A stretch of DNA of 64,000 nt from Opitutus terrae PB90-1 (GTDB lineage: Bacteria > Verrucomicrobiota > Verrucomicrobiia > Opitutales > Opitutaceae), in NCBI RefSeq assembly GCF_000019965.1, contig NC_010571.1:1798001-1862000 (forward strand), written 5' to 3'. This document shows, piece after piece, positions 1-64,000 of this stretch. Both the position numbers and the translations under genes were made by a program. The notes beneath the pieces were generated by a model. It had not been told where the DNA came from. It searched no databases and saw only the letters and a list, made by a program, of their open reading frames with translations. The first letter of the stretch is position 1. The number at the start of each line of letters is the position of its first letter.

Positions 1-1
1 C

Positions 2-664
2 AATGCGGCCGAGCCCGGTACGCAACTCTGCGATGGAACGGGCAACGGCCCCGGCGCCGGCCTCGGCATGCGCGCAGGGACCGGCCCGGCCCAGCGGCGC
101 GGCGGCGGAGCCGGCCTGTGCCAGCAGCAGGGCACGTGTCCGCTCACGACCATCACGCCCGTCGTGCCGACCACGCTGCCGGGGGCGGAACTCATTTACG
201 CCGTCGAAGAAGAGCGCGTGGCCCGCGATCTTTATCTCACCGCGGCCGAGCGCTGGAGTCTGCGAGTCTTCGAGCGCATCGCCCGGTCCGAGGCGCAGCA
301 TGAGGCGGCGGTGACGCAGCTCGCCGGCAGCGTGGCGGTCACCTTGCCGGTGGCCGCGCGCGGGGTGTATGCCACGCCGGAGTTGCAGAAGCTCTACACC
401 GATTCGCTCGTGCTGGTGAACGAGTCGGAGGTGGCCGCGTTGCGCGTCGGCGCGCTGGTGGAGGAATCCGACATTGCCGAGCTGCGCCGGCTCGCGGGCG
501 TGGCGACCGACGACGGCACGCGTGCGGTGCTGGCCCATATGGAGCAGGCTTCGACGCGACACTTGAACGCGTTTGTGCGCAGCCTGGCGCGCTTCGGGGA
601 AAGTTATCAGCCGCAGGTCCTCGCGGTCGAGGATTTCGTGGCCTTGATCGTCCCCCGCGGCTGA
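2..664 (+). CDS. DUF2202 ferritin-like protein, 5'-truncated by window edge
   Basis: The reading frame is open from the first bases, so the start lies outside the window. The visible 220 residues begin with a Gly/Arg-rich, Cys-containing stretch (LCDGTGNGPG, then GLCQQQGTC). A helical domain follows with AVEEERVARDLYL, IARSEAQHEAAV and VGALVEESDIAELR. These are the Glu/His-rich helices of the DUF2202 family, whose fold is ferritin-like and could hold two metals. The Gly/Arg-rich front is typical of the family. The biochemical function is not established. A strong terminator directly follows, so this is the last gene of its unit. Confidence 0.8.
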   Translation, partial: NAAEPGTQLCDGTGNGPGAGLGMRAGTGPAQRRGGGAGLCQQQGTCPLTTITPVVPTTLPGAELIYAVEEERVARDLYLTAAERWSLRVFERIARSEAQHEAAVTQLAGSVAVTLPVAARGVYATPELQKLYTDSLVLVNESEVAALRVGALVEESDIAELRRLAGVATDDGTRAVLAHMEQASTRHLNAFVRSLARFGESYQPQVLAVEDFVALIVPRG

Positions 665-706
665 GCGGCGGCTCGATCGGTCTGTTGCGGACCGATCTCG
701 ACAGCA

Positions 707-741
707 CGGGGCGCAGGCTGCTGCGCCCCGATTTGTTTTTT
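707..741 (+). terminator. Rho-independent terminator after the DUF2202 gene
   Basis: A perfect 10-bp stem (CGGGGCGCAG at 707-716 with CTGCGCCCCG at 721-730) closes a GCTG tetraloop. It is followed by a T-rich run, ATTTGTTTTTT. It sits 43 bases after the stop codon at 664 and is one of only two textbook intrinsic terminators I see in the window. Confidence 0.9.
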
Positions 742-860
742 CCGGCGCACGTCGCCGCTTCCGAAGGCGGCGCCGTGTGATGGGGCGCGCTTGACGAGCT
801 ATGAGACGTCAGACTCGTCGCGCTCGGGGGGTGTCCGGTTCGAATACCCGAGGCGTTCTG

Positions 861-1322
861 CTATTGCCCGGCGGCTGCGGCCGGCCAGACGCGACGATTG
901 CGCAACCAGTGCGCCTGCAGGCCGGTCGAATGTCGCTGCAGCACGGTTTGCACGATCATCGCGTCGTCGAGCAGGCCGATTTCCGGCACCGTGTCCGGGA
1001 TGCGATCGAAACCCTTAAGAAAATAGAGCAGCGCGAACGCCACCTCGTGCTGGAGCTGCGGATCCGTCGGTCCGGCATCACACGTGTCATCGAAATACGT
1101 CGCGAGCAATTCGAGCCGCTGCCGCAGCAGTTCCGAATCATTGATCGCGTCGATTTTTGCCTGTAGCTGCGGACGCAGTTGCATCAGCGCGCGAATCGCC
1201 TCCGGCGTGATCAGCTCGGCGCCGCGATCGACATAGCTGGCCGTACTCGGCAGATCGTCGCTGGCGTTGGCGGACAGATGTTGGTTGAGGGCTTCAGGGA
1301 TTTGAATGGAAGGAGGATTCAT
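861..1322 (-). CDS. DUF1232 (YkvA-like) domain protein
   Basis: This is a 153-residue protein. The C-terminal half carries the DUF1232 signature, seen as YFLKGFDRIPDTVPEIGLLDDA (split here as YFLKGFDRIPDTVP and EIGLLDDA), at about residues 105-127. The N-terminal half is helical and charged, with no signal peptide or obvious membrane segment. The ATG at 1322 was chosen because it gives a compact protein with the domain complete; the same frame runs open upstream into the terC-family gene as a shadow. The leader before the ATG is pyrimidine-rich with no Shine-Dalgarno site. It lies 65 bases downstream of the TerC-family gene on the same strand, so co-transcription is possible. Function is unknown. 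Confidence 0.75.
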   Translation of the reverse strand: MNPPSIQIPEALNQHLSANASDDLPSTASYVDRGAELITPEAIRALMQLRPQLQAKIDAINDSELLRQRLELLATYFDDTCDAGPTDPQLQHEVAFALLYFLKGFDRIPDTVPEIGLLDDAMIVQTVLQRHSTGLQAHWLRNRRVWPAAAAGQ

Positions 1323-1387
1323 GGGAGTAAGGGATGGGAAGGTGGACCGGGAAACGCGGGGTCGGTGCCGTGGGGCCGAGCGGCGGG

Positions 1388-2377
1388 TTACCGACCAGGC
1401 AGGGCCGGATTGCGGCGAACGCGCAAGGTCCTGGCGCGCGCGGCCCGGGAAACCGGCGAGGTCGGCCGCTTGGGCTTGAGGAGTGACCAGACGATGCTGA
1501 CGACCAGGATCAGCAGGATGACGCCGAGCGCGACGAGCGTGTCGATCTTCCAGCCCGTGTGACCGAGGATCATCTTCACGCCGACGAATCCGAGTACGAC
1601 CCCGAGGCCGATTTTGAGGTAGTGAAACTTGTCCATCACCCCGGCCAAGGCGAAGTAGAGCGAGCGCAGTCCGAGGATCGCGAAGACGTTGGAAGTATAC
1701 ACGATGAAGGGATCGCTGGTGACCGCGAAGATGGCGGGAATGGAATCCACCGCGAAGATCAGATCGGAGAACTCGACCAGGAGGAGCACCACGAAGAGCG
1801 GCGTGGCCATGAGCACCCCGCGTTCGCGCACGAAGAAGCTGTCGCCGCGATAGTCGGCGGTGACCGGCATCAGCCGCTTGAAGCCGCGGACGATCGGGTT
1901 GCGCTCGGGATGAATCTCCTCCGCGCGTTTCACGATCATCTTCACGCCGGTAAGGATGAGGAACGCCCCGAAGACGTAGATGATCCAGCTGAACCGGGCG
2001 ATGAGCGCGGCGCCGGCGGCGATCATGATCGCCCGCATCAAGAGGGCGCCGAGCACGCCCCAGAACAGCACCTTGTGCTGATACTTCGCGGGCACCGCGA
2101 AGTAGGAGAACAGCAGCGCGAACACGAAGACGTTGTCCACGCTGAGCGATTTCTCGATCACATAGCCGGTAAAGAACTCGAGCGCCTTCGGGGCGCCCGC
2201 GTAGTGCCAGATGCCGAGATTGAACACGAGGGCGAGCACGATCCACACGGCGGACCAGCTGAGCGCCTCCTTGAGCGAAACGACATGGGCTTTGCGGTGG
2301 AAAACGCCGAGGTCCAGCGCCAGCATCGCCAGGACGAAGACGTTGAAGCTGAGCCAGAGCCAAGTGGGTGCGATCAT
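1388..2377 (-). CDS. TerC/Alx family integral membrane protein
   Basis: This is a 329-residue protein with about eight or nine hydrophobic segments. Family marks are visible: ALDLGVFHRK in the first segment, SLSVDNVFVFALLF near residue 80, and VEFSDLIFAVDSIPAIFAVT near residue 195, with acidic residues inside membrane segments. TerC/Alx proteins are linked to tellurite resistance or, for Alx, to manganese export and alkaline pH response. The sequence does not say which applies here. No ter operon partners are nearby and there is no room for a yybP-ykoY riboswitch upstream, because the next gene ends 20 bases away. The C-terminal tail is basic and probably cytoplasmic. Confidence 0.9.
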   Translation of the reverse strand: MIAPTWLWLSFNVFVLAMLALDLGVFHRKAHVVSLKEALSWSAVWIVLALVFNLGIWHYAGAPKALEFFTGYVIEKSLSVDNVFVFALLFSYFAVPAKYQHKVLFWGVLGALLMRAIMIAAGAALIARFSWIIYVFGAFLILTGVKMIVKRAEEIHPERNPIVRGFKRLMPVTADYRGDSFFVRERGVLMATPLFVVLLLVEFSDLIFAVDSIPAIFAVTSDPFIVYTSNVFAILGLRSLYFALAGVMDKFHYLKIGLGVVLGFVGVKMILGHTGWKIDTLVALGVILLILVVSIVWSLLKPKRPTSPVSRAARARTLRVRRNPALPGR

Positions 2378-2397
2378 CAGGAGAGATCAGGCGCGGG

Positions 2398-2760
2398 CTA
2401 GTGGATCGCGGAGCGGCGCCGGGTGGGGCCCCGGCGTCGGTGGTGATCCAGGGTATGCACTCCCCGCCGGAGGCGGCGCCGCCGCGCCACCCGTTCCTCC
2501 GCCCGCGCGCGCAGCTCGCCCAGGACCTTGGCGAACGCGGTGCGGAGCGTGTGGTCGACGGCGTCAGCGCGCAGATCGGGCCCCGGCACGACGAGATGAA
2601 CCGTCACGCGGTAAGCAGGGCTGGCGGCGGCGTCGTGCTCGAGCCGGACGTGGGCTTCGTCAATGGCCAGCAGCGGCCGGAGCGTGGACAGGCCTTCCTC
2701 GACCCAGGAGTCGAGCGAATCGGTCGGGCGGACGTGCACGTGTTTCAGAGAGAGTTTCAT
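2398..2760 (-). CDS. Ribosome hibernation factor / sigma-54 modulation-like protein
   Basis: The protein has 120 residues from the ATG at 2760 (MKLSLKHVHVRPTDSLDSWV). The pattern fits the HPF/YfiA fold: an opening beta strand with helix, the central RVTVHLVVPGPDLRADA strand region, and a second helix TLRTAFAKVLGELRARAEER. The tail of roughly 30 residues is very rich in Arg and His, which is unusual and could help bind rRNA. HPF-type proteins inactivate 70S ribosomes in stationary phase. An upstream in-frame ATG exists, but it would run into the divergent regulator's promoter region. The gene is divergent from the NhaR-like regulator. Confidence 0.7.
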   Translation of the reverse strand: MKLSLKHVHVRPTDSLDSWVEEGLSTLRPLLAIDEAHVRLEHDAAASPAYRVTVHLVVPGPDLRADAVDHTLRTAFAKVLGELRARAEERVARRRRLRRGVHTLDHHRRRGPTRRRSAIH

Positions 2761-2866
2761 TGCGGTGGAAGAAGAGTGACGCGCCGAGTCTACGCGAAAC
2801 CCCTCATTTCGACTAATACCGCTTTTTGAATTAACACTTAGGATTATCCGAACAATGGTCCGTGGC

Positions 2867-3766
2867 ATGAGCTGGCTGAACTACCATCACCTCCGCTATT
2901 TTTTAGCCGTGGCCAAGGAAGGCGGGCTGCGACCCGCGGCGGAGAAGCTGCACGTGTCGCCCCCGTCAATCTCCGCGCAACTGCGCGAACTCGAGGAGGC
3001 GCTCGGGGAAAAGCTGTTCCGGCGCAGCGGTCGCACCAAGGTCTTGACCGAGGCGGGCCAGATCGCGCTGCGGCACGCGGAGGAAATTTTCTCACTGGGC
3101 GAGGAGCTGGTCAGTGCGGTGAAACAGCGGCCCACGGCGCGGGCGGTGCGGCTTTACGTCGGGATCGCCGATTCGTTTCCGAAACTCGTGACCTACGAGA
3201 TCCTGAAGCCGGTGCTCCGCGAGCCGGAGAAGGCCCACGTGATTTGTCGCGAGGGCAAGATTGAGGACCTGCTCGCGCAGCTCGCCGCGCACCGGCTCGA
3301 CCTCGTGCTGGCCGACGAGCCGGCGCCGAGCACCGTGAAGATCCGGACCTTCAGCCACCGGCTGGGGGAGTCCGGAGTGACGTTCTGTGCGACCGCCGGG
3401 CTGGCGAGCGCGTTGCGGCGCGGGTTTCCCCGTTCGCTGCACGACGCGCCCGCGCTGCTGCCGGCGGAGAACACCGCGTTGCGCCGTTCATTGGAGAACT
3501 GGTTTCGCGCGCTCCAGATCCGGCCGCGCGTCGTCGCGGAGTTCGAAGATGCCGCGCTGATGAAAGTCGTGGCCGCGAGCGGCGGGGGATTTGCGCCGAT
3601 TCCGACGTTGGTGATGGACGAGGCGGCCAGTCGCTATGACTTGCGTCGGATCGGAGCGACGGACCGCTGCCGCGATGCGTTTTATGCGATCACCGCCGAG
3701 CGGAAAATCACCCATCCGATGGTGTCACTGATCACCGAGAACGCGCAAAAGTTAGCCGGCGCGTGA
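2867..3766 (+). CDS. LysR-type regulator of the NhaR kind
   Basis: This is a 299-residue regulator. The N-terminus MSWLNYHHLRYF begins the winged helix-turn-helix (LRPAAEKLHVSPPSISAQLRELEEALG, about residues 22-48). It is followed by the linker helix and a two-lobed effector domain (VRLYVGIADSFPKLVTYEILKP onward). The NYHHL opening and the overall length match NhaR, which activates the Na+/H+ antiporter gene nhaA in enterobacteria. No antiporter gene is in this window, so the target is unknown. The start at 2867 was preferred over the ATG at 2855 because it matches the family N-terminus. The gene is divergent from the hibernation-factor gene with about 100 bases between them. Confidence 0.85.
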   Translation: MSWLNYHHLRYFLAVAKEGGLRPAAEKLHVSPPSISAQLRELEEALGEKLFRRSGRTKVLTEAGQIALRHAEEIFSLGEELVSAVKQRPTARAVRLYVGIADSFPKLVTYEILKPVLREPEKAHVICREGKIEDLLAQLAAHRLDLVLADEPAPSTVKIRTFSHRLGESGVTFCATAGLASALRRGFPRSLHDAPALLPAENTALRRSLENWFRALQIRPRVVAEFEDAALMKVVAASGGGFAPIPTLVMDEAASRYDLRRIGATDRCRDAFYAITAERKITHPMVSLITENAQKLAGA

Positions 3767-3786
3767 CCGCGCGAGCGCGGCCGTGA

Positions 3787-4389
3787 TTACGGCTTGCGGG
3801 CGAGCACTTGCACCACGGCGCCGTGGCCGCGGTGGTTGGCGCCTTCGCGGACTTCGCGTTCGAGTTCGCGCCCGATGCGCAATTCGAGCCCCGCGAAGTC
3901 CTCCTGCAGGTCGGAGAGCGCCATCAACAGTTCCGGACTGTCGACGGGCCCGCCGGTGCGGAACCGGATCTGAGCCGGCGTGTAGGCCTCGAGAATGATG
4001 ACTCCGCCCGACTGCAGCCCGGCGGCGGCCTGCTGGTGCACGCGGCGGCGCAGCGCGGGCGGCAGATGGAAAAAGATCGAGACGACCGCCGCCCACGCGC
4101 CGGGCGCGATGGCGTAGTCGGAGATATCGGTCACGACGGTTGCGAGCGATACGCCGCGCTCGGCGGCGAGTCGTCGGGCTTTCGCCAGCCCAACCTCCGA
4201 CTGGTCCACCGCGGTGACGGCGTGCCCGCGGCCGGCGAGAAACACGGCGTTGCGACCCTCGCCTTCGCCGAGGCAAAGCACCGGACCGCTGGGGATGTGG
4301 GCGGCGCAATCGACCAGAAAACCGTTGGGCGCGGTGCCGTAGACGTAGTCCGCCGCGCTGTAGCGTGCATTCCAGAAGCTGGGGTCCAT
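3787..4389 (-). CDS. Class I SAM-dependent methyltransferase (TehB-like)
   Basis: This is a 200-residue protein starting at the ATG at 4389 (MDPSFWNARYSAADYVYG). The SAM-binding motif I is VLCLGEGEGRNAVFLA near residue 35, with VTAVDQSEVGLAKAR as motif II. Later IILEAYTPAQ matches the TehB/tellurite-resistance-type methyltransferase group. Substrate cannot be assigned. It converges with the LysR gene, with 20 bases between stop codons. Confidence 0.8.
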   Translation of the reverse strand: MDPSFWNARYSAADYVYGTAPNGFLVDCAAHIPSGPVLCLGEGEGRNAVFLAGRGHAVTAVDQSEVGLAKARRLAAERGVSLATVVTDISDYAIAPGAWAAVVSIFFHLPPALRRRVHQQAAAGLQSGGVIILEAYTPAQIRFRTGGPVDSPELLMALSDLQEDFAGLELRIGRELEREVREGANHRGHGAVVQVLARKP

Positions 4390-4724
4390 GCCCGCAGGAT
4401 GCGAACATCGCGGGCCGGTGCAACCTGCGCTTGGGCATGTCCCGCGTGCTCGGCGAGATTGTAGCCCATTGAGACTAGCCAGAAGCCGCGCGGGTAGGGT
4501 GCTCACTCCGTGAGCGCCGCGAACATCCCACGACCTTGGCGGCGAGCCCAGCGATCCCGCCCTGCCATGACGTCGCGTCACTTCTGTCAGAATGGCTCAA
4601 TAATGGGTTACATTGTGAGCGGATTGGGCGGGGAGGATCGGCCCGAAGCGGTTGCAAGTCGGAGGTGGCCGAATGCACGCCCGGCTCGCGTCTGCGGCGA
4701 GAACCGTTTCCTTTGCGCGCATCC

Positions 4725-6368
4725 ATGATCTCGCTTCCTGCTTCAATCCGACTCGTCGCGCGGCCGCTGGTGCTGGGCCTGCTGTTTTTCACCGCGCTGC
4801 AGGCCACCGAGCGCGCGCAAGTGACGCTGCTCGCGACCACCGATCTGCACGGCCGGATCCTGCCCTATGACTACTACGCGGACAAACCCGCCGAGGTCGG
4901 ACTCGCGAAGCTCGCGACGCTGATCAAGCAGGCGCGGCAGGAGCGGCCCGATCTGCTGCTGCTCGATTGTGGCGACACCATCCAGGGCACGCCGCTCGCC
5001 TATTTCCACAACCGGAAGAACAACGCGCCACGCGACCCAATGATGCTCGTGATGAGCACGCTCGGCTACGCGAGCCTGACGCCGGGCAACCACGAGTATA
5101 ACTTCGGCCGCGCGGTGCTCGAGAAGGCGCGCCGCGAGGCGACGTTCCCGTGGATCTCGGCCAACACGTATCGCGCGGGCATCGACGAAACGGCCTACGA
5201 GCCTTATGTGGTGAAACAGATCGGCGCGGTGCGCGTCGGCATCCTTGGACTCACGACGCCGGCGATCCCGAACTGGGAGAATCCCGAGAATTATGCGGGG
5301 CTGGAGTTCCGGCCGCTGGTGAGCGAGGCGAAGAAATGGGTGGAAGTGTTGCGGGGCCGCGAGCATGTCGACGTGGTGGTCGTCACGATGCACGGCGGCG
5401 TCGAGGTGGACCTCGCAACGGGCCGGCGGGCTCCTGGGGACTTCGAGGGCGAAAACGCCGCGCTCGCGCTGGCGCAGCAAGTGCCGGGCATCGACGTGAT
5501 GTTTCTCGGGCACACCCACCGCGACATCTCCGCGCTCGTGGTGAATGGCGTGCTGCTGGCGCAGGCCGGCCGCTGGGGCGACCGGCTGGTGCGTGCCGAT
5601 GTCACGTTGACCCGCGAAGGCGGCGCGGCGTGGAGCGTGGAGGCGAAGGCGTCGCGCTCGCTCCCCGTGCGCGCGGAGATTCCGGCTGATCCGGAGGTGC
5701 TGGCGCTGGCCGAGCCCTATCACCGCGAAACGCAGGCGTGGCTGTCTCGGCCAATCGGTCGCACCGCGCGTCCGCTGGAGGCGGCGAACGCTCACCTGCA
5801 GGATTCGGCGCTGCTCGATTTGATCCAGCGCGCGCAGCTCGAGGCGGGCAACGCCGACGTATCGCTGGCGGCGAATTTCAATCCGCGGGCGCGAGTGCCG
5901 GCGGGCACGGTCACGGTGCGCGACATCGCGGGGCTCTACGTTTATGAGAACACGCTCTACGTGCTCGAGATCACCGGTGCGCAGCTGAAGGCGGCGCTGG
6001 AACATTCTGCTCGCTATTTTCTACCCTATCAGGAGGGAAAAACGCCGGCGGAGCTGATCGACCGCAATATCCCCGGGTACAACTTCGATGTGGCGGAAGG
6101 CGTGAGCTACGAGATCGACCTGCGCCGGTCGATTGGCGACCGGATCCAGTATCTGATGTTCAAGGGCGCGCCGCTCGCACCGGAGCGGACGTTGCGGCTG
6201 GCGACGAACAACTACCGCTACAACGGCGGTGGCGGGTACACGATGTTCAAGAACGCGAAGGTGCTCACGCGTTCGAGCGCGGAAATCCGCGATCTGATCA
6301 TCGCCTGGGTGGAGAAACACGGCGAGATCCCGTCCGAACCGAGCGGCAACTGGCGGATCGTGCCGTGA
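4725..6368 (+). CDS. Periplasmic 5'-nucleotidase / 2',3'-cyclic phosphodiesterase family enzyme
   Basis: This is a 547-residue protein with a Sec signal peptide (residues 1-28, ending ALQATERA). The calcineurin-like metallophosphoesterase domain shows all metal-binding motifs: TTDLHGR, DCGDTIQGT, TPGNHEYNFG, VTMHGG and FLGHTHRD. The C-terminal substrate-binding domain follows, with IPGYNFDVAEGVSYEIDL and NNYRYNGGGGYTMF. Family members hydrolyse nucleotides or cyclic nucleotides in the periplasm to scavenge phosphate and nucleosides. The tyrosine-rich C-terminal motifs resemble the CpdB/YfkN group. The start at 4725 was chosen because it places the signal peptide at the N-terminus. The leader (TTTCCTTTGCGCGCATCC) has no Shine-Dalgarno site. 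Confidence 0.9.
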   Translation: MISLPASIRLVARPLVLGLLFFTALQATERAQVTLLATTDLHGRILPYDYYADKPAEVGLAKLATLIKQARQERPDLLLLDCGDTIQGTPLAYFHNRKNNAPRDPMMLVMSTLGYASLTPGNHEYNFGRAVLEKARREATFPWISANTYRAGIDETAYEPYVVKQIGAVRVGILGLTTPAIPNWENPENYAGLEFRPLVSEAKKWVEVLRGREHVDVVVVTMHGGVEVDLATGRRAPGDFEGENAALALAQQVPGIDVMFLGHTHRDISALVVNGVLLAQAGRWGDRLVRADVTLTREGGAAWSVEAKASRSLPVRAEIPADPEVLALAEPYHRETQAWLSRPIGRTARPLEAANAHLQDSALLDLIQRAQLEAGNADVSLAANFNPRARVPAGTVTVRDIAGLYVYENTLYVLEITGAQLKAALEHSARYFLPYQEGKTPAELIDRNIPGYNFDVAEGVSYEIDLRRSIGDRIQYLMFKGAPLAPERTLRLATNNYRYNGGGGYTMFKNAKVLTRSSAEIRDLIIAWVEKHGEIPSEPSGNWRIVP

Positions 6369-6376
6369 GTCGCGTC

Positions 6377-6399
6377 GTGGCACGGGCATCCGGCCCGTA
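6377..6399. repeat. Dispersed palindrome, GTGGCACGGGC type, copy 1
   Basis: GTGGCACGGGC...GCCCGTA forms a short hairpin just after the nucleotidase stop. Two related copies lie at 13042-13067 and 13244-13271. Confidence 0.6.
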
Positions 6400-6469
6400 A
6401 TTTCAGGTCACCGCGCGAACCGGTCGATCGAGCAGGCAACCTGACGGGACCGAGCGTTGCCGGGATCGG

Positions 6470-8131
6470 TCAGTAGGTCTTTTGCGGCGCTTGGATCGCT
6501 TTGATCGCTTCCGTCGCGTAGCGCCCGTCCCGCCGGCTGTGTTGCTCCATCCGCTGCAGCGCCGGGATCGCTACGGCGGCTCGCGGGCCGATGTCCCGGA
6601 GCAGAAAAGCCGAATAGCTCCAGCTGTCCGCGTAGACGTCATCGTTCAACGTCTGGATTGAGCGCCGGATGATCTCCTCAAGGTGAGCCGAAAGCCGGCC
6701 CTTGTCCATCTGCCGGAGCTCGCTCGCGCACTGCGACCGGACGCCGCCGGCCGGATGGGACAGACCGCGCACCAGGGCCGCCGTCGCGCCTGCGCCCATT
6801 TTTCTCAGCACTCTGGCGCAAGCATCGTTCGTGCGATCGACCCGCGAGCCCAGCCCGCTCACGATTGTGTCGGTCCCGGCCGGAAACCGCCGCAGCACCT
6901 CCAGGAGCACCTTCTCGGCGTGATCATAGCGCGGTTGCTCGCCCCAGAGATATCCGAGTTCTGCCGCCAGCATCAGCACGTGTCGTTGGTCCGGCGGCAA
7001 GCTGTCGGTTAGCCGCGCGGCGGCGTCGGTCAGGTTGCGGACCACCGCGGTCTGCTCGGCGACCAGATACGGATCCTCCTGCACGCGCACCGCGGTAGGC
7101 GTCGGCGCCGTCGTCTGCGTGTCGTGCAGCACGGCGCCAGCGGGATTCCGCACGGTCACGCGCGCGAATCCCGTGCCCGGATCATACGCTCCCGAAAGGA
7201 CGCTTCCGCCCGGGGCGACGGCCAGTTCGTGACTCTCGTGACGGGCTTCGAGCGCGATCTCCAGCGGTGAACCGACCGCTACGAACCACAGCGTCCACAG
7301 CGGGTCGTGCGCCAGGGGGCGGCGGGCGGCCTCGACCAGGTGATCCTTGCCCCGGAGAGTCACCTGCTGCGCGCCCCGGGTTTGCGCGGCGTCGAGACCG
7401 ACGATGGCGACGGCCGAATCGAAGCAACCGGCCAACGCCAGCGCCTGCACGCACTGCCGGATGGCTTCATTCGAGGCGTTCTGAGATTTGGCCGCGAATG
7501 CGAGCACCTGCTGCTCGAGCCGCCAGGGCGCCGGATGGTCCCGCACGATCAGCGCGAGCGCTAGTTCGTCGGCGAATGGGGCGACAGGGAACGTGGCGTT
7601 TTCCCCTGCCGGATTCGCGGAAGCGCCGGCCGTCACGATGCAGCGGATGGCCCCAGGCGGCGTTTCGATCGAGTCCACCTGTGCGTGCAGGGCAACGCCA
7701 GGGTGTGCGGTCCGCCCGGACTCGCTGCCGGTGACGGTGGAAATCTGCAAGCGGAACTGGACCAATGGCGGTTCACCCAGCCGGCGAAGTTCGCGCCGGT
7801 CGCGCAGGTAGAAGTGCCACAGTTCGGATCGCTCCAGCGCCTCGGCGACGGCGCGCGCGAACTCCGGCTTGGCGCACTCGATCTCGGTTGCGACCCCCTC
7901 GAACCCGGTCTTCCGCACGTCCGCAGGCTGTGCCGCAGCCGGCGGTCGCGGCACCGAGGCCGCGATCCCGCTTGGGGTTTTGGTCGCCGCGCTTGGAGCC
8001 GGTGGCGATTTTTTCGAACACGCCGACCACATCGTCGCTCCGGCGATCACGAGCGCAAGACAGCCGACCGCGCCCGAGCTCGTTCCGCCGAGCTGGCGTC
8101 GGGGTGCATCACTGGTTGATGGGGTGATCAT
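6470..8131 (-). CDS. Putative lipoprotein with C-terminal HEAT-like helical repeats
   Basis: This is a 553-residue protein. After about 20 polar residues there is a hydrophobic segment (AVGCLALVIAGATMWSAC) ending in a possible lipobox cysteine, followed by a Pro/Ala-rich linker. That suggests a lipid-anchored envelope protein. The middle (about 70-330) has beta-like segments without a recognised family. The last 170 residues have alternating helices (GAGATAALVRGLSHPAGGVR, GPRAAVAIPALQRMEQHSRR) resembling HEAT/armadillo repeats. Function is unknown. It is a single gene convergent with the nucleotidase, and its 5' end lies about 100 bases from the stop of the YeiH-family gene, upstream of it on the same strand. 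Confidence 0.7.
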   Translation of the reverse strand: MITPSTSDAPRRQLGGTSSGAVGCLALVIAGATMWSACSKKSPPAPSAATKTPSGIAASVPRPPAAAQPADVRKTGFEGVATEIECAKPEFARAVAEALERSELWHFYLRDRRELRRLGEPPLVQFRLQISTVTGSESGRTAHPGVALHAQVDSIETPPGAIRCIVTAGASANPAGENATFPVAPFADELALALIVRDHPAPWRLEQQVLAFAAKSQNASNEAIRQCVQALALAGCFDSAVAIVGLDAAQTRGAQQVTLRGKDHLVEAARRPLAHDPLWTLWFVAVGSPLEIALEARHESHELAVAPGGSVLSGAYDPGTGFARVTVRNPAGAVLHDTQTTAPTPTAVRVQEDPYLVAEQTAVVRNLTDAAARLTDSLPPDQRHVLMLAAELGYLWGEQPRYDHAEKVLLEVLRRFPAGTDTIVSGLGSRVDRTNDACARVLRKMGAGATAALVRGLSHPAGGVRSQCASELRQMDKGRLSAHLEEIIRRSIQTLNDDVYADSWSYSAFLLRDIGPRAAVAIPALQRMEQHSRRDGRYATEAIKAIQAPQKTY

Positions 8132-8232
8132 CAGTCCGATACGCGACTCCGATATGACGGAGCGATCGTGACGTGTCGATGCCGTGCTTGGACGAGCTTG
8201 TCGTGCAGGGCCGCGGCGGGCTCAACCCGAAC

Positions 8233-9228
8233 CTACTTGATCCAGCCGGCGACCAGCGCGGCGAGCGTCGCCGAGGCGATCAGAAGCCAGAGCAGCAGCC
8301 CGTGCACAAACGGCCGGGCGCCTACGGTGCGGACGGCGTTCCGGTCGAGCCCCGCACCGATGAAGAAGAGCGTCAGCGTAAGCAGGGAGCGCGACAGGGT
8401 CGTGATGCCGCGGGCGGCGGCGTGCCAGTGCGGCATCGCCGTGAACAGCGCGGAAAGCCCGATGAATCCGGCGATGAACCAGGGAATCTGCACGCTCCGG
8501 CGCTCGCTCGTGTGGTCACCGCGCGGCGCAAACCACAGGCCGAGGACCAGCGCGACCGGCACAATCCAAAGCGCGCGGGCGAGCTTGACCGTCGTCGCGG
8601 TCGCGAGCGCCTCGGCGCCGTGAGTCATGGCCGCGCCGGTGACCGAACTCGTATCGTGGATCGCCAGCGCGCACCAGAGCCCGAACGTGTGCGCGTCGAG
8701 TCCCACCCAGGTCCCGACGACGGGGAACACGATCAGGGCGGCGCCATTGAGCAGGAAAACGGTGGCGAGCGCGGCGGACGTTTCGGCGAGGGAGGCGTCG
8801 ATGGCGGGCGCCACGGCGGCGATCGCGCTGCCTCCGCAAATCCCCGTGCCGGCGCCGATCAGCGTGGCGATCTTCGTCTCCACGCCGAGCCGGCGCGCGA
8901 GCCATGCGGCGAGTGCGAACGTGGCGAGCAATCCGATCAGCGTATAGCCGAGTCCCTGCAGCCCCACGCGAGCGACGATCGCGAGGTTGACGCCGGCGCC
9001 GAGTCCGATGACAGCGAGTTGGAGGAGCCATTTCGAGGCGCGCGTGGTGGCCCGGGTGCACGGGTTGCCGAGCGCCAACGCGAGCGCAGTGCCGGCGAGC
9101 AACGCGGCCCAGGCGGGCGTCCACGGCAGCAGAGAGGCCACGGCCCCCAGCGGAAGCAGCAGACTGGCGAGCCGATGCGCCGGACGTTCCGGAGTGGTGC
9201 CGCAGACCGTGCGAAAATCGAAGCTCAT
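8233..9228 (-). CDS. YeiH-family (UPF0324) putative sulfate exporter
   Basis: This is a 331-residue protein with about ten transmembrane segments. The family signature is clear: TLIGAGTGICGGSAIAAVAPAI at about residue 115, then IHDTSSVTGAAMTHG near residue 190, and a final segment pair with FFIGAGLD. The transporter classification calls this the Putative Sulfate Exporter family, but direct transport evidence is thin. The start at 9228 (MSFDFRTVCG) was chosen because upstream residues look non-coding. It lies 118 bases downstream of the thioredoxin-like gene on the same strand. It may belong to a unit beginning behind the ArsR-type site at 10258, which would fit a sulfur role. Confidence 0.85.
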   Translation of the reverse strand: MSFDFRTVCGTTPERPAHRLASLLLPLGAVASLLPWTPAWAALLAGTALALALGNPCTRATTRASKWLLQLAVIGLGAGVNLAIVARVGLQGLGYTLIGLLATFALAAWLARRLGVETKIATLIGAGTGICGGSAIAAVAPAIDASLAETSAALATVFLLNGAALIVFPVVGTWVGLDAHTFGLWCALAIHDTSSVTGAAMTHGAEALATATTVKLARALWIVPVALVLGLWFAPRGDHTSERRSVQIPWFIAGFIGLSALFTAMPHWHAAARGITTLSRSLLTLTLFFIGAGLDRNAVRTVGARPFVHGLLLWLLIASATLAALVAGWIK

Positions 9229-9346
9229 GAAGCGGAAAGCGATGAGCGTGGGACCGTTCCGCGCGCGACGCGAGTGCGGACCCGACCGAGACGCTGGAGG
9301 CGGGCACAAAGCCGCTGCACAGCGCGCGCCCGGCGGCCGGCGCTCG

Positions 9347-9895
9347 TTATTCCGCGAGCAAGGCGTCGAGATCGCCGCGCACCTGCTCCTCGGAGATCAT
9401 GCCGACGTAGTGCCGCGCGACGCGGCCGGATTTGTCGAGAATGAGCGTCACCGGAATGCCCGTGATCCCGGCGGTGATCGCACTGCCGGGTTCCGGCAAT
9501 CCAACAGGAAAGTCGACGCGATAGCGCTTGAGGAACGGCTGCACCACGTCGGCACCGCCTTCGTCGAGCGAGAGGCCGATCGTCTCGACGCCTTTCGGGC
9601 GGTAGTCCTGTGCGATCTTCACCAAATCGGGCATCTCAGCGCGACAGGGAGGGCACCAAGTCGCGAAGAAATTCACCAGCACCACCTTTCCGCACTGTGA
9701 CTCGAGCGACCACGGGGTGCCGTCCAACGTGGTGACGGAAAACGCCGGGGCGGCCGAGCGCTGGTCTGCCGGCACGGAGTTCGCGGCTGAGGCGCTACCG
9801 CGCGCGCCGAGCCGGTTGATCACGAAGATGGCGCCCAGCGCGCCGAGCGCGAACAGGACGAGGCGGCCGTAAGGAATGCGACGGGGAGAGGACAT
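9347..9895 (-). CDS. TlpA/ResA-type membrane-anchored thioredoxin
   Basis: This is a 182-residue protein. One N-terminal membrane anchor (LVLFALGALGAIFVINRLG, residues 12-30) is followed by an AhpC/TSA-like thioredoxin domain. The active site is FFATWCPPCRAEMPDL near residue 76, and the cis-proline loop is TGIPVTLILD near residue 148. The domain should sit in the periplasm and reduce disulfides, as ResA/CcmG do in cytochrome c maturation. That fits a genome with multihaem cytochromes. The leader before the ATG is CTCCCTTTCCCATC with no Shine-Dalgarno site. Neighbours are a small membrane ORF upstream and the YeiH-family gene downstream. Confidence 0.9.
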   Translation of the reverse strand: MSSPRRIPYGRLVLFALGALGAIFVINRLGARGSASAANSVPADQRSAAPAFSVTTLDGTPWSLESQCGKVVLVNFFATWCPPCRAEMPDLVKIAQDYRPKGVETIGLSLDEGGADVVQPFLKRYRVDFPVGLPEPGSAITAGITGIPVTLILDKSGRVARHYVGMISEEQVRGDLDALLAE

Positions 9896-10007
9896 GATGG
9901 GAAAGGGAGGAACGAGATAAAATGGGAATGGTTGGTGTGCGTTGCTGGTGGCCCCAGGGGAGGCCGTGCACGAAACCTGCCGGCGGAAGCAGCCGCGCCG
10001 GGAGTTG

Positions 10008-10223
10008 CTAAGGATTCGCTGACCTGGTGCCGCGCGTCAGCAGCTGGAGATCGTCGGGAGCGCTTCTACCGCTGTTGCCGCGAACGAACTCGCCGGGCCG
10101 GACCGGGCAGATGTTGGAACCGAAAAGAAGGATCTGCGCCAAGATCAAACCGACGATGAGCAGCCCCAGCCCGGAGCGGCCCCGCAGGGCGGCGGAGAGA
10201 GAGCGTGGCAGAGCAGACGACAT
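10008..10223 (-). CDS. Possible small single-span membrane protein
   Basis: This is a 71-residue open frame from the ATG at 10223; a GTG two codons upstream (10229) is also possible. It has a basic N-terminus, one clear membrane segment (GLLIVGLILAQILLFG, about residues 20-36), then a short polar tail with one cysteine (NICPVRP). No family was recognised. Support comes from context: it follows an ArsR-type operator-like site at 10258-10273 by about 35 bases and precedes the thioredoxin-like gene on the same strand. It could instead be a chance frame in a leader. Confidence 0.4.
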   Translation of the reverse strand: MSSALPRSLSAALRGRSGLGLLIVGLILAQILLFGSNICPVRPGEFVRGNSGRSAPDDLQLLTRGTRSANP

Positions 10224-10257
10224 CGCCACACCAGAGCCGCAGTGTGGGGAATTTCAA

Positions 10258-10273
10258 ATGCGTATTGGCGTAT
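10258..10273. promoter_or_regulatory. Operator-like site O3, related to the two arsR operators
   Basis: ATGCGTATTGGCGTAT matches the reverse complement of the arsR-1 site (ATGCGTATATGCGCAT) at 13 of 16 positions. AT-rich alternating sequence stands out in this GC-rich DNA. It lies 35 bases before the ATG of the small membrane ORF that leads to the thioredoxin-like and YeiH-family genes. This is the weakest of the three sites. Confidence 0.45.
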
Positions 10274-10361
10274 ACGAGCAAGTAGCCGCTGGCCTCGAGG
10301 GGGAAAGCAGGCAGCGGAGTCCGTCGCTCGAGAGCGGTGCGGGCATCCTGCTGGGCGTTTT

Positions 10362-10393
10362 GCTCTCAGCTCTCAACCCTCAGCTCTCGGCTG
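10362..10393. repeat. Intergenic AGCTCTCAG-type repeat, copy 1
   Basis: GCTCTCAGCTCTCAACCC and CAGCTCTCGGCTG form a run of the degenerate AGCTCTCAG unit, directly after the cydB stop codon. Similar runs are at 37330-37432 and 56659-56690. Confidence 0.6.
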
Positions 10394-10401
10394 GGTCGCC
10401 G

Positions 10402-11436
10402 TCAGTAGCTCATTTTGTGCAGCTGCACCTTGCCGCGGAAGATCCAGTAAATGCACACGCTGTAGGCGAGCACCACCGGGATTCCGATCAGCGCGATCGT
10501 GAGCATGATCCCGAGCGTCTTGTCCGAGGACGCCGCGTTGAAGGCGGTGAGGCTGTGCTCGGGTAGCGGATTGCTGTAGACGAGATACGGGAAATTTCCG
10601 ACGCCGAAGATCGCCATCAGTCCGGCCATCGCCGCGCACGACGAGAGAAAAGCCAGGAAATCACGGCCCCGGTTCACCTCGCGCGGAATGTTCGCGATCG
10701 CCAGCACCACCGGCACGACGAGCGCGAAAAACCACGGCTCGCGGCGGAACGCCTCCGTCACGTGCGGCACATACAGCAGTGTCGCGAGCGTGAGGATCAC
10801 GTAGCAGAGGATGAACGCGATGATCAGCGGATTGATCCATCGGCGCACACGTTCGTGCAGCGCGCCGTCGGTCTTTAGTGCGAGGTAGATCGAACCGTGC
10901 ATCGCGAACAGCGCGACCGTGGTCACGCCCATCCAGAGGGCGTAGGGATGAAGCATGCCGAGGAAGGAGCCGGCATACTCACCGCGGGCGTCGATCGGCA
11001 CGCCCCAGACAATGTTGCCCATCGCGACGCCGAGCAGAAACGTTGAGCCGAAGCTGCCGCCCGCGAACCCGAGATCCCATGCCGCGCGCCAGCGCGGCGA
11101 GAGGTGCTTGCTGCGAAATTCGATCGCCACCGCGCGAAAGATCAGCGCGCAGAGCAGCGCCATGAAAGCGAGGTAGAATCCGGAAAACACCGTCGCGTAG
11201 ACGTTCGGAAACGCGGCGAACAACGCGCCGCCGCCGGTGACCAGCCAAACCTCGTTGCCATCCCACACCGGCCCGATGGCGTTGAGAAAAATCCGTCGGT
11301 CCTCGTCGCTCTTCGCGACGAACAAATGCAGCACGCCGACGCCGAGGTCGAAGCCGTCGAGCACGACGTAACCGGTGAACAGCACGCCCACCAGCGCGAA
11401 CCAGACGGTATTCAGGTCGAGCGCGCTGAAGCTCAT
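10402..11436 (-). CDS. cydB: Cytochrome bd ubiquinol oxidase subunit II
   Basis: This is a 344-residue protein with about nine membrane segments. It opens with the CydB signature (WFALVGVLFTGYVVLDGFDLGVG split as LVGVLFTGYVVLDGFDLGVG) and the conserved IGPVWDGNEVWLVTGGGALFAAFP. It is the partner subunit of CydA in the high-affinity quinol oxidase that reduces O2 to water under low oxygen. It overlaps cydA by four bases and has a good ribosome site (GGAGGGG, six bases before the ATG), as expected for a translationally coupled gene. No cydX-like gene was recognised. An AGCTCTCAG repeat follows. Confidence 0.97.
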   Translation of the reverse strand: MSFSALDLNTVWFALVGVLFTGYVVLDGFDLGVGVLHLFVAKSDEDRRIFLNAIGPVWDGNEVWLVTGGGALFAAFPNVYATVFSGFYLAFMALLCALIFRAVAIEFRSKHLSPRWRAAWDLGFAGGSFGSTFLLGVAMGNIVWGVPIDARGEYAGSFLGMLHPYALWMGVTTVALFAMHGSIYLALKTDGALHERVRRWINPLIIAFILCYVILTLATLLYVPHVTEAFRREPWFFALVVPVVLAIANIPREVNRGRDFLAFLSSCAAMAGLMAIFGVGNFPYLVYSNPLPEHSLTAFNAASSDKTLGIMLTIALIGIPVVLAYSVCIYWIFRGKVQLHKMSY

Positions 11437-12815
11437 GACGCCCCTCCTTTCAGCGGCCCGAGCTGGCGGGCAACGTTCTCGTAGGGATCGACGAGATCAG
11501 CGTCGTCCGGGCCGTGCCGGATCTTTTCGTTGAGCAAAAATACAAACACCGCGAAGAGCAGCAGGTAGACGATCGTGAACATCACCATCGAGGCGATGAT
11601 GAGATTGGCGGAAACAACGGCGGAGAGTCCTTCCGAGGTGCGCAGGAGCTTCCAGACAATCCACGGCTGCCGGCCGACTTCCGCCGTCCACCAGCCGGCT
11701 TGATTCGCGATTTGCGGCCCGAGCACGGACGCGACCAGACAGCCGAGCAGCAGCCGCGAATGCTCGAGCCGGCCGCGCCAAAGCGCCCAGCCGGCCCAGA
11801 GGGCGAGTGCGATCATCGCGAAGCCGACGGCAACCATCAGATGGAACAACTGGAAGGTGAAGTTCACGGGCGGACGCTCGTCGGGGGGAATATCGCGGAG
11901 ACCCGTGACGGGCGCGTTCGGATCGGCGTGCGCGAGAAAGCTGAGCAGTCCCGGCACGGCGACGCCGCGAGTCTGTTCGTTTTTTTCATCGACCCAGCCG
12001 ATCACGTGCAGCGGAGCGCGGGGTGCGGTTTCCCAATGCCCTTCGAAGGCGGCGAGCTTGGCGGGTTGGTTGACGGCGACACCCTGCGCGCTCGAGTGGC
12101 CGGTGACGAGCGAGAGCAACGCGCCGACGAGCGCCACCGAGAGTCCGATCTTCACCGAGGCGAGCGCGAAGTCCCGATGGCGCTTCCGCAGCAGGTAGAA
12201 TGCGCCGACGCTTGCCATCAGCCACGCGCCGGCCTGCCACGCGGCAATCACCGTGTGCGACAAACGGTCCATCGAGGAAGGGTTGAACACCAGGGCCCAG
12301 AAATCCGTGATCTCCGCGCGAGCGGTCAGACCTTCGCCGACGATGTGGTAGCCGGCGGGAGTCTGCATCCAGGAATTGGCCACGACGATCCAGATCGCGC
12401 TGAAGTGGGCGCCGAACGCGACCATGGTGGTCGCGAAGAAGTGCATCTTCGGGCCGACCTTGTCCCAACCGAACAACAGCACCGCGAGAAAACCGGACTC
12501 GAGGAAGAAGGCGAAGATGCCTTCGGCGGCGAGGGCGCTGCCGAACACGTCGCCGACGTAGCGCGAGTAAGTGGCCCAGTTGGTGCCGAACTCGAATTCC
12601 ATCACGATGCCGGTGGCGACGCCGATGGCGAAGGTGAGCGCGAAGACCTTCGTCCAGAATCGCGCCATCTGGTGATAGAGCGGGTTGCGGGTCTTCAACC
12701 ACAGCCCCTCGACGATCACGAGCAGCAGCCCGAGCCCGATGCTGAGCGGCGGATACAGGTAGTGAAACGAGATCGTGAACGCGAACTGCGCGCGCGCGAG
12801 AAGTTCGGTCGACAT
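11433..12815 (-). CDS. cydA: Cytochrome bd ubiquinol oxidase subunit I
   Basis: This is a 460-residue protein with about nine membrane segments. It carries the haem b595 ligand region ([12 protein letters not shown], His18), the second haem region ([18 protein letters not shown]) and the quinol-site stretch around residues 240-300 ([21 protein letters not shown]). The C-terminus has [18 protein letters not shown]. The Q-loop after this is short, so the protein belongs to the short-loop bd/CIO-like group. It works with CydB in microaerobic respiration and oxygen scavenging. Start at 12815 matches the family N-terminus. Confidence 0.97.
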
Positions 12816-13041
12816 GCGTTCCGAGGTAAGCCGGGCCCAATGCCGAGTGCGACTCCGCGAAGTGCTTTGAATGCCGGGTTATACCGCGTGAAAGCGGATC
12901 TGCTGGGGTGGCAAGATGCGACCGACGAGGTCCACGGAACCGGATTCTGGAGCATCACGAAAGACACGAGAAGGTAACCGGCGAGGGTACAGACGAACGA
13001 TGACGTCGCCTGCGAATCACGCGAAGACCGCGACCGAAGAC

Positions 13042-13067
13042 GTGGCACGGGCGTCTCGCCCGTGGTT
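13042..13067. repeat. Dispersed palindrome, GTGGCACGGGC type, copy 2
   Basis: GTGGCACGGGC-GTCTC-GCCCGTGG forms a hairpin. Its reverse translation gives the repeat peptide HGRDARAT on the minus strand. Confidence 0.65.
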
Positions 13068-13243
13068 TCGGATCGAACGGTTTTCACAGGGGAGGCTCTG
13101 ACGCGACCACGGATGGCCACGATTGACCAGGACCGATCCTGGCGGAACCACGAAACACACGAAAAACACGAAAGTCAGAAGAGCGCTGGCCAAGCACAGA
13201 AACCGAGCCATCGCTGATCACACGACCGAGGCGAATGCCGGGT

Positions 13244-13271
13244 GTGGGACGGGCGTGGCGGGCCGTGGTTT
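13244..13271. repeat. Dispersed palindrome, GTGGCACGGGC type, diverged copy 3
   Basis: GTGGGACGGGCGTGGCGG followed by GCCGTGGTTTC is a diverged version of the copy at 13042. Confidence 0.45.
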
Positions 13272-13343
13272 CAACGAGCCGAAGACGAGCTGAGGCGACC
13301 ACGGATGGACACAGATCGAGTCCGAGCGGCCCAGGGGACACAC

Positions 13344-13730
13344 GGCCTCGAGCATGGCCTTGCCGTAGGGATCGGCGGCGCGTTTGTTCGGCGCGCTGTG
13401 GGTCAGACCGAGGTCGAGTTCGGCCTCGCTAGTGTCGACGACGTTTTCGGGTCGGACGGCCGCGGCGGTTTGTTTCGCTTCGAGCAGGAAACGATCGCGA
13501 CGATAGAGGTCGATCTTGCCTGTGGTGATCCGACCATCGGGGTGGTGCAACAGCACGGCGCGTTCTAAGACTTAGGCGTTCTCCGCGCTGTCCGGTCCGG
13601 CCGGATCGGGATGCGGAAGGTCGAGCAGGTCACAGAGCTCGGTGAGAAACAGGTCCTTGTTGGCCCGCTCGGCGAGCTCAGAGTCGGACCACCGTTCGAC
13701 GAACGCTTCAACGGGCGGTGGCAGCCTCAT
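13344..13730 (-). pseudogene. Remnant of a type II/PglX-like DNA methyltransferase, N-terminal part
   Basis: In one frame, residues from MRLPPPVEAFVERW (start 13730) through ERANKDLFLTELCDLLDLPHPDPA match the N-terminus of large class I DNA methyltransferases of phage-defence or restriction systems. After ENA there is a TAA (13572-13574), and the same frame continues with VLERAVLLHHPDGR, LYRRDRFLLEAKQ and DPYGKAMLEA. Family members have a Tyr at the stop position, so one base change (TAC to TAA) explains it. After 13344 similarity ends in repeat debris; the catalytic part, which would be about 1,000 residues, is absent. It is a truncated, stop-containing relic. Confidence 0.65.
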
Positions 13731-13890
13731 GGGGTCCGGGTTGCCCCGCTCTTCGTCGAGCGCGGCCCGGGCTGCATCCGGGAATACCTTACGCGCAACT
13801 CGGTATGCAAGGACGCGCGGATTTGTCGCCCGCCCTGCCCAGGAGAGGCAAACCATACTTGAGCCGGGTTTTGCCACGGGTAGCATCTGA

Positions 13891-14906
13891 ATGCAGCTCG
13901 CGTCGCCCAGTCCGGTCATGCTCGCGTTATCAATCAACCAGCTTCTCGTGGGACTGGGACGGTGGCGCCGCGCGACCTTCGGCCTGATCCGTCAATGGCA
14001 GAATGAAAGGCGGTATAGCGGTGCGCCGGGCGTAGTGACGGCGAGGATCCATTCGCAGTATCTTGGGCTGGGGGCTCATCTCTTCATGGCCACGGTCGTC
14101 TTGCATCGAGCTGAACGCGAGGGCCGGCGGGTTCGATTCGAATTCACGTCACCTCAGTACGGCGCTGGCAACTGGCTGCCGCACCTGTATTGCCAGCCCA
14201 CCGACCAAAGCGGCCTGGCCAGCTCCCCGCCGGTGATGATCGGTGCCTGGTCGGATTTCAGCCGGGGCTTTCGCCGACAACCCAAGCGCAACCGGGATGA
14301 GCTGGCGACGTTGCTTCGCCGGCAGTTTTCGCCTGCGCCACCGATCGCCGAAGCGGTTGAGTCTTTTGCGACGCGGTATTTCGGGCCTCCGGTGCTGGGG
14401 GTGCATTATCGGGGCACGGACAACGGACCGAAGCCCGTCGCGTGGACCAAGCGGAAATGGCGACGGCGATCCGTGCCGCGCTCGAGGGCTGGCCTGAGTT
14501 GACGACGGTTTTTGTCGCGACCGATGAAGCGAACTTTTTGGAAAGCCTAGGAGAGAGCTTTTGCGGACGCAGGGTGATCAGTACGGAGTCCGAGCGGTCA
14601 CGCGGCCGTCTAGCACTGCATTTGACCGGCCCAGGCAGCATGCGCCGGGCGCAAGAGGCCTTGATGGATGCCCACCTCCTGGCGCGCACGCAATTGGTGG
14701 TGAAAACCGCTTCGGCGCTTTCCGCGTGGGCCGGCTTCCTCGCGCCGGAACTGCCAGTGCTGGTTTTGAACGATCTCTACACGGGTGTTCGGCTGCCGTG
14801 GTTTCCCGTCGAAGCGCGGTCATCGGTCGAGATGACGGCGAGCGATATTGCCCGTCACGCCGCGACCGCGCGCGCGCGCGCGCAAACGCGCACACTCCCA
14901 AAGTGA
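13891..14906 (+). pseudogene. Frameshifted glycosyltransferase, fucosyltransferase-like
   Basis: Two adjoining frames together make one protein of about 340 residues. The first (from 13891) holds HSQYLGLGAHLFMATVVLHRAE and ends near VLGVHYRGTD, a nucleotide-sugar site typical of O-fucosyltransferase/NodZ-like enzymes. The second frame picks up as EARRVDQAEMATAI and continues with VFVATDEANFLESL, EALMDAHLLARTQLVVKT and FLAPELPVLVLN. The frame change falls at about 14420-14432, where one missing base would explain it. A disabled gene or a base-calling error are both possible. It is a lone gene beside repeats, with no polysaccharide cluster in view. Confidence 0.6.
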
Positions 14907-15545
14907 CTGAAGTCAGGCGATGGCGGAAAATGGGGCGGAACGAAAGGCGGGAGAGACCGGATTCCCGAGATGTCGCAAGACAGTCAGAGGACGAGCATCA
15001 GGATCGTGCTGGAGTCTGGATGGGATGTCAGCGCACGCATCCGCAAGATAGTCGGTCTGTGAAGCCTTATCGCTTCCAGCGCAAAGCCGAGAAGTATGCG
15101 GGCATGCAGCGGCTACCCCATGGTAGGCGCTAGCCGTGCTGGTGTGGTGCGGGAGGCGACGAACTCCGCGGCGCCGGATCGAACCAGCGGCATTCCGTCG
15201 ACGCATGCGTCAACCGGCGCCAAGCGTGCGGGTGGTGACACCAAACCCAGTCGTCGTCGACGCGCCGCAGCCGCTCGGCGTGCCGGCACTCCGGCCCGCA
15301 CGGGAAGTGCGCAACCGAAGCGAGATTCGCAGGGTGGTTCGGGGTAGTCACGACGGCAGCGAGCAGATCAGGCGATCAGTGGAACGCCGGGAGCGTCGGG
15401 GCACGAGACGATAATCAGCCTGGCGGTCGACCGGCGTTTCGCCCGAGCCGGTGGGCGCAGAGATGGTCCAGAAGTTCGTCCGAAATGGCCGAGCGCGGTC
15501 GCGCTCTCACGCAAGCATGCGGCCGCGCTGCCGCGCCCGCGGTCT
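14907..15545. other. Mostly empty intergenic region
   Basis: No recognised gene is present. An alternating CG tract lies just before it (about 14868-14881). A weak candidate small frame at 15130-15351 is listed separately. No terminator with a T-run was found. Confidence 0.5.
15130..15351 (-). CDS. Possible small Cys/His-rich protein
   Basis: This is a 73-residue frame with a GTG start. Its spaced motifs FPCGPECRHAERL, VWCHHPHAW and TECRWFDPA look like a small metal-binding protein and are more protein-like than a random frame. No family was recognised, there is no ribosome site, and the surroundings are decayed, so it could be a relic. Confidence 0.3.
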   Translation of the reverse strand: MTTPNHPANLASVAHFPCGPECRHAERLRRVDDDWVWCHHPHAWRRLTHASTECRWFDPAPRSSSPPAPHQHG

Positions 15546-16364
15546 TCACACGTTCACGGCCATGCTGTAGGCGCGCGAGAATTCCTCCGTGATTGGATGG
15601 CGCATGCCGAGGTGCTTGAACACGGCGAGACAGGCCGCCTTCGCGCGGCCGTCGTCGTAGTTGGGCTTCTCCTGGAGCACCGACACGAGGCCTTGCGCGG
15701 CCTCGCGAAACCGCTGCGACTGCAGGTCGCGCAGCGCGACCAGATAGATGTCGCGTAGCGGCGAGGCGAGCAATCGGTCGGAGTCGTGCTGCAGTGTGTG
15801 GAGCGCGGCGGTGATCGCGCGAACGATCTCCGCGTCGTCGGTCCATGCATGCCCGGCGGGCAGATGGGACACGCGGGCGGCGGCCTGCTTCGGGTGGTCG
15901 AACATCGTGGCGCGCGCGAGGAGCACGGCGAGTTCGGCGTCCTGCGGTTCGGCGGCGGCGAGCGGCTGTAGCGCAGCGGCAGCTTCGGCGCCGCGGCCGG
16001 CGCGCAGCAATTCACGCGCCCGGGCCATCCCTTCGCGTTTCGGTGTGGGCAGGTGCTCGTTGAGCCAGGCGCGGAGCTGCGGTTCGGGCAACGCGCCGGC
16101 AAATTCCGCGATCACCTCACCGTGGTGAAACAGCTTCACGTTCGGGATGCCGCGGATGCCAAACTGCGCGGCGAGGTCCTGATGCGCGTCGGTGTCGATC
16201 TTGACGAGCATCCAGCGGCCAGCCGCTTCGCCAGCGAGCTTTTCGAGGACAGGCCCGAGCATCTTGCACGGGCCGCACCAGGCAGCCCAGAAGTCGACGA
16301 GCACGGGCGTGCGCTGACTCTGATCAATGATGTCGGTTTGAAAATCGGAAAGGTCGTGGGCCAT
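15546..16364 (-). CDS. Thioredoxin-TPR protein (CnoX/YbbN-like)
   Basis: This is a 272-residue cytoplasmic protein. The thioredoxin domain (residues 1-110) has [16 protein letters not shown], a full CGPC active site, and [11 protein letters not shown] as the cis-Pro loop. The C-terminal 150 residues are TPR-like helices ([17 protein letters not shown] and so on). YbbN/CnoX-type proteins act as redox-regulated holdases; here the active CGPC is intact, so reductase activity is likely. It is the last gene of the leftward set that begins at DUF2892, 111 bases after the rhodanese. The leader is CGATCCTCCTTTCC directly before ATG. Confidence 0.9.
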
Positions 16365-16431
16365 GGAAAGGAGGATCGTGGCAAATCCGGCTCGCTGAGT
16401 CCGGATGCGACGGTTGCAGCAGGGATGCCTC

Positions 16432-16456
16432 TAGCCGGGGTCGACGACCCCGGCTA
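16432..16456. repeat. Perfect palindrome between rhodanese and thioredoxin genes
   Basis: A 25-base perfect palindrome with 12-bp arms (TAGCCGGGGTCG and its complement) about one central base. It could form a strong hairpin in the mRNA between two co-oriented genes; there is no T-run, so it is more likely a dispersed repeat or an mRNA-stabilising stem than a terminator. Confidence 0.6.
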
Positions 16457-16475
16457 CGCCCGGCGCTCAGCGGGA

Positions 16476-16841
16476 TTACTTCGGCTTCACGATCGGCCAG
16501 CCGGCGGCGGCCCAGTCGGCGAGTCCGCCGGCGTTGAGCGCGCGCACCCCCTGCGAGAGCAGATGCCGAACCGCCATGGCCGAACGCGTGCCGGACGCGC
16601 AATAGAGCAGCACCTCGCGCTGCCCGGCCTTGGCCAGGAAATCGCGCCACGCGGCGCTCGGAGCACGGAGTTCGCTGATGGGCAACAACGCGGCGGTTTC
16701 GGCGACGCCGCCGGTCCATTCGTCGCTTTCGCGAATGTCGATGAGCAGGGCGTCGCCCGAGCGGATCTTGGCGCCGTATTCGGTCGGAGTCGCGCGGGGC
16801 GCGGGTTTGAACAGGGAGGAGAGCATGGTCAGAAACGACAT
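16476..16841 (-). CDS. Single-domain rhodanese (sulfurtransferase)
   Basis: This is a 121-residue protein. After a short N-terminal segment (FLTMLSSLFKPAP) comes one rhodanese domain. LLIDIRESDEWTGG is the CH2-like start, and the active-site loop LLYCASGTRSAM carries the catalytic Cys81. The domain ends with GGLADWAAAGWPI. Such enzymes move sulfane sulfur between thiols as a persulfide. Position between an RND pump and a thioredoxin, under a shared ArsR promoter, suggests a role in persulfide handling. The start at 16841 has CCGATTCCTCC before it; the ATG at 16826 is an alternative. Confidence 0.9.
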   Translation of the reverse strand: MSFLTMLSSLFKPAPRATPTEYGAKIRSGDALLIDIRESDEWTGGVAETAALLPISELRAPSAAWRDFLAKAGQREVLLYCASGTRSAMAVRHLLSQGVRALNAGGLADWAAAGWPIVKPK

Positions 16842-16882
16842 GGAGGAATCGGAAACGAGATTTGCGCGGCGTGCCAGTGGCG

Positions 16883-16937
16883 GAGCCCGACGTCCTCGGC
16901 GGGCTCGCCCTGCGCCAACCCGCCGGGACGGCGGGTT
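16883..16937. repeat. Two-hairpin dispersed repeat, copy 1
   Basis: Hairpin one is GAGCCCG...CGGGCTC (16883-16906); hairpin two is AACCCGCCGGGACGGCGGGTT (16917-16937, split as AACCCGCCGG and GACGGCGGGTT). A similar pair is at 36441-36503. It lies just after the RND gene's stop codon at 16969 in the leftward direction. Confidence 0.55.
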
Positions 16938-16968
16938 CCACCTGCGGCGGGCTTCGCTTGGAGAGAAC

Positions 16969-19900
16969 TCACGGCGCCACCTCACACGTTTCGTTCGTGG
17001 TGGCGACGGCGGGCGCGGCGGGTTTGGCGTGCGCGGAAGCGTGCGTCATGAAGTAGATCAGCGGCACGGCCAGCGGGCTGACGACCAAGGACGCGATCGC
17101 GCCGAAGAGCAGCGAGATGGCGAGGCCCTGGAAGATCGGATCGGCCAGGATCACGAGTCCGCCGACGACGACCGCGAAGGCGGTGAGCATCATCGGCCGG
17201 AACCGCACCGCGCCGGACTCGATGCAGGCGTCGCGCAGCGAGCGGCCGTGGCTGAGCCGAAGTTCGATGAAGTCGACCAGGATGATCGAATTGCGGACGA
17301 CGATACCCGCGCCGGCCATGAAGCCGATCATGGACGTGGCGGTGAAGAACGCGCCCATCGCGGCGTGCGCCGGCAGGATGCCAATCAGCGAGAACGGAAT
17401 GACCGTCATCACGATCAGCGGCGTGGCGTAGTTTTTGAACCAGCCGACCATGAGCATATAGATCAGGATCAGCACGGCGCCGAAGGCCAGGCCCAGGTCG
17501 CGGAAGACTTCGATGGTGACCTGCCACTCGCCGTCCCACTTCATCGCGGGCTCGGCATCGTCGAACGGCATCGTGGCGTTGTAGATCTTCACGTGGTCCC
17601 GCGTGCCGCCAAACTCGCGTCCGTCGAGCTGCGCGAGCGCCTTGTTCATCTGGAGAATCGCATAGACGGGGCTCTCGATGACGCCGGCGACATCGCCCGT
17701 GACGTAGGTCACGTTTTTCAGGTTCTTGTGGTAGATATTTCGTTCGCCGGTGGTCCGCTCGACGGTGACGAGCTCACGCAGCGTGAGCAGCGGCGCCTGC
17801 GGATTCATTTCGGAGCGGATCGGGAGCGAGAGCAGGTCGTCGGGCCGGGCGCGGAGTGCGCGCGGCAGCTCGAGCACGACGTTCACGTCCTCGCGGTCGG
17901 AAGGCGAGTGGAGCAGCGTGACCGGATAGCCCTGCACGGCCATCTGGACGGTGCGCGTAATCGCGGCCTCGGTGATGCCGTGGAGCGCGGCCTTGGCCTT
18001 GTCGACGCGGAGGATGGTCTTGAGCTGCATATCCTCGACATACCAGTCGACGTCCACGACGCCCTCGGTGGAGCGGAAGATTTCGCGGACCTTGGCGGCG
18101 AGCTTGAGCCGGGCCTCCTCGGTGGGACCGTAGATTTCGGCGACCAGGGTGGAGAGCACCGGCGGACCGGGCGGGACCTCGGCGACGACGACGACCGCGC
18201 CATATTTTTCGGCGATGGCGGTGAGCCGCGGACGCACGCGCTTGGCGATGTCGTGGCTCTGAGCGTCGCGTTCGTGTTTGGGCAGGAGGTTGACCTGGAG
18301 GTCCGCGACGTTGCTGCCGCGGCGCATGAAGTAGTGACGCACGAGCCCGTTGAAATTGAACGGCGAAGCGGTACCGGCGTAGACCTGATAATCGCGCACC
18401 TCGGGTTCGGTGCGGATCGCGGCGGCCATCTCGCGGGCGACGCGAGCGGTCTGCTCCAGCGTGGAACCCTCGGGCATGTTGAGGATAACCTGGAACTCCG
18501 ACTTGTTGTCGAAGGGCAGCATCTTGACCTTCACGCCGCCGATGCCGACGAGCGCCATCGAGCCGACGGTGAGAGCGGCGACGATCGCGAGAAACGCCCA
18601 GCGCCAGCCGCGATGGTCGAGCAACGGCCCCATCACGCGCTGATAGAGGCGCGTGAACCAGTTGTCGGCGACGGTCTCGTCTTCGGTGGCTTCCTCCTCC
18701 TCATTGCGCGGCGCGTCGACGAAATCGGTTGCATGGCGGCCATGCGTGGCGTGGCCGCGGAGAATTTTCAGCGCAGCCCAGGGAGTGACGGCGAACGCGA
18801 CGAGCAGTGAGAACAGCATCGCAGCACTCGAGCCGATCGGGATCGGCCGCATGTAGGGGCCCATCAACCCGCTGACGAACGCCATCGGCAGCACCGCGGC
18901 GATGACCGCCCACGTGGCGAGGATGGTCGGGTTGCCCACCTCGTCGACGGCTTCGACCGCGATCTGCAGCAGCCGTTTGCGGCGACAGCTGGGCAGGCCC
19001 ATATGCCGGACGATGTTCTCCACGACGACGATCGCGTCGTCGACGAGGATGCCGATCGAGAAGATCAGCGCGAAGAGCGTGATCCGGTTGAGCGTGTAGC
19101 CGTAGAGATAGAAAACCAGCAGCGTCAGCCCGAGCGTGACGGGGATGGCGAGCAGAACGACGAGCGATTCGCGCCAGCCGAGGAAAAGGAGGATCAGGAT
19201 CGCGACGCCGAAGACGGCCAGGCCCATGTGGAGCAGGAGCTCGTTGGATTTCTCCGAGGCCGTGGCGCCGTAGTCGCGCGTGACCGCGACGCCGACGTCA
19301 GCGGGGATGACGCGGCCCTTGAGCGCGTCGACCTTGGCGACCACGGCGCTGACGACGTCGACGGCGTTGGCGCCGGGACGCTTCGCCACGCTGAGCGTGA
19401 CGGCGGGCTGGTCGGAAGCACCGCCTGTCGACGCCCGATCAGGCGTCGCAAGCGTCGTCCCGACGGGATCGCTCGCGGCTCCCGCGCCGGCGCCATACAG
19501 CACGTAGTTCGCGGGCTCTTCCGGGCCGTCGATGATCGTGGCGACGTCGCGCAAATAGACCGGCCGGCCCTCATAGACGCCAATGACCACCGCACCGACG
19601 TCCGCGGCGTTGCGGAAGAACGTGCCCGTCTGGAGCAGCGTCTCGGCGTTGGCGGCGGACTGCGCGCCGGTGAGCGCCTGAAAGTTGGCCTGCTGCAGCA
19701 TCGGCACGAGCATGCCGGGGCTGAGATTGCGCGAGGCGAGTCTCTGCGGGTCGAGCTGGACGCGCACCTGCCGGCGATCGCCGCCGATCAGCGTGGTCTC
19801 GGCGACGTCGGAGATCGATTTCACCTCTTCGTCGACCTGCGCGGCGATCCGGCGCAGCGTGGCGTGATCGTAGCGGTCGCTGTGGAAGGTGAGCGCGAGG

Positions 19901-20364
19901 ATCGGCACGTCGTCGATCGTGCGCGGTTTGACGAGCGGCGGGGTGACGCCGAGCGGGATCCGGTCGAAGTTGGTCTGTAGCTTCTGGTTGAGCCGGACGA
20001 GCGCGGCTTCGAGGTCGGTGCCGACTTTGAAACGGACGATCGTCATGTTACCGCCGGGACTCACGGTCGAGTAGACGTATTCGACGCCGGGAATCTCCCA
20101 GAGAAGCTTCTCCATCGGGTGAGTGACGCGCACCTCGACCTCGGCGGCGCTGGCGCCAGGCATGCCGACGAGGATGTCGATCATCGGCACCTTGATCTGC
20201 GGCTCCTCCTCGCGCGGCAGCATCAGAATGGAGAATACGCCAAGCAGCAGCGAGGCGGCGACCATGATGGGCGTCAGCTTCGAGTCGATGAACAGTGACG
20301 CCATCCGGCCGGCGAAGCCGTAACGTTTCGGATCGGGGAAGGGAGAACCGTGGGAGGCGCTCAT
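16969..20364 (-). CDS. RND-family efflux pump, inner-membrane subunit
   Basis: This is an 1131-residue AcrB/MdtB-like transporter with two repeats of one plus five membrane helices and two large periplasmic loops each. The proton-relay Asp pair is visible in helix 4 ([17 protein letters not shown], Asp442-Asp443). The N-terminus ([18 protein letters not shown]) and [11 protein letters not shown] motif are typical. It is about 90 residues longer than usual: one insertion near residues 290-318 coincides with a DNA palindrome (19429-19448), and another acidic one ([10 protein letters not shown]) lies near residue 575. With the adjacent fusion protein and TolC protein it makes a tripartite pump. 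The substrate is unknown; rhodanese and DUF2892 neighbours suggest a reactive-sulfur or thiol-related compound. Confidence 0.92.
19429..19448. repeat. Palindrome inside the RND coding sequence
   Basis: CGACGCC-CGATCA-GGCGTCG, with 7-bp arms, reads in frame as part of [11 protein letters not shown] in a periplasmic loop insertion. It looks like an intergenic-type repeat caught within a gene. Confidence 0.45.
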
Positions 20365-20388
20365 GACGGAATCGTTTGGGCTGAATTT

Positions 20389-20412
20389 GTAGGGCTGCCG
20401 CTCGACGGCAGC
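20389..20412. repeat. Half copy of the GTAGGG repeat element
   Basis: GTAGGGCTGCCGCTCGACGG followed by CAGC equals the left hairpin of the 82-base elements at 57616 and 63903. It sits between the RND and fusion-protein genes. Confidence 0.6.
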
Positions 20413-20491
20413 TGGGAGGAAGACGTGGAAACGACCAGAGTGCTCGGCCGGCGACCAGCGCCGGTTCTACGAGGCGGAGACGAAACAGCGA

Positions 20492-21529
20492 TCATTGGAC
20501 AACCTCCAGCGGCTGGCCCTCGCGCAATCCGGCAGGCGCGGCGACCACGACCTCCTCGCCGTCGTCGAGTCCGGAGAGGATCTCGACGCGGTCGCCGTGC
20601 GTTGCGCCCGACTTCACGAGCCGCAGCCCGGCCCGACCATCGGTGCCGCGCACGAACACGCGTTCGAGCTGGCCGAAGGTCGAGACCGCGGTGGCAGGGA
20701 CGAGCAGCGATTTGACCGGTGCGCCGGGTACCTGCACGCGGGCGAACTGGCCGGAGCGCACGGTGGCCTCCTGCGGCACGGCGAGTTTCACCAGCACGCT
20801 GTGCGCGGCGGCGTCTGCGGCCGAGGATATTTCGGTGACCAACCCCTGAAAGGACGCGCCTATGGAGGGCACCGCGACCTCAAGCTGCTGGCCCACGAGG
20901 AGCGGAGCCACGAGCGAGTCCGGCACGGCGGCCTCGACTTGGAAGGAACCGGTGCCTTCGACTTCGAGCAACGGGACGCCGGGCGCGGCGAGGTCGCCGA
21001 CGTTGACCAGTTTGCGGGCGATCACGCCATCGAAGGGCGCACGCAGCGTGGCGTAGCCGAGCATCACCTCGGCTTCGCGGACCATCGCCTCGGTCATGGC
21101 GAGGCGGTCTTCGAGGCCCTTGACCATGTCGGCGGTGCTGGCGCCCTTGCCGAGGAGGTCGCGTTCGCGATCGAGATCGCGGCGGGCGACGTTGAGCTGC
21201 GATTTGGCCTGGAGCAGCCGCGCGGAGATCTCGCCGGCGCCAATCTGCGCGAGCACATCGCCGGCCTGGACCTTCTGGCCCAGCGAGACCGGGAGTTCCT
21301 CGATCGCGCCCATGACTTTCGCCGCCAGCGTCGCGCGCTGGACCGGCCGGACCGTGCCGGTGATTTCGACGAGCGCCGGCGCGGTTTGGATACGGGCGGT
21401 GGCGAGCTGGACCTTGGCGGCGGGAAGATCGGGAGCGGTCGCGGCGGCGGGCTCGTGCTTGCCGCAGCCGACGAGGGCGAGCACGAGGGCGGCCGGAAGG
21501 ATGAAGCGGGGAAGACGGGCGGAGTTCAT
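20492..21529 (-). CDS. RND membrane-fusion protein (periplasmic adaptor lipoprotein)
   Basis: This is a 345-residue HlyD/AcrA-type adaptor. The signal peptide ends in the lipobox LALVGC, so it is probably inner-membrane lipid-anchored. Order of domains: beta-barrel start (ITGTVRPVQRATLAAKVMG), lipoyl half (LPVSLGQKVQAGDVLAQIG), an alpha-hairpin (SQLNVARRDLDRERDLLGKGAS onward), second lipoyl half (LRAPFDGVIARKLVNVGD), beta-barrel and membrane-proximal domain. The ATG at 21529 was used rather than a TTG two codons upstream. It follows the TolC gene by 19 bases and precedes the RND gene by 127 bases. Confidence 0.92.
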   Translation of the reverse strand: MNSARLPRFILPAALVLALVGCGKHEPAAATAPDLPAAKVQLATARIQTAPALVEITGTVRPVQRATLAAKVMGAIEELPVSLGQKVQAGDVLAQIGAGEISARLLQAKSQLNVARRDLDRERDLLGKGASTADMVKGLEDRLAMTEAMVREAEVMLGYATLRAPFDGVIARKLVNVGDLAAPGVPLLEVEGTGSFQVEAAVPDSLVAPLLVGQQLEVAVPSIGASFQGLVTEISSAADAAAHSVLVKLAVPQEATVRSGQFARVQVPGAPVKSLLVPATAVSTFGQLERVFVRGTDGRAGLRLVKSGATHGDRVEILSGLDDGEEVVVAAPAGLREGQPLEVVQ

Positions 21530-21548
21530 GTTCAAAGGGAGAAGCGGG

Positions 21549-22889
21549 TTACAACTGGGAATCGGCAGCCGTGGTCGGCAGGGGGTCGAGGCCGAGCGCG
21601 CGGCGGAGCCCGACGAGCGCGAGCCGCTCGTCGACGGCGGCGAAGGTGTGGCGCAGGCGGGCTTCGATGAGCCGGCTCTCGGCGCCGATCACGTCGGCGG
21701 TGAGCACGGCCTGCTTCTCGAACCGCGCGCGGGTGAGCGCGGCGCTCTCCTCGGCTTGGGCGACGGCGGCGGTGGTGACGTTCAGCCGCTCGCGTGCGTC
21801 GGCGTGGGCCAGCCGGGCCTGCTCGGCCTCGAGTTCCATGCCGAGCGTCGCCTTGCGAAGCATCTCCTTCACCTGCGTCACCTCGGCCCGGCTTTGACGG
21901 ATCTTTCCGGACGTTTGGCCGCCGTCGAAAACGTTCACGTCGACCGACACGCCGGCGAGCCAGCTCTTGCCGTCGCGGTTCATCTCCCAGCCTTTGTCGT
22001 ATTGGTAGGAGGCGAACGCGTTGACGGTGGGGCGGCGCGCGCCGCGGGCGGAGTCGACCATGGCTTCGGCGGCGCGGAGCCGAGCCTGGAGTCCGAGGAG
22101 CTCGGGCCGGTGCGAGACGTCGCGCGAGTCCGGCGCGGTGAGACGGGCCAAGGTCGGATCGTCTTCGGCGAGTTCGACGGGTTCCTCCGACGCGTCGAGC
22201 CCGAGGACAAACCGGAACGCACGGGCGGCGAGCGCCGCACTGTGGCGGGCGGCGGACAGCGACTCGCGGGTTTGCGCGAGCTGGACCTCGAGACTGAGCA
22301 GGTCGGACTTGAGCATCTGGCCGGCTTCGAACCGCGCGCGGGCAACGGCGACGGCGGCATCGTAGGCCTTCACGCCCGCCTCGACGGCGCCGACGGCTTC
22401 GCGGGCTTTGCGGAGATTGAGCGCGGCCTTGACGACCTCAGCGGCGAGTTGCTGCCGGGCGGCCTGGAGGTCGAGATCGGCGGCCTCGGCGCCGGCGCGG
22501 GCGGCGGTGCGACCAGCGGTTGCGCGGCCGCCGCTATAGAGATTGTAGCCGATCGTGCCGGTGGCATTCAGGTTGTCGATCTGACCGGGATGGTTGAAGT
22601 CGATCGTGTTGTTGAACGCCCGCTGGTTGAGGATCGAGCCGAACGCCATCATCGGGCTATTGGTCTCCGTGTAGCGGCCGGACACGGTCAACTGTGGCAG
22701 CCAGGCCGAACGCGCCTGCTCGACGAGCGCTTGGGCGCCATCAACGCGGGCACGGGCGATCCGGGCGTCGGGACTCTGTTCGAGGGCGGTGGCGACGGCA
22801 CGCTCGAGGGTCCAGGTCTCGGCGCGCGCGCTGCCTGCGGCCAGCAGGGCGGCCAGCACGGCGGAAAAAAGGAGGCGGTGGGAGCTCAT
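21549..22889 (-). CDS. TolC-family outer-membrane efflux protein
   Basis: This is a 446-residue protein with a Sec signal peptide (LLFSAVLAALLAAGSARA). Two repeats of long helices and short strands follow (LERAVATALEQSPDARIARARV at the front; LIEARLRHTFAAVDERLALVGLRRAL at the end). The conserved WLPQLTVSGRY and beta-strand regions match the family. It should form the trimeric outer-membrane channel for the RND pump encoded just downstream. Start at 22889 (ATG) was preferred to the TTG at 22895. Confidence 0.92.
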   Translation of the reverse strand: MSSHRLLFSAVLAALLAAGSARAETWTLERAVATALEQSPDARIARARVDGAQALVEQARSAWLPQLTVSGRYTETNSPMMAFGSILNQRAFNNTIDFNHPGQIDNLNATGTIGYNLYSGGRATAGRTAARAGAEAADLDLQAARQQLAAEVVKAALNLRKAREAVGAVEAGVKAYDAAVAVARARFEAGQMLKSDLLSLEVQLAQTRESLSAARHSAALAARAFRFVLGLDASEEPVELAEDDPTLARLTAPDSRDVSHRPELLGLQARLRAAEAMVDSARGARRPTVNAFASYQYDKGWEMNRDGKSWLAGVSVDVNVFDGGQTSGKIRQSRAEVTQVKEMLRKATLGMELEAEQARLAHADARERLNVTTAAVAQAEESAALTRARFEKQAVLTADVIGAESRLIEARLRHTFAAVDERLALVGLRRALGLDPLPTTAADSQL

Positions 22890-22941
22890 GGCCAAAGGGG
22901 GAAGGTGGACGGGTGCGCGTGGGAGCGCGGCGGCCGAGAAG

Positions 22942-23015
22942 ATGTTACCTATTAAATGACATTGCCGGGAGGGCGCCGGGGGAAGCCGAGGGAGATGTCA
23001 CTTAATAGGTGACAT
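22942..23015. repeat. Inverted pair of a 21-base palindromic element
   Basis: The 21-mer at 22995-23015 (arms ATGTCAC/GTGACAT) and the reverse complement of 22942-22962 agree at 19 of 21 positions, separated by 32 bases. The pair lies between the TolC and DUF6132 genes. A related pair, with core GTAACCYAATRGGTTAC, is at 42949-43013. Confidence 0.6.
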
Positions 23016-23034
23016 GGTGTGGGGAGCGGAGCGG

Positions 23035-23217
23035 TCAGGCGGTGCGGGAGGTGAGCGCGATGAGGAGGCCCATGGTGCCGCCGTAGAGGGCGCCGCGCCA
23101 CCAGGTGGAGGTGAGCGGGCAGGTGCCTGAGGTGCACTGGCCGAAGTAACCGAGCGCGGCGCCAAGGCCGGCGCCGATCACGATCGGCAACAGGAGGCGG
23201 ACGAGCGGGTGCTGCAT
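23035..23217 (-). CDS. DUF6132-like small membrane protein
   Basis: This is a 60-residue protein with two membrane segments (LLPIVIGAGLGAALGYFG and GALYGGTMGLLIAL). A conserved polar loop between them holds the cysteine pair GQCTSGTCPLTS. Genes of this kind are often found beside rhodanese/DUF2892 genes, and here it directly follows DUF2892 with 12 bases between. The Cys pair could bind or relay sulfur; that is inference. Confidence 0.75.
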   Translation of the reverse strand: MQHPLVRLLLPIVIGAGLGAALGYFGQCTSGTCPLTSTWWRGALYGGTMGLLIALTSRTA

Positions 23218-23229
23218 GGCGGGGGCGGA

Positions 23230-23460
23230 TCAGGCGTGGGACTTGACGCCGCCCCAGTGGATCACGTCGTTGGCATCGACCCAGCCGAGCTTGCGGAGGA
23301 AAAGGGTGGGCGGGCAGAAGCCGGTGAAGGCGGACTGAATCAGGTTGGCGCCAACGAAAGCGGGGAGCAGCAGCCACCAGGGGCTGACGAATGCGGCGAG
23401 GGCGGTGCCTAGCAGGGTGAAGGTGCCGGCGAGGGCGCGGATGAAGGAATCGGTTTTCAT
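23230..23460 (-). CDS. DUF2892 (YgaP membrane-domain-like) protein
   Basis: This is a 76-residue protein with two closely spaced membrane helices (FTLLGTALAAFVSPWWLLLPAF and ANLIQSAFTGFCPPTLFL). FCPPTLFLRKLG matches the end of the DUF2892 fold, which in E. coli YgaP is the membrane part fused to a rhodanese. Here the rhodanese is a separate gene in the same set. It is the first gene of the leftward set, divergent from arsR-1. The ATG at 23460 begins only 18 bases from the operator. Confidence 0.85.
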   Translation of the reverse strand: MKTDSFIRALAGTFTLLGTALAAFVSPWWLLLPAFVGANLIQSAFTGFCPPTLFLRKLGWVDANDVIHWGGVKSHA

Positions 23461-23468
23461 GGTTGGGC

Positions 23469-23497
23469 TTGACAGTAAATGCGCATATACGCATATA
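23469..23497 (+). promoter_or_regulatory. Promoter for arsR-1 with opposed -35 for the divergent operon
   Basis: TTGACA (23469-23474), a 17-base spacer and CATATA (23492-23497) form a good rightward promoter. On the other strand TTGACA lies at 23515-23510, pointing at DUF2892. The operator fills the space between. Predicted transcription start is only a few bases from the arsR-1 ATG at 23509, so that mRNA may be nearly leaderless. Confidence 0.6.
23479..23494. promoter_or_regulatory. Operator O1 of the ArsR-1 divergent region
   Basis: ATGCGCATATACGCAT is a near-palindrome: ATGCG and CGCAT flank CATATA. It lies inside the spacer of the arsR-1 promoter, where a bound repressor would block both directions. 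The O2 site at 34049 matches it at 14 of 16 positions. Confidence 0.7.
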
Positions 23498-23508
23498 AGC
23501 AGTCAGCG

Positions 23509-23868
23509 ATGTCAAACGAATTTTGTGCGATTTCTTCCGGCCGGCCGCCGCCGCTGACCGATGCGACGATCGAGCTGGTGGCGGGGCGGTTTGCCGTGCT
23601 CGCCGAGCCGATGCGGCTGCGGCTGATCCACGCGCTCTTCGGGGGCGAGAAGAGCGTCAGCGCACTCGTCGAGGAGAGCGAAGGAACGCAGACCAACGTC
23701 TCGCGACACCTGCAGACGCTGATGCATGCCAATATGATAGCGCGGCGGAAGGAGGGACACCAAGTCTTTTACCGGATCACCGATCCTTCGATCGCGCACC
23801 TGTGCGAGCTGGTGTGCGGCAGCCTCAAGCAGCAGCTCACGCATCAGGCCGAGGCGTTCGAGTCGTAG
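23509..23868 (+). CDS. ArsR-family transcriptional repressor 1
   Basis: This is a 119-residue winged helix-turn-helix regulator. The recognition region is SALVEESEGTQTNVSRHLQTLMHANMI (residues 51-77) with the wing RKEGHQVFYRI. The classical metal box of ArsR is absent. Instead two cysteines sit in the last helix, CELVC (Cys99, Cys103). The same CELVC pair is in ArsR-2, so both may sense an oxidant or sulfur species through a dithiol. The start at 23509 was chosen because the upstream ATG at 23479 lies inside the operator. Confidence 0.9.
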   Translation: MSNEFCAISSGRPPPLTDATIELVAGRFAVLAEPMRLRLIHALFGGEKSVSALVEESEGTQTNVSRHLQTLMHANMIARRKEGHQVFYRITDPSIAHLCELVCGSLKQQLTHQAEAFES

Positions 23869-24254
23869 GCGCCCGCAGGCCCCGCGGCAGAGAGCGGTTC
23901 GCGTCGCGACGCCGTCGACTGGCCGCCGCGCGGGGACGATCGGGGCAACGGCTCTTCGGCGCCGCATGGCCGAACATGGACTGGGCGAGCCGTGCGGCGT
24001 TGCCGGGCAGGACCGAAAAGAAGCCGGCGCGATGACTGGCTGAAGGGGCCGTAATGCAGCGTCGCCAGGCGATCTGCCTCCGCTGCGGCGGATCCAGCGC
24101 CAATCAGTCATTTACGGCTACAGCGTTTTCAGAAAAGGGGTGCAGCCCAGCGGGGCAGCGGCAGACCTCCGTGCCTGCGACTGGAGAGAGCAATACCAGC
24201 AGGCAGAGACGCCTGCCGCTACGCAGGAACGGCTCCGCCAGAGCTTGAAACGCT
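23869..24254. other. Convergent intergenic region after arsR-1 and the MOSC gene
   Basis: This is a 386-base region between two convergent stops. It contains a small hairpin (GGCAG...CTGCC near 24202-24213) but no T-run terminator and no credible gene. Confidence 0.5.
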
Positions 24255-24737
24255 CTATTGTCGCAGCCAGCCGTCCGAGAGAATCCGCGCGCGGAGTCCG
24301 CCGCGGCCGCGCAGCCAGTCGTTGGCGCCGGGCCCGAGCGCCTGGTCCATCCAGTAGCATGGCCGGCATTCCTCGGTCCCGAAAAACCGCACGCCCTGCA
24401 GCTCAAATTCGCTGCCGACCAGCGAGGCGAGATCGATCCCGCGCGTGAACACGTTGCGTCGCGTGGCTTCCGGCCGGGCCAGCGGCGATCCGAGTTCGCG
24501 CTGCAGCTGCACAAACGTCTCCAGCGCGAAGAAGGTGATCTGGCCCTTGTAGTCGGGCCGGTAGTCGAAGAAGCGATCGCCGCGCACGCCGCGACCAGCG
24601 ATGCACTCGAGTGCGTCGACGACTTCCACTGCGGCTTCACCTGCGGGTCCGCCGTGATGGCCGAAGAAGTTGTGCGCCGGCGAACGGGTGAGCAGCTGGA
24701 CCGTGTCTGAGGCGAGAAGGGTGAGCGTCGGGATCAT
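24255..24737 (-). CDS. MOSC-domain protein
   Basis: This is a 160-residue single-domain protein. VRGDRFFDYRPDYKGQITF and GSEFELQGVRFFGTEECRPC are the core MOSC strands, with the conserved cysteine in EECRPC (near residue 130). MOSC domains bind molybdenum cofactor or carry sulfur for its sulfuration. As last gene of the sulfur-respiration set, it may service the molybdopterin enzyme encoded upstream. Its ATG overlaps the cytochrome gene stop by four bases, so translation is probably coupled. Confidence 0.8.
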   Translation of the reverse strand: MIPTLTLLASDTVQLLTRSPAHNFFGHHGGPAGEAAVEVVDALECIAGRGVRGDRFFDYRPDYKGQITFFALETFVQLQRELGSPLARPEATRRNVFTRGIDLASLVGSEFELQGVRFFGTEECRPCYWMDQALGPGANDWLRGRGGLRARILSDGWLRQ

Positions 24738-26863
24738 GGCGGAAGAACGCACGAGGAGCTGCGCCGTGTGAGGAGCGCGGCAAAATCGGCGAGTGACTGC
24801 TGCATCACCGGCGAGTTGTCTGCATGGCAAGTGAGACACGCGCCGACGCGGAGGATCCGACGCTGTTCATTGGCGGTGAACGGCCGGACATCACCGCGCA
24901 ACGCCCGCCCAGTGGCCCCGTCCTCCAGGAAACCGATCCAGGCGTCGGCCGGCAGCCCGTCGTCGGCGGCGGGCTGAGCGGGTTTGAAGGTCCACCGGCC
25001 GCCGGTGTCCGAGACGACGTAGTCGAGCTGACCCTCGCCGTAGCCGAGCGCGACGGGATCGTTGTGGCATGAGCGGCAGGAGCGCCCCTCGCGACGGACG
25101 GTGTGTGCCGCTGTCGGAGCGTAGAGCCGGCGGAATACGGTGTCGGGGCGCGCGCCGGCGGTCTGGTTGCGATTCACGGTAAGAATCATGCCCGGGATGA
25201 AGGTATCCACCCGACCTGCCGGGCGAGCGGAGTCGCGTGAATCGAACCGAATACCGAGTGTCGGCGGCACCGCTGCGAAAGCTCCGGAGGTCTCCACCCA
25301 CGCGCTGGCCGTGTCCGTCTGCATCAGGTGGTCGAAGCCGGCGGCGATCGGATCGAACGAGGTATGGCAGCTGGCGCAGCGCGGCGCCCAGGCGGTGTGG
25401 CAGCTGCTGCAGGACAGCCGCTGGTGGCTGTCGCGACCGGCGCTGCACGCGGCCGCGGGAGGCTTGAGCGCAACCCACTCGCCCGTGGGTTTGCGGCGGA
25501 GCCGGCCGCGGCCGGCGGTGTCGACGCTGACGTTGACCAAAAGCTCGCCGGTGCGCGAAGCGCCGAAGCGCTGGCCGGCCGGCAGCGACCAGCGGCGAAG
25601 CGCGAGCACGCGGGCCGACTCGTCGTCCAACGCGTTAGACGGTTTGGAACGCAGCTGCGCGGCGTGGCAGTCTTCGCACCGGAACAGCAGCTGGTCGGAT
25701 TTGTGGGCGACGGTTTTTCCCGCGCCCATGACCTCGACGCCCGAGTGACAGTCGATGCACTCGAGTCCGAGCTCCTGGTGCACGTCGGCGGGCATCCGCC
25801 TGAACCAGCGGCCATCGTCAAGCTGTCGGAACCGAGCGGTTGACGGAGGGCGGTCGACTTCGGCCAACGTCGGGGGCTCGCGCAGTTCGTGCCAGCCCTC
25901 GTAGTTGGTGGCGATTCGGCTGGAGCGGCTGTGGCAGCCGAAGCAGGCCGCGTTGCCGACTTGGATCGAGAGGTTCGGATGAACGCGTGGCACGGCGCGG
26001 TCGCCGGCGGGAGTGGCGAGGTAGCGGTCGAGTTCGCGCGCGGCATCGAATGAATAGCGCAGGTGACAGGCGTTGCAGCCGCCGCCGCGCGACTGCTGGT
26101 GAATCGCGCCCCACTCGGTCTTCGGCTGACCGAGATGGCAGGAGGCACAAAGCTGGCGTAGATGCGTGTCAGCCGCGCTGGTGCCGAGTTGGCGGACGTG
26201 CGGTGAAGGGGCCACGGGATCGACGACTTCGCCGAAAACGCGGCGGTCGGCGGTGACTGCGCCGGCGAAGGTGGTCATGATCGATCGCTCAACGCGCGGC
26301 AGAATGTCCGGATGGCAGCCGGTGGTGCCGCAGCTGCGCGGCGCATTGATCAGATTGCCGGGGATCAGGATCATGCCGGCGTGCGCCGCGGTGGCGTCGC
26401 GTGCGGTGGCATTGCCTGCGTGGCACGAGGCGCAGCCGATGCGCTGGGGCGAATGCGCCTCGCTGAATCCGGTGATCGCGGCGTGGCACTCGAGACAGCT
26501 CTCGGTGGCGAGCTTGGCGGCCGAGGCGCTGCGGTGCACCTGAACGCCGAAGCTGGCGAAGGCGTAGATGGCGATGGCGACGGTGGTGCCGAGCAGCGCT
26601 CGGTGCGACCAGCGCGTTGGCCAGCGGAGTGCGAGGCGGCCCATGGCCCAGCCGGCGACGGGCGCGACCAGGGCGGCCAGCAAGGGCGCGATCCACTCGC
26701 GGGCGGGAAAACTGCTCGTGTCCTTCGAAGCCGACGCGGTCCAGCCGAGAAGACCCGCGAGCAGCGTCGCGGCGCACGCGATTGCGACCGGGAGTATGGC
26801 GATCGTGCGCCCGTGCGGGAAGCGTCGGCGCAGCGGATCTGGCTCGGGGAAATCGCGCCCCAT
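24734..26863 (-). CDS. Membrane-anchored dodecahaem cytochrome c
   Basis: This is a 709-residue protein. Three hydrophobic segments (about 21-42, 58-76, 88-108) anchor it, with no cleavable signal. The rest should be periplasmic. I count eleven CXXCH sites: CLECH, CASCH, CASCH, CNACH, CFGCH, CIDCH, CEDCH, CSSCH, CASCH, CRSCH and CLTCH. One CX4CH (CGTTGCH, residues 178-184) makes twelve haem sites. A VERSIMTTFAG-type stretch follows the CX4CH site; I have a recollection of similar stretches in multihaem cytochromes of sulfur bacteria, which is unverified. Likely role: electron transfer between the quinone pool or NrfD-type anchor and a sulfur redox enzyme, or itself a reductase. It follows the YedE-rhodanese gene by 45 bases and overlaps the MOSC gene. 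Confidence 0.9.
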   Translation of the reverse strand: MGRDFPEPDPLRRRFPHGRTIAILPVAIACAATLLAGLLGWTASASKDTSSFPAREWIAPLLAALVAPVAGWAMGRLALRWPTRWSHRALLGTTVAIAIYAFASFGVQVHRSASAAKLATESCLECHAAITGFSEAHSPQRIGCASCHAGNATARDATAAHAGMILIPGNLINAPRSCGTTGCHPDILPRVERSIMTTFAGAVTADRRVFGEVVDPVAPSPHVRQLGTSAADTHLRQLCASCHLGQPKTEWGAIHQQSRGGGCNACHLRYSFDAARELDRYLATPAGDRAVPRVHPNLSIQVGNAACFGCHSRSSRIATNYEGWHELREPPTLAEVDRPPSTARFRQLDDGRWFRRMPADVHQELGLECIDCHSGVEVMGAGKTVAHKSDQLLFRCEDCHAAQLRSKPSNALDDESARVLALRRWSLPAGQRFGASRTGELLVNVSVDTAGRGRLRRKPTGEWVALKPPAAACSAGRDSHQRLSCSSCHTAWAPRCASCHTSFDPIAAGFDHLMQTDTASAWVETSGAFAAVPPTLGIRFDSRDSARPAGRVDTFIPGMILTVNRNQTAGARPDTVFRRLYAPTAAHTVRREGRSCRSCHNDPVALGYGEGQLDYVVSDTGGRWTFKPAQPAADDGLPADAWIGFLEDGATGRALRGDVRPFTANEQRRILRVGACLTCHADNSPVMQQSLADFAALLTRRSSSCVLPP

Positions 26864-26908
26864 GGTTCGGCTCCGCGGCGTTGAAAAGGCGGACGAGGTC
26901 CGCGACGT

Positions 26909-28168
26909 TCAGCAGCCTTCCTTTTTCTTGCGGGTCACCGGGCGTGGACCGGTGGGCGCGGCGGGAGCTGGCGGAGCGATCTGCGGCAGTTCGGGCGCGG
27001 CGGGGATGATCGCCGCACCGGCACCCTGCGGACTGCCGCCGAAATGCCGGGCCACGGCGGCGCGACGCGCGAAGTCGATCTGTTCCCGAGCCGGAGCATC
27101 GGCGGCGGGCGCGCGTGGATAGAGCACCTGGGCCTGCCACGCCTCCACGCCACCAGAAAGCAGATACGCAGCGGGAAAACCAGCGGCGCGCAGGATCAGC
27201 CATGCCTGGGCGGCGTGCACGTCGGTGTCGGCGTAAACGATAATCCGCTCATTGTGCGCGGCGACCTCGGCGTTGAGGGCGGCGAGCGGCACGTTGGTGG
27301 CGGACGGCAGATGGTAGCGCGCGAACGCCGTGGAATCGCGAACGTCGATCAGTAGAAAATCGTTGCGGCCTTCGACGAGCCAGTCCGCCAGCTGGGCGGG
27401 CGCGATCAAGTCGGCGGTGCCGGCATCGAGGGCCAGTTGTTGCGTGTCGACGCGCGCGAACGCCCCGCGGTAGGGACCGCCGGCGACCGCGGCGAAGAGT
27501 CCGATGGCGACGAATGCCAGCGCGAGCCGGCGCACGGGCACCAGTCGGCGGGTGGGCGCGAGCAGCGAGTCGGGCTCGGGCGGCTTGCCGCCGACCTTCT
27601 TCTCGGCCCATTCGGCGGCGACGAACGCGCCGATCGCCATCAGCACCACCGCAGCCACGAGCACGCCGTAGGGGATGTGGAGAAGCTGCGGCAGCGTGAT
27701 CTTTCCGAGCGGAGTGGACTGGGCAAAGTTTGCGATCGACGGATAGACTTCCGCAAAACCGGCCAGCCCGCCGACCATCCCCGCGAGATAGACCAGGCCG
27801 TCGATGCGGCCGGTGGCGGCGGAGACGCAGGACGTGCCGGGGCAGTAGCCGCCGATGATGAAGCCGGCGCCGAGGATGACTCCGCCGACGATCTGCGGCA
27901 GAAGCAGCGTGGGGGTGAGATAAATGAGCGACAGGTCGAGCACGCCGACGCGCGCGAGGACGAAGACGCCGACCATGGCAGTGATGATCGCGGTGAACAT
28001 CACCTTCAGCACGCGCAGATCGCGGAAGTAGAACTGGGCGGCGAGCACGCGGGCGTTGCCGAATCCGGCGCGTTCGAGCACGAAGCCGAAGGCAATGCCG
28101 ATCACGAAAGCGACGATCAGCGAAGCTTCGTCGCCGAAGAGCCCGTATTTGAAAAAGGGAGCGTTCAT
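26909..28168 (-). CDS. YeeE/YedE-type transporter fused to a rhodanese fold without its cysteine
   Basis: This is a 419-residue protein. Residues 1-185 form about six membrane segments with the conserved GGYCPGTSCVSAATG (residues 107-120), the sulfur-compound pathway motif of YeeE/YedE proteins, some of which import thiosulfate. A seventh segment is near 212-230. Residues 250-345 form a rhodanese fold (FLLIDVRDSTAFARYHLP ... YLLSGGVEAWQ), but the active loop reads VYADTDVHAA with no cysteine. The C-terminus ends KKKEGC, with a final Cys. The start at 28168 has GGAGG eight bases before it and overlaps the preceding stop by four bases; an ATG at 28174 is too close to that ribosome site. Confidence 0.88.
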   Translation of the reverse strand: MNAPFFKYGLFGDEASLIVAFVIGIAFGFVLERAGFGNARVLAAQFYFRDLRVLKVMFTAIITAMVGVFVLARVGVLDLSLIYLTPTLLLPQIVGGVILGAGFIIGGYCPGTSCVSAATGRIDGLVYLAGMVGGLAGFAEVYPSIANFAQSTPLGKITLPQLLHIPYGVLVAAVVLMAIGAFVAAEWAEKKVGGKPPEPDSLLAPTRRLVPVRRLALAFVAIGLFAAVAGGPYRGAFARVDTQQLALDAGTADLIAPAQLADWLVEGRNDFLLIDVRDSTAFARYHLPSATNVPLAALNAEVAAHNERIIVYADTDVHAAQAWLILRAAGFPAAYLLSGGVEAWQAQVLYPRAPAADAPAREQIDFARRAAVARHFGGSPQGAGAAIIPAAPELPQIAPPAPAAPTGPRPVTRKKKEGC

Positions 28169-28704
28169 AGCCATTGCCTCCGGAAGAACCAGGCGAGTCC
28201 ATACGCCCCGGCGAAGACGCACATCATGAAGGCCCAGCTGCCGACGTTGAGCAGTGCGCCGCCGGTGAGCGCCTGGCCGCTGGTGCAGCCCAGTGCGAGC
28301 TTGGCGCCGATGCCCATCAGCGCGCCGCCGACGAAGGCCAGGACCAGCCGGAGCGCGGTGGTGGCGCGCGGACCTTTTTCGACGGTCACCTTCAGCCGGT
28401 GCGCCAGGGCGCCGGAAAGGAAACCGCCGACGAACACGCCGAGCACCTGGAACACGAGCCAGTCCTTCAGCGGACTCGTGGTGCCGTCGCCGAGATACTC
28501 CTGGTAGAACGCGTTCCCCTCGGCATGCGCAGGGGCGACGGCGTGCACGGTGGTGGCGACCGCGGTGGTGAAGGCGCCGGAGGCACCGAGTCCGCGGCCC
28601 ATCACGACAAAGGCGGTGAGCAGCACGAGACCGAGCGCGAAGCCGGCCCAGTAGGGGTTCATGTGCGGCTTCGGCGGATAAGCAGGATCAGTGGACGAGG
28701 ACAT
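28165..28704 (-). CDS. DUF6691/YeeE-YedE half-transporter
   Basis: This is a 179-residue protein with about four or five membrane segments. It carries GIGAKLALGCTSGQALTGGALL near residue 138, the second cysteine motif of the YeeE/YedE fold. Such half-size proteins come in pairs; the partner is the next gene, with a four-base overlap, so the two probably assemble into one channel for a sulfur compound such as thiosulfate or sulfide. The substrate is inferred. Confidence 0.88.
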   Translation of the reverse strand: MSSSTDPAYPPKPHMNPYWAGFALGLVLLTAFVVMGRGLGASGAFTTAVATTVHAVAPAHAEGNAFYQEYLGDGTTSPLKDWLVFQVLGVFVGGFLSGALAHRLKVTVEKGPRATTALRLVLAFVGGALMGIGAKLALGCTSGQALTGGALLNVGSWAFMMCVFAGAYGLAWFFRRQWL

Positions 28705-28716
28705 GAGGGAGCGAAT

Positions 28717-29760
28717 TTATTGGGCGGCCATGGTCCAGTGGCTGGCTTGGCCGGCGGCGACGAAGATGATGCGCAGCGCGAGCCCGCCGATGAGGATGAG
28801 CACGGCGGGGGCGAGCGAGTGACGGATGCGGTGTTGCAGTTCGAGTCCCTGCAGCACCAGCGGCAGCAGGATCCCGAGTCCGACAACAAAGACCCAGAAC
28901 ACCGCGGCGTAGGGGCCCGTGAGGATGAGCGCGGCGGCTTGTTGTCCGACCGCGGTCGAGCTGGAGAGCCCGATCAGGAGCAGTCCAAGCAGCGCGAGCT
29001 CGATAGTGAGAAAGCTGTTGTCGGCGCGCTGCAGGATGGGACCGATGCTCGGGTCGGGGGCGCGGCCCTGCGACCAACGCGCGAGGCTGGAAAGCAGGAA
29101 GTCGACGAACTCCGGCCGCTCATCCTTGCGCGAGGTCAGCACGAGAATGCCGTGGAGCAGCGCCGCCGCCGTCGAAAGCCCCGAGAAAAGGAAGAGCGGT
29201 CCCAGAATCGCGCTGTTCCAGAGCGGCCGCGCTGAGAGCGCGGAAAGAAGTATGCCGGTGTAGACGCCGAGCGCGACGCCGAGCAGCATGTTGCCCAGTC
29301 CGATGGCGATGATGAGCCGGCTGCGCGCGAGGATGAAGTCGCTGATCGTGACCAGGACGGGGAAACGTCGCGCGAGCGCGGGGATTGCTTCGGGGAGATG
29401 CGTCAGGGCGTTGGCCAGGAGCGCGGGATACACGAGCAACAGGATCCACGAGCCCCACGACATCGGCGACGTGGGCTGGAAGGTGAGATACAGCCGCCAG
29501 ACATAGGGCTTGTGGGTGAGGTCGAGAAACAGCGCGAGCATGCCGATGCTCAGCAGGGCGATGCCGACGAGCGGACCGATCGTGCAGCAAACCATGGACT
29601 GCCGCTCGCGCGGTTGCACCACCAGCAGCCGGACGCCGGCGATGATCATCAATCCGGCCACCAGCCCGCCCAGGTAGAGATAGACGGGAATTTCCCAGCC
29701 CCAGAGGTGCAGCACGGGATCGATGCCCGGAGTGTGGCGATGGAGGGTGAATTCGGTCAT
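28717..29760 (-). CDS. NrfD/PsrC-type quinone-interacting membrane subunit
   Basis: This is a 347-residue protein with about eight to nine membrane segments. The start HLWGWEIPVYLYLGGLVAGLM is characteristic of PsrC/NrfD. It should anchor the iron-sulfur and molybdenum subunits encoded upstream and exchange electrons with menaquinone. It lies 16 bases after the iron-sulfur gene and 12 bases before the DUF6691 gene. Confidence 0.93.
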   Translation of the reverse strand: MTEFTLHRHTPGIDPVLHLWGWEIPVYLYLGGLVAGLMIIAGVRLLVVQPRERQSMVCCTIGPLVGIALLSIGMLALFLDLTHKPYVWRLYLTFQPTSPMSWGSWILLLVYPALLANALTHLPEAIPALARRFPVLVTISDFILARSRLIIAIGLGNMLLGVALGVYTGILLSALSARPLWNSAILGPLFLFSGLSTAAALLHGILVLTSRKDERPEFVDFLLSSLARWSQGRAPDPSIGPILQRADNSFLTIELALLGLLLIGLSSSTAVGQQAAALILTGPYAAVFWVFVVGLGILLPLVLQGLELQHRIRHSLAPAVLILIGGLALRIIFVAAGQASHWTMAAQ

Positions 29761-29776
29761 GGCGCGCGGCGGAGTT

Positions 29777-30316
29777 TCACGTGAGGTAGTAGATCCGCGG
29801 TTTCGTGCCGGCTTCGGGCAACAGGGCGTGATGCGGGCGCGACGCGAGGAGCCGGCTCACTTCGCTCAAGGGATCGTCGCCGTCGCCAAAATGCATGCAG
29901 TGCGTCGGACAAACGGATACGCAGGCGGGCTTCAGTCCCTTTTCCACGCGGTGAATGCAGAAGGTGCATTTGTCGGCGTAGCCGTCCGGATGGATGAAGC
30001 GTGCGTCGTAGGGGCACGCGGCGAGGCACGCCTTGCAGCCGATGCACTTCTCGGGCGTGACGAGCACCACCCCGCCGCGATCGTGCACGTGGCTGGCGCC
30101 GGTCGGGCAGCAGTGAACGCAGGGCGGATTGTCGCAGTGGTTGCAGCGCTCGCTGCGAATCTCCATCTGCAGCGTGGGGAACTCGCCGTGGACGGTCTCG
30201 GTGATCCAGTCGCGATTGTAGCCCTCGGGGACGTGGTTCTCCGTCTTGCAGGCGACCACGCAGTCCATGCAGCCGACGCAGCGCCGCGTATCGATGACCA
30301 TCACGTAGCGTGCCAT
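29777..30316 (-). CDS. Four-cluster ferredoxin subunit (PsrB-like)
   Basis: This is a 179-residue protein with four 4Fe-4S motifs: CVGCMDCVVAC, CNHCDNPPCVHCCPTGA, CIGCKACLAACPYDAR and CTFC...CVSVC. Order and length match PsrB/DmsB-type electron-transfer subunits. It links the molybdenum subunit to the membrane anchor. There is no own export signal, so it probably travels with the Tat-exported catalytic subunit. The start at 30316 lies two bases after the catalytic gene's stop. Confidence 0.95.
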   Translation of the reverse strand: MARYVMVIDTRRCVGCMDCVVACKTENHVPEGYNRDWITETVHGEFPTLQMEIRSERCNHCDNPPCVHCCPTGASHVHDRGGVVLVTPEKCIGCKACLAACPYDARFIHPDGYADKCTFCIHRVEKGLKPACVSVCPTHCMHFGDGDDPLSEVSRLLASRPHHALLPEAGTKPRIYYLT

Positions 30317-30318
30317 GG

Positions 30319-32514
30319 TCAGACCGCCTCCGCGGGTTCGAGGGTGACGAAGTTCACGTTCATCGCGGTGCCGCCCATGAGCGGGTCGGTCTTGTAGCGC
30401 GTGATGAGCTGGGCATCGCTCGCGCCCTTGCCGAACGCGTGACGCAGTCCGCGGGCGGTGTGGCCGAAGCCGTGGACGAGGAAAACGCAGTCCGGGCGGA
30501 TGCGCGGGGTGGCCTTGACGAGCACGGTGTTGCTGAGCATGCCGTCCTGGTTGCGGAGTCGCACGCGATCGCCGGTCTTCAGGCCGAGCCGGCGGGCGGC
30601 GACGGCGTTGAGCCACACGGCGTTTTCGCTCATCAGATCGGAGAGCAGCCGGTTGGTGTGCGTGCGGCTGAAGGAGTGCATCGGCGCCCGGCCGAACAGG
30701 AGCCGGAAGGTGCCCGGCGGTGCCGGCTCGGGCGGCGTGTAGCGCGGGACCGGATCGAAGCCGGCGTCGGCGAGCTGGTGGGAGTAGAATTCGATCTTGC
30801 CGGAAGGCGTGGGAAATTCGGCGGGCACGCCGTCATCGAAATAGATCGGCTGGCGCGGGCCGCGGATCAGGCCCTCGCGCTGGAGCTGTGCGAGGCTCAA
30901 TCCCGCGGAGCGGAGTCGGGTCTCGAGATACTGCTCGATGTCCTGCCAGGGGAAGAACGCGCCGAGCCCGAGCTTGTCGGCGAGCTTTTTGGCGATCCAC
31001 CAGTTCGGCTTCTGGTCGTGCGGCGGCTCGACGACGGGCTGGCGCAGCGCGACGAACGGCTCCTTGAACAGCTCGACGTTCAGGTCGTCATAACGTTCGA
31101 GGTAAGTGGTCTCGGGCAGCACCACGTCGGCCCAGCCGGCGATTTCGCTGGGAATGACATCGACGACGACCAGCAGATCGAGCTGCTGGATCGCGCGGAT
31201 CGTTTCGGCCTCGTTGGGCAACGCCTGCAGGAGATTCGTCGCGTAGACCATCCAGCCCTTGATCGGGTAGGGCTGGCCGGTGAGCGTGGCCTCGCGGATG
31301 CCGGTGGTGATCGCTTCGTGGGCGAACGGATACTTGCGCCCGGGATTGTCGACCTTCGGCTTGGTGGATTTCGGATACGCCGGATAGGGATACGCGGCGA
31401 CATCCATGCTGGCGGGCGTGTAAAACCCGCCCTTGTGGCCCCACGAACCGAGCAGGGCATTCAGCAGCGCGATTGCGCGGCTGCGCTGCGCGTCGTCGCC
31501 GTTCCAGTTCACGTGCCGGCCCGGATGCACGAGCGTCGCCGGCCGGTGCCGCGCCATTTCGCGCGCGGTGACGCGGATCGTTTCCGGATCGATCCCGGTC
31601 TCGGGGAAAGCCCATTCCGGCGTGTAGCTCGCGAGCGAGGCGGCGAAGGCGTCGAAGCCGTGGCCGTGGCGTGTCACGTAGTCGGCGTCGTAGAGTTTTT
31701 CCGTCACGATCACCTGCATCCACGCCAGCAGAAGCGCGAGGTCGGTGCCGGGCCGGATCGGCAGGTAATGCGCGGCCTTGCTCGCCGCGACGGAGAACCG
31801 CGGGTCCACCACGATCAGCCGCGTGCCGCGACCGACTGCGTCGGCGAACTCCTGCACCTGGGTGTTGTGCATGTTCTCGCCGAGGTGGGAGCCGATCAGA
31901 ACGAGGCACTCGGCGTTGGCGATGTCGGTCCGCTCAGGCGAGCCGACCTCTTCGCCGAACGTGAGATTGAAACCAACGTCGCGCGGACCGCGGCACTGGG
32001 CGAAGGACGGCGCGGCGATGTTGGGCGAGCCGTAGGCTTTGAACGCGTGCTTGAGGAACGTGCCACCGATGCCGTGCGCGAACAGCGCCATCGACTCCGG
32101 CCCGTGCTCAGCGGCGATCTTCTTCATGCGGGCGGCGACGTAGTCGAGCGCCTCGTCCCAGGTGACCGCCTTCCACTCCTCCGCGCCGCGTTCGCGCGTG
32201 CGGATCAGCGGCGTGCGCAGCCGATCCGGGTCCGTGTGCGCGCCGATACCGCCCGTGCCGCGCGGGCAGAGCCGACCGCGACTGAGCGGATCGTTGGGAT
32301 TGCCTTCGATTTTCCAGAGCTGTCCGTCGCGGACGCTCGCGATCGCGTTGCACTTCCAGAAGCAGATGTCGCAGAACGTCGGCACGCGCCGGACACCAAG
32401 CGCGGGCCGGGTGGCGGCCGTCGTGGCGGCACTGACGAGTCGACCTGCCGCCCCGGCGGCGAACAGCGCGGCCGTGGAGATCTTGAGGAAACGACGGCGG
32501 GAGAGCGCGGGCAT
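30319..32514 (-). CDS. Tat-exported molybdopterin oxidoreductase (PsrA/PhsA-like)
   Basis: This is a 731-residue catalytic subunit. The Tat motif SRRRFLKIS is at residues 5-13. The 4Fe-4S ligands CDICFWKC...CPRG are Cys48, Cys51, Cys55 and Cys83. A candidate Mo-ligand cysteine is Cys174 in SFAQCRGP, at the position expected for polysulfide/thiosulfate reductases. The C-terminal cofactor domain has GDRVRLRNQDGML. The complex with the next two gene products should work in the periplasm on an inorganic sulfur compound: polysulfide, thiosulfate, tetrathionate or, in reverse, sulfite. Other members of the DMSO-reductase superfamily cannot be ruled out. The ATG at 32514 directly precedes the Tat motif. 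Confidence 0.92.
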   Translation of the reverse strand: MPALSRRRFLKISTAALFAAGAAGRLVSAATTAATRPALGVRRVPTFCDICFWKCNAIASVRDGQLWKIEGNPNDPLSRGRLCPRGTGGIGAHTDPDRLRTPLIRTRERGAEEWKAVTWDEALDYVAARMKKIAAEHGPESMALFAHGIGGTFLKHAFKAYGSPNIAAPSFAQCRGPRDVGFNLTFGEEVGSPERTDIANAECLVLIGSHLGENMHNTQVQEFADAVGRGTRLIVVDPRFSVAASKAAHYLPIRPGTDLALLLAWMQVIVTEKLYDADYVTRHGHGFDAFAASLASYTPEWAFPETGIDPETIRVTAREMARHRPATLVHPGRHVNWNGDDAQRSRAIALLNALLGSWGHKGGFYTPASMDVAAYPYPAYPKSTKPKVDNPGRKYPFAHEAITTGIREATLTGQPYPIKGWMVYATNLLQALPNEAETIRAIQQLDLLVVVDVIPSEIAGWADVVLPETTYLERYDDLNVELFKEPFVALRQPVVEPPHDQKPNWWIAKKLADKLGLGAFFPWQDIEQYLETRLRSAGLSLAQLQREGLIRGPRQPIYFDDGVPAEFPTPSGKIEFYSHQLADAGFDPVPRYTPPEPAPPGTFRLLFGRAPMHSFSRTHTNRLLSDLMSENAVWLNAVAARRLGLKTGDRVRLRNQDGMLSNTVLVKATPRIRPDCVFLVHGFGHTARGLRHAFGKGASDAQLITRYKTDPLMGGTAMNVNFVTLEPAEAV

Positions 32515-32530
32515 GGGGACGCGGACTCGC

Positions 32531-33937
32531 TCAGAACCGGTGGCTGTAGAGCACCTGAGCGTTGTTTTGGGAATGCTCAACGCGAATGCCGCCGCCATTG
32601 GTGACCGCGTGGGCGAATCCGTGCGAGTAGGAGACATCGATGGAGGAGGCCTCATTGAGCTTCCAGCCGCAGCCGAGGGTCAGATGCTTCTCGACGGTCG
32701 CGGGGAAGAGGCAGTTCAAATACTGCGCCGGGATCGGATCCTTGCCGTGATTGGCGCCGAAGCGGACCGTGAAGGTGTCGGTCGCCTGCCAAGCGGCGCC
32801 GAGTTGGAAGATCGTCTGGTCGGACCAGCGCTGATACAGCGTGGCGTTGAGATCCTGGCCGGCGAAGTTACCGTTGCTCGTGGCGTTCGAGGCAACGAAG
32901 CGCAGGTTGAAGTTTTCCATCACGCTCGCCCAGTAGACATGGCGGACATCGCCGGCGATCAGCCAGCGCGGCGTCGGGGTCCACGCGAACCCGGCGCCGA
33001 GCATCGCCGGCCATTCGAAATCGCGCACCGTGACATCACCGGCGAGCGTCTGCGGCACATGTCCCATGCCCGGAACATTCAACTGGAAGCTGATGCTGTT
33101 GCCGGGCGCCTTGAGATCGGACAGCCTGGTTTGCGAATGATAGGTCGCGCCGAACGTGAGGGTGGGCGAGACCTTGTAGACCACGCCGATCTTGCCGGCA
33201 TAGCCGGAGCCGGAAGCCTCACCGGTGAAGTCCGAACCGTTGGCGAAGTTGAAATAAGCGTAGTCGACCGACGTGCCGGGCGGCATTTGCTGCAGGGCCT
33301 GGCCGAAACCCTGGACAATCCCGCCGGATGCGAGGCCGATCTGCTGCGTGCTGACCAGATCCATGAACTGGGCGCCGGTCATAGCCATCTGCAGATCCAT
33401 GCCGGCCCAGACGAAGTCCGCCGTCGCGGCGATGGTGAGGGCCTCGTTCACCTGCCAAGCGAGGGGCACGATGACGCGGCCGACGGACACCTCGGTGCGG
33501 TTCTTCAGCCCGAAACCGAGACCGCGCCATGTGTTGGCGTCGTATTCGCAACCCATGCCGCCCTGGCCGAAGATGCCGAGTCCGTAGACGAGCGCGCCGC
33601 TGCGGCGGGTGTAGCCGAATGCCGGCATGAAGAATGCGGTCGCTTCCGACTCGGCGCTGGCGCCATTCGGGGCGGTGGCGGTGATTTGCGGACCGAGCAC
33701 GCCGAGCGCGAGGTCCAGCCGGGCGGTGGCCGTCTGGAGGGACAGCGTGGCCGGGTTGTTGATGACGGCGGCGGCGCCGTTGTCGTAGGCCATGGAGGCG
33801 CCGCCAAGCGCGGTGGCGACAGGGCCATAGCCCTCCATGTTCATGCCATTGGTGGCGGCGAGCCGCGGGACCGTGAGGACGAGCGCGAGGCTGGCGGGCC
33901 AAATGAGGGAGCAGAGCCGGAGACGGGGTCGTTTCAT
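32531..33937 (-). CDS. FadL/OmpP1/TodX-family outer-membrane protein
   Basis: This is a 468-residue protein with a signal peptide (residues 1-28). The hatch-domain start TNGMNMEGYGPVATALGGAS and later alternating strands ending in a C-terminal aromatic residue (VLYSHRF) fit a 14-stranded barrel. FadL-type porins admit hydrophobic molecules. Its place as first gene of a sulfur-respiration operon suggests uptake of a hydrophobic sulfur form such as elemental sulfur or polysulfide; that is inference. The gene is 16 bases before the molybdopterin gene and divergent from arsR-2. Confidence 0.9.
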   Translation of the reverse strand: MKRPRLRLCSLIWPASLALVLTVPRLAATNGMNMEGYGPVATALGGASMAYDNGAAAVINNPATLSLQTATARLDLALGVLGPQITATAPNGASAESEATAFFMPAFGYTRRSGALVYGLGIFGQGGMGCEYDANTWRGLGFGLKNRTEVSVGRVIVPLAWQVNEALTIAATADFVWAGMDLQMAMTGAQFMDLVSTQQIGLASGGIVQGFGQALQQMPPGTSVDYAYFNFANGSDFTGEASGSGYAGKIGVVYKVSPTLTFGATYHSQTRLSDLKAPGNSISFQLNVPGMGHVPQTLAGDVTVRDFEWPAMLGAGFAWTPTPRWLIAGDVRHVYWASVMENFNLRFVASNATSNGNFAGQDLNATLYQRWSDQTIFQLGAAWQATDTFTVRFGANHGKDPIPAQYLNCLFPATVEKHLTLGCGWKLNEASSIDVSYSHGFAHAVTNGGGIRVEHSQNNAQVLYSHRF

Positions 33938-34048
33938 GGGGCGAAGAAAGCGCGCGGGGACGGACGGGGAGTTGCGTTGCGGGGCGGGGAACGGCTAAAC
34001 TACAACCCAATCAGAAATTCTACTTTTGTAACGACGCAGAATAAGTAT

Positions 34049-34064
34049 ATGCACATATACGGAT
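34049..34064. promoter_or_regulatory. Operator O2 of the ArsR-2 divergent region
   Basis: ATGCACATATACGGAT matches O1 at 14 of 16 bases. It lies 40 bases before the arsR-2 ATG and about 112 bases before the FadL start, in a locally AT-rich divergent region. A TATATG hexamer overlaps it and could be a -10 element. Confidence 0.65.
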
Positions 34065-34103
34065 GCACCGTTCCGCCGGTCAAGCGGCCTTCTCCTTCTC
34101 CCC

Positions 34104-34439
34104 ATGCCTAAGAAGCCACGCCAATTGTCTGATGAAGCCCTGATGATGATCGCCCGCCGGTTCAGCGTGTTGTCCGAGCCGCTGCGGCTGCGGCTGATCC
34201 ATGCACTCTTCGAAGGCGAGAAGAACGTTAACACGCTGGTCGACCTGACCGGCGGCACGCAGGCCAATGTGTCGCGGCACCTGCAGACACTCACGCAGGC
34301 GCATATCCTCAGTCGCCGGAAGGACGGGCTGCAGGTTTTCTACGCGATCGCGGATCCGACGATTTTCGAACTCTGCGAGCTGGTGTGCGGCAGCCTGGAA
34401 AAACAGTTCGCCAAACAGGCGGAGGCGTTCGAGCGATAG
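34104..34439 (+). CDS. ArsR-family transcriptional repressor 2
   Basis: This is a 111-residue paralogue of ArsR-1, nearly collinear with it (SEPLRLRLIHALFEGEKNV, NVSRHLQTLTQAHILSRRKDG). The only cysteines are the CELVC pair in the last helix (Cys91, Cys95). It likely represses the leftward eight-gene set and itself. The leader is CTTCTCCTTCTCCCC right before ATG, with no Shine-Dalgarno site. Confidence 0.9.
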   Translation: MPKKPRQLSDEALMMIARRFSVLSEPLRLRLIHALFEGEKNVNTLVDLTGGTQANVSRHLQTLTQAHILSRRKDGLQVFYAIADPTIFELCELVCGSLEKQFAKQAEAFER

Positions 34440-34503
34440 GGAGAATCGGACCGATAGGACGGATGCGACCCATGGGACCAGACGGCGGGCATTCGCGCTG
34501 GTT

Positions 34504-35109
34504 CTACTTCCGCAGATCGTAGAGCGCGTAGCCGGCGAAAAAATTCGGGCGGAAGCGGCAGGGCGTGTGCCAGTCGCCGCGGAGGTAAACGCGCCGCGTG
34601 ACCGTGATGCCCTGCACCGCGCAGAAGTGCTCGAAATCGGCGATCGAAACGGGATTCGACGGCCGGCTCTCGAACCATTCGGTCGTGTAGACGTCGTTGC
34701 GCACCTTGCGACCGCGCAGCAGGGCGTCGGCACGGTTTTTCCAGAAGCCGTGGTTCACGAACCCGACCGTGAGCGCGTGGCCGGCGCGCAGTGCCTCGAG
34801 AATGACGGCCGTGGGGTTGTCGAGCTCCTGCACGGTGCGTGAGCAGATGACGCGGTCGAAATGCCGGTCGGGAAACTCGCGCATGAACCCCGTCATGTCG
34901 CCTTGATACGCGGACAGCCCCCGCGCCACGCAGGCGGTGATCCGGCGAAAATCCAGGTCCACGCCCACCGCGCGCACGTCTTTCGTCTGCACGAGATAGG
35001 CGAGCAGGTCACCGCGGCCGCAACCGAGGTCGAGCACGCGCGAAGCGGGCTCGACCCACTCGGCGATGATCTCCATGTCCACGGCGCGTTTTTCGACGGG
35101 CTTGCTCAT
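34504..35109 (-). CDS. metW: Methionine biosynthesis protein MetW
   Basis: This is a 201-residue methyltransferase-fold protein with RVLDLGCGRGDLLAYL (motif I) and RGLSAYQGDMTGFM. Its context and sequence match MetW, which is required for, or stimulates, the MetX acyltransferase in many bacteria. The gene begins four bases after the metX stop. Confidence 0.92.
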   Translation of the reverse strand: MSKPVEKRAVDMEIIAEWVEPASRVLDLGCGRGDLLAYLVQTKDVRAVGVDLDFRRITACVARGLSAYQGDMTGFMREFPDRHFDRVICSRTVQELDNPTAVILEALRAGHALTVGFVNHGFWKNRADALLRGRKVRNDVYTTEWFESRPSNPVSIADFEHFCAVQGITVTRRVYLRGDWHTPCRFRPNFFAGYALYDLRK

Positions 35110-35113
35110 GGCG

Positions 35114-36298
35114 TCAGATCGAATAGTCCAGCGCAGCCGGCGCATTGCCCTCGAGGAAGGCGCGGACGAGGGTGTAGAGTTCCTCCGACTCGAGCAGGAA
35201 CGAGTCGTGGCCGAGGTCGGTGGTGAGCTCGGCGTAGCTGGCCGATTTGCCGGCGCGCAGCAGCGCGAGCGTGATCGCGCGGTTCTGCTCGGGGGGAAAG
35301 AGCCAGTCGCTGGTGAATCCGACGGAGAGCGTTTGCGCCTGCACCGGAGCAAACGCCGCCTCGAGCGAGCCGTAGACCTGCGGCAGGTCGAAATGATCGA
35401 GGGCGCGGGTGATGTAGAGATACGTGTTCGCGTCGAACCGGTTGATGAACGCCTGTCCCTGGTGCTGAAGGTAGCTCTCCACCTCGAACTGCACGTCGAA
35501 CGTGTACGCGCCGCCGGTGCCGTTGCCCTTGCGGCGGCGGCCGAACTTCCGGTCCATGCTGGCGTCGGAGACGTAGGTGATGTGGGCCATCATGCGGGCG
35601 ATCGCCAGGCCGACGCGCGGGCCGCCGCCCTTGGCGTAGTCGCCATGGTTCCACTCCGGATCCTGCATGATCGCCTGCCGGCCGACCTCGTTGAACGCGA
35701 TGGCCTGCGCACCTTCGCGCGCGGTGGTGGCCATCGCGATCACGCGGCGGACGTAGGCGGGGTATTCGATCGCGAATTGCATCGCGAGCATGCCGCCCAT
35801 CGACCCTCCCAGGACCGCGTGCAGGGCATTGATGCCGAGATGATCCAGCAGCAGTTTCTGCGACCGGACCATGTCGATGATCGTGACGAAGGGGAACGCG
35901 AGCCCGTACGGCTGATTGGTGGCGGGATTAGTGGACGACGGCCCGGTCGAACCCTGGCAGCCGCCGAGCACGTTGGCGCAGACCACGAAGAACTTCGTAG
36001 TGTCGACCGCCTTGCCGGGCCCGATCAGGTTGTTCCACCAGCCGGGCTTGCGGTCCTCCGGCGTGTGCAGCCCGGCACAATGATGATCGCCGCTCAGCGC
36101 ATGGCAGATCAGGATGACGTTGTCGCGCGTAGCGTTGAGCGTGCCGTAGGTCTCGTAACGGAGCGTGAATCCCGGGAGTGTCTGGCCGCTGTTAAAAGTG
36201 AAAGGCTGCGCGTGGGCGAAGTCTTGGGGCGTGACGAGGCCCACTTCGCCTAGGGTGTGGCGGTGAGGCACGGCGGAATCCGCAACATCGTCAGTCAT
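35114..36298 (-). CDS. metX: Homoserine O-acyltransferase
   Basis: This is a 394-residue alpha/beta hydrolase. The nucleophile elbow is LGGSMGGMLAMQF. The oxyanion-side ILICHALSGDHH and the terminal DLGHDSFLLE with the catalytic His complete the triad. It makes O-acetyl- or O-succinyl-homoserine, the first dedicated step to methionine; which acyl group is used cannot be told here. The start at 36298 (MTDDVADS) fits the family; an upstream in-frame ATG adds only poor sequence. Its product would feed the cystathionine gamma-synthase-like enzyme at 59.6 kb. Confidence 0.93.
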   Translation of the reverse strand: MTDDVADSAVPHRHTLGEVGLVTPQDFAHAQPFTFNSGQTLPGFTLRYETYGTLNATRDNVILICHALSGDHHCAGLHTPEDRKPGWWNNLIGPGKAVDTTKFFVVCANVLGGCQGSTGPSSTNPATNQPYGLAFPFVTIIDMVRSQKLLLDHLGINALHAVLGGSMGGMLAMQFAIEYPAYVRRVIAMATTAREGAQAIAFNEVGRQAIMQDPEWNHGDYAKGGGPRVGLAIARMMAHITYVSDASMDRKFGRRRKGNGTGGAYTFDVQFEVESYLQHQGQAFINRFDANTYLYITRALDHFDLPQVYGSLEAAFAPVQAQTLSVGFTSDWLFPPEQNRAITLALLRAGKSASYAELTTDLGHDSFLLESEELYTLVRAFLEGNAPAALDYSI

Positions 36299-36440
36299 TG
36301 ATATGAAGATGGTCGCCGAAACCGCGGGGCGACACAAGGGCGTCGTTTGTCATTGCGGGGCACACGGCATGGAATTCGCGGGGCTTCTGGCGCTGATCAG
36401 AACCAACTTGCGAGTGATATTCGAATCTCCGCGGCGGTGG

Positions 36441-36503
36441 AGCCCGCCGTCCCGACGGGCTTGAAAGCAGGGCGATCGAGCAAACCTGCCGGGACGACAG
36501 GTT
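36441..36503. repeat. Two-hairpin dispersed repeat, copy 2
   Basis: GCCCG...CGGGC (36442-36460) and AACCTG...CAGGTT (36483-36503) repeat the pattern seen at 16883-16937, including the central CCGGGAC. Confidence 0.55.
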
Positions 36504-36573
36504 CCAACTCCCGTGGGGCGACGAGCGATTGCGGCGCCGCTCCGCCGCGTGCGCGCGACGGAGCGCGCGTGGC

Positions 36574-37320
36574 TCACGATGCCGGCAGAATCGATTCGTC
36601 GATCTCGTCGTTCGAGAACACGTCCTGGACGTCGTCGAGTTCGTCGAGGGCGTCATGCAGGCGCGTGATGCTTTGCGCCAGCTGCGGATCGGTCACCGGC
36701 ACGGTCGTGGTCGGAAGGTAGGCGATCATCGCGCTGTCGGGCTTGAGCCCTTTCTGGTCGAGCGCTTGCGCGACCTTGTCGAAAGCGTGGATGTTGCAGC
36801 GCACCTCGTAGCCCTGCTCGCTGGTGATCACGTCATCGGCGCCGGCGTCGAGAGCGACTTCCATCAGCGCGTCCTCGCTGATCTGCGCGCCTGGGATCAG
36901 AAACTGCCCCGCGTGCAGAAACTGGAAAGACACGGCGCCCGTCGTCGCGAGATTCCCGCCCCAGCGCAGGAACACCGAGCGGATTTCCTGCGCGGCGCGC
37001 TGCTTGTTGTCGGTGGTCACCTTGACGATGAATGCCACGCCCCCGGGGCCGTAGCCCTCGTAGGTGATTTCTTCGAACACGACGCCGGGCAGTTCGCCGG
37101 TGCCCTTCTTGACCGCGCGGTCGACATTGTCGGCGGGCATGTTGGCGTCGCGCGCTTTCAGCAGCAGCGTGCGCAGCCGCGCATTGCCGTTGGGATCGCC
37201 GCCGCCGGCTTTGGCGGCGAGCGTGATGTCGCGGGAGAGCCGCGAGAAGACCTTGCCCTTGCGGGCGTCGGTGACGGCTTTCAGCCGCTTGACCTTGGAC
37301 CACTTGTTATGGCCAGCCAT
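36574..37320 (-). CDS. yebC: YebC/PmpR-family protein
   Basis: This is a 248-residue protein opening with MAGHNKWSKVKRLKAVTDAR, the family signature, then VFSRLSRDITLAAKAGGGDP and NADNVDRAVKKGTG-like helices. YebC proteins are now tied to translation of difficult motifs as well as transcription control. Single gene between metX and yidC. AGCTCTCAG-type repeats sit just upstream. Confidence 0.95.
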   Translation of the reverse strand: MAGHNKWSKVKRLKAVTDARKGKVFSRLSRDITLAAKAGGGDPNGNARLRTLLLKARDANMPADNVDRAVKKGTGELPGVVFEEITYEGYGPGGVAFIVKVTTDNKQRAAQEIRSVFLRWGGNLATTGAVSFQFLHAGQFLIPGAQISEDALMEVALDAGADDVITSEQGYEVRCNIHAFDKVAQALDQKGLKPDSAMIAYLPTTTVPVTDPQLAQSITRLHDALDELDDVQDVFSNDEIDESILPAS

Positions 37321-37329
37321 GGGGGATGT

Positions 37330-37432
37330 GAGCTGAGAGCTAAGAGCAGAGAGTCCAGAGCTGAGAGCTTCTCGCGGGGGCTTGAGAGCCGGTCGCCGAG
37401 CTCTGCGCTCTGGGCTCTCGGCTCTGGACCGG
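37330..37432. repeat. AGCTCTCAG-type repeat array, longest copy
   Basis: The units GAGCTGAGAGC, AGAGCTGAGAGC and, inverted, GCTCTGGGCTCTCGGCTCTGG fill the gap between yebC and yidC and can fold back on each other. Copies are also at 10362 and 56659. Confidence 0.65.
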
Positions 37433-37433
37433 C

Positions 37434-39248
37434 TTATTTTTTTTTCTTCGGCGTGACGTTCTTGGTGGACTTGGTGAACGCTGCCGCGGTCGTGGCGGCA
37501 GCGGTGCCGGGGCCGACGGGGCCGGGATTGTCCTTCATGCGGTTGATCACGAGCTGCTGACCGATGGTGAAGATGCCGTTGACGGTCGAATAGAGCGCGA
37601 GCGCGCAGGAGAACGTGTAGCAGAACATCGTCATGATGTAGGGCATGAACTTCATCATCTTCACCTGCATGTTATCCACGGCGGGCGAAGGCGTGAGCCG
37701 CATCTGGATGACGATCGTGGCGCCCATCAGCAGCGGCATGATGTTCAGCGGGAATGGCCCGATGTGCAGCACGGTGTCCGGCGCCGACAGATCATAGGCC
37801 CAGAGGAAGGGCTGGAACCGCAGTTCAGCCGCGCTCTGGAGCATCTGGAAGAAACCGATGAAGAACGGAATCGTGATCAGGATCGGGAAGCATCCGCCCA
37901 TCGGATTCACCTTGTGCTTCTTGAAGAGCTCCATCGTCGCCGCCTGCAGCTTCTGCGGGTTGTCCTTGAATTTCTCCCGGACCGCCTGCATCTCCGGCTG
38001 GATCTTGGCCATGCGCTTGGCCGAGCGCGACGCCGCGAGCGTGAAGGGCACGAAGATGATTTTCAGGATGAGCGTCGTGATCACGACCGCCCAGCCCCAA
38101 GCCCACGCCGCGCTCGGGAACCAGCCATGCACCCAGGTCATGAGCGTGAGCAGGATCTGGCTGAAGAACTTGAAGAACCCGAACTGCATGACCTTGTCTT
38201 GGTCCTTCTTGAACACGTCGCCGTTCGCCAGCCGGCGATATTCCTTCGGCCCGACGTAGAAGTCCGCCCCGAGCTTGGTCTCGGCGTTGGCGGCGAGCGG
38301 CGTGAGGTCGAACTGCGCCGCGCTCGTGATGCCGTAAGCGTTGCGGTTCTCGTCCGGCAGCATCGGCAGCAGTTTCACGCGCCGGGTGATGAGGCCCGAG
38401 CCGGGTTGGTCCGGAGTGAGGATGCTGGCGAAAAACTGATTGCTGACACAGGCCCACGCGATCGGGCCGCCCGTGAGGATCTGCGGCTTCGGTTCGCTGG
38501 CGCCGATGCCGAAAAATCCGTTGCCGCCCTCCAGCTTGGAGCGCGCGAAGAAGTTCTGGTCGTCGCCATTCGAGTAGCCGGTGGTGAGCCGGATGCCCGG
38601 ATCGTTGGCATCCGTCGGCGCGGCGGTGCCGAGGCTCAGCGCGACCCGCGGCAGCGTCACCGTCTGATCGCTCAGGTTGCGGAACGTGGTCTCGTGGCGC
38701 ACGACGTAGGGATCGCCGGACTTGTCGCCGGCCTGCAGAACAGAGTAGTGCCGCGTGACCTCGACCTGGCCGTTCAGCACGGCGCGATAAACCGCCGACG
38801 TCGGCGTATGCGAAACGAGTTCGAAACGCGTTTGCCGGTCGAGCCCGGGGAAATCGACGAGCGCCAGCATCGGGTCGGCGTGCAGCGCGTTAAAGACGAA
38901 CGGCTCCGGCCGATCCCGCTCCGCAGGATATTTCTTCAGCGCGACATCGTGCAGCGCGCCGCCGAAATCCGTGACGTGGGCCGCGATGAAATCATTCTGC
39001 AGGGTGACGGTCGTGGCGGAGCCATCGTTCTCCGCGACCGAGGCGAACGCCGTCGACGGCACGGGCGCGGACGGCGTGCCCGTCGGCAGGGCGTTCGCCG
39101 GCGCGGTGCCGGTGGCCGCGGTCTGGGGCGTGCTGATCGTCGGAGTGGGTTGTGCGCTTCGCTGCGGCGAAAGTCGCTGGCCGAGGTAAAGGCTGGCGAA
39201 TGCGGCGAGGAGCAGCAGGACGCCGATGACAGTGTTCTTCTTGTCCAT
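37434..39248 (-). CDS. yidC: Membrane protein insertase YidC
   Basis: This is a 604-residue protein. The first membrane segment is NTVIGVLLLLAAFASLYLG. A large periplasmic domain spans about 60-365. The conserved five-helix core follows, with GWFPSAAWAWGWAVVITTLILK, MQAVREKFKDNPQKLQAATM and PMGGCFPILITIPFFIGFFQML. It inserts and folds inner-membrane proteins alone or with Sec. The tail is basic (PKKKK), as in ribosome-binding variants. The start at 39248 places the signal anchor at the N-terminus. Confidence 0.97.
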   Translation of the reverse strand: MDKKNTVIGVLLLLAAFASLYLGQRLSPQRSAQPTPTISTPQTAATGTAPANALPTGTPSAPVPSTAFASVAENDGSATTVTLQNDFIAAHVTDFGGALHDVALKKYPAERDRPEPFVFNALHADPMLALVDFPGLDRQTRFELVSHTPTSAVYRAVLNGQVEVTRHYSVLQAGDKSGDPYVVRHETTFRNLSDQTVTLPRVALSLGTAAPTDANDPGIRLTTGYSNGDDQNFFARSKLEGGNGFFGIGASEPKPQILTGGPIAWACVSNQFFASILTPDQPGSGLITRRVKLLPMLPDENRNAYGITSAAQFDLTPLAANAETKLGADFYVGPKEYRRLANGDVFKKDQDKVMQFGFFKFFSQILLTLMTWVHGWFPSAAWAWGWAVVITTLILKIIFVPFTLAASRSAKRMAKIQPEMQAVREKFKDNPQKLQAATMELFKKHKVNPMGGCFPILITIPFFIGFFQMLQSAAELRFQPFLWAYDLSAPDTVLHIGPFPLNIMPLLMGATIVIQMRLTPSPAVDNMQVKMMKFMPYIMTMFCYTFSCALALYSTVNGIFTIGQQLVINRMKDNPGPVGPGTAAATTAAAFTKSTKNVTPKKKK

Positions 39249-39277
39249 GAAAAAGCGGGAGACGATCGGTGGAGGCG

Positions 39278-39685
39278 CTAAGCGGTCAGCTCGCGCGAAA
39301 GAGGCGGGACGGCGGGTGTGGCGCGCCGGCAGACGGGTCGCAGTTGGAGCGCTTCGGGAACAGGATCGAATCCGCCGGGGTGCAGCGGCGTGCACTTGAT
39401 CAGCCGGCGAAGCGCGAGGGCGCTGCCGATCACCGCGCCGTGTCGGCGCACGGCTTCCGCGGCGTAATGCGAACACGTCGGCGCGAACCGGCACCCGCAG
39501 GAAGGGCCAAAGATCGCCGGCAGCACGGGCGAAAGCGTGTGCTGATACAGCCACACGAGGCCCAGCAGCGTCCGCGCGGGGAGCTGCATGAGCAGGCGAA
39601 GCAGCTGCGCGGCACGCGCGACATCGCCTCGACCGCGGCGGGACGCGGCTGTGGTGGAAGCAGGTGGCACGAGCGAATCAGGCAT
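39278..39685 (-). CDS. yidD: Membrane protein insertion efficiency factor YidD
   Basis: This is a 135-residue protein with the YidD signature: [25 protein letters not shown] followed by [15 protein letters not shown] and [14 protein letters not shown]. An N-terminal extension of roughly 40 residues precedes it. The start at 39685 overlaps the end of rnpA by eight bases. It is 29 bases before yidC. Confidence 0.9.
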
Positions 39686-40109
39686 TTTTGGGCGAAAACA
39701 CCTTACGACAGGCATCGACAAACTTGTGTTCAAGTTCCGGCATAGGCGCGTCGACCGCGGCGGCCCGAGCGCTCAACAGTACGTCGCAGCCGACGGGAAC
39801 TTCCTCCTGGTGGCGGCGAAAAATCTCTCGTAATCGGCGTTTTGCGCGATTGCGGCGAACCGCATGGCCCACGGCGACCGTCGAGGCGACCACGCCCACG
39901 CGTCGCGCGGAAGTCTTCGCGGACGGAGCGGGCTCGGCCGCGGGAGCGCCGGCGGCCGGTTCGGCCGGTTCGGCCGGAGCGGGGGAGGGCGACGCAGCCC
40001 GCCGCAAACCCCAAAGGGTGAACGAGCCGCAATTGACGCGGCGCCCCTGCTCCCGAATGACGCGGAAATCGCTCTGGCGACGCAAATGCTGCTCAGGGCG
40101 GAAACGCAT
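39678..40109 (-). CDS. rnpA: Ribonuclease P protein component with a low-complexity insertion
   Basis: This is a 143-residue protein. The core is normal: [17 protein letters not shown] at the start and the RNR motif [18 protein letters not shown]. Between residues 38 and 68 there is an Ala/Pro/Glu-rich segment ([20 protein letters not shown]) not found in typical 110-125-residue RnpA. The DNA there contains tandem 9-base units (GGCCGGTTC). The protein assists the RNase P RNA in tRNA 5' processing. Confidence 0.95.
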
Positions 40110-40150
40110 GGGGCCGGGGGTCGAACGCGCGCGGGCAGGCGGCGCGACGA

Positions 40151-40288
40151 TCAGACGACCGTCAGGCGCTTCCGACCTTTGAGACGACGGGACTTGATGA
40201 CCTTACGGCCGCTGGCGGTGGCCATGCGCGCGCGATAACCGATTTTACGGGCGCGCTTTTTGCGGTGCGGGCGGAATGTGGGCTTCAT
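40151..40288 (-). CDS. rpmH: 50S ribosomal protein L34
   Basis: This is a 45-residue basic protein beginning [19 protein letters not shown] and ending GRKRLTVV, the standard L34 sequence. It is upstream of rnpA on the same strand with 41 bases between, the classic rpmH-rnpA-yidD-yidC order. The leader is pyrimidine-rich (CCCTCTTTTTCC). Confidence 0.97.
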
Positions 40289-40504
40289 GACTTTTTAGGA
40301 AAAAGAGGGTCAGAGGTGCCCGACGGCCCAAGGGGTGTCAAGGGTGGGATTTAGAGCGTAGCGATACCCTTCCGGCCGGAGCCGTTTCCTCGCGTTCTGG
40401 CGGGCTGTCGCGCGAGGAGGCCGTCGCGCTGCGTTTGACAAGCCCGGCGGCGGTCCCTGCAGTCGCGGGCCGCGGTTGGCCGAGACGGCAGGCCGGTGTT
40501 TTCC

Positions 40505-41143
40505 ATGGAGTTGCTTGTTTCCATCACGACGGTGTTGGGCGCGCTCGCGCTCGGCACGATCAGCCCCGGCCCGAGTTTCGTGTTCGTGGCGCGCACGGCA
40601 GTCGCCAAGTCGCGGCCCGACGGTATTGCCGCGGCGTTCGGCATGGGAGTGGGCGGGGTGATCTTTGCGGGGCTTGCGCTGCTGGGACTGCAAGCGGCGA
40701 TCGCGGCGATGCCGGGGCTGTTCACCGGGTTGAAGGTGCTCGGCGCGCTCTACCTCATCTATCTCGGATGGGGTGCCTGGCGCGGGGCGCGGGAACCGCT
40801 GGCGGTGAACGAGCGTGGCCAACCGGCGCCGCGGGCGGTCGGCGGTTCATTCCGACAAGGATTGCTGACGCAGCTGAGCAATCCGAAGGCGGCGGTGGTG
40901 TATGGCAGTGTTTTTGCGGCGCTGTTGCCGGCGCACCCGCCGGCGTGGGCGGCGGTGGTGCTGCTGGGGGTCATTTTCGCCATGGAGACGGGCTGGTATG
41001 CGTTCGTGGCGGTCACGCTCTCGGCGGAGGCGTCGCGCGCCGTTTACCTGCGAAGCAAGGCGCTGATCGATCGCTCGGCCGGCGGGGTGATGGCGCTGCT
41101 CGGGCTGAAGCTGCTGATCGACGCGCGATCGTCGATGATGTGA
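40505..41143 (+). CDS. LysE/RhtB-family amino-acid exporter
   Basis: This is a 212-residue protein with six membrane segments. The N-terminal ALGTISPGPSFVFVARTAV is the LysE/RhtB signature, with LYLIYLGWGAWR and FRQGLLTQLSNPKAAVVYGS later. It exports an amino acid or derivative; the substrate is unknown. The start at 40505 (ATG) was used; a GTG three codons upstream is possible. Confidence 0.9.
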   Translation: MELLVSITTVLGALALGTISPGPSFVFVARTAVAKSRPDGIAAAFGMGVGGVIFAGLALLGLQAAIAAMPGLFTGLKVLGALYLIYLGWGAWRGAREPLAVNERGQPAPRAVGGSFRQGLLTQLSNPKAAVVYGSVFAALLPAHPPAWAAVVLLGVIFAMETGWYAFVAVTLSAEASRAVYLRSKALIDRSAGGVMALLGLKLLIDARSSMM

Positions 41144-41268
41144 TCCCGGCGCCGGCCGAGCGGGCGGCGGGTAAGCGACGACATTTGCGAGCTTGAGCTA
41201 ACAGGCATCGTGGCCACCTTGAGCGCGATGACGTGCGTGATCGGGAGGCCGACCAACCAGGCGAGACC

Positions 41269-41715
41269 ATGCGCATCGCGGTGATCTCAGACACCCACGA
41301 CCGTTATCCGCCCACGCTGCCGTCGCGGCTGAAGGAGGCGGACGAGATCTGGCATCTGGGCGATGTATGCGATCCGTCGACGCTGGTGGAATTCGAGCAA
41401 CTCGGCCCGCCGTTGCGCGTGGTGCTCGGGAATTGCGATGCCTATGCCGGCTGGCCGCTGACCTTGGAATTGGAACGGGCCGGCACGCGGTTCCTCCTCA
41501 TCCATGTGCCGCCGGCGCTGCCGAAAACGGCGGCGCGCAGGCCCGACGTGATTTTGCACGGGCACACGCATGTGCCGCGCGACGAGGTGGTCGGCGGCGC
41601 ACGGTGGCTGAACCCCGGCTGCATCACCCGGCCCAATCGCGGCGCGCCGGCGAGCTTCGCCTGGCTGACGGTGAACCCTGGGAAGCGGCTGCAGTGGGAG
41701 CTGGTGCGGGTGTGA
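41269..41715 (+). CDS. YfcE/MJ0936-like metallophosphoesterase
   Basis: This is a 148-residue single-domain phosphoesterase with the motifs ISDTHDRYP, WHLGDVCD, VVLGNCD and HGHTHVPRD. Small members of this family are cytoplasmic phosphodiesterases of uncertain natural substrate. The next gene follows after 14 bases. Confidence 0.9.
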   Translation: MRIAVISDTHDRYPPTLPSRLKEADEIWHLGDVCDPSTLVEFEQLGPPLRVVLGNCDAYAGWPLTLELERAGTRFLLIHVPPALPKTAARRPDVILHGHTHVPRDEVVGGARWLNPGCITRPNRGAPASFAWLTVNPGKRLQWELVRV

Positions 41716-41729
41716 AAAGGCGGAGGGCC

Positions 41730-42278
41730 ATGCGACTGGAGCCAATTCCTTATCTGCCCAACCTGTTGAGCAGCCTCCGGATTGCGCTGGCGCCGGCGAT
41801 CCTTGGCGCGGCGTATTCAAATTCCAAGCCCGGCTTCGTGGCGCTGCTGGCCGTTTCGCTGGTGAGCGACACGCTCGACGGCTGGCTCGCGCGGCGCTGG
41901 CACGTGTCCTCGGCGGTCGGCCAGCGGCTGGACCGCTGGGGCGACGGGCTCACGCTGATCGTGGGCGCGCTGGGCGTGAGTTTTCTCTGGCTGGAGATCG
42001 TGGAGCGCGAATGGCATTGGGGGCTGATCGCCGTCGCCGGCTATCTGATGTGCGGGCTGCAGCGGTTGATCGAGCCGGCGGTCGAACAAAGCCGGTCCGG
42101 GTGGATGAGCCGGGTGTGCGGCTGGGCGGTGCCGTTGTCGCTCGTGCCTTTGTTGACGGGGCAGGCGGCGTGGCCCTTCCAGGCGGCGGCGGTGCTGCAG
42201 GCGGCGCTCGGCGGCTGGAAACTCGCCGCGGCGCGGAGGACGGCACCGCCCGCCCCCGCCACGGGTGCAACGACGTAG
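41730..42278 (+). CDS. CDP-alcohol phosphatidyltransferase family protein A
   Basis: This is a 182-residue protein with about five membrane segments. The catalytic motif is complete: DTLDGWLARRW...GQRLDRWGD, i.e. DGxxAR with the G and two D residues spaced as in the family. It should join a CDP-diacylglycerol or CDP-alcohol to a second alcohol. GGCGGAGGG six bases before the ATG is one of the few clear ribosome sites. Confidence 0.85.
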   Translation: MRLEPIPYLPNLLSSLRIALAPAILGAAYSNSKPGFVALLAVSLVSDTLDGWLARRWHVSSAVGQRLDRWGDGLTLIVGALGVSFLWLEIVEREWHWGLIAVAGYLMCGLQRLIEPAVEQSRSGWMSRVCGWAVPLSLVPLLTGQAAWPFQAAAVLQAALGGWKLAAARRTAPPAPATGATT

Positions 42279-42338
42279 CGGGCCGGAATACCGCGCCCGC
42301 GGCTTGTGCACGCGCGCCGGGCTGGCACACTGGCGGAC

Positions 42339-42908
42339 ATGACTCGCTCGCAGTGGCCGAACGTCGTCACCGGCACGCGCATCGCACTCGCGCCGGCGCT
42401 CCTGGGCGTGGCGTCGGCGGGCGACCGCGGCTGGTTCGGTGCGCTGCTCGGGGCGGCGCTGGCGACCGATGCGCTCGACGGCTTCCTCGCGCGAAAACTG
42501 CAGGCGTATTCAGAGTTCGGGCGCAAACTCGATAGCATCGCTGATTACCTGACGCTCTTCACCGGGCTGGCGGGGATCTGGCTGCTGTGGCCGGAGGTGG
42601 TCCACCGCGAGTGGCCATGGTTCGCGGGCGTGATGGGCGCCTTTTTCGGCGCCATGGCCATCAGTTTCCTGCATCTGCGACGCGTGCCCTGCTACCACAC
42701 CTGGATGTCCAAGACGACCGTCGCGGCCTGCGTCGTGGCGCTCGTGCCGCTGCTGGCGGGATGGACGCCCGTGCCGGCGCGCACGGTGGCGGTGTTCCAG
42801 ATGCTCGTGGCGGTGGAGGAGGTGGCGATCGCGTTCCTCGTGCCGTGGCACGTCGGCGAAATGCCCAGCGTGTGGCACGCCTGGAAACTGCGCCGCGGGC
42901 ATCACTGA
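42339..42908 (+). CDS. CDP-alcohol phosphatidyltransferase family protein B
   Basis: This is a 189-residue paralogue of the preceding gene product. The motif DALDGFLARKL...GRKLDSIAD is complete. The gene lies 60 bases downstream, so the pair is probably co-transcribed. The two start alike (PNLLSSLRIALAP and PNVVTGTRIALAP), which suggests tandem duplication. Either could be a phosphatidylglycerophosphate synthase; this cannot be told apart here. Confidence 0.85.
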   Translation: MTRSQWPNVVTGTRIALAPALLGVASAGDRGWFGALLGAALATDALDGFLARKLQAYSEFGRKLDSIADYLTLFTGLAGIWLLWPEVVHREWPWFAGVMGAFFGAMAISFLHLRRVPCYHTWMSKTTVAACVVALVPLLAGWTPVPARTVAVFQMLVAVEEVAIAFLVPWHVGEMPSVWHAWKLRRGHH

Positions 42909-42948
42909 GCGAAGCCAGGCTCAAAGCAAAAGCCGCGCCTTCGCGACC

Positions 42949-43013
42949 AGAGTAACCTAATGGGTTACTCTCTTTCGTGCCGCTCAGAGGAGGAAGTAAC
43001 CCAATAGGTTACT
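42949..43013. repeat. Pair of perfect GTAACC/GGTTAC palindromes
   Basis: AGAGTAACC-TAATG-GGTTACTCT (42949-42971) and AGTAACC-CAATA-GGTTACT (42995-43013) lie 23 bases apart between two genes. Their core resembles the inverted pair at 22942-23015. Confidence 0.7.
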
Positions 43014-43109
43014 CTTTGCGGCGCGGTCCGTGGTTGGAGCAGGCGGAGGGGGCGTGGTGCTCGGAGATTGACGCGAAGGCCCGGGTCGGAAGGCTGGGAC
43101 GCGACGCGC

Positions 43110-43916
43110 ATGAGCGGAGAGCACCAGCAGGATCTGTTCGGATTTTTTGCGCCCGAGGCCGGCGTGCACAAATCGCCGCCGAGCGTTGCGCCGTCGGCGG
43201 GTGGTGCCGCGACGACGCACGCGCGGCGCGAGGAAATCGTTTTCCGGCGCAGTGATCGGGCGCGGAGCTATCGTTTGACGCTGCAGCGCGATGGGACGGC
43301 GGTGGCGACGATTCCGGCGCGCGGGTCGGAGCGGGAAGCGCGCCGGTTTGTGGAGCAGCATCAGGATTGGTTGGAGCGGGCGCGGGCGCGCCAGCGGCAC
43401 CGGCCGCGCGGAGCCGAGATCTGGACGATCGGCACGCACGTGCTCTGGCGCGGCGAGATGACGGAGATCCGCGTGGCGCAACAGCACGATCCCTGGAACT
43501 GCACTGTGACCCCGCGACCGCAGGTGTGCGTGGCGGCGGACGTGTTTCGCGTGCCGCAGCTCGGGGGTGATTTGCGACCGACGCTCGAGGCACATTTCGC
43601 CCGGAAAGCGAAAATCGAACTGCCGGCGCGCACCTGGGAGTTGGCGGCGTTGACGGGCGTGGAGGTGCGGCAGGTCGTCGTCCGTAATCAGCGCTCACGC
43701 TGGGGTTCGTGCTCGGCGAACGGCACGATCTCGCTGAACTGGCGGCTCGTGCAGACGCCGGAGTTCGTGCGCGACTACATCATTTATCACGAGCTGATGC
43801 ACCTGCGGGAAATGAATCACTCGGCCCGGTTCTGGGCGCAGGTCGAGGAGGTATGCCCCGCCTGGCGCGAGGCTGAGCTGTGGATCAAGCGCAACGGCTC
43901 GATCGTGGGGTTGTGA
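43110..43916 (+). CDS. YgjP-like zinc metallopeptidase (DUF45)
   Basis: This is a 268-residue protein. The domain has RNQRSRWGSCSANGTISLNWRL, then the zinc site IIYHELMHLREMNHSARFW, in which HELMH supplies His and Glu and the second motif (MNHSARFW) supplies the third ligand. This is the M48-like YgjP family, of unknown physiological substrate, often near restriction genes but here alone. The first 40 residues are poorly conserved. Confidence 0.9.
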   Translation: MSGEHQQDLFGFFAPEAGVHKSPPSVAPSAGGAATTHARREEIVFRRSDRARSYRLTLQRDGTAVATIPARGSEREARRFVEQHQDWLERARARQRHRPRGAEIWTIGTHVLWRGEMTEIRVAQQHDPWNCTVTPRPQVCVAADVFRVPQLGGDLRPTLEAHFARKAKIELPARTWELAALTGVEVRQVVVRNQRSRWGSCSANGTISLNWRLVQTPEFVRDYIIYHELMHLREMNHSARFWAQVEEVCPAWREAELWIKRNGSIVGL

Positions 43917-43980
43917 GAGGTTTTTGCTGCGCCAGAACCTAATCACCGAACCCAGGGTCAGATTTCGGCAGCGCGGCAAT

Positions 43981-44514
43981 CTATCGAAAATCGATCAGCT
44001 CGACCTCGAACACCAGCGTGGCGCGCGGCGGGATGCGTGGGGGACGTCCATTCACGCCGTAGGCGAGCCAGTGCGGCACGATGAGCGTGCGCTTCTCGCC
44101 CTTGCGCATGGTGAGGAAGGCTTCGTCCCAGCCTTTGATCACCGCGCCGGTGCCGACGCGAAACGTGAGCGGAGTGTTATCGCGATACGAGCTGTCGAAC
44201 GGCGTGCCATCGAGCAGCCGGCCGTCGTAGTGGGCGATGACCTGGTCGCCGACCTGCGGCGTTGTGCCCGTGCCCGGCGCACGCACGAGGAACATCAGTC
44301 CGGACGGCGTACGCGTGGCGGTCGGATAACGCTGGCGGATCACGTCGGCGTCCGCCGGCGGAAGCTCCGGCGTGCCCTGCTGGTCGAGCGCCTGGCGCAT
44401 CGCGCGATTGATGGGCTGGCCCGGCTCTTTGCGGAGGAGCAGGCCGGAGCGAACGACGATCGCGATCGTCACGAGCACGACACCGAGCAGGGCCAGGTAG
44501 AGGAAGCTGCGCAT
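43981..44514 (-). CDS. FKBP-type peptidyl-prolyl isomerase, membrane-anchored
   Basis: This is a 177-residue protein. An N-terminal anchor (FLYLALLGVVLVTIAIVV) is followed by a linker and one FKBP domain. That domain has VIAHYDGRLLDGTPFDSSY, GAVIKGWDEAFLTMRKGEKR and a closing FEVELIDF. It should act on periplasmic proteins. Last gene of an operon with a histidine kinase and a cyclophilin. The leader CCTCCCTCC sits directly before the ATG. Confidence 0.92.
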   Translation of the reverse strand: MRSFLYLALLGVVLVTIAIVVRSGLLLRKEPGQPINRAMRQALDQQGTPELPPADADVIRQRYPTATRTPSGLMFLVRAPGTGTTPQVGDQVIAHYDGRLLDGTPFDSSYRDNTPLTFRVGTGAVIKGWDEAFLTMRKGEKRTLIVPHWLAYGVNGRPPRIPPRATLVFEVELIDFR

Positions 44515-44585
44515 GGAGGGAGGACGGGGAATTCGCGGAGGAACGGCAAATTTGCAAACGCGGCGATCACGCACGGGGCGCGGCG

Positions 44586-45716
44586 TTACGCCTCGAAGCG
44601 GAAGATCAGCGCGTCGAGCACGGCATCGAACTGCAGCTTGATCCGCTGGCCGGGGAGGAGCGGCCGCTCGGGGCCGGCCGCTTTCTCGGCGATTTCGATC
44701 GTGCGCGCAGCATCGGCCAGCGCGACCGTGAGCAGTTCCTGCTTGGCCTGATGCAGCGCGCCCTCGCGCGTGAACTCGGCGACGGTGCCGGCCCGGCCCA
44801 TGAATTTCGGCAGGCGTGCATCGCCGATCCACAATCCCCATTGCTGCGTGTCGGCGAAATAGACGACAAGCACCGCATCGGCGCCGAGCTGCCACTGCTG
44901 CGCGAGCACGCCGACGAAACTGCCCGCCCGCTGCCCGGGAGTTTCCGGGGTGAACTTCGGCAGCAGACGCGCGTAAAGCCGCACGCCGGTGGCGCGGGCG
45001 AAGTTGGCGAGCTTGGCGTCGAACGCCTTCGCGCGCGGTGGATCGCGGGGGAGGAGATTCTCCGGATCGTCGAAATGCGGCAGCCGCGCCCGCGGGGCTT
45101 GGCCGGCGAGTCGCGTGAACTCGGCGGTATCCACGCGAAACGCCTGCGCGGCGCTGCCCACGCGGTGAATGGTCACCTTGGTGATAACGTCGCCTTGTTG
45201 GATCTGCGGCAGCACCTCGAGCCCACGCACGACCCGGCCGAATACGCTGTGCAGGTAATTCAGCCGATTCACCGGCGCGAGCGTGAGGAAGAACTGCGAG
45301 CCGTTGGTGTCCGGGCCGCCGTTGGCCATCGAGAGGACGCCGGCGGTGTCGTGGCGCAGGCCGGGCACGAACTCGTCGGGAAACTCATAGCCTGGTCCGC
45401 CCTCGCCGGTGCCAAGTGGATCGCCGCCCTGCACGACGAATCCCGGCACGACGCGGTGAAACGTCAGCCCATCGTAAAAGGGCCGGCGGGGCATTGGCCC
45501 GAGCTGGCCCTCGGCGAGCCCGACGAAGTTCGCCACGGTCAGCGGCGCGCGCGTGAAAAACAGCTCGGCGACGAGGGTGCCGCGGGGGGTGGCGATTTCG
45601 GCGTAGAGTCCGTCGGGCAACGGCGCCTCGGCAGGTTCGTCCGCGGCGATCGCTGGCGCCGTGACGAAACACGCCAGGATGGCGGTCCAGCGGAGTGAAA
45701 GGCGCAGGAGGTTCAT
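44586..45716 (-). CDS. Cyclophilin with C-terminal TPM-like domain, exported
   Basis: This is a 376-residue protein with a signal peptide (ends APAIAADE). The cyclophilin domain (about 35-195) has FHRVVPGFVVQGGDP and NGSQFFLTLAP, the active-site and cyclosporin-site residues. The C-terminal half (about 225-350, KAFDAKLANFARATGVRLYARLLPKF ... LVVYFADTQQWGLWIGD) resembles TPM/YgcG-type domains. That two-domain combination is uncommon in my reading. The start overlaps the kinase stop by four bases. Confidence 0.85.
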   Translation of the reverse strand: MNLLRLSLRWTAILACFVTAPAIAADEPAEAPLPDGLYAEIATPRGTLVAELFFTRAPLTVANFVGLAEGQLGPMPRRPFYDGLTFHRVVPGFVVQGGDPLGTGEGGPGYEFPDEFVPGLRHDTAGVLSMANGGPDTNGSQFFLTLAPVNRLNYLHSVFGRVVRGLEVLPQIQQGDVITKVTIHRVGSAAQAFRVDTAEFTRLAGQAPRARLPHFDDPENLLPRDPPRAKAFDAKLANFARATGVRLYARLLPKFTPETPGQRAGSFVGVLAQQWQLGADAVLVVYFADTQQWGLWIGDARLPKFMGRAGTVAEFTREGALHQAKQELLTVALADAARTIEIAEKAAGPERPLLPGQRIKLQFDAVLDALIFRFEA

Positions 45717-47146
45717 CGGGGTTGCAGCTCGGGCGTGGCGACGGTGGGCGGTAGCGTCACCACGAAACGGCTACCGCGGCCGGGGCCATCGCTTTCGGCT
45801 CGCACCCGGCCGCCGTGGAGCGTGACGAGTTGGTGGACGATGAACAGCCCCAAGCCCGTGGAGGTTTCGCCGCAGGTCGGCCGCGCCGAAAGCCGCTGGT
45901 ATTTCTGAAATAACCGCGGGTAGTCGTCGCAGGTGAGCCCCGGACCTTCATCGCGCACGACGAGCCGGTAGCCCTCGTCCGGCTGATGGGAAAGCTCCGT
46001 CCACACATTGCGCTGCGGCGGCGAAAATTTGATGGCGTTGGTGACGAGGTTTTCGATGACGCGTTGGAAGTGCGCGTGGTCGAGGGAAGCGGGCGGCGCT
46101 TCGAGCGCAGAGGCGTCGGCGCTGCAGTGCAAGGCGATCGACTTGGCGTCGGCGAGCGGGCGCAGGTGGCCGACCGTCTCGGCGACGAAGCGCGGCAGAT
46201 CCGTCGGCGCGCGTTCGAGCTCGAGCTGGCGCGTCTCGACCGCCACGTCGGTGAGCAGGTTGCCGACAAACTCGGCGAGCTGCCGGGCGGAATCGTCGAT
46301 GCCGTTGACCAGCGGCTGCAGGCCGGAGGCGGCTGGCAGTTCGGAGCGCAGCGTTTGGGCGCGGAGCGAAATGGAGTTGAGGGGGTCGCGCAGGTCATGG
46401 GCCGCGCGTGCGAGCAGGTCGGTCTTGAACAGGTTGGCGCGTGCCAGCTCGCGGTTCGAGGCGGCGAGTTGGCCGGCCTGCGCTTCGATGGTGACGAGTT
46501 GGAGATAGTTCGCCGCTTTCAACGAATACACCACGCGCGAGCCGATCCAGAAGATCACCGTGGCGTGCAGCGCGACAAAGGTGTGATGCCACATCGTCGG
46601 GTCGGCGCCGTGCACCCAAAGCGAGCCGGCGACGAGCCCGACCAGGCTGAGCCCGCAGGCCCAGAAGCTGAAACGCGGCGTCGTGTAGAACAGCGTCGAG
46701 AACGCAGCGATTCCAAGCAGATAGGCGGAGATGGAGCTGGTGATCTGTTGCTCGACGATGCTGAAGAGCGTGACGGCGACGAGCATCAGCGCGGCATAGC
46801 CGAGGGCGATCCGGTGCGGCAACGGGTCGGCCACGCGTGGCTCACGGGGACGGAAGTGCAGAAGCAGGAGGAAGGCGACGAGTCCCAATGCGATCATGAC
46901 TCCGTGCAGCGCCGTCAGGCTGAGGTGCAGCGGGTCTACGGGCCAGTAGCCCGAGCGATAATATTGGAGCTCGGGCAGCAGCCCGACGAAAACGTTGGTT
47001 GCCGTGACCGCAGGTGCGAGCAGCAGGGCGTGGAGCCAGTTGGCGTAGGCGAGGTGGCGGGCCAGCCCCGGCCGGTGCGGCTCGGGCAGGAGCGGAAAAA
47101 CGCTGCGGCGCAACTGCGGCCAAAGTGCGGCGAGAGTTTGTTTCAC
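45713..47146 (-). CDS. Orphan membrane histidine kinase
   Basis: This is a 477-residue protein with about six to seven membrane segments (residues 35-205). A linker with a coiled stretch follows, then the H-box RAAHDLRDPLNS (His250) and the catalytic domain: N-box NLVTNAIKFSPP, G1 RDEGPGL, F-box LFQKYQRL, G2 GLGLFI. No response regulator is beside it. Co-transcription with two exported prolyl isomerases suggests a folding-stress signal. A GTG at 47146 was chosen as start; the open frame extends further but would run into the divergent transporter gene. Confidence 0.8.
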   Translation of the reverse strand: MKQTLAALWPQLRRSVFPLLPEPHRPGLARHLAYANWLHALLLAPAVTATNVFVGLLPELQYYRSGYWPVDPLHLSLTALHGVMIALGLVAFLLLLHFRPREPRVADPLPHRIALGYAALMLVAVTLFSIVEQQITSSISAYLLGIAAFSTLFYTTPRFSFWACGLSLVGLVAGSLWVHGADPTMWHHTFVALHATVIFWIGSRVVYSLKAANYLQLVTIEAQAGQLAASNRELARANLFKTDLLARAAHDLRDPLNSISLRAQTLRSELPAASGLQPLVNGIDDSARQLAEFVGNLLTDVAVETRQLELERAPTDLPRFVAETVGHLRPLADAKSIALHCSADASALEAPPASLDHAHFQRVIENLVTNAIKFSPPQRNVWTELSHQPDEGYRLVVRDEGPGLTCDDYPRLFQKYQRLSARPTCGETSTGLGLFIVHQLVTLHGGRVRAESDGPGRGSRFVVTLPPTVATPELQPR

Positions 47147-47339
47147 TGAAGCGAGGACAGGGGAGTGGCAGCGGCGCGGAGCGCCGGCGGTCGCGCCTAC
47201 CGTGGGGGGCGGGGAGGCAGGGCCGGTGGTATGACGCACAGCCTGCCGAATCGGTTGTGGCGCTGGCAAGCTTCCGCGGAACCGCGGCGCCGCGGCGAAT
47301 CGCGTGGACCTGCGCGCTGGAGCCAGTGATCGTGGCGCC

Positions 47340-48269
47340 GTGCTGGTCATCAACACGCTCGCGCCAGTCTTTCTGCTGATCGGGATCGGCGTGCTGCTGC
47401 AACGCAGCGGATTCGCCACCCCGGGATTTCTGCGCGAGGCAAACCGGCTGACCTACTACCTCGGCCTGCCGGCGCTCCTGTTTACGGAACTGACGCGGAC
47501 CTTTCATCACGCCGACGGCGCGAAGCTGATGCTCGGGACGATGGCGGGTGCGACGCTGCTGGTCATCGCGGTTGCGTATCTTGGGGCGTGGCTGCTGCGC
47601 GTGCCGGGGCAGGCGATGGGCACATTCGTGCAAGGGGCGTTCCGCGGGAATCTCGCTTTCGTGGGCTTGCCGGTGATGTATGCGATGCCGGATACGCAGC
47701 TCGTGGGCGGGCTCTCGGCGCGGGCGGCGGCCGTCGTGGTCGTGGGCCCGATGATGGTCGCCTACAATTTCCTCGGAATCGTCGTGCTGCTGCTTAGCCA
47801 GCATCGGCTGGGCTGGGCGATGGTGCGGCCGTTCCTGCGGCAGCTGCTGACCACGCCGCCGCTGCTGGCGACGATTGCGGGCATCGGCTTCGCGGCGGCG
47901 GGCTGGCGGCTGCCGTCGGCGATCGACCAGACGTTCACGGCCCTTGGCGACATGGCGCTGCCGTTGGGACTGCTGGGCGTAGGCGGCTCGCTCGTGGCGG
48001 TGGAGCGACACGCCGGCGGCCGGGCGGCCTGGGCGGCGGCGCTCGGCAAGACAGTGGTGTCGCCGGTGATCGGTTTCCTGCTCGGCCGCGCGCTGGGGCT
48101 CGAGGCGGTGGAGTTAAAGATGGTGATGATTCTCCTGGCCACGCCGACGGCGATCATCTCCTACGCCGTGGCCCTGGAGTTGAAAGGCGATGAAGCGATC
48201 GCGTCGGGGTCGATCGTGCTCAGCGTGCTCACGTCGATCGTGACGATGGCGTTGATCATCGCGTGGTGA
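47340..48269 (+). CDS. AEC-family (auxin efflux carrier-like) transporter
   Basis: This is a 309-residue protein with ten predicted membrane segments in two halves (LAPVFLLIGIGVLLQRSGF at the start; VLSVLTSIVTMALIIAW at the end). AEC permeases carry malate, malonate or similar organic acids. Start is uncertain: GTG at 47340 or GTG at 47304; no Shine-Dalgarno site decides it. Confidence 0.85.
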   Translation: MLVINTLAPVFLLIGIGVLLQRSGFATPGFLREANRLTYYLGLPALLFTELTRTFHHADGAKLMLGTMAGATLLVIAVAYLGAWLLRVPGQAMGTFVQGAFRGNLAFVGLPVMYAMPDTQLVGGLSARAAAVVVVGPMMVAYNFLGIVVLLLSQHRLGWAMVRPFLRQLLTTPPLLATIAGIGFAAAGWRLPSAIDQTFTALGDMALPLGLLGVGGSLVAVERHAGGRAAWAAALGKTVVSPVIGFLLGRALGLEAVELKMVMILLATPTAIISYAVALELKGDEAIASGSIVLSVLTSIVTMALIIAW

Positions 48270-48337
48270 GCTGGCCCGGAAGGGGAGCACATCGCATGAC
48301 GAAATCGGCGAGACCAGCGAGGGGCAGGACGGCCCGA

Positions 48338-48787
48338 ATGCGAATCCGGCCGCTCGCGCCGGCCGATCTGGCCGAGTGGGCGCGTATGCGTCAGACGCTC
48401 TGGCCGGACTGCCCGCCGCGGCGCACGCGCGTGGAAATGCGCGAGCTGCTGCGCGATCCACGGATGTTTGGCGTGCTTGTGCTCGACCGCGGGACGGGGA
48501 TGCTGGGCGGGTTCGTCGAACTTGCGCTGCGCGCCGGCGTGGATGGCGCAGCGGGTGAGTGGGTCGGGTTTCTCGAAGGCTGGTATGTGGATCCCGATCT
48601 GCGGCAGCGCGGGTGGGGCCGCAAACTGGTGTGCGCCGCCGAGCGCTGGGCGGCCGAGCGGGGGATGACAGAACTGGCCAGCGACACGGAGCTCGGCAAC
48701 CGAGCGGCGATCGACGCCCATCGCGGGCTCGGATTTCGCGAGACCTTTCGAACCGTGCAGTTCCTGAAGCGGATCCGACGCCGTTAA
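48338..48787 (+). CDS. GNAT acetyltransferase, AAC(6')-like
   Basis: This is a 149-residue single-domain protein. The acetyl-CoA loop is VDPDLRQRGWGRKLVCAAERWA, preceded by VGFLEGWYV. The opening IRPLAPADLAEWARMRQTLWPD resembles chromosomal aminoglycoside 6'-N-acetyltransferases; chromosomal members often have other natural substrates, so a resistance role is not claimed. Confidence 0.75.
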   Translation: MRIRPLAPADLAEWARMRQTLWPDCPPRRTRVEMRELLRDPRMFGVLVLDRGTGMLGGFVELALRAGVDGAAGEWVGFLEGWYVDPDLRQRGWGRKLVCAAERWAAERGMTELASDTELGNRAAIDAHRGLGFRETFRTVQFLKRIRRR

Positions 48788-48824
48788 ACACGCGCCGCTG
48801 CGCCGGTCGCTACGAGCTGGCTGC

Positions 48825-49880
48825 TTATTCCTCCGCGGGAATTTCGAGCTCCAGTCCCGGTTTGAGCGGGCGGCCACCGCTCAGCAGCGCGTTATTGGCG
48901 GCATAGAGCAAACTCCAGCGATCAGGCCGGCCGTAAATTTTCTGCGCAATCTTTTCGAGCGTGTCGCCCTCTTCGACGACATACACACGCACCGGCTTGG
49001 CGGCCGGCGCCGGAGCGGCGGGTGCGGCGGTCGGCGGCTGGTTGCGGAGCTTTGCGGTGTCGACGGAGAGCATGGCGCCGGCCGAACTGTCGGCGGCGAG
49101 CACGGGCGTGCGGAGCACGCCCTCGATCTCGCGCGCGCCGGTGGCGGTGGACTCGCGGGCGGCGGCGAGCGAGGTGGCGGCGGCGGGCGCCGGCGTGGGT
49201 GCGGCGTTGGCCATCGCCAGCAGCTGCGCGCGCAGCGCTTCGGATCGCTGTTCCGCCTGGGCGCGCGCCTCCTTTTGCGCGAGCAACTCGGTGTTGAGTT
49301 GAGCGAGCGCGGACTGGGCCTCGTTGTTCTCGGCGGTGATGGTTTCGACACGCGCGGTGAGCGTGGCGTTCTCGGTGCGCGCCTGGTCGATCGAAGTGCG
49401 GAGCCGGTTGTTTTCCTCCTGCAGCGCCGTGTACGTGCGCAACGCGTTCGCCAGCTGATCCTCGGTTTCGCCGAGTTTCGTTTTCAGCTCGGCGATCTGC
49501 TCCAAAGCGGCGGTGTTGGCAGCGCCGGTCGCGGCGGCCGAACCGTTTTTCTGCAGGCGTTCGCGTTCGGATTGCAGGCGCGCGTAGCTCGCGCGCAGTT
49601 CGGCCAGCTCGCGCGTGGTTTCGTTGAGCCGCGCGACCAGCTCGGGTGCGGCCTCCTGCGGGCGATCCAGCGCGGCGCGAAGCGTCTCGCCTTCCTTGCG
49701 GGCAATGGCGAGCTCCTGCTGCAACAGCTTCTTCTCCACCCGCAGATCGGAATTCTCGGTGGCGAGCTGCGAGTCGGTGCGAAACCGCTCGGGCCGGCCA
49801 AAGTGCACGTAATGGCAGCCGGCTGTGACCGCCAAAATCGACACGACGAGCAGAAGCCGGCAGGAGCTACGGGAACGCAT
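48825..49880 (-). CDS. Coiled-coil lipoprotein with C-terminal LysM
   Basis: This is a 351-residue protein with lipobox ILAVTAGC near residue 20. Residues 35-215 are a long heptad-rich coiled coil (ELKTKLGETEDQLANALRTY repeated theme). A Pro/Ala linker leads to one LysM (VYVVEEGDTLEKIAQKIYG, end LKPGLELEIP). It could bind peptidoglycan while tethered to the membrane. Its neighbour at 50135 has the same architecture. Confidence 0.85.
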   Translation of the reverse strand: MRSRSSCRLLLVVSILAVTAGCHYVHFGRPERFRTDSQLATENSDLRVEKKLLQQELAIARKEGETLRAALDRPQEAAPELVARLNETTRELAELRASYARLQSERERLQKNGSAAATGAANTAALEQIAELKTKLGETEDQLANALRTYTALQEENNRLRTSIDQARTENATLTARVETITAENNEAQSALAQLNTELLAQKEARAQAEQRSEALRAQLLAMANAAPTPAPAAATSLAAARESTATGAREIEGVLRTPVLAADSSAGAMLSVDTAKLRNQPPTAAPAAPAPAAKPVRVYVVEEGDTLEKIAQKIYGRPDRWSLLYAANNALLSGGRPLKPGLELEIPAEE

Positions 49881-50020
49881 CGGCCCCGTTGAAGTGGAAA
49901 TCGGGCCGAGTGGCAATCCCCCGCCGGAGGGTTCAGGCCGACTTCACAGTCTTGTGATGGCGCGCGCCGCAATGCGCCGCCTCTGCGAGGCGGTCGGTTG
50001 CTATACCTGGTTTGCCCAGG

Positions 50021-50091
50021 CTGTAGGACCGGCTTTACGCCGCGATGGAAGCGCTCGTGCGCGGGGTCGCGGCGTAAAGCCGCTCCTACAG
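50021..50091. repeat. Long imperfect hairpin repeat (CTGTAGGA ... TCCTACAG)
   Basis: The arms CTGTAGGACCGGCTTTACGC and GCGTAAAGCCGCTCCTACAG pair over about 25 bases around a 17-base loop. It sits upstream of the LysM lipoprotein gene. It could be a MITE-like or REP-like element. Confidence 0.7.
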
Positions 50092-50134
50092 TGAGATGCA
50101 GGCAAGCGCGTAGAATCCCACGGCCGTGGCGGAA

Positions 50135-51412
50135 TTACGGAATCCGCAGCGTGGCGCCGATTGGGAGCACGTTCTCGTTCTGGATCACGTCGCGGTTGGC
50201 GTTGAGGATCTCGTCCCAGCGATTGGCGGTGCCGTAGTAGGTGCGGGAAAGTTTGGCGAGGTTGTCGCCGGCGACGACGACGTGCGTGCGCGGCTGGGCC
50301 GCTGCAGGGGCCGGGGCAGGCGTGGTGGCCGGCGGTGGCGTGGCGCCGGGGCGGGCCGGAGAGGCGAGGGTCGAACCCGGGGGCGGGCCGAGCACCGCGA
50401 TCCGGGTTTTGAGCTGCGCGTTCTCGGCGGCGAGCGCGGCGGATTGCGCCTGCGTCTGGCGGAGTTCGTCGAACAGCGCGGAAATTTGCGCGGCGGATTC
50501 GGCGGCGGCCTTCGCGGCGGCGGTGCGGGCTTCTTCGGCGCCGCGGGCGGCCTCGGCCTTCGCGAGATCGGAATCGCGTTCCAGGAGGGAATAGCTGCGC
50601 AGGACGGTGTTCAGCTTGTCCTCGGTTTCCGCGAGCTGCTGCGCAAGATCCGGCGGCGGGGGCGGAGCGGAGGCGAGCCGCGTTTCCAATTCGGCGTTCT
50701 TGCGGCGCAGTTCCTCGACTTCGGCGGCAACGGCGGACTGGCTGAGCCCGGCGGATTTCAACTGGTCGTTCTCGGTCTGCAGCTGCGTGAAACTGCGGAG
50801 CGCGGCCTCGAGCTTCGTTTCGGTTTCGGCGAGCTTGGCGGTGAGTTCAGGCGAGGCCGCAGCGGGTTGCTGGCGAAGTTTTTCGATTTCCGCGGCGAGC
50901 TGGTTGCGTTCTTCGACCGCTTTTTGCAGCTGCGCCTTCTCGGCTTCCGCCGCCGCAAGCCGGGCGTCGACCTCGGCTTTTTCTTTGCGGAGCTGTTCCA
51001 GTTGCGCCTGCAGCGCCGTTGCCTGCGCCCCGGCGTCGTCGGCGCGCTTCTTTTCGGATTCCTGCGCGGCTTGGTGCGCGGAAGCTTCGTTCAGCCGGGC
51101 CTGGCTCTGCTGCAGTTCGGTCGAGCTGCGAGCGAGCTTCGCGCGGAGCGCGGCCAGTTCCTGCGCGGTTTCCTGGAGGGACGATTCGCCCTGCGCTTTC
51201 GCGCGGGTGGCGGCGGCGAGTTCGGACTGCAGCCGCTGGTTTTCGGCGCGCAGTTCGGCTACCTGGCGCTCGAGATCGGGGTTCGCCGGCTCAGGCGCGC
51301 GTTCGATCACCACCGGGGCAGAGGCGCCGGACGCGGTTTCCCCGGCGGCGGGCAGAGACAAAGCCAAAGCGAGACTGCACGAAAGCGCGGCAAATCGGAG
51401 CGGGGTGGTCAT
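50135..51412 (-). CDS. Exported coiled-coil protein with C-terminal LysM
   Basis: This is a 425-residue protein with a signal peptide (LSCSLALALSLPAAGE). Residues 50-330 are one long coiled coil with repeats of the type LAETETKLEAALRSFTQLQ and LAETEDKLNTVLRSYSLLE. A LysM closes it (THVVVAGDNLAKLSRTYYG). It is a tandem relative of the preceding lipoprotein (50 percent-like pattern, not measured). A TATAAT promoter lies about 125 bases upstream. Confidence 0.85.
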   Translation of the reverse strand: MTTPLRFAALSCSLALALSLPAAGETASGASAPVVIERAPEPANPDLERQVAELRAENQRLQSELAAATRAKAQGESSLQETAQELAALRAKLARSSTELQQSQARLNEASAHQAAQESEKKRADDAGAQATALQAQLEQLRKEKAEVDARLAAAEAEKAQLQKAVEERNQLAAEIEKLRQQPAAASPELTAKLAETETKLEAALRSFTQLQTENDQLKSAGLSQSAVAAEVEELRRKNAELETRLASAPPPPPDLAQQLAETEDKLNTVLRSYSLLERDSDLAKAEAARGAEEARTAAAKAAAESAAQISALFDELRQTQAQSAALAAENAQLKTRIAVLGPPPGSTLASPARPGATPPPATTPAPAPAAAQPRTHVVVAGDNLAKLSRTYYGTANRWDEILNANRDVIQNENVLPIGATLRIP

Positions 51413-51716
51413 GACGAGGGCAGGAGGGTAAAGGGTTTCCTTTTCGACACAATCCGCGAGTGAGAGTGCGATCGGGCCAGGGGATTTTGTCTTGGCGGCT
51501 GGGCGCAACCTGCGTCGCACAGGCGCCCGGACCGTGAAATTATAGAGGATTACGGAAGAAAGTTAAGGCAGTCGGGTAGGGCGCGCGGTCCGCGCCGAAA
51601 GCACCTATGGCCATCGCCCGGCCTCGCCGTCCCCCTTCGGTTCGGTCTCGGTGGTAGCGAAGATCACGCTGCGGAGGGCCGTCGACCGGCAGGGTGCCCA
51701 TGACAGGAGCAGAACG
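51413..51716. other. Intergenic region before the LysM gene
   Basis: No gene is seen. A promoter reading leftward is at 51539-51566 (separate entry). glpK ends at the right edge. Confidence 0.6.
51539..51566 (-). promoter_or_regulatory. Sigma-70-like promoter for the LysM gene at 50135
   Basis: On the minus strand TTAACT (51566-51561), a 16-base spacer and a perfect TATAAT (51544-51539) lie in an AT-rich patch. Distance to the start codon is about 125 bases. Confidence 0.5.
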
Positions 51717-53213
51717 CTACGCCCAAGCCTTGGCGCGCTCCACGGCGCGGCGCCAGTCCACTTGCAGTCGTGCCATGGCCCCGCGCGGCGCCTGTGGCGT
51801 GAACGTGCGCTGTCGCGCCCAACGCTGCGCGAGTTGGCTGCGATCGCGCCAAAAGCCGACGGCCAGTCCCGCGAGGTAGGCGGCGCCGAGGGCGGTGGTC
51901 TCGGTGACCTGCGGGCGGATCACCGGCACGCGCAGCAGATCGCTTTGAAATTGCAGCAAAGCATCGTTGACGGTTGCACCGCCGTCGACGCGGAGCTCCC
52001 GCAGCTTGCGGCCGGAGTCCGCCTGCATGGCGCCGAGCAGATCGGCGCTTTGATACGCAATGCTCTCGATCGCGGCGCGGGCGAGGTGGGCGGCGGTCGT
52101 GCCGCGGGTCAGCCCCAGGATCGCGCCGCGCGCGGCGGGATCCCAATGCGGCGCGCCGAGTCCGGCGAAGGCGGGGACCACATACACGCCGCCGTTGTCC
52201 ACGGCGCGGGCGGCGAGCGATTCGATGTCGCTCGAGCGGGCGATCAGCCCGAGTCCGTCGCGCAGCCACTGTACCACGGCGCCGCCGATGAACACGCTGC
52301 CTTCGAGCGCATATTCGAGCGGCGCTTGCGGACCGAGCTTCCAGGCGATCGTGGTGAGCAGTTGATGACGCGAGGCGATGGGCTGAGTGCCGGTGTGCTG
52401 GAGCAGGAAGCAGCCCGTGCCATAAGTGTTCTTGGCCATGCCGGGGCGGAAACAGGCCTGGCCGAAGAGTGCCGCCTGCTGATCGCCGGCCATGCCGGCG
52501 ACGGGCACGCCGCGCAGTGCCGGCAGCGCGCTGATTTCGCCCAACACCTCGCTGGTCGCGCGGACTTCCGGCAGCACTTCGCGCGGAATCCGCAGCAACC
52601 CGAGCAGCTCGTCGTCCCAAGCGCCGGTGCGGAGATTCAGCAGCAGCGTGCGCGAGGCGTTCGAGACCTCGGTCGCGTGCACGCGGCCGCCGGTCAGTTG
52701 CCAGAGCAACCAGGTATCCACGGTGCCGAACGCGAGCTCGCCGCGGTTGGCCCGGCGCCGCGCGCCGGGCACGTGGTCGAGCAGCCAGCGAAGTTTCGTG
52801 CCGGAGAAATACGGATCGAGGACCAGCCCGGTGCGTTTGCGAAACAACGGGCCGAGCCCGCGGGCCGCGAGCCGCGCGCAGAAATCGGCGGTGCGCCGAT
52901 CCTGCCACACGATCGCGGGCGCGACAGGTTCACCCGTGCGGCGGTCCCACAGCAGCGTGGTTTCGCGCTGATTGGTGAGCCCGACGGCGGCGAGATCGGC
53001 GGCGGTGAGGTTGGCCTCGGCGACCGCGGCGAGCGCGACGCGGCGCGTGGTTTCCCACAGATCGCGCGGGTCGTGCTCGACCCATCCGGCGCGCGGGAAA
53101 TGTTGCGGGAATTCCTGCTGGGCGGTGGCGCGCGCGCGGCCGGCGTGATCGAACACGATCGCGCGCGTCGACGTGGTGCCCTGGTCCAGCGCGAGGATGA
53201 ATTCGGCGCTCAT
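51717..53213 (-). CDS. glpK: Glycerol kinase
   Basis: This is a 498-residue FGGY kinase, the usual length. [16 protein letters not shown] is the ATP/glycerol start motif; [21 protein letters not shown] and [10 protein letters not shown] follow, and [19 protein letters not shown] is the second signature. It phosphorylates glycerol to glycerol-3-phosphate. No glpF or glpD is adjacent. The start at 53213 (MSAEFILAL) fits the family. Confidence 0.97.
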
Positions 53214-53410
53214 GGGGTAGGGGCACGCTGGGTGGGCGGAGCAGCGGTCGCAAGTTTGCATCTACCTGCGCTGGCCGGGGGAGGCCATCGCCGCAGAGCG
53301 AGCGCAATGTGTCCGGGGCGCTCCAAATCAGCAGGTTCCGACGCACTCCGCGGCTCCGAAAGGTGAAACCTTGCCCAGAGCGTCATGTCTCCCAAACTGT
53401 TTTTTCCGCC

Positions 53411-54112
53411 ATGAAGACCTTGACCGCCCTGATGCTCGCGCTGCTTACGCTCGCGCCGATTCGTGCGCAGACGCTGCGACCGGAAGCGGTGAACGGTGCC
53501 GTGCTCGGCGGCATCGCCGGCGCGGTGATCGGTCACAACAGCGGTGATCTGCGGCACAACGCCTGGCGCGGCGCAGCCTATGGCGCCGGCGCGGGACTGC
53601 TGCTCGGACATCTGGCCGGCGAGGCCAACGCGCGCTACGCCGGCACGCAGGTGCCGGTGCCGGATTATCCGCGCACGTATGTGTATCGCGAGGCGCCCGG
53701 CTACTACGGTCAGCCAGTGTATCGGAGCTATGGCGGCACGTATTACAACGACGCGGACTACGACACGGGCTATGCGGCGCGGCCGGATTACCGCGGCAGC
53801 GGACTCGTGCTCGGCGCGCTTGCCGGTGCGATCATCGGCCACAACAGCGGCGATCTGCGGCACAACGGCTGGCGCGGCGCCGCCTACGGTGCAGGACTCG
53901 GCTACGTGCTGGGCTCGATCGCCGAGCACAACGCACGGCGGCGCGAAGCCGCGGCGGCGATGGAGACGGTGAGTGTGCCCGCGCAGACCGTGCCGACCGG
54001 CGAGCCGGCGGCAGTTCAGCCGGCCGGGAGCTCGGTTGAAACGATTCCGGTAACCGCACCCGCGAAGCCATCGTCGATGTCGTCGGCCAACGAGCTGTTC
54101 GGCCGCCGCTGA
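53411..54112 (+). CDS. Exported glycine-zipper protein with duplicated module
   Basis: This is a 233-residue protein with a signal peptide (ends PIRAQ). It has two copies of one module: AVIGHNSGDLRHNAWRGAAY at about residues 38-57 and AIIGHNSGDLRHNGWRGAAY at about 140-159, each flanked by Gly-rich helices. The Tyr/Pro-rich link between them is about 60 residues. Glycine zippers pack or oligomerise in membranes. Function is unknown. Confidence 0.75.
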   Translation: MKTLTALMLALLTLAPIRAQTLRPEAVNGAVLGGIAGAVIGHNSGDLRHNAWRGAAYGAGAGLLLGHLAGEANARYAGTQVPVPDYPRTYVYREAPGYYGQPVYRSYGGTYYNDADYDTGYAARPDYRGSGLVLGALAGAIIGHNSGDLRHNGWRGAAYGAGLGYVLGSIAEHNARRREAAAAMETVSVPAQTVPTGEPAAVQPAGSSVETIPVTAPAKPSSMSSANELFGRR

Positions 54113-54206
54113 ATTTCACGGCACCGCGCGCGTCCGACGCGTGTCTGCCCCGCTCCCTCTTCCCAGGCTTTTTCCCGATTTTTCCCCGACTTTTTCCTGA
54201 CAAACC

Positions 54207-54842
54207 ATGACTACGCTACTCCCCTCCCGCTTCACGACGCTCGCCATCGCGTTGACCTCCGCGCTCCTGGGCGGCTGCGCCTCGCAGGGCGTGAAGAATC
54301 CCACCGGCGTGCCCGTGACCGAGATGCGCGCCGACGAGCGCGGCTTCGTCGCCGGGACCGGCGTCGAGTCCCAGGATCTCGTGGCGGTGACCGACAAGAT
54401 GGCCCGCAGCATCCTGGCGATTCCGGAGATCTCGCGCGCGCAAACAGCGCCGCGGATCGTCCTTGATCCGGTGGTGAACGACACGCGTTTCCCGCTGAAC
54501 AAGGACATCTTCAACGACCGAATCCGGATCGAGCTGAACAAGAACGCGCAGGGGCGCGTGCGTTTCCTCGCGCGGGATCGGATGGCGACGCTCGAGCGCG
54601 AGCGCGAGTTGAAGCAGAGCGGCCAGGTGACCGCGAGCGCAGATCCGAGCGTCACCGAATTTCGCGGCGCGGACTATTTTCTGACCGGCAAGCTGTCCGG
54701 GATGGCGACGCGGACGAGCGCCGGCACGAGCGACTACGTGCTCTACAGTTTCCAGCTGATCGACGCGCGGACGAGTGAGATCGTCTGGGAGGATTCCGCC
54801 GAGATCAAGAAGCAGGGCCTCGAAGACGCGGCCTATCGGTAA
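54207..54842 (+). CDS. lpoB: Penicillin-binding protein activator, LpoB-like lipoprotein
   Basis: This is a 211-residue lipoprotein (lipobox LLGGC, then ASQG). The core matches LpoB: DLVAVTDKMARSIL, PRIVLDPVVNDTRFPLN, FRGADYFLTGKLSGMA and YVLYSFQLIDARTSEIVWED. LpoB is an outer-membrane lipoprotein that reaches through peptidoglycan to activate PBP1B. The upstream leader is pyrimidine-rich. First gene of a lipoprotein operon. Confidence 0.88.
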   Translation: MTTLLPSRFTTLAIALTSALLGGCASQGVKNPTGVPVTEMRADERGFVAGTGVESQDLVAVTDKMARSILAIPEISRAQTAPRIVLDPVVNDTRFPLNKDIFNDRIRIELNKNAQGRVRFLARDRMATLERERELKQSGQVTASADPSVTEFRGADYFLTGKLSGMATRTSAGTSDYVLYSFQLIDARTSEIVWEDSAEIKKQGLEDAAYR

Positions 54843-54904
54843 TCGTGCAAGCCAATCGCGCGCCTGGGCGCGCCACGATCATGACGGGGCCGCGGGAGCT
54901 CGAG

Positions 54905-56137
54905 ATGGGCCGGACGGGTCCGCGGCCGAGCAACTTTTCTAGTTCGGCGAGTGGCTCTCGGCGGCTGGCCTTGGTGCTCTCCGCGAGCGTGCTATTCGCC
55001 GGCGGTTGCGCCACGGCACCGCAGCGAGCGGCGTTCGTGCCGACGGGCGATCCGATCGTCGACGGCAACGCCCGGCTCGCGACCGCGAAGCCGCAGGACC
55101 GCGTGATGTGGGATTACCGCATCGCGGCCTCGGCGTTGCGTCTCGGCAATTTCGAGGAGGCGCGCGCGAAGCTCGACGACGCGATCCTCAACATTGGTGG
55201 CATCATTGCGAACTCGGCGGACGCGAGGCGTGCCCGCAGCCTGTTTTCGGCCGAAAGCGCGAAGACGTTCATCGGCGAGCCGTATGAACGCGTGATGGCG
55301 TATTACTACCGCGGCATCCTTTACTGGAACGAGGGCCAGCCGGACAACGCCCGCGCGTGCTTCCGCACCGGCCAGTTCATCGACAGCGATGCCGGCGAGG
55401 GCTATCGCAGCGATTATGTGCTGCTGGACTATCTGGAGGGACTCGTTTCCGCGAAGCTATCGGGCGATGGCAGCGATGCGTTCAAGCGTGCGCAGGCCAA
55501 CGCCAAAGGGCGGACACTCCCGGAGTACGACCGTCAGGCCAACGTGCTGATCTTCGCCGAGTATGGCCAGGGCCCGCGCAAATACCAAGGCGGCGAATAC
55601 GGTGAGCAGTTGCGCTTCATGGTCCACGAATCCGCGGCGCACTCGGCGACGCTGACGATCGATGGTCGCACCGTGCCGCTGCCGCCTTACGACGACCTCA
55701 ATTACCAGGCGACGACCCGCGGTGGCCGGGTCATGGACCACATCCTGGGCAACAAGGCGGTGTTCAAGTCCACCACGAACACCGTCGGCGACGTGGCGTT
55801 GATCGGCTCGGTCATCGCCGCGGACAACATCCGCCGCTACGACGGCACGAAGAGCCGCGACGCCGAGAACGCCGCGATCGCCTTGGGCGCGATCGGGCTG
55901 ATCGGCAAGATCGCCGCTGCGGCCACGACGCCCAACGCCGACGTGCGCATGTGGGACAACCTCCCGCAGCGTTTGAGCTTTGCGGCGCTGCGGCTGCCGG
56001 CGGGTGCCTACGAAGGATCGGTGCAGTTCTTCGATGCCGGCGGTAAGGAACTTCCAGCCTCCACCCGGCAGGTCAGCATTAATGTCAGTGACCCGTCGCG
56101 AGATACCGTGATTTTTCTGAGTGAACTTAAGCGCTGA
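54905..56137 (+). CDS. COG3014-like lipoprotein
   Basis: This is a 410-residue lipoprotein (lipobox LFAGGC). The first half has tetratricopeptide-like helices (ALRLGNFEEARAKLDDAI, YYYRGILYWNEGQPDNARACF); the second half is of mixed fold with a glycine-rich segment (AIALGAIGLIGKIAAAA). The arrangement beside lpoB and a YcfL-like gene is seen in other bacteria, suggesting cell-wall function. GGGAG six bases before the ATG at 54905 decided the start over GTG 54845 and ATG 54881. Confidence 0.75.
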   Translation: MGRTGPRPSNFSSSASGSRRLALVLSASVLFAGGCATAPQRAAFVPTGDPIVDGNARLATAKPQDRVMWDYRIAASALRLGNFEEARAKLDDAILNIGGIIANSADARRARSLFSAESAKTFIGEPYERVMAYYYRGILYWNEGQPDNARACFRTGQFIDSDAGEGYRSDYVLLDYLEGLVSAKLSGDGSDAFKRAQANAKGRTLPEYDRQANVLIFAEYGQGPRKYQGGEYGEQLRFMVHESAAHSATLTIDGRTVPLPPYDDLNYQATTRGGRVMDHILGNKAVFKSTTNTVGDVALIGSVIAADNIRRYDGTKSRDAENAAIALGAIGLIGKIAAAATTPNADVRMWDNLPQRLSFAALRLPAGAYEGSVQFFDAGGKELPASTRQVSINVSDPSRDTVIFLSELKR

Positions 56138-56172
56138 CCCGCAGTCTCACCGCTACTACACCGTTTCTGACT

Positions 56173-56598
56173 ATGAACACCTCGCACCGCTCGTCCGTCC
56201 GCGTCGCCGCCGTCGCCACACTTCTGCTACTCGCCGGATGCGCCACGGAGCCCGGGCCTTTCACGCCGCAGGATACCACGAAGTACACCGTGGAGAACAC
56301 CGAGAAGTTCGTCCTGCTCGACAAGCCGACGCAATATTCCGTCACCTGCACGGGCCTGCAGGAAAACACGCTGCCCGACGGCCGGCTCGAGGTGGTGGCG
56401 AACGTGAAGAACCGCGAGAACCGCCGGATCCAGGTCCAGATCAACTGCGTGTTCAAGGATGCGCAGGGCTTCACCACCGGCGACGAGACGCCTTTCCAGA
56501 ATCTGATCCTCGCGGAGAACGCGACCGAGACGGTGCGGTTCACCGCGATGAACGCTCTGGCGAAACGCTACACCATCCGCGTCCGCCAGGCCCGGTGA
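56173..56598 (+). CDS. YcfL/DUF1425-like lipoprotein
   Basis: This is a 141-residue lipoprotein (LLLLAGC). The remainder is a small beta-sandwich-like domain with YSVTCTGLQENTLPDGRLEV and TVRFTAMNALAKRYTIRVRQ. In E. coli ycfL sits next to lpoB, as here. Role unknown. Confidence 0.75.
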   Translation: MNTSHRSSVRVAAVATLLLLAGCATEPGPFTPQDTTKYTVENTEKFVLLDKPTQYSVTCTGLQENTLPDGRLEVVANVKNRENRRIQVQINCVFKDAQGFTTGDETPFQNLILAENATETVRFTAMNALAKRYTIRVRQAR

Positions 56599-56658
56599 AG
56601 CGCGCAGTCGACGATCTAGGGCCTAGAGTCGGAAACACCCGCGGCACGTAAAACCCCT

Positions 56659-56690
56659 GCTCTCAGCTCTAGACTCTCAGCTCTCAGCTA
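56659..56690. repeat. AGCTCTCAG-type repeat, copy 3
   Basis: GCTCTCAGCTCTAGACTC and TCAGCTCTCAGCT repeat the unit seen at 10362 and 37330. It lies just before the ATG at 56701. Confidence 0.6.
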
Positions 56691-56700
56691 AACTGACACC

Positions 56701-57609
56701 ATGAAAACTCGCGTCCTGCTCTTGCTGCCGCTGACCTCGCTGCTCGCTTCGCAGCTGTTTTCGCAACCTCAGCCCACGCCTGAACCGCCGGTGCCGGTGA
56801 CGCAGGCGCAGCCCCCGACCAACCATCTTTCGTTGCTCACGCCGCCGCAGGGCGAGAACCAGCGACTCTACGGCTCGCGCCAGGCGACGCTGATTGCGCC
56901 CGAAGCTGCGCGGCAGGTCTCGGAGCGTTTTCGCGCGGCGTACGGCCAGGCCGCTTCGCCGCGGATCGTCATCTACGTCAACCGCGCGCTGGCCGACACC
57001 GACTCCGGGCTGAAGCTCACCGGCCGGACGGAGAAGATCTACGAGAGCACCAACTCCGGCAAGGACGGCGAGCCAGCCAAGAGCAATGATCGCTCCACCG
57101 AAAACACCTACGCGGCGACGGACGCGGCGAAGCCGACGCTGGCGGATCAGCAGACCGTGCGGGAGGTCGAGCGGCTGTTCGGCCGCGTGTTCCGCAACGC
57201 CGGCGCGAGGCTGGCCGACGCCCGCGCGGCGGCCGCGCTGCTCGGCGAGCAGACCGACCTTCGGCTCGGCGGCGAGCAGGCGGCGCAGGAGCGGGCGGCA
57301 CTCAAGCAGGTCGCGGACATCGCGGTGGAGATTCTGATTTCGAGCCGCGACCTCACCGTTGCCCGGGTGTCGGGTGACGCGACCTACAAGGTGCCGGACA
57401 TCCAGGCGACCGCGATCCGACTGAGCGACGCGGCGATTCTCGGTCAGGCGGCCGCTAGCGAGGTGCTCGGTCAGGGTTCGTCGGCGGGGCAGGTCGTGCA
57501 ATATTTCGGCGTGCCGGATATCACGGAAGCCACGGCGTTCGTGTTGATGGAGGACATGTTGACGGACAAGCCCGCGCCGGCGGCGCTTCCCCCGACGGAG
57601 ACAAAGTAA
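56701..57609 (+). CDS. Exported protein of unknown function
   Basis: This is a 302-residue protein with a signal peptide (ends ASQLFSQ) and a Pro-rich linker. A folded part follows with SERFRAAYGQAASPRIVIYVNRALAD and VEILISSRDLTVARVSGDATYK. The IVIYVNRALA and ISSRD stretches are reminiscent of CsgG/LpoB-like TolB-N folds. That is a weak impression, and I do not assign a family. It follows the lipoprotein operon on the same strand. Confidence 0.65.
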   Translation: MKTRVLLLLPLTSLLASQLFSQPQPTPEPPVPVTQAQPPTNHLSLLTPPQGENQRLYGSRQATLIAPEAARQVSERFRAAYGQAASPRIVIYVNRALADTDSGLKLTGRTEKIYESTNSGKDGEPAKSNDRSTENTYAATDAAKPTLADQQTVREVERLFGRVFRNAGARLADARAAAALLGEQTDLRLGGEQAAQERAALKQVADIAVEILISSRDLTVARVSGDATYKVPDIQATAIRLSDAAILGQAAASEVLGQGSSAGQVVQYFGVPDITEATAFVLMEDMLTDKPAPAALPPTETK

Positions 57610-57615
57610 TTCTCC

Positions 57616-57697
57616 GTAGGGCCGCCGTTCACCGGCGGCCGGGATTGACGGGCGAGCGACGAACGCGCTCACGGCCGGCGGCGAGCGCCGGCCCTAC
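57616..57697. repeat. 82-base GTAGGG ... CCCTAC element, full copy 1
   Basis: Two hairpins (GTAGGGCCGCCG...CCGGCGGCC and CGGCCGGCGG...CGCCGGCCCTAC) in inverted order form a bounded element. The other full copy is at 63903-63983 and a half copy at 20389. Confidence 0.7.
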
Positions 57698-57835
57698 CCC
57701 GGCCCGGCGAGTACGCATCGCGAACGCGGGTGCACTTAGCTGTGAAACACGGACAGCGCTGTGCCGGTGATCTAGGTCACGGCCGTATTTTCAGACGTGA
57801 GCCGCGCGACGAGGCGCGTCAGCCTGTCTGTTCCC

Positions 57836-59191
57836 ATGCAACCGATCCTGCGCGAGATCCGGCCGACGCTGCTGCTGGCCTTCCCGATCATCCTCGGGCA
57901 GCTCAGCCAGATGCTGATCGGGATCACGGATAACGCGATGATCGGCCGGATCGGCACGGTGCCGCTCGCCGCCGCAGCGTTCACGCATGGCGTCTTCGGC
58001 GTGTTTTATGTGACCGGCCTGGGCCTGCTGATGGGCGTGGGCGTACTGGCGGCGCGCGATGCGGGCGCGGGGCAGCTCGCGAGCTGCGCGGCGTGGCTGC
58101 GGCAAGGTCGCGCATTGGCCCTCGTGGTCGGGGGCGGCGCGTTCGGGGCCCTCGCCATCGCGTCCACGCAGCTGCATCGGTTCGGTCAACCGCCGGAAGT
58201 GGTGGCGATCGTGCGGCCGTTCTTTCTGTTGATTTCACTGTCGCTGGTGCCGGTACTGTTTTTCCAGGTGCAGCGGCAGTTCGCGGAATCGCTCGGCCGG
58301 CCGTGGGTACCGATGGTGATCATGCTCGGCGACGTCGTCGTGAACGCCTGGCTCAACTGGCTGCTGATCTGGGGACACTGGGGCCTGCCGGCGCTCGGCT
58401 TGTTCGGCTCGGGCTTGGCGACGCTGCTGGCGCGTACGTTCGCCGTGGGCGCGATCGCACTGTGGATCCGGCGCGCGGCGACCTTCAAGCCGGTGCGGAC
58501 TGCGCCGCCTCTGCGCTGGACCCGGCAGCGCTGGCGCGCGTTGCTCGGCATCGGCGTCCCGACGGCGGGCAGCTTGCTGTTCGAGTCGGGCGCGTTTGCG
58601 GCCGCGGCGTTGATGATGGGCTGGCTCGGCGCCACCGCGTTGGCGGCGCATCAAATCGCGCTGAGCTGCGCGGCTTCGACGTTCATGTTTCCGCTGGGGC
58701 TTTCGATGGCCGTGAGCCTGCGGCTGAGTCGCTCGCTGGGCGAAGGCGAGCGCACAATCCTGCGGCCGATCTGGCTCGGCGCGCTGGGAGTCTCGACGCT
58801 GCTGATGGCGACGTTTGCGGCGGTGTTCGTCGTGGCCGGCGGGCTCCTCGCGCGGGGCTTCACGACCGATCCGGCGGTCATCTCAGTGGCGGCGCAACTG
58901 CTGATCGTCGCGGCCTTTTTCCAAGTATTCGACGGCGCGCAGGTCGTCGGCGCGGGCGCGTTGCGTGGGCTCACCGACGTGAAGCTGCCGACGCTGATTA
59001 CGTTCTGTGCCTACTGGGTCCTCGCGCTGCCCGGCGCGTATCTGCTCGGCGTGCGCGGAGGTTTTGGACCGACGGGGATATGGACGGCCCTGGCGCTTGG
59101 GCTCGGCTGCGCGGCGTTGCTACTGGCGCTGCGGTTTCACCTGCTGACGGCGGGGACAGCGGCGAGCGGGGCGCTGCGAGGCCGGAACTGA
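57836..59191 (+). CDS. MATE-family multidrug/toxin exporter
   Basis: This is a 451-residue protein with twelve membrane segments. Typical NorM-like marks are FPIILGQLSQMLIGITDNAMIGRIG at the start and GIGVPTAGSLLFESGAFAAAALMMGWLG at the second half. It exchanges Na+ or H+ for cationic compounds. The ATG at 57836 was used. Confidence 0.92.
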   Translation: MQPILREIRPTLLLAFPIILGQLSQMLIGITDNAMIGRIGTVPLAAAAFTHGVFGVFYVTGLGLLMGVGVLAARDAGAGQLASCAAWLRQGRALALVVGGGAFGALAIASTQLHRFGQPPEVVAIVRPFFLLISLSLVPVLFFQVQRQFAESLGRPWVPMVIMLGDVVVNAWLNWLLIWGHWGLPALGLFGSGLATLLARTFAVGAIALWIRRAATFKPVRTAPPLRWTRQRWRALLGIGVPTAGSLLFESGAFAAAALMMGWLGATALAAHQIALSCAASTFMFPLGLSMAVSLRLSRSLGEGERTILRPIWLGALGVSTLLMATFAAVFVVAGGLLARGFTTDPAVISVAAQLLIVAAFFQVFDGAQVVGAGALRGLTDVKLPTLITFCAYWVLALPGAYLLGVRGGFGPTGIWTALALGLGCAALLLALRFHLLTAGTAASGALRGRN

Positions 59192-59252
59192 CAGCCGGGA
59201 AAGTGGGAAGGCTGCAGCGGACCGAGCGGTCGGGACGACCGCGTTCCTGGCG

Positions 59253-59525
59253 TCAATCGAGGGACGACAACTTGGCTTTCAGCTGGGCGAGATCGAGGCC
59301 TTCGATCTGCACGAGCTTCTGCCGCGAGGTGTCGCCGCGCAACACGCTGACGGCGCGACGCGGCAAGCCGAGTTCGTCGGCGAGAAACTCGCAGAGCTCT
59401 TCATTGGCGCGGCCTTCGAGCGGCGGTGCGTGCACCTTCACCTTCAAGGCATCGCCGAGCCAGCCGACGATCTGGTTTCGCGGTGCGTTGGGAATGGCTT
59501 TGATCGCGATGGTGCAGGAGGACAT
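59253..59525 (-). CDS. DUF167 (YggU-like) protein
   Basis: This is a 90-residue protein with the complete DUF167 pattern: IKAIPNAPRNQIVGW, LKVKVHAPPLEGRANEELCEFLADELG and VSVLRGDTSRQKLVQIEG. Function of the family is unknown. Confidence 0.92.
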   Translation of the reverse strand: MSSCTIAIKAIPNAPRNQIVGWLGDALKVKVHAPPLEGRANEELCEFLADELGLPRRAVSVLRGDTSRQKLVQIEGLDLAQLKAKLSSLD

Positions 59526-59633
59526 CCAGCCCGAACCTGGCTCAAGCCTGCGGCGCGGGCAACGCTGACGATTGCGTGAAGCGCGATGGCGAGCGAAGCC
59601 CTCAACCGAAGAATCGCGGAGATGGAGGAACCG

Positions 59634-61142
59634 CTACGCGAGCGCTTCAGCCAGCGTGGCGATGAGATCGTCGACGGACTCGCAGCCGACGGAGAGCCGC
59701 AACAGCTCAGGGTCGAGGCCGTAGCGCGCGAGTTCGGCGCGGCCGGCGGCGGTCGTCACGAGGTCGTAGTGCGCCAGATACATGAACGGACAAAGCAACG
59801 TCGTCGTGATGCCGAAACTCGGGCCCTTGGGCAGTCGCACGCGATCGTAGAATCGCTCCATTGCCGGTGCCGAACCGCGCAGCGTGAACGTGATCATGCT
59901 GCCGCATGCGCCCGGCGCACGTGCGACCTGCCGGTAGTTGTCGCGCGAAGCAGGATGTTCGGCCCAGAAGACGTCCTTCACCGCCGGATGGCGCGTGAGG
60001 AACTCCACGACCTTCGGGACGCTCGCCTCGATCCGGGCGAGAACCGCCGGCGTGCGCGAGACCTGCGCGGCCAGGCGGGCGAGATCGCGGGCGTAGAGCG
60101 GCTCGATCTTCGCCGCGACGGCGCGGCTGAGCAGGTCCGCGTCGGCGCCCGCCGGATTCACCACGACCAGGCCCGCCACGAGATCGCCTTCGTTGGCGGC
60201 GTATTTCGTGAGGCTCGTCACGACGACGTCGGCGTGCGGCAGCACCTCCACGCAATAGGGCGAGGAAATCGACGGATCGAGGATCACCCGCGCGCCGGTC
60301 TGGTGGGCGAGCTTGGCGAGCGCGGCAATATCCGGCGTTTGGATGAGCGGATTGGTCGGCACCTCGGCGATCACGCCGGCGATGCGCTCCGCCTTCTCGG
60401 CAAAAATCCGCGCGATTGCGGCACGGTCGAACACGTCGGGGATGGTGATGTAGTCCGCGGGCGACGCGGTGAACTTTTTCAGCAGCGCGATCGTGTCGAG
60501 GTAGACCCAGCCGAGCTGAATCCAAATCGTCCGTCCGCGGCTTGCCTGCAGTTCGGACACGGCGCGAAACGCGGTGTCGATTGCGTTCATGCCGGTGTTG
60601 GCGAAGCGCAGCTGCTCCGCCGGTACACCCGGGAATGCCGGTGCCAGCTGGCGGCGCACCTCCTCCGCCGCGTCGCCGGGGAACAGCGGCTCGGCCGCCG
60701 CGGCGGCGAGCACCCGGTGCGTGACCAACCGATCTTCCGCGGCGCGAGACGAGAGAAAACCGCCGGTGTGTTGGAGGAATGATTTCGCCCGCAGGGCCAG
60801 CTCGCTGGATTCCGGATGGGCGACGCCGTGGATGGGACCATCGGTGATCCGGATTACGTGCGCGGCGCCGAGATGCGCCGCGAGTCGGTCGGCCATGCGC
60901 GCGGACGAAGCGAGCCAGAGCGTGTGGCCATCGAGGTTCTTCGCCTTGATGAGATGAGTGGCCAGCTGCTGCAGGAACGGATGCACCACGAACCGCGGAT
61001 AGCCGGACGTCATCTGTCGCAGCGTTTCGGGGTTCTTCTCCTCGTAGCCGCGCACGTCGCGCATCGTCGGCAGGCTGCACGAGACACCGTGCACCGAAGG
61101 CGGAATGCGTTGGCCAAGCGGCAGAGGCGAGAAGGCGGACAT
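59634..61142 (-). CDS. Cystathionine gamma-synthase-like PLP enzyme with fungal-type N-terminal extension
   Basis: This is a 502-residue fold-type I PLP enzyme. An N-terminal region of about 110 residues (QRIPPSVHGVSCSLPTMRDVRGYEE, YPRFVVHPFLQQLA) resembles the extension of fungal cystathionine gamma-synthases. The catalytic part has the aromatic/Cys/Met-metabolism fold with PLP lysine in VVTSLTKYAANEGDLVAG and the RFANTGMNAIDTAFRAV phosphate loop. It probably makes cystathionine from the acyl-homoserine supplied by MetX and cysteine. The leader is CTTCCTCCCTC before ATG. Confidence 0.8.
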   Translation of the reverse strand: MSAFSPLPLGQRIPPSVHGVSCSLPTMRDVRGYEEKNPETLRQMTSGYPRFVVHPFLQQLATHLIKAKNLDGHTLWLASSARMADRLAAHLGAAHVIRITDGPIHGVAHPESSELALRAKSFLQHTGGFLSSRAAEDRLVTHRVLAAAAAEPLFPGDAAEEVRRQLAPAFPGVPAEQLRFANTGMNAIDTAFRAVSELQASRGRTIWIQLGWVYLDTIALLKKFTASPADYITIPDVFDRAAIARIFAEKAERIAGVIAEVPTNPLIQTPDIAALAKLAHQTGARVILDPSISSPYCVEVLPHADVVVTSLTKYAANEGDLVAGLVVVNPAGADADLLSRAVAAKIEPLYARDLARLAAQVSRTPAVLARIEASVPKVVEFLTRHPAVKDVFWAEHPASRDNYRQVARAPGACGSMITFTLRGSAPAMERFYDRVRLPKGPSFGITTTLLCPFMYLAHYDLVTTAAGRAELARYGLDPELLRLSVGCESVDDLIATLAEALA

Positions 61143-61366
61143 GAGGGAGGAAGTCTAGAGCGGAGAGGCTAGAGCGGAGTTCGGAAAAAAGGAGAAAACG
61201 AAACGGGCCAGCGTCGCAAGCGGCGGCACTCGTGGCAACGGGAAGCTGCGTCATTGGCTCGCAGCCGCCGCCAAACCGGACCAGCGCAGCTGGCGGCGGC
61301 CGGCGGCTTCAGGCAGACACGAAAAAAGTTGGCACCGCGGCGCGCGGCGGGCTTGGCTGCGCGCGC

Positions 61367-62128
61367 ATGAAACTCGTCTCCTGGAACGTCAATGGGGTGC
61401 GCGCGGTGTTGAAGAAGGGCTTTCTGGACTACATGGGCAAAGTGGATGCCGACGTCATCTGTCTGCAGGAGACGAAGGCGCACCCGGGCGACGTGCAGCA
61501 TGTCGCGTGGACTGCCGGCTACACGCCGCACTGGTATTCGGCGGTGAAGAAGGGCTACTCGGGCACGGCGTTGTTCACGCGCGTGGCGCCGCTGAAGGTG
61601 AACTTCGGCATCGGCCTGCCCGGCCACGACGACGAGGGGCGCGTGATCACCGCGGAGTTCGCCGACTTCTTTCTCGTGAACGTGTATCAGCCGAACTCGC
61701 AGCGCGGGCTCACGCGGTTGAAGTATCGCACCGAGGAGTGGGATCCGGCGTTTCTGGCCTTCCTCAAAAAGCTCGAGAAGAAGGGCAAGCCGGTGGTGTT
61801 CTGTGGCGACCTCAACGTCGCGCACCAGGAGATCGACCTGACGAATCCGAAAACCAACCGGCGCAACGCCGGTTTCACCGACGAGGAGCGGGCGAATTTT
61901 TCCAAGCTGCTGGCGAGCGGATTCGTCGACACGTTTCGCGAGTTCGAAAAGGGGCCCGGGCACTACACGTGGTGGAGTCAGATGATGAATTGCCGCGCGC
62001 GGAACATCGGGTGGCGCGTCGATTATTTCGTCGCCAGCGAGAAGCTGAAGCCGGCGCTGAAGCGCGCGTGGATCAGCCCGGAAGTGATGGGGAGCGATCA
62101 CTGCCCGGTCGGGCTTGAGCTGAAATGA
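61367..62128 (+). CDS. xth: Exodeoxyribonuclease III
   Basis: This is a 253-residue AP endonuclease of the ExoIII type. Motifs: LVSWNVNGVRA, ICLQETK, YSGTALFTR, NVYQPNSQRG, CGDLNVAHQEIDL and GSDHCPVGLEL. It works in base-excision repair. The ATG at 61367 fits the family start. It overlaps the next gene by four bases. Confidence 0.96.
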   Translation: MKLVSWNVNGVRAVLKKGFLDYMGKVDADVICLQETKAHPGDVQHVAWTAGYTPHWYSAVKKGYSGTALFTRVAPLKVNFGIGLPGHDDEGRVITAEFADFFLVNVYQPNSQRGLTRLKYRTEEWDPAFLAFLKKLEKKGKPVVFCGDLNVAHQEIDLTNPKTNRRNAGFTDEERANFSKLLASGFVDTFREFEKGPGHYTWWSQMMNCRARNIGWRVDYFVASEKLKPALKRAWISPEVMGSDHCPVGLELK

Positions 62129-62655
62129 ATTCCTGCGCCGAGGAATTGAAGCAGCTGATGCTGCAGGAGCCGCGCTGGAGCCTCGCGGTGGCTGAGAGCA
62201 TGACGGCGGGAAATCTCCAGGCGCGCGTCGCGGCGGTGTCGGGCGCCTCGGCCTATTTTCGCGGAGGCATGACCGCCTACACAATCGAGCAGAAGGTGCG
62301 GCTGCTCGGCATCGATCGCGCCGAGGCGGAACGCACGAATTGCGTTTCCGTCGAGGTGGCGCGGCAGATGGCGCGGGGCGCATGCGCCCGCTTCGATGCG
62401 GACGTGGCGGTGGCAACCACGGGCTATGCAGAGCCGTCGAAGCCGAATGGGGTGGCGGTGCCGTTCGCGTGGTGGGCGGCGGCGTTCCGGACGGCGGGCG
62501 GTTGGCACGAGGGGCACGGGCGGGTGGAGTGTCCGGGCGCGAAACGCGCGCAGACGCAAGGAATGATCGCGGACGCCGTGCTCGCCGAACTGGTCGCGTG
62601 GTTGCGCGAGCTGCGACAAAAAAGCCCGGCGGGAAAGCCGGGCTCCATCGAATGA
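62125..62655 (+). CDS. pncC: Nicotinamide-nucleotide amidase-like (CinA C-terminal domain)
   Basis: This is a 176-residue single-domain protein. The active-site stretch is AVAESMTAGNLQARVAAVSG, where typical enzymes have AESCTGG; the catalytic Ser is kept but Cys and one Gly differ. KPNGVAVPFAWW and VATTGYA match the rest. It probably recycles NMN to NaMN; the altered motif makes activity less certain. Start overlaps xth by four bases. Confidence 0.8.
   Translation: MNSCAEELKQLMLQEPRWSLAVAESMTAGNLQARVAAVSGASAYFRGGMTAYTIEQKVRLLGIDRAEAERTNCVSVEVARQMARGACARFDADVAVATTGYAEPSKPNGVAVPFAWWAAAFRTAGGWHEGHGRVECPGAKRAQTQGMIADAVLAELVAWLRELRQKSPAGKPGSIE
62617..62644 (-). terminator. Rho-independent terminator for the SYLF gene
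   Basis: Read leftward: AGCCCGGC / GCCGGGCT stem of 8 bp, six-base loop, then a TTTTTT run. It lies 30 bases after the stop at 62674 and also within the last codons of pncC. Confidence 0.85.
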
Positions 62656-62673
62656 TGCTGAGCGCGGAGGCGC

Positions 62674-63360
62674 CTACGGTGCGATCCGCTGCACGTAATT
62701 CATCAGCGGCTGCACTTCGGGAATCGGCTGCACCCAGTCGCTATAGAGGAGCTCGGGCAGCGTGTATTGCGTGTTGTAGAGGATGAAGTTCGCCTCGTCG
62801 TTACGACTGAGGTAGCCGAACTTGACGGTTGCGCCGGCAAACAGGCCCTTGGATTTCGAGTAGATGAGCACCGGCGCGTCGATGATCGGATGATTCGCAC
62901 GCTCGCGTTCGGCGGCCTTCGGACCGGCGACCGCCTTGGCGTCGACGCCGACGTTGAAGCGCTGGTTAAACAGCAGCTTTGGCGTTTGGTCGTTGGTGAT
63001 CACCATGACGGATTCGACGGACTTCGCGCCGAGCTGGAGTCCGAGGCTGGCCTCGCCGGCGGAGATCAGCACGGGAATGCTCCAGCGGCCGTCGGCCTTC
63101 TTCACCAAGATCACGCCGTAGCCGTCCTTCACGCCGAGAAAAAATCCCGCCTTGAACTGGTTGACGATGATCAGGGCCCGCGCCTGCTGCAGAATGCTCG
63201 GCGGGATCGCGTGGGCCGGATCCGTCATGAATTCCTGCAAAATGGCCTCGCAGGTTTCGATGCGAGTAATGGCGTCGGCGCGCGTCAATTGAGCCGCCAG
63301 AGCGGCCGTGGGCGCGGCGCAGACCAGCGCGACGAGGGACAGCAGGAAAAGTTTTTTCAT
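62674..63360 (-). CDS. Exported SYLF/Ysc84-domain protein
   Basis: This is a 228-residue protein with signal peptide (ends AALAAQ). The SYLF domain is complete: ILQQARALIIVNQFKAGFFLG, IPVLISAGEASLGLQLGAKS, SKSKGLFAGATVKFGYL. SYLF domains bind phosphoinositides or lipids in eukaryotes; in bacteria their role is unclear. The start at 63360 (MKKLF) was preferred over 63396. Confidence 0.9.
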   Translation of the reverse strand: MKKLFLLSLVALVCAAPTAALAAQLTRADAITRIETCEAILQEFMTDPAHAIPPSILQQARALIIVNQFKAGFFLGVKDGYGVILVKKADGRWSIPVLISAGEASLGLQLGAKSVESVMVITNDQTPKLLFNQRFNVGVDAKAVAGPKAAERERANHPIIDAPVLIYSKSKGLFAGATVKFGYLSRNDEANFILYNTQYTLPELLYSDWVQPIPEVQPLMNYVQRIAP

Positions 63361-63511
63361 AAACAAGGCTTTACGACCAGTCGGGACACTAAGCATGACG
63401 ACTCCGACTTGGAAAGCGCGGAGTGCGCCGGTGGCAGGCCGACACAGCGCGATCCGGTGAGGTTCCGCGGTTTGTGCATCGGGAGTAACGCCGCCGCGAC
63501 TTTCGCCGGCG

Positions 63512-63883
63512 TCAATCGAGGCCGCGCGCGGTCAGCTCGTCCTCATCCCAGCCGAGGTAATGGCCGAGCTCGTGCAAATAGGTGAGCCGGGTTTCCTCGC
63601 GAAACACCTCGGCGTCGCCCTCGGCGAAATCCCAGAGGTTTTCCAGATAAAGCAGGATTTGTGGTGGCGCGGGATTGGTCTGGTCCAGCTCGCGGCCGTG
63701 CGGGCAGCCAGTGAACAACCCGAGGATGTCCGGCGGGAACCCGTCGGCGAGCACGTCGGCGGCGGGCAGCGCTTCGTAGTGGACCGGCACGTCGCGAGCG
63801 AGGGCGCGGATTTCGGGCGGGAGCTTGCGTTGCGTCGCGCCGACGGCCGTGCTGGCGAGGGCGGTGAGTTCGGAGAGAGTCAT
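63512..63883 (-). CDS. Small metallopeptidase-like protein (zinicin/DUF1025 type)
   Basis: This is a 123-residue protein with zinc motif TYLHELGHYLGWDEDEL near residue 101. FTGCPHGRELDQTNPAPPQILLYLENLWDF is the family core. Members are compact HExxH proteins of unknown substrate. Confidence 0.85.
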   Translation of the reverse strand: MTLSELTALASTAVGATQRKLPPEIRALARDVPVHYEALPAADVLADGFPPDILGLFTGCPHGRELDQTNPAPPQILLYLENLWDFAEGDAEVFREETRLTYLHELGHYLGWDEDELTARGLD

Positions 63884-63902
63884 GTCAGTGGAGGCAGGCC
63901 GT

Positions 63903-63983
63903 GTAGGGCTGCCGCTGGCCGGCAGCCGAGGAGGGGATAAACCGATAACTCCATTCCCGGCCGGCGGCGAGCGCCGGCCCTAC
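63903..63983. repeat. 82-base GTAGGG ... CCCTAC element, full copy 2
   Basis: GTAGGGCTGCCGCTGGCCGG...CAGC, a 32-base middle and GGCGAGCGCCGGCCCTAC match the arrangement at 57616-57697 in length and ends. Confidence 0.7.
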
Positions 63984-64000
63984 GCGAAAAGCGCTCGATG

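Follow-up and report, generated by a model that had tools for sequence, protein, structure and literature searches.

A conserved reductase, YeeE pair and Cys-tailed pseudo-rhodanese gene unit in Opitutus terrae PB90-1, a candidate system for zero-valent sulfur reduction and import

Our analyses of a 64,000-nucleotide stretch of the Opitutus terrae PB90-1 genome (hereafter the window) have identified an operon of eight genes, six parts of which recur in the same order in diverse bacterial phyla. On balance, and judged from sequence, it appears to encode a quinol-linked periplasmic reductase of zero-valent sulfur (polysulfide, perhaps derived from S8) that is coupled, whether physically or in function, to an importer of zero-valent sulfur in the inner membrane. 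The activation, carriage and respiration of zero-valent sulfur outside the cytoplasm are poorly understood, and this locus unites in one regulated unit a channel for small hydrophobic molecules, a reductase, what is probably a sulfur importer and a conserved protein with a Cys at its tip, which provides a testable idea of how bacteria may handle poorly soluble extracellular sulfur. To our knowledge, the Opitutaceae, Acidobacteriota, Ignavibacteria and Gemmatimonadota are not usually thought of as sulfur respirers. For sulfur-oxidising bacteria, a published account states that membrane proteins transporting S0 lack experimental confirmation (PMC10045233).

The eight genes all lie on the minus strand and encode, in order of transcription, a FadL/TodX-type outer-membrane channel (32531..33937), a PsrA-like Mo catalytic subunit with a Tat signal (30319..32514), a PsrB-like multi-cluster ferredoxin subunit recognised by Pfam and NCBIfam profiles (29777..30316), an NrfD/PsrC-type membrane anchor (28717..29760), the two YedE1E2-type half-transporters YeeE1 (28165..28704) and YeeE2 (26909..28168), the latter carrying a rhodanese domain and a Cys-terminal tail, a dodecahaem cytochrome (24734..26863) and a small MOSC-domain protein (24255..24737). 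A preliminary description of this DNA had proposed a single operon with these eight genes, and its gene positions and its spacings are confirmed. Down the operon, successive genes are separated by 16, 2, 16 and 12 bases, then overlap by 4 bases, are again 45 bases apart and finally overlap by 4 bases, and the reading as one operon is supported. A scan for promoters and terminators gave nothing above shuffled sequences.

The gene order PsrA-PsrB-NrfD-YeeE1-YeeE2-rhodanese is retained on one strand in 64 of the 66 related loci with enough sequence, which span eleven phylum names; PsrA identity over the 80 loci kept is 67-85%. The recurrence of this order indicates that the gene set is more than a product of chance. 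Two related loci (L039 and L054) possess PsrABC and lack YeeE and rhodanese. A search for the same gene order elsewhere, which the preliminary description had suggested, thus bears out the six-part core, and it is this core, not the full set of eight genes, that is conserved across phyla. The strong FadL family, that of the window's channel, is found directly upstream of PsrA in 13/82 loci and is mainly a trait of the Opitutaceae, and an ExtM-like cytochrome is an optional component, seen in 18/82 loci (many with short flanks) and in 18/50 of these genomes.

The paired YeeE/YedE-type proteins, recognised by Pfam, each have one invariant Cys, viz. C140 in YeeE1 (67/67 sequences) and C111 in YeeE2 (66/66). 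A paired YedE1E2 homologue is described as stimulating the import of polysulfide and S0, with one Cys needed per half (PMC10812762), and C140 and C111 would correspond to the published Cys104 and Cys101 of that pair. YeeE1 and YeeE2 are therefore likely to form an importer of zero-valent sulfur; both halves also match, weakly, models of the thiosulfate transporter TsuA and of putative selenium transporters. A TusA-family gene is represented in the genome by one weak match.

The rhodanese domain of the YeeE2 protein (27116..27403, minus strand) has lost its catalytic Cys. The corresponding position is occupied by Ser, Ala, Gly or Thr in 64 of 65 sequences (Ala in the window protein), with that of locus L085 alone keeping the Cys, and a catalytic rhodanese sulfurtransferase is therefore rejected. 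Where the domain is encoded separately (40 sequences) it has an N-terminal hydrophobic anchor, and where it is fused to YeeE2 (24 sequences) it follows a basic loop and one extra helix, and from these features it is predicted to be periplasmic. The basic loop and the anchors are the grounds for this topology, as the model of the fused protein (mean pLDDT 65.7) is moderate to poor over its membrane part; its rhodanese fold is confident (block pLDDT 83-92). In a fold search with the model, the 50 matches listed of 436 are, judged by titles, rhodanese-type proteins, with no YeeE/TsuA entry among those 50, and the sequence profile matches PDB entry 1qxn (34.5 bits), which we take to be Sud, the periplasmic rhodanese of Wolinella.

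Behind this domain lies a Pro/Ala-rich tail (26909..27043, minus strand) with a Lys/Arg-rich end that closes with Glu/Gln-Gly-Cys, in the window protein ...KKKEGC at the stop codon; residues 386-421 are modelled with pLDDT below 50. The Gly-Cys terminus is shared by the window protein and 61 of 62 complete relatives, the one exception being split by frame with its tail in the next ORF; in these loci the other stop-to-stop ORFs, mostly not genes, have it in 25 of 6727 cases. Domain and tail contain no Cys other than the terminal one in 49 of the 61 and have a second in 12. A DNA pattern of the tail end gave 15 matches in 15 of 288 genomes, one each at the module in the three module-bearing genomes and 12 elsewhere; among 11 of these 12 that were examined, two have no stop codon at the end and one ends an ORF of more than 100 aa (L122, 505 aa). 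With the pattern reversed as a control, 18 matches were obtained in 12 genomes, and hence it is the protein comparison, and not the DNA pattern alone, that constitutes evidence for the tail.

We tentatively propose that these features describe a previously undescribed type of sulfur carrier, in which a membrane-anchored, periplasmic, Cys-less rhodanese would use the final residue of a long disordered arm, tipped with Lys, to hold sulfane sulfur and would feed both PsrA and the YeeE1/YeeE2 importer, the whole forming one six-part complex across many phyla. A rather less probable explanation is that the Gly-Cys tail is a signal for processing or anchoring, or one that binds metal. Like many sorting signals, the tail is C-terminal, short and basic, but no hydrophobic helix was seen in the tails examined and, in both architectures inspected, it stands behind a rhodanese domain without catalytic Cys. 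The idea that pseudo-rhodanese and tail are exclusive to Psr is weakened by YeeE1-YeeE2 clusters of other Verrucomicrobiota that have no Psr and possess both a Cys-less first rhodanese and, on a different partner protein, a Cys-terminal tail. Since such tails are also found where YeeE is clustered but PsrABC is missing, YeeE may be the only partner that the tail serves.

The Mo, ferredoxin and NrfD subunits (A, B and C) of the reductase are encoded together. PsrA carries the sequence RRRFLK close to its start, in keeping with the Tat-exported Mo enzyme claimed earlier, and its Cys residues 48, 51, 55 and 83 (4Fe-4S) and C174 are invariant in 83/83 sequences; C174 is presumably the Mo ligand, from alignment with Thermus PsrA (2vpw) and general knowledge. 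Thermus PsrA is also the best PDB match (698 bits; next 211), and among NCBIfam models PhsA scores highest (512 bits, below the curated cutoff of 694 for the equivalog NF012032), against NasC (166), ArrA (159), NapA (98-101) and TtrA (72 bits). In a quick tree the 31 sampled module PsrAs form one clade (support 100) with Thermus PsrA next (99), the seven reference enzymes lying mostly on long branches that drew a program warning and comprising neither PsrA from Wolinella or Shewanella nor SrdA nor ArrA; within this limited reference set, PsrA belongs to the PsrA/PhsA clade. An arsenate or nitrate reductase, named in the preliminary description as an outcome that would count against sulfur, is rejected, as the NCBIfam and PDB scores place PsrA outside both families. 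The NrfD subunit (PF03916, 127 bits; 8 hydrophobic helices by hydropathy) has no PDB match by sequence.

These scores bear on a second alternative, in which PsrABC would be a PhsABC-like thiosulfate (or tetrathionate) reductase and YeeE would import thiosulfate or the released sulfur. The rank of PhsA among the NCBIfam models and the weak TsuA matches of the YeeE halves agree with it, and the PDB deposition of Thermus PsrA bears the name 'thiosulfate reductase'; nevertheless, PsrA is nearer to that protein than to E. coli PhsA (34% identity), a TodX-type channel is ill-suited to a soluble dianion, TtrA reaches only 72 bits, and the paired half-type transporter is the form published for uptake of zero-valent sulfur (PMC10812762). 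We regard this alternative as improbable.

The outer-membrane channel (Pfam Toluene_X, 95 bits) is closer in PDB sequence searches to TbuX/TodX (162-173 bits) than to E. coli FadL (about 21 bits), and in view of this kinship S8, or another small hydrophobic molecule without charge, is a plausible substrate, so that the channel might allow extracellular insoluble sulfur to be used. The cytochrome contains 11 CXXCH motifs and one CX4CH, in agreement with the 12 haems first counted; 14 of the 19 relatives listed share this 11 + 1 count, contig ends truncating two of the remaining five. It matches the NCBIfam model ExtM over nearly its full length (E 1.5e-62; 212 bits, cutoff 800) and, more weakly, ExtN and ExtO, and in the PDB the matches of its profile are all weak and to cytochromes of the nitrite-reductase type. 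The cytochrome had been described as periplasmic; its multihaem nature stands, but two N-terminal hydrophobic helices by hydropathy, or three in a model (mean pLDDT 58.7) too weak to interpret beyond them, indicate that it is probably membrane-anchored and not free in the periplasm, and in relatives a cytochrome b or DUF4405 domain can occupy this N-terminal region. A porin-cytochrome conduit of the Mtr/Pcc kind was rejected, since the barrel is TodX-like and the operon's only cytochrome bears these helices. The MOSC protein is recognised by PF03473 (30 bits) and has no NCBIfam match.

The ExtM likeness points to selenite or tellurite as much as to sulfur, and on this reading the operon would reduce these or other oxyanions, with sulfur-like Se chemistry and the cytochrome as its ExtM. 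Some relatives add Rieske and cytochrome b, like the ext cluster, for which loss of the porin gene extI is reported to impair selenite and tellurite reduction (PMC5877670), and the YeeE halves weakly match the selenium-transporter models. Oxyanion reduction is nonetheless quite unlikely, given that the cytochrome occurs in a minority of loci and genomes and scores far below the ExtM cutoff, while the sulfur-type partners (rhodanese and the YeeE pair) are present in 64/66 loci. The opposite direction, in which sulfide or polysulfide would be oxidised and electrons would reach an acceptor by way of quinone, Rieske/cytochrome b and the dodecahaem cytochrome, has only a slight probability: a Rieske gene near PsrA in 8/82 loci and cytochrome b domains in 10/82, from several phyla, would suit a quinol-oxidising outlet, but in most loci no outlet of this kind is seen in the vicinity, reduction is the activity for which Psr-type complexes are known, and, with no dsrA-family match in the window's genome, no complete Dsr route for oxidation is apparent.

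The region has more than the one ArsR gene originally claimed: there is a paralogous ArsR gene on either side of it, and each of the two is divergent from an operon of its own. ArsR2 (34104..34439, plus strand), with a C-x3-C pair near its C-terminus, is divergent from the sulfur operon, and an ArsR-type operator-like box lies between it and FadL (34046..34059). The second copy of the box (23476..23498) is between ArsR1 (ORF 23479..23868, plus strand; the real start may be nearer 23509) and a gene for a YgaP-like TM protein (23230..23460, minus strand; PF11127, 42 bits), the first of a divergent efflux operon, with TolC-MFP-RND efflux genes behind it (16969..22895, minus strand). The box occurs in only these two places in the 5.96 Mb genome, one per ArsR intergenic region. 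Six further genomes have it, with at most 2 mismatches, in front of FadL, and no box is found upstream of FadL in loci L010, L012, L017, L019, L020, L069 and L072. The TolC-MFP-RND arrangement is the same in locus L011.

Under the preferred reading, that of zero-valent sulfur reduction coupled to import, the TodX-type channel would, in Opitutaceae, admit small hydrophobic sulfur. Periplasmic polysulfide would then meet the YeeE2-linked pseudo-rhodanese, whose Lys-rich tail may attract the anion, and the terminal Cys, to judge from its conservation, could accept sulfane sulfur in place of the lost active-site Cys. As a swinging arm, the flexible tail is proposed to supply sulfur either to YeeE1/YeeE2, which would import it, or to the PsrA Mo site, or to both, and PsrABC, by homology, would reduce it to sulfide with quinol electrons. 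The ExtM-like cytochrome may act as an optional redox partner at the inner membrane, and the two ArsR paralogs, through the shared box, may switch the Psr and the YgaP-like/RND efflux operons together in response to a ligand. The terminal Cys offers a single-residue handle on this whole model.

In line with the preliminary description, literature searches turned up no named system with exactly this gene set. The nearest in sequence and tree to the module PsrA is the PsrABC of Thermus thermophilus (2vpw), which we take to have the same three-subunit plan, and the Psr of Wolinella is accompanied by the periplasmic rhodanese Sud. In contrast to both, the module has YeeE1/YeeE2 in its core and a rhodanese that, either anchored or fused to YeeE2, has no catalytic Cys and bears a Cys tail. 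The PhsABC of E. coli plasmid pSE11-3 is of the same enzyme superfamily, with an A subunit 34% identical, but its PhsC is annotated as a cytochrome b subunit and no YeeE or rhodanese is present among the six features listed around it. The swinging arm of SoxYZ, reportedly described by Sauve in 2007, is said to carry sulfur on a flexible peptide arm, an idea common to the module tail, on a fold reportedly unrelated to the module carrier; in contrast, the module arm follows a rhodanese domain, is Lys-rich and has Cys as its last residue.

The psr operon of Desulfurivibrio dismutans includes a secreted rhodanese protein, and YeeE/YedE is proposed for sulfur transfer, but a three-rhodanese sulfurtransferase is what that operon contains, and the locus numbers of the named YeeE/YedE genes lie outside it (PMC12142623). 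The extHIJKLMNOPQS cluster of Geobacter sulfurreducens groups, as here, an ExtM-like dodecahaem cytochrome with genes for an outer-membrane porin and a rhodanese, and differs in that its published gene list contains no Mo reductase and ExtI resembles phosphate-selective porins, not TodX (PMC5877670). Lastly, the YedE1E2/PmpAB importer of Cupriavidus likewise consists of two half-proteins with one conserved Cys each and has an ArsR/SmtB gene nearby, like the module; it is often found with a persulfide dioxygenase, whereas the module pair is found with PsrABC and the pseudo-rhodanese (PMC10812762).

Our analyses have identified eight genes on the minus strand of the window, running from position 33937 down to 24255, which encode in order a FadL-family channel, PsrA, PsrB, NrfD/PsrC, YeeE1, a YeeE2-rhodanese fusion, a 12-haem cytochrome and a MOSC protein (window gene and family annotation). 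Their spacings down the operon are 16, 2, 16, 12, -4, 45 and -4 bases. Because of this gene content and spacing, the single eight-gene operon of the preliminary description stands, and only its placement under one ArsR has to be corrected, as two ArsR genes flank the region. Just past the second of these (ArsR2, 34104-34439, plus strand), positions 34504-36289 encode MetW (PF07021) and an alpha/beta hydrolase that resembles homoserine O-acetyltransferase MetX; methionine synthesis genes thus adjoin the sulfur operon.

A scan of named genome contigs provided 335 relatives of the window PsrA, the nearest named ones being from Opitutaceae. The best 80 of these 335 (67-85% identity over the best segment), together with two further regions, make up 82 loci with PsrA (denoted by L-numbers), among which L009 and L013 share a contig and L019 and L020 look near-identical. 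A contig end lies too near for the core to be assessed in 16 loci. The core PsrA-PsrB-NrfD-YeeE1-YeeE2-rhodanese is present in this order, on one strand, in 64 of the 66 assessable loci. The other two (L039 and L054, Opitutaceae) contain PsrABC of this clade and lack the remainder of the core, with no match to YeeE or rhodanese within 10 kb downstream. By NCBI names, 71 of the 80 named loci belong to eleven phyla (viz. Verrucomicrobiota 16, Acidobacteriota 14, Ignavibacteriota 13, Bacteroidota 10, Myxococcota 7, Gemmatimonadota 4, Chlorobiota 2, Pseudomonadota 2, and Planctomycetota, Calditrichota and Eiseniibacteriota one each) and nine have no phylum; the majority are metagenome bins, so individual phylum placements may be wrong. 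In a PsrA tree constructed by a quick method from 31 of the 83 module sequences, the phyla are intermixed (a Planctomycetota record groups with a Myxococcota record, and an Opitutaceae record lies near Acidobacteriota), which suggests horizontal transfer. PsrA of this clade is rare in our Verrucomicrobiota sample (3/288 genomes). All eight genes in the window order are seen in L011, which also retains both flanking ArsR genes and the YgaP-like, TolC, MFP and RND genes, while L019/L020 have the same eight genes with the cytochrome and MOSC in swapped order.

The rhodanese is a separate ORF in 40 loci, with one hydrophobic anchor ahead of the domain, and is fused to YeeE2 in 24 loci, where a basic loop and an additional helix precede it (both read by eye); from these features the domain is predicted, by the positive-inside rule, to be periplasmic in both forms. 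At the catalytic cysteine position, 65 aligned rhodaneses have Ser (49), Ala (10), Gly (4), Thr (1) or, in L085 only, Cys. A C-terminal Gly-Cys is present in 61 of the 62 complete proteins from relatives, two further proteins being cut by contig ends and outside this count. The sole exception is L012, where the YeeE2-rhodanese frame is interrupted (L012 14342-15598), either by a sequencing error or by a real break, and the next ORF carries a tail that finishes in KKKKREGC. With the window included, 62 tails finish Glu/Gln-Gly-Cys preceded by Lys or Arg, and the linker ahead of this end is 24% Ala and 21% Pro; the terminal cysteine is the only one of domain and tail in 49 of 61 relatives and in the window. 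As a control, we compared the 6727 remaining stop-to-stop ORFs of 80 codons or more in these loci, which are mostly not genes: a Gly-Cys end is present in 25, and of these only the L012 tail itself has a basic run ahead of it. The last 36 residues of the window YeeE2-rhodanese model have pLDDT below 50, in keeping with a disordered arm.

The YeeE pair also occurs without PsrABC. Within the Verrucomicrobiota sample, the module form of YeeE2-rhodanese is found in 3 of 288 genomes, a 33-38% identical paralogue in 9, and a match over the membrane part only in five others. Wider regions examined for four of the nine paralogue genomes (L118-L121) contain YeeE1 followed by YeeE2 with extra rhodanese domains, and no match to PsrA, PsrB or NrfD. 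The pair is adjoined by a beta-lactamase-fold protein that also has rhodanese domains (three per protein scanned by Pfam, which for YeeE2 means L118 and L119). Ser occupies the expected cysteine site in the first YeeE2 rhodanese loop (6/6 genomes read), and Cys is kept in the last rhodanese (4/4). The beta-lactamase-fold partner has a Pro/Ala-rich tail with a KKKSAGC end in all four regions. Because these Psr-less clusters have the Cys-terminal tail on a partner, the arm is associated no less with the YeeE pair than with PsrABC. Sulfur hand-over from the arm to YeeE is therefore favoured, and the arm may also deliver to PsrA.

A strong FadL family member is present in 14 loci, directly upstream of PsrA in 13 and farther away in L015; in eight more, a distant barrel of the FadL family lies within about 10 kb on either strand, and in L035 and L053 it is on the same strand directly upstream of PsrA. 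By sequence, the window FadL is TodX/TbuX-like (162-173 bits vs about 21 bits for E. coli FadL). An ExtM-like cytochrome is found in 18 of 82 loci (either strand, up- or downstream), and anywhere in the genome in 18 of 50 tested, which were not a random set. Two of the 288 Verrucomicrobiota genomes have it, both PsrA-bearing. As the window genome is one of these two, the independent counts are 1/2 with PsrA vs 0/285 without. Hydropathy indicates two hydrophobic helices at the N-terminus of the window cytochrome, and a weak structure model has three. The relatives' cytochrome sometimes has a cytochrome b/DUF4405 domain attached to it or lying ahead of it (fusions of a cytochrome b-type domain to the dodecahaem cytochrome are seen at L043 7119-9908, L012 15991-18837 and L049 6755-9984). 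A Rieske protein is nearby in eight loci, and in some loci a Tat-type Rieske protein is upstream of the fusion; fusion and Rieske protein together may possibly form a quinol-oxidising partner complex.

At up to 1 mismatch, the box TATATGCRYATAT occurs at two places only in the 5,957,605-base, single-contig genome, viz. the FadL/ArsR2 and YgaP-like/ArsR1 intergenic regions; a reversed control pattern has one match. At up to 2 mismatches the window has 8 overlapping matches at the same two places vs 0.2 expected. The genes diverging from ArsR1 (window 16969-23868, with ArsR1 at 23479-23868, plus strand) encode a YgaP-like transmembrane protein, TolC, MFP and RND efflux components, behind the box that also precedes the sulfur operon. 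The sulfur and efflux operons apparently form a private two-operon regulon. A scan of 19 related loci, allowing up to 2 mismatches, places the box upstream of FadL in L009/L013, L011, L014, L015, L016 and L018, and none was found there in L010, L012, L017, L019, L020, L069 or L072; L021, L023, L039, L041 and L054 lack a strong FadL. The box also precedes the YgaP-like gene in L011 and is near the second ArsR in L069. Both ArsRs have a C-x3-C pair, found in close relatives too, and could be thiol or persulfide sensors. In 20 other loci (L025, L027 and L070 among them), a MerR-family regulator gene is conserved just upstream of PsrA.

The module is read most economically as a respiratory reductase of zero-valent sulfur that an unusual carrier links to a sulfur importer, a gene combination not found in our search of open-licence papers. 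In the set made up of the window and the sequences with more than 70% query coverage, YeeE1 C140 (67/67), YeeE2 C111 (66/66) and PsrA Cys48, 51, 55, 83 and 174 (83/83) are invariant. A YedE1E2 pair is reported to stimulate import, not export, of zero-valent sulfur, and loss of either conserved cysteine abolished uptake (PMC10812762). Against PDB sequences, the window PsrA scores 698 bits with Thermus PsrA, 211 with acetylene hydratase, up to 170 with formate dehydrogenases and 156 with ArrA. Its best NCBIfam model is PhsA at 512 bits, below the cutoff of 694, followed by formate dehydrogenase (235), DmsA/YnfE (229), NasC (166), ArrA (159), NapA (98-101) and TtrA (72). That the enzyme works like Psr and that it is PhsA are separate claims.
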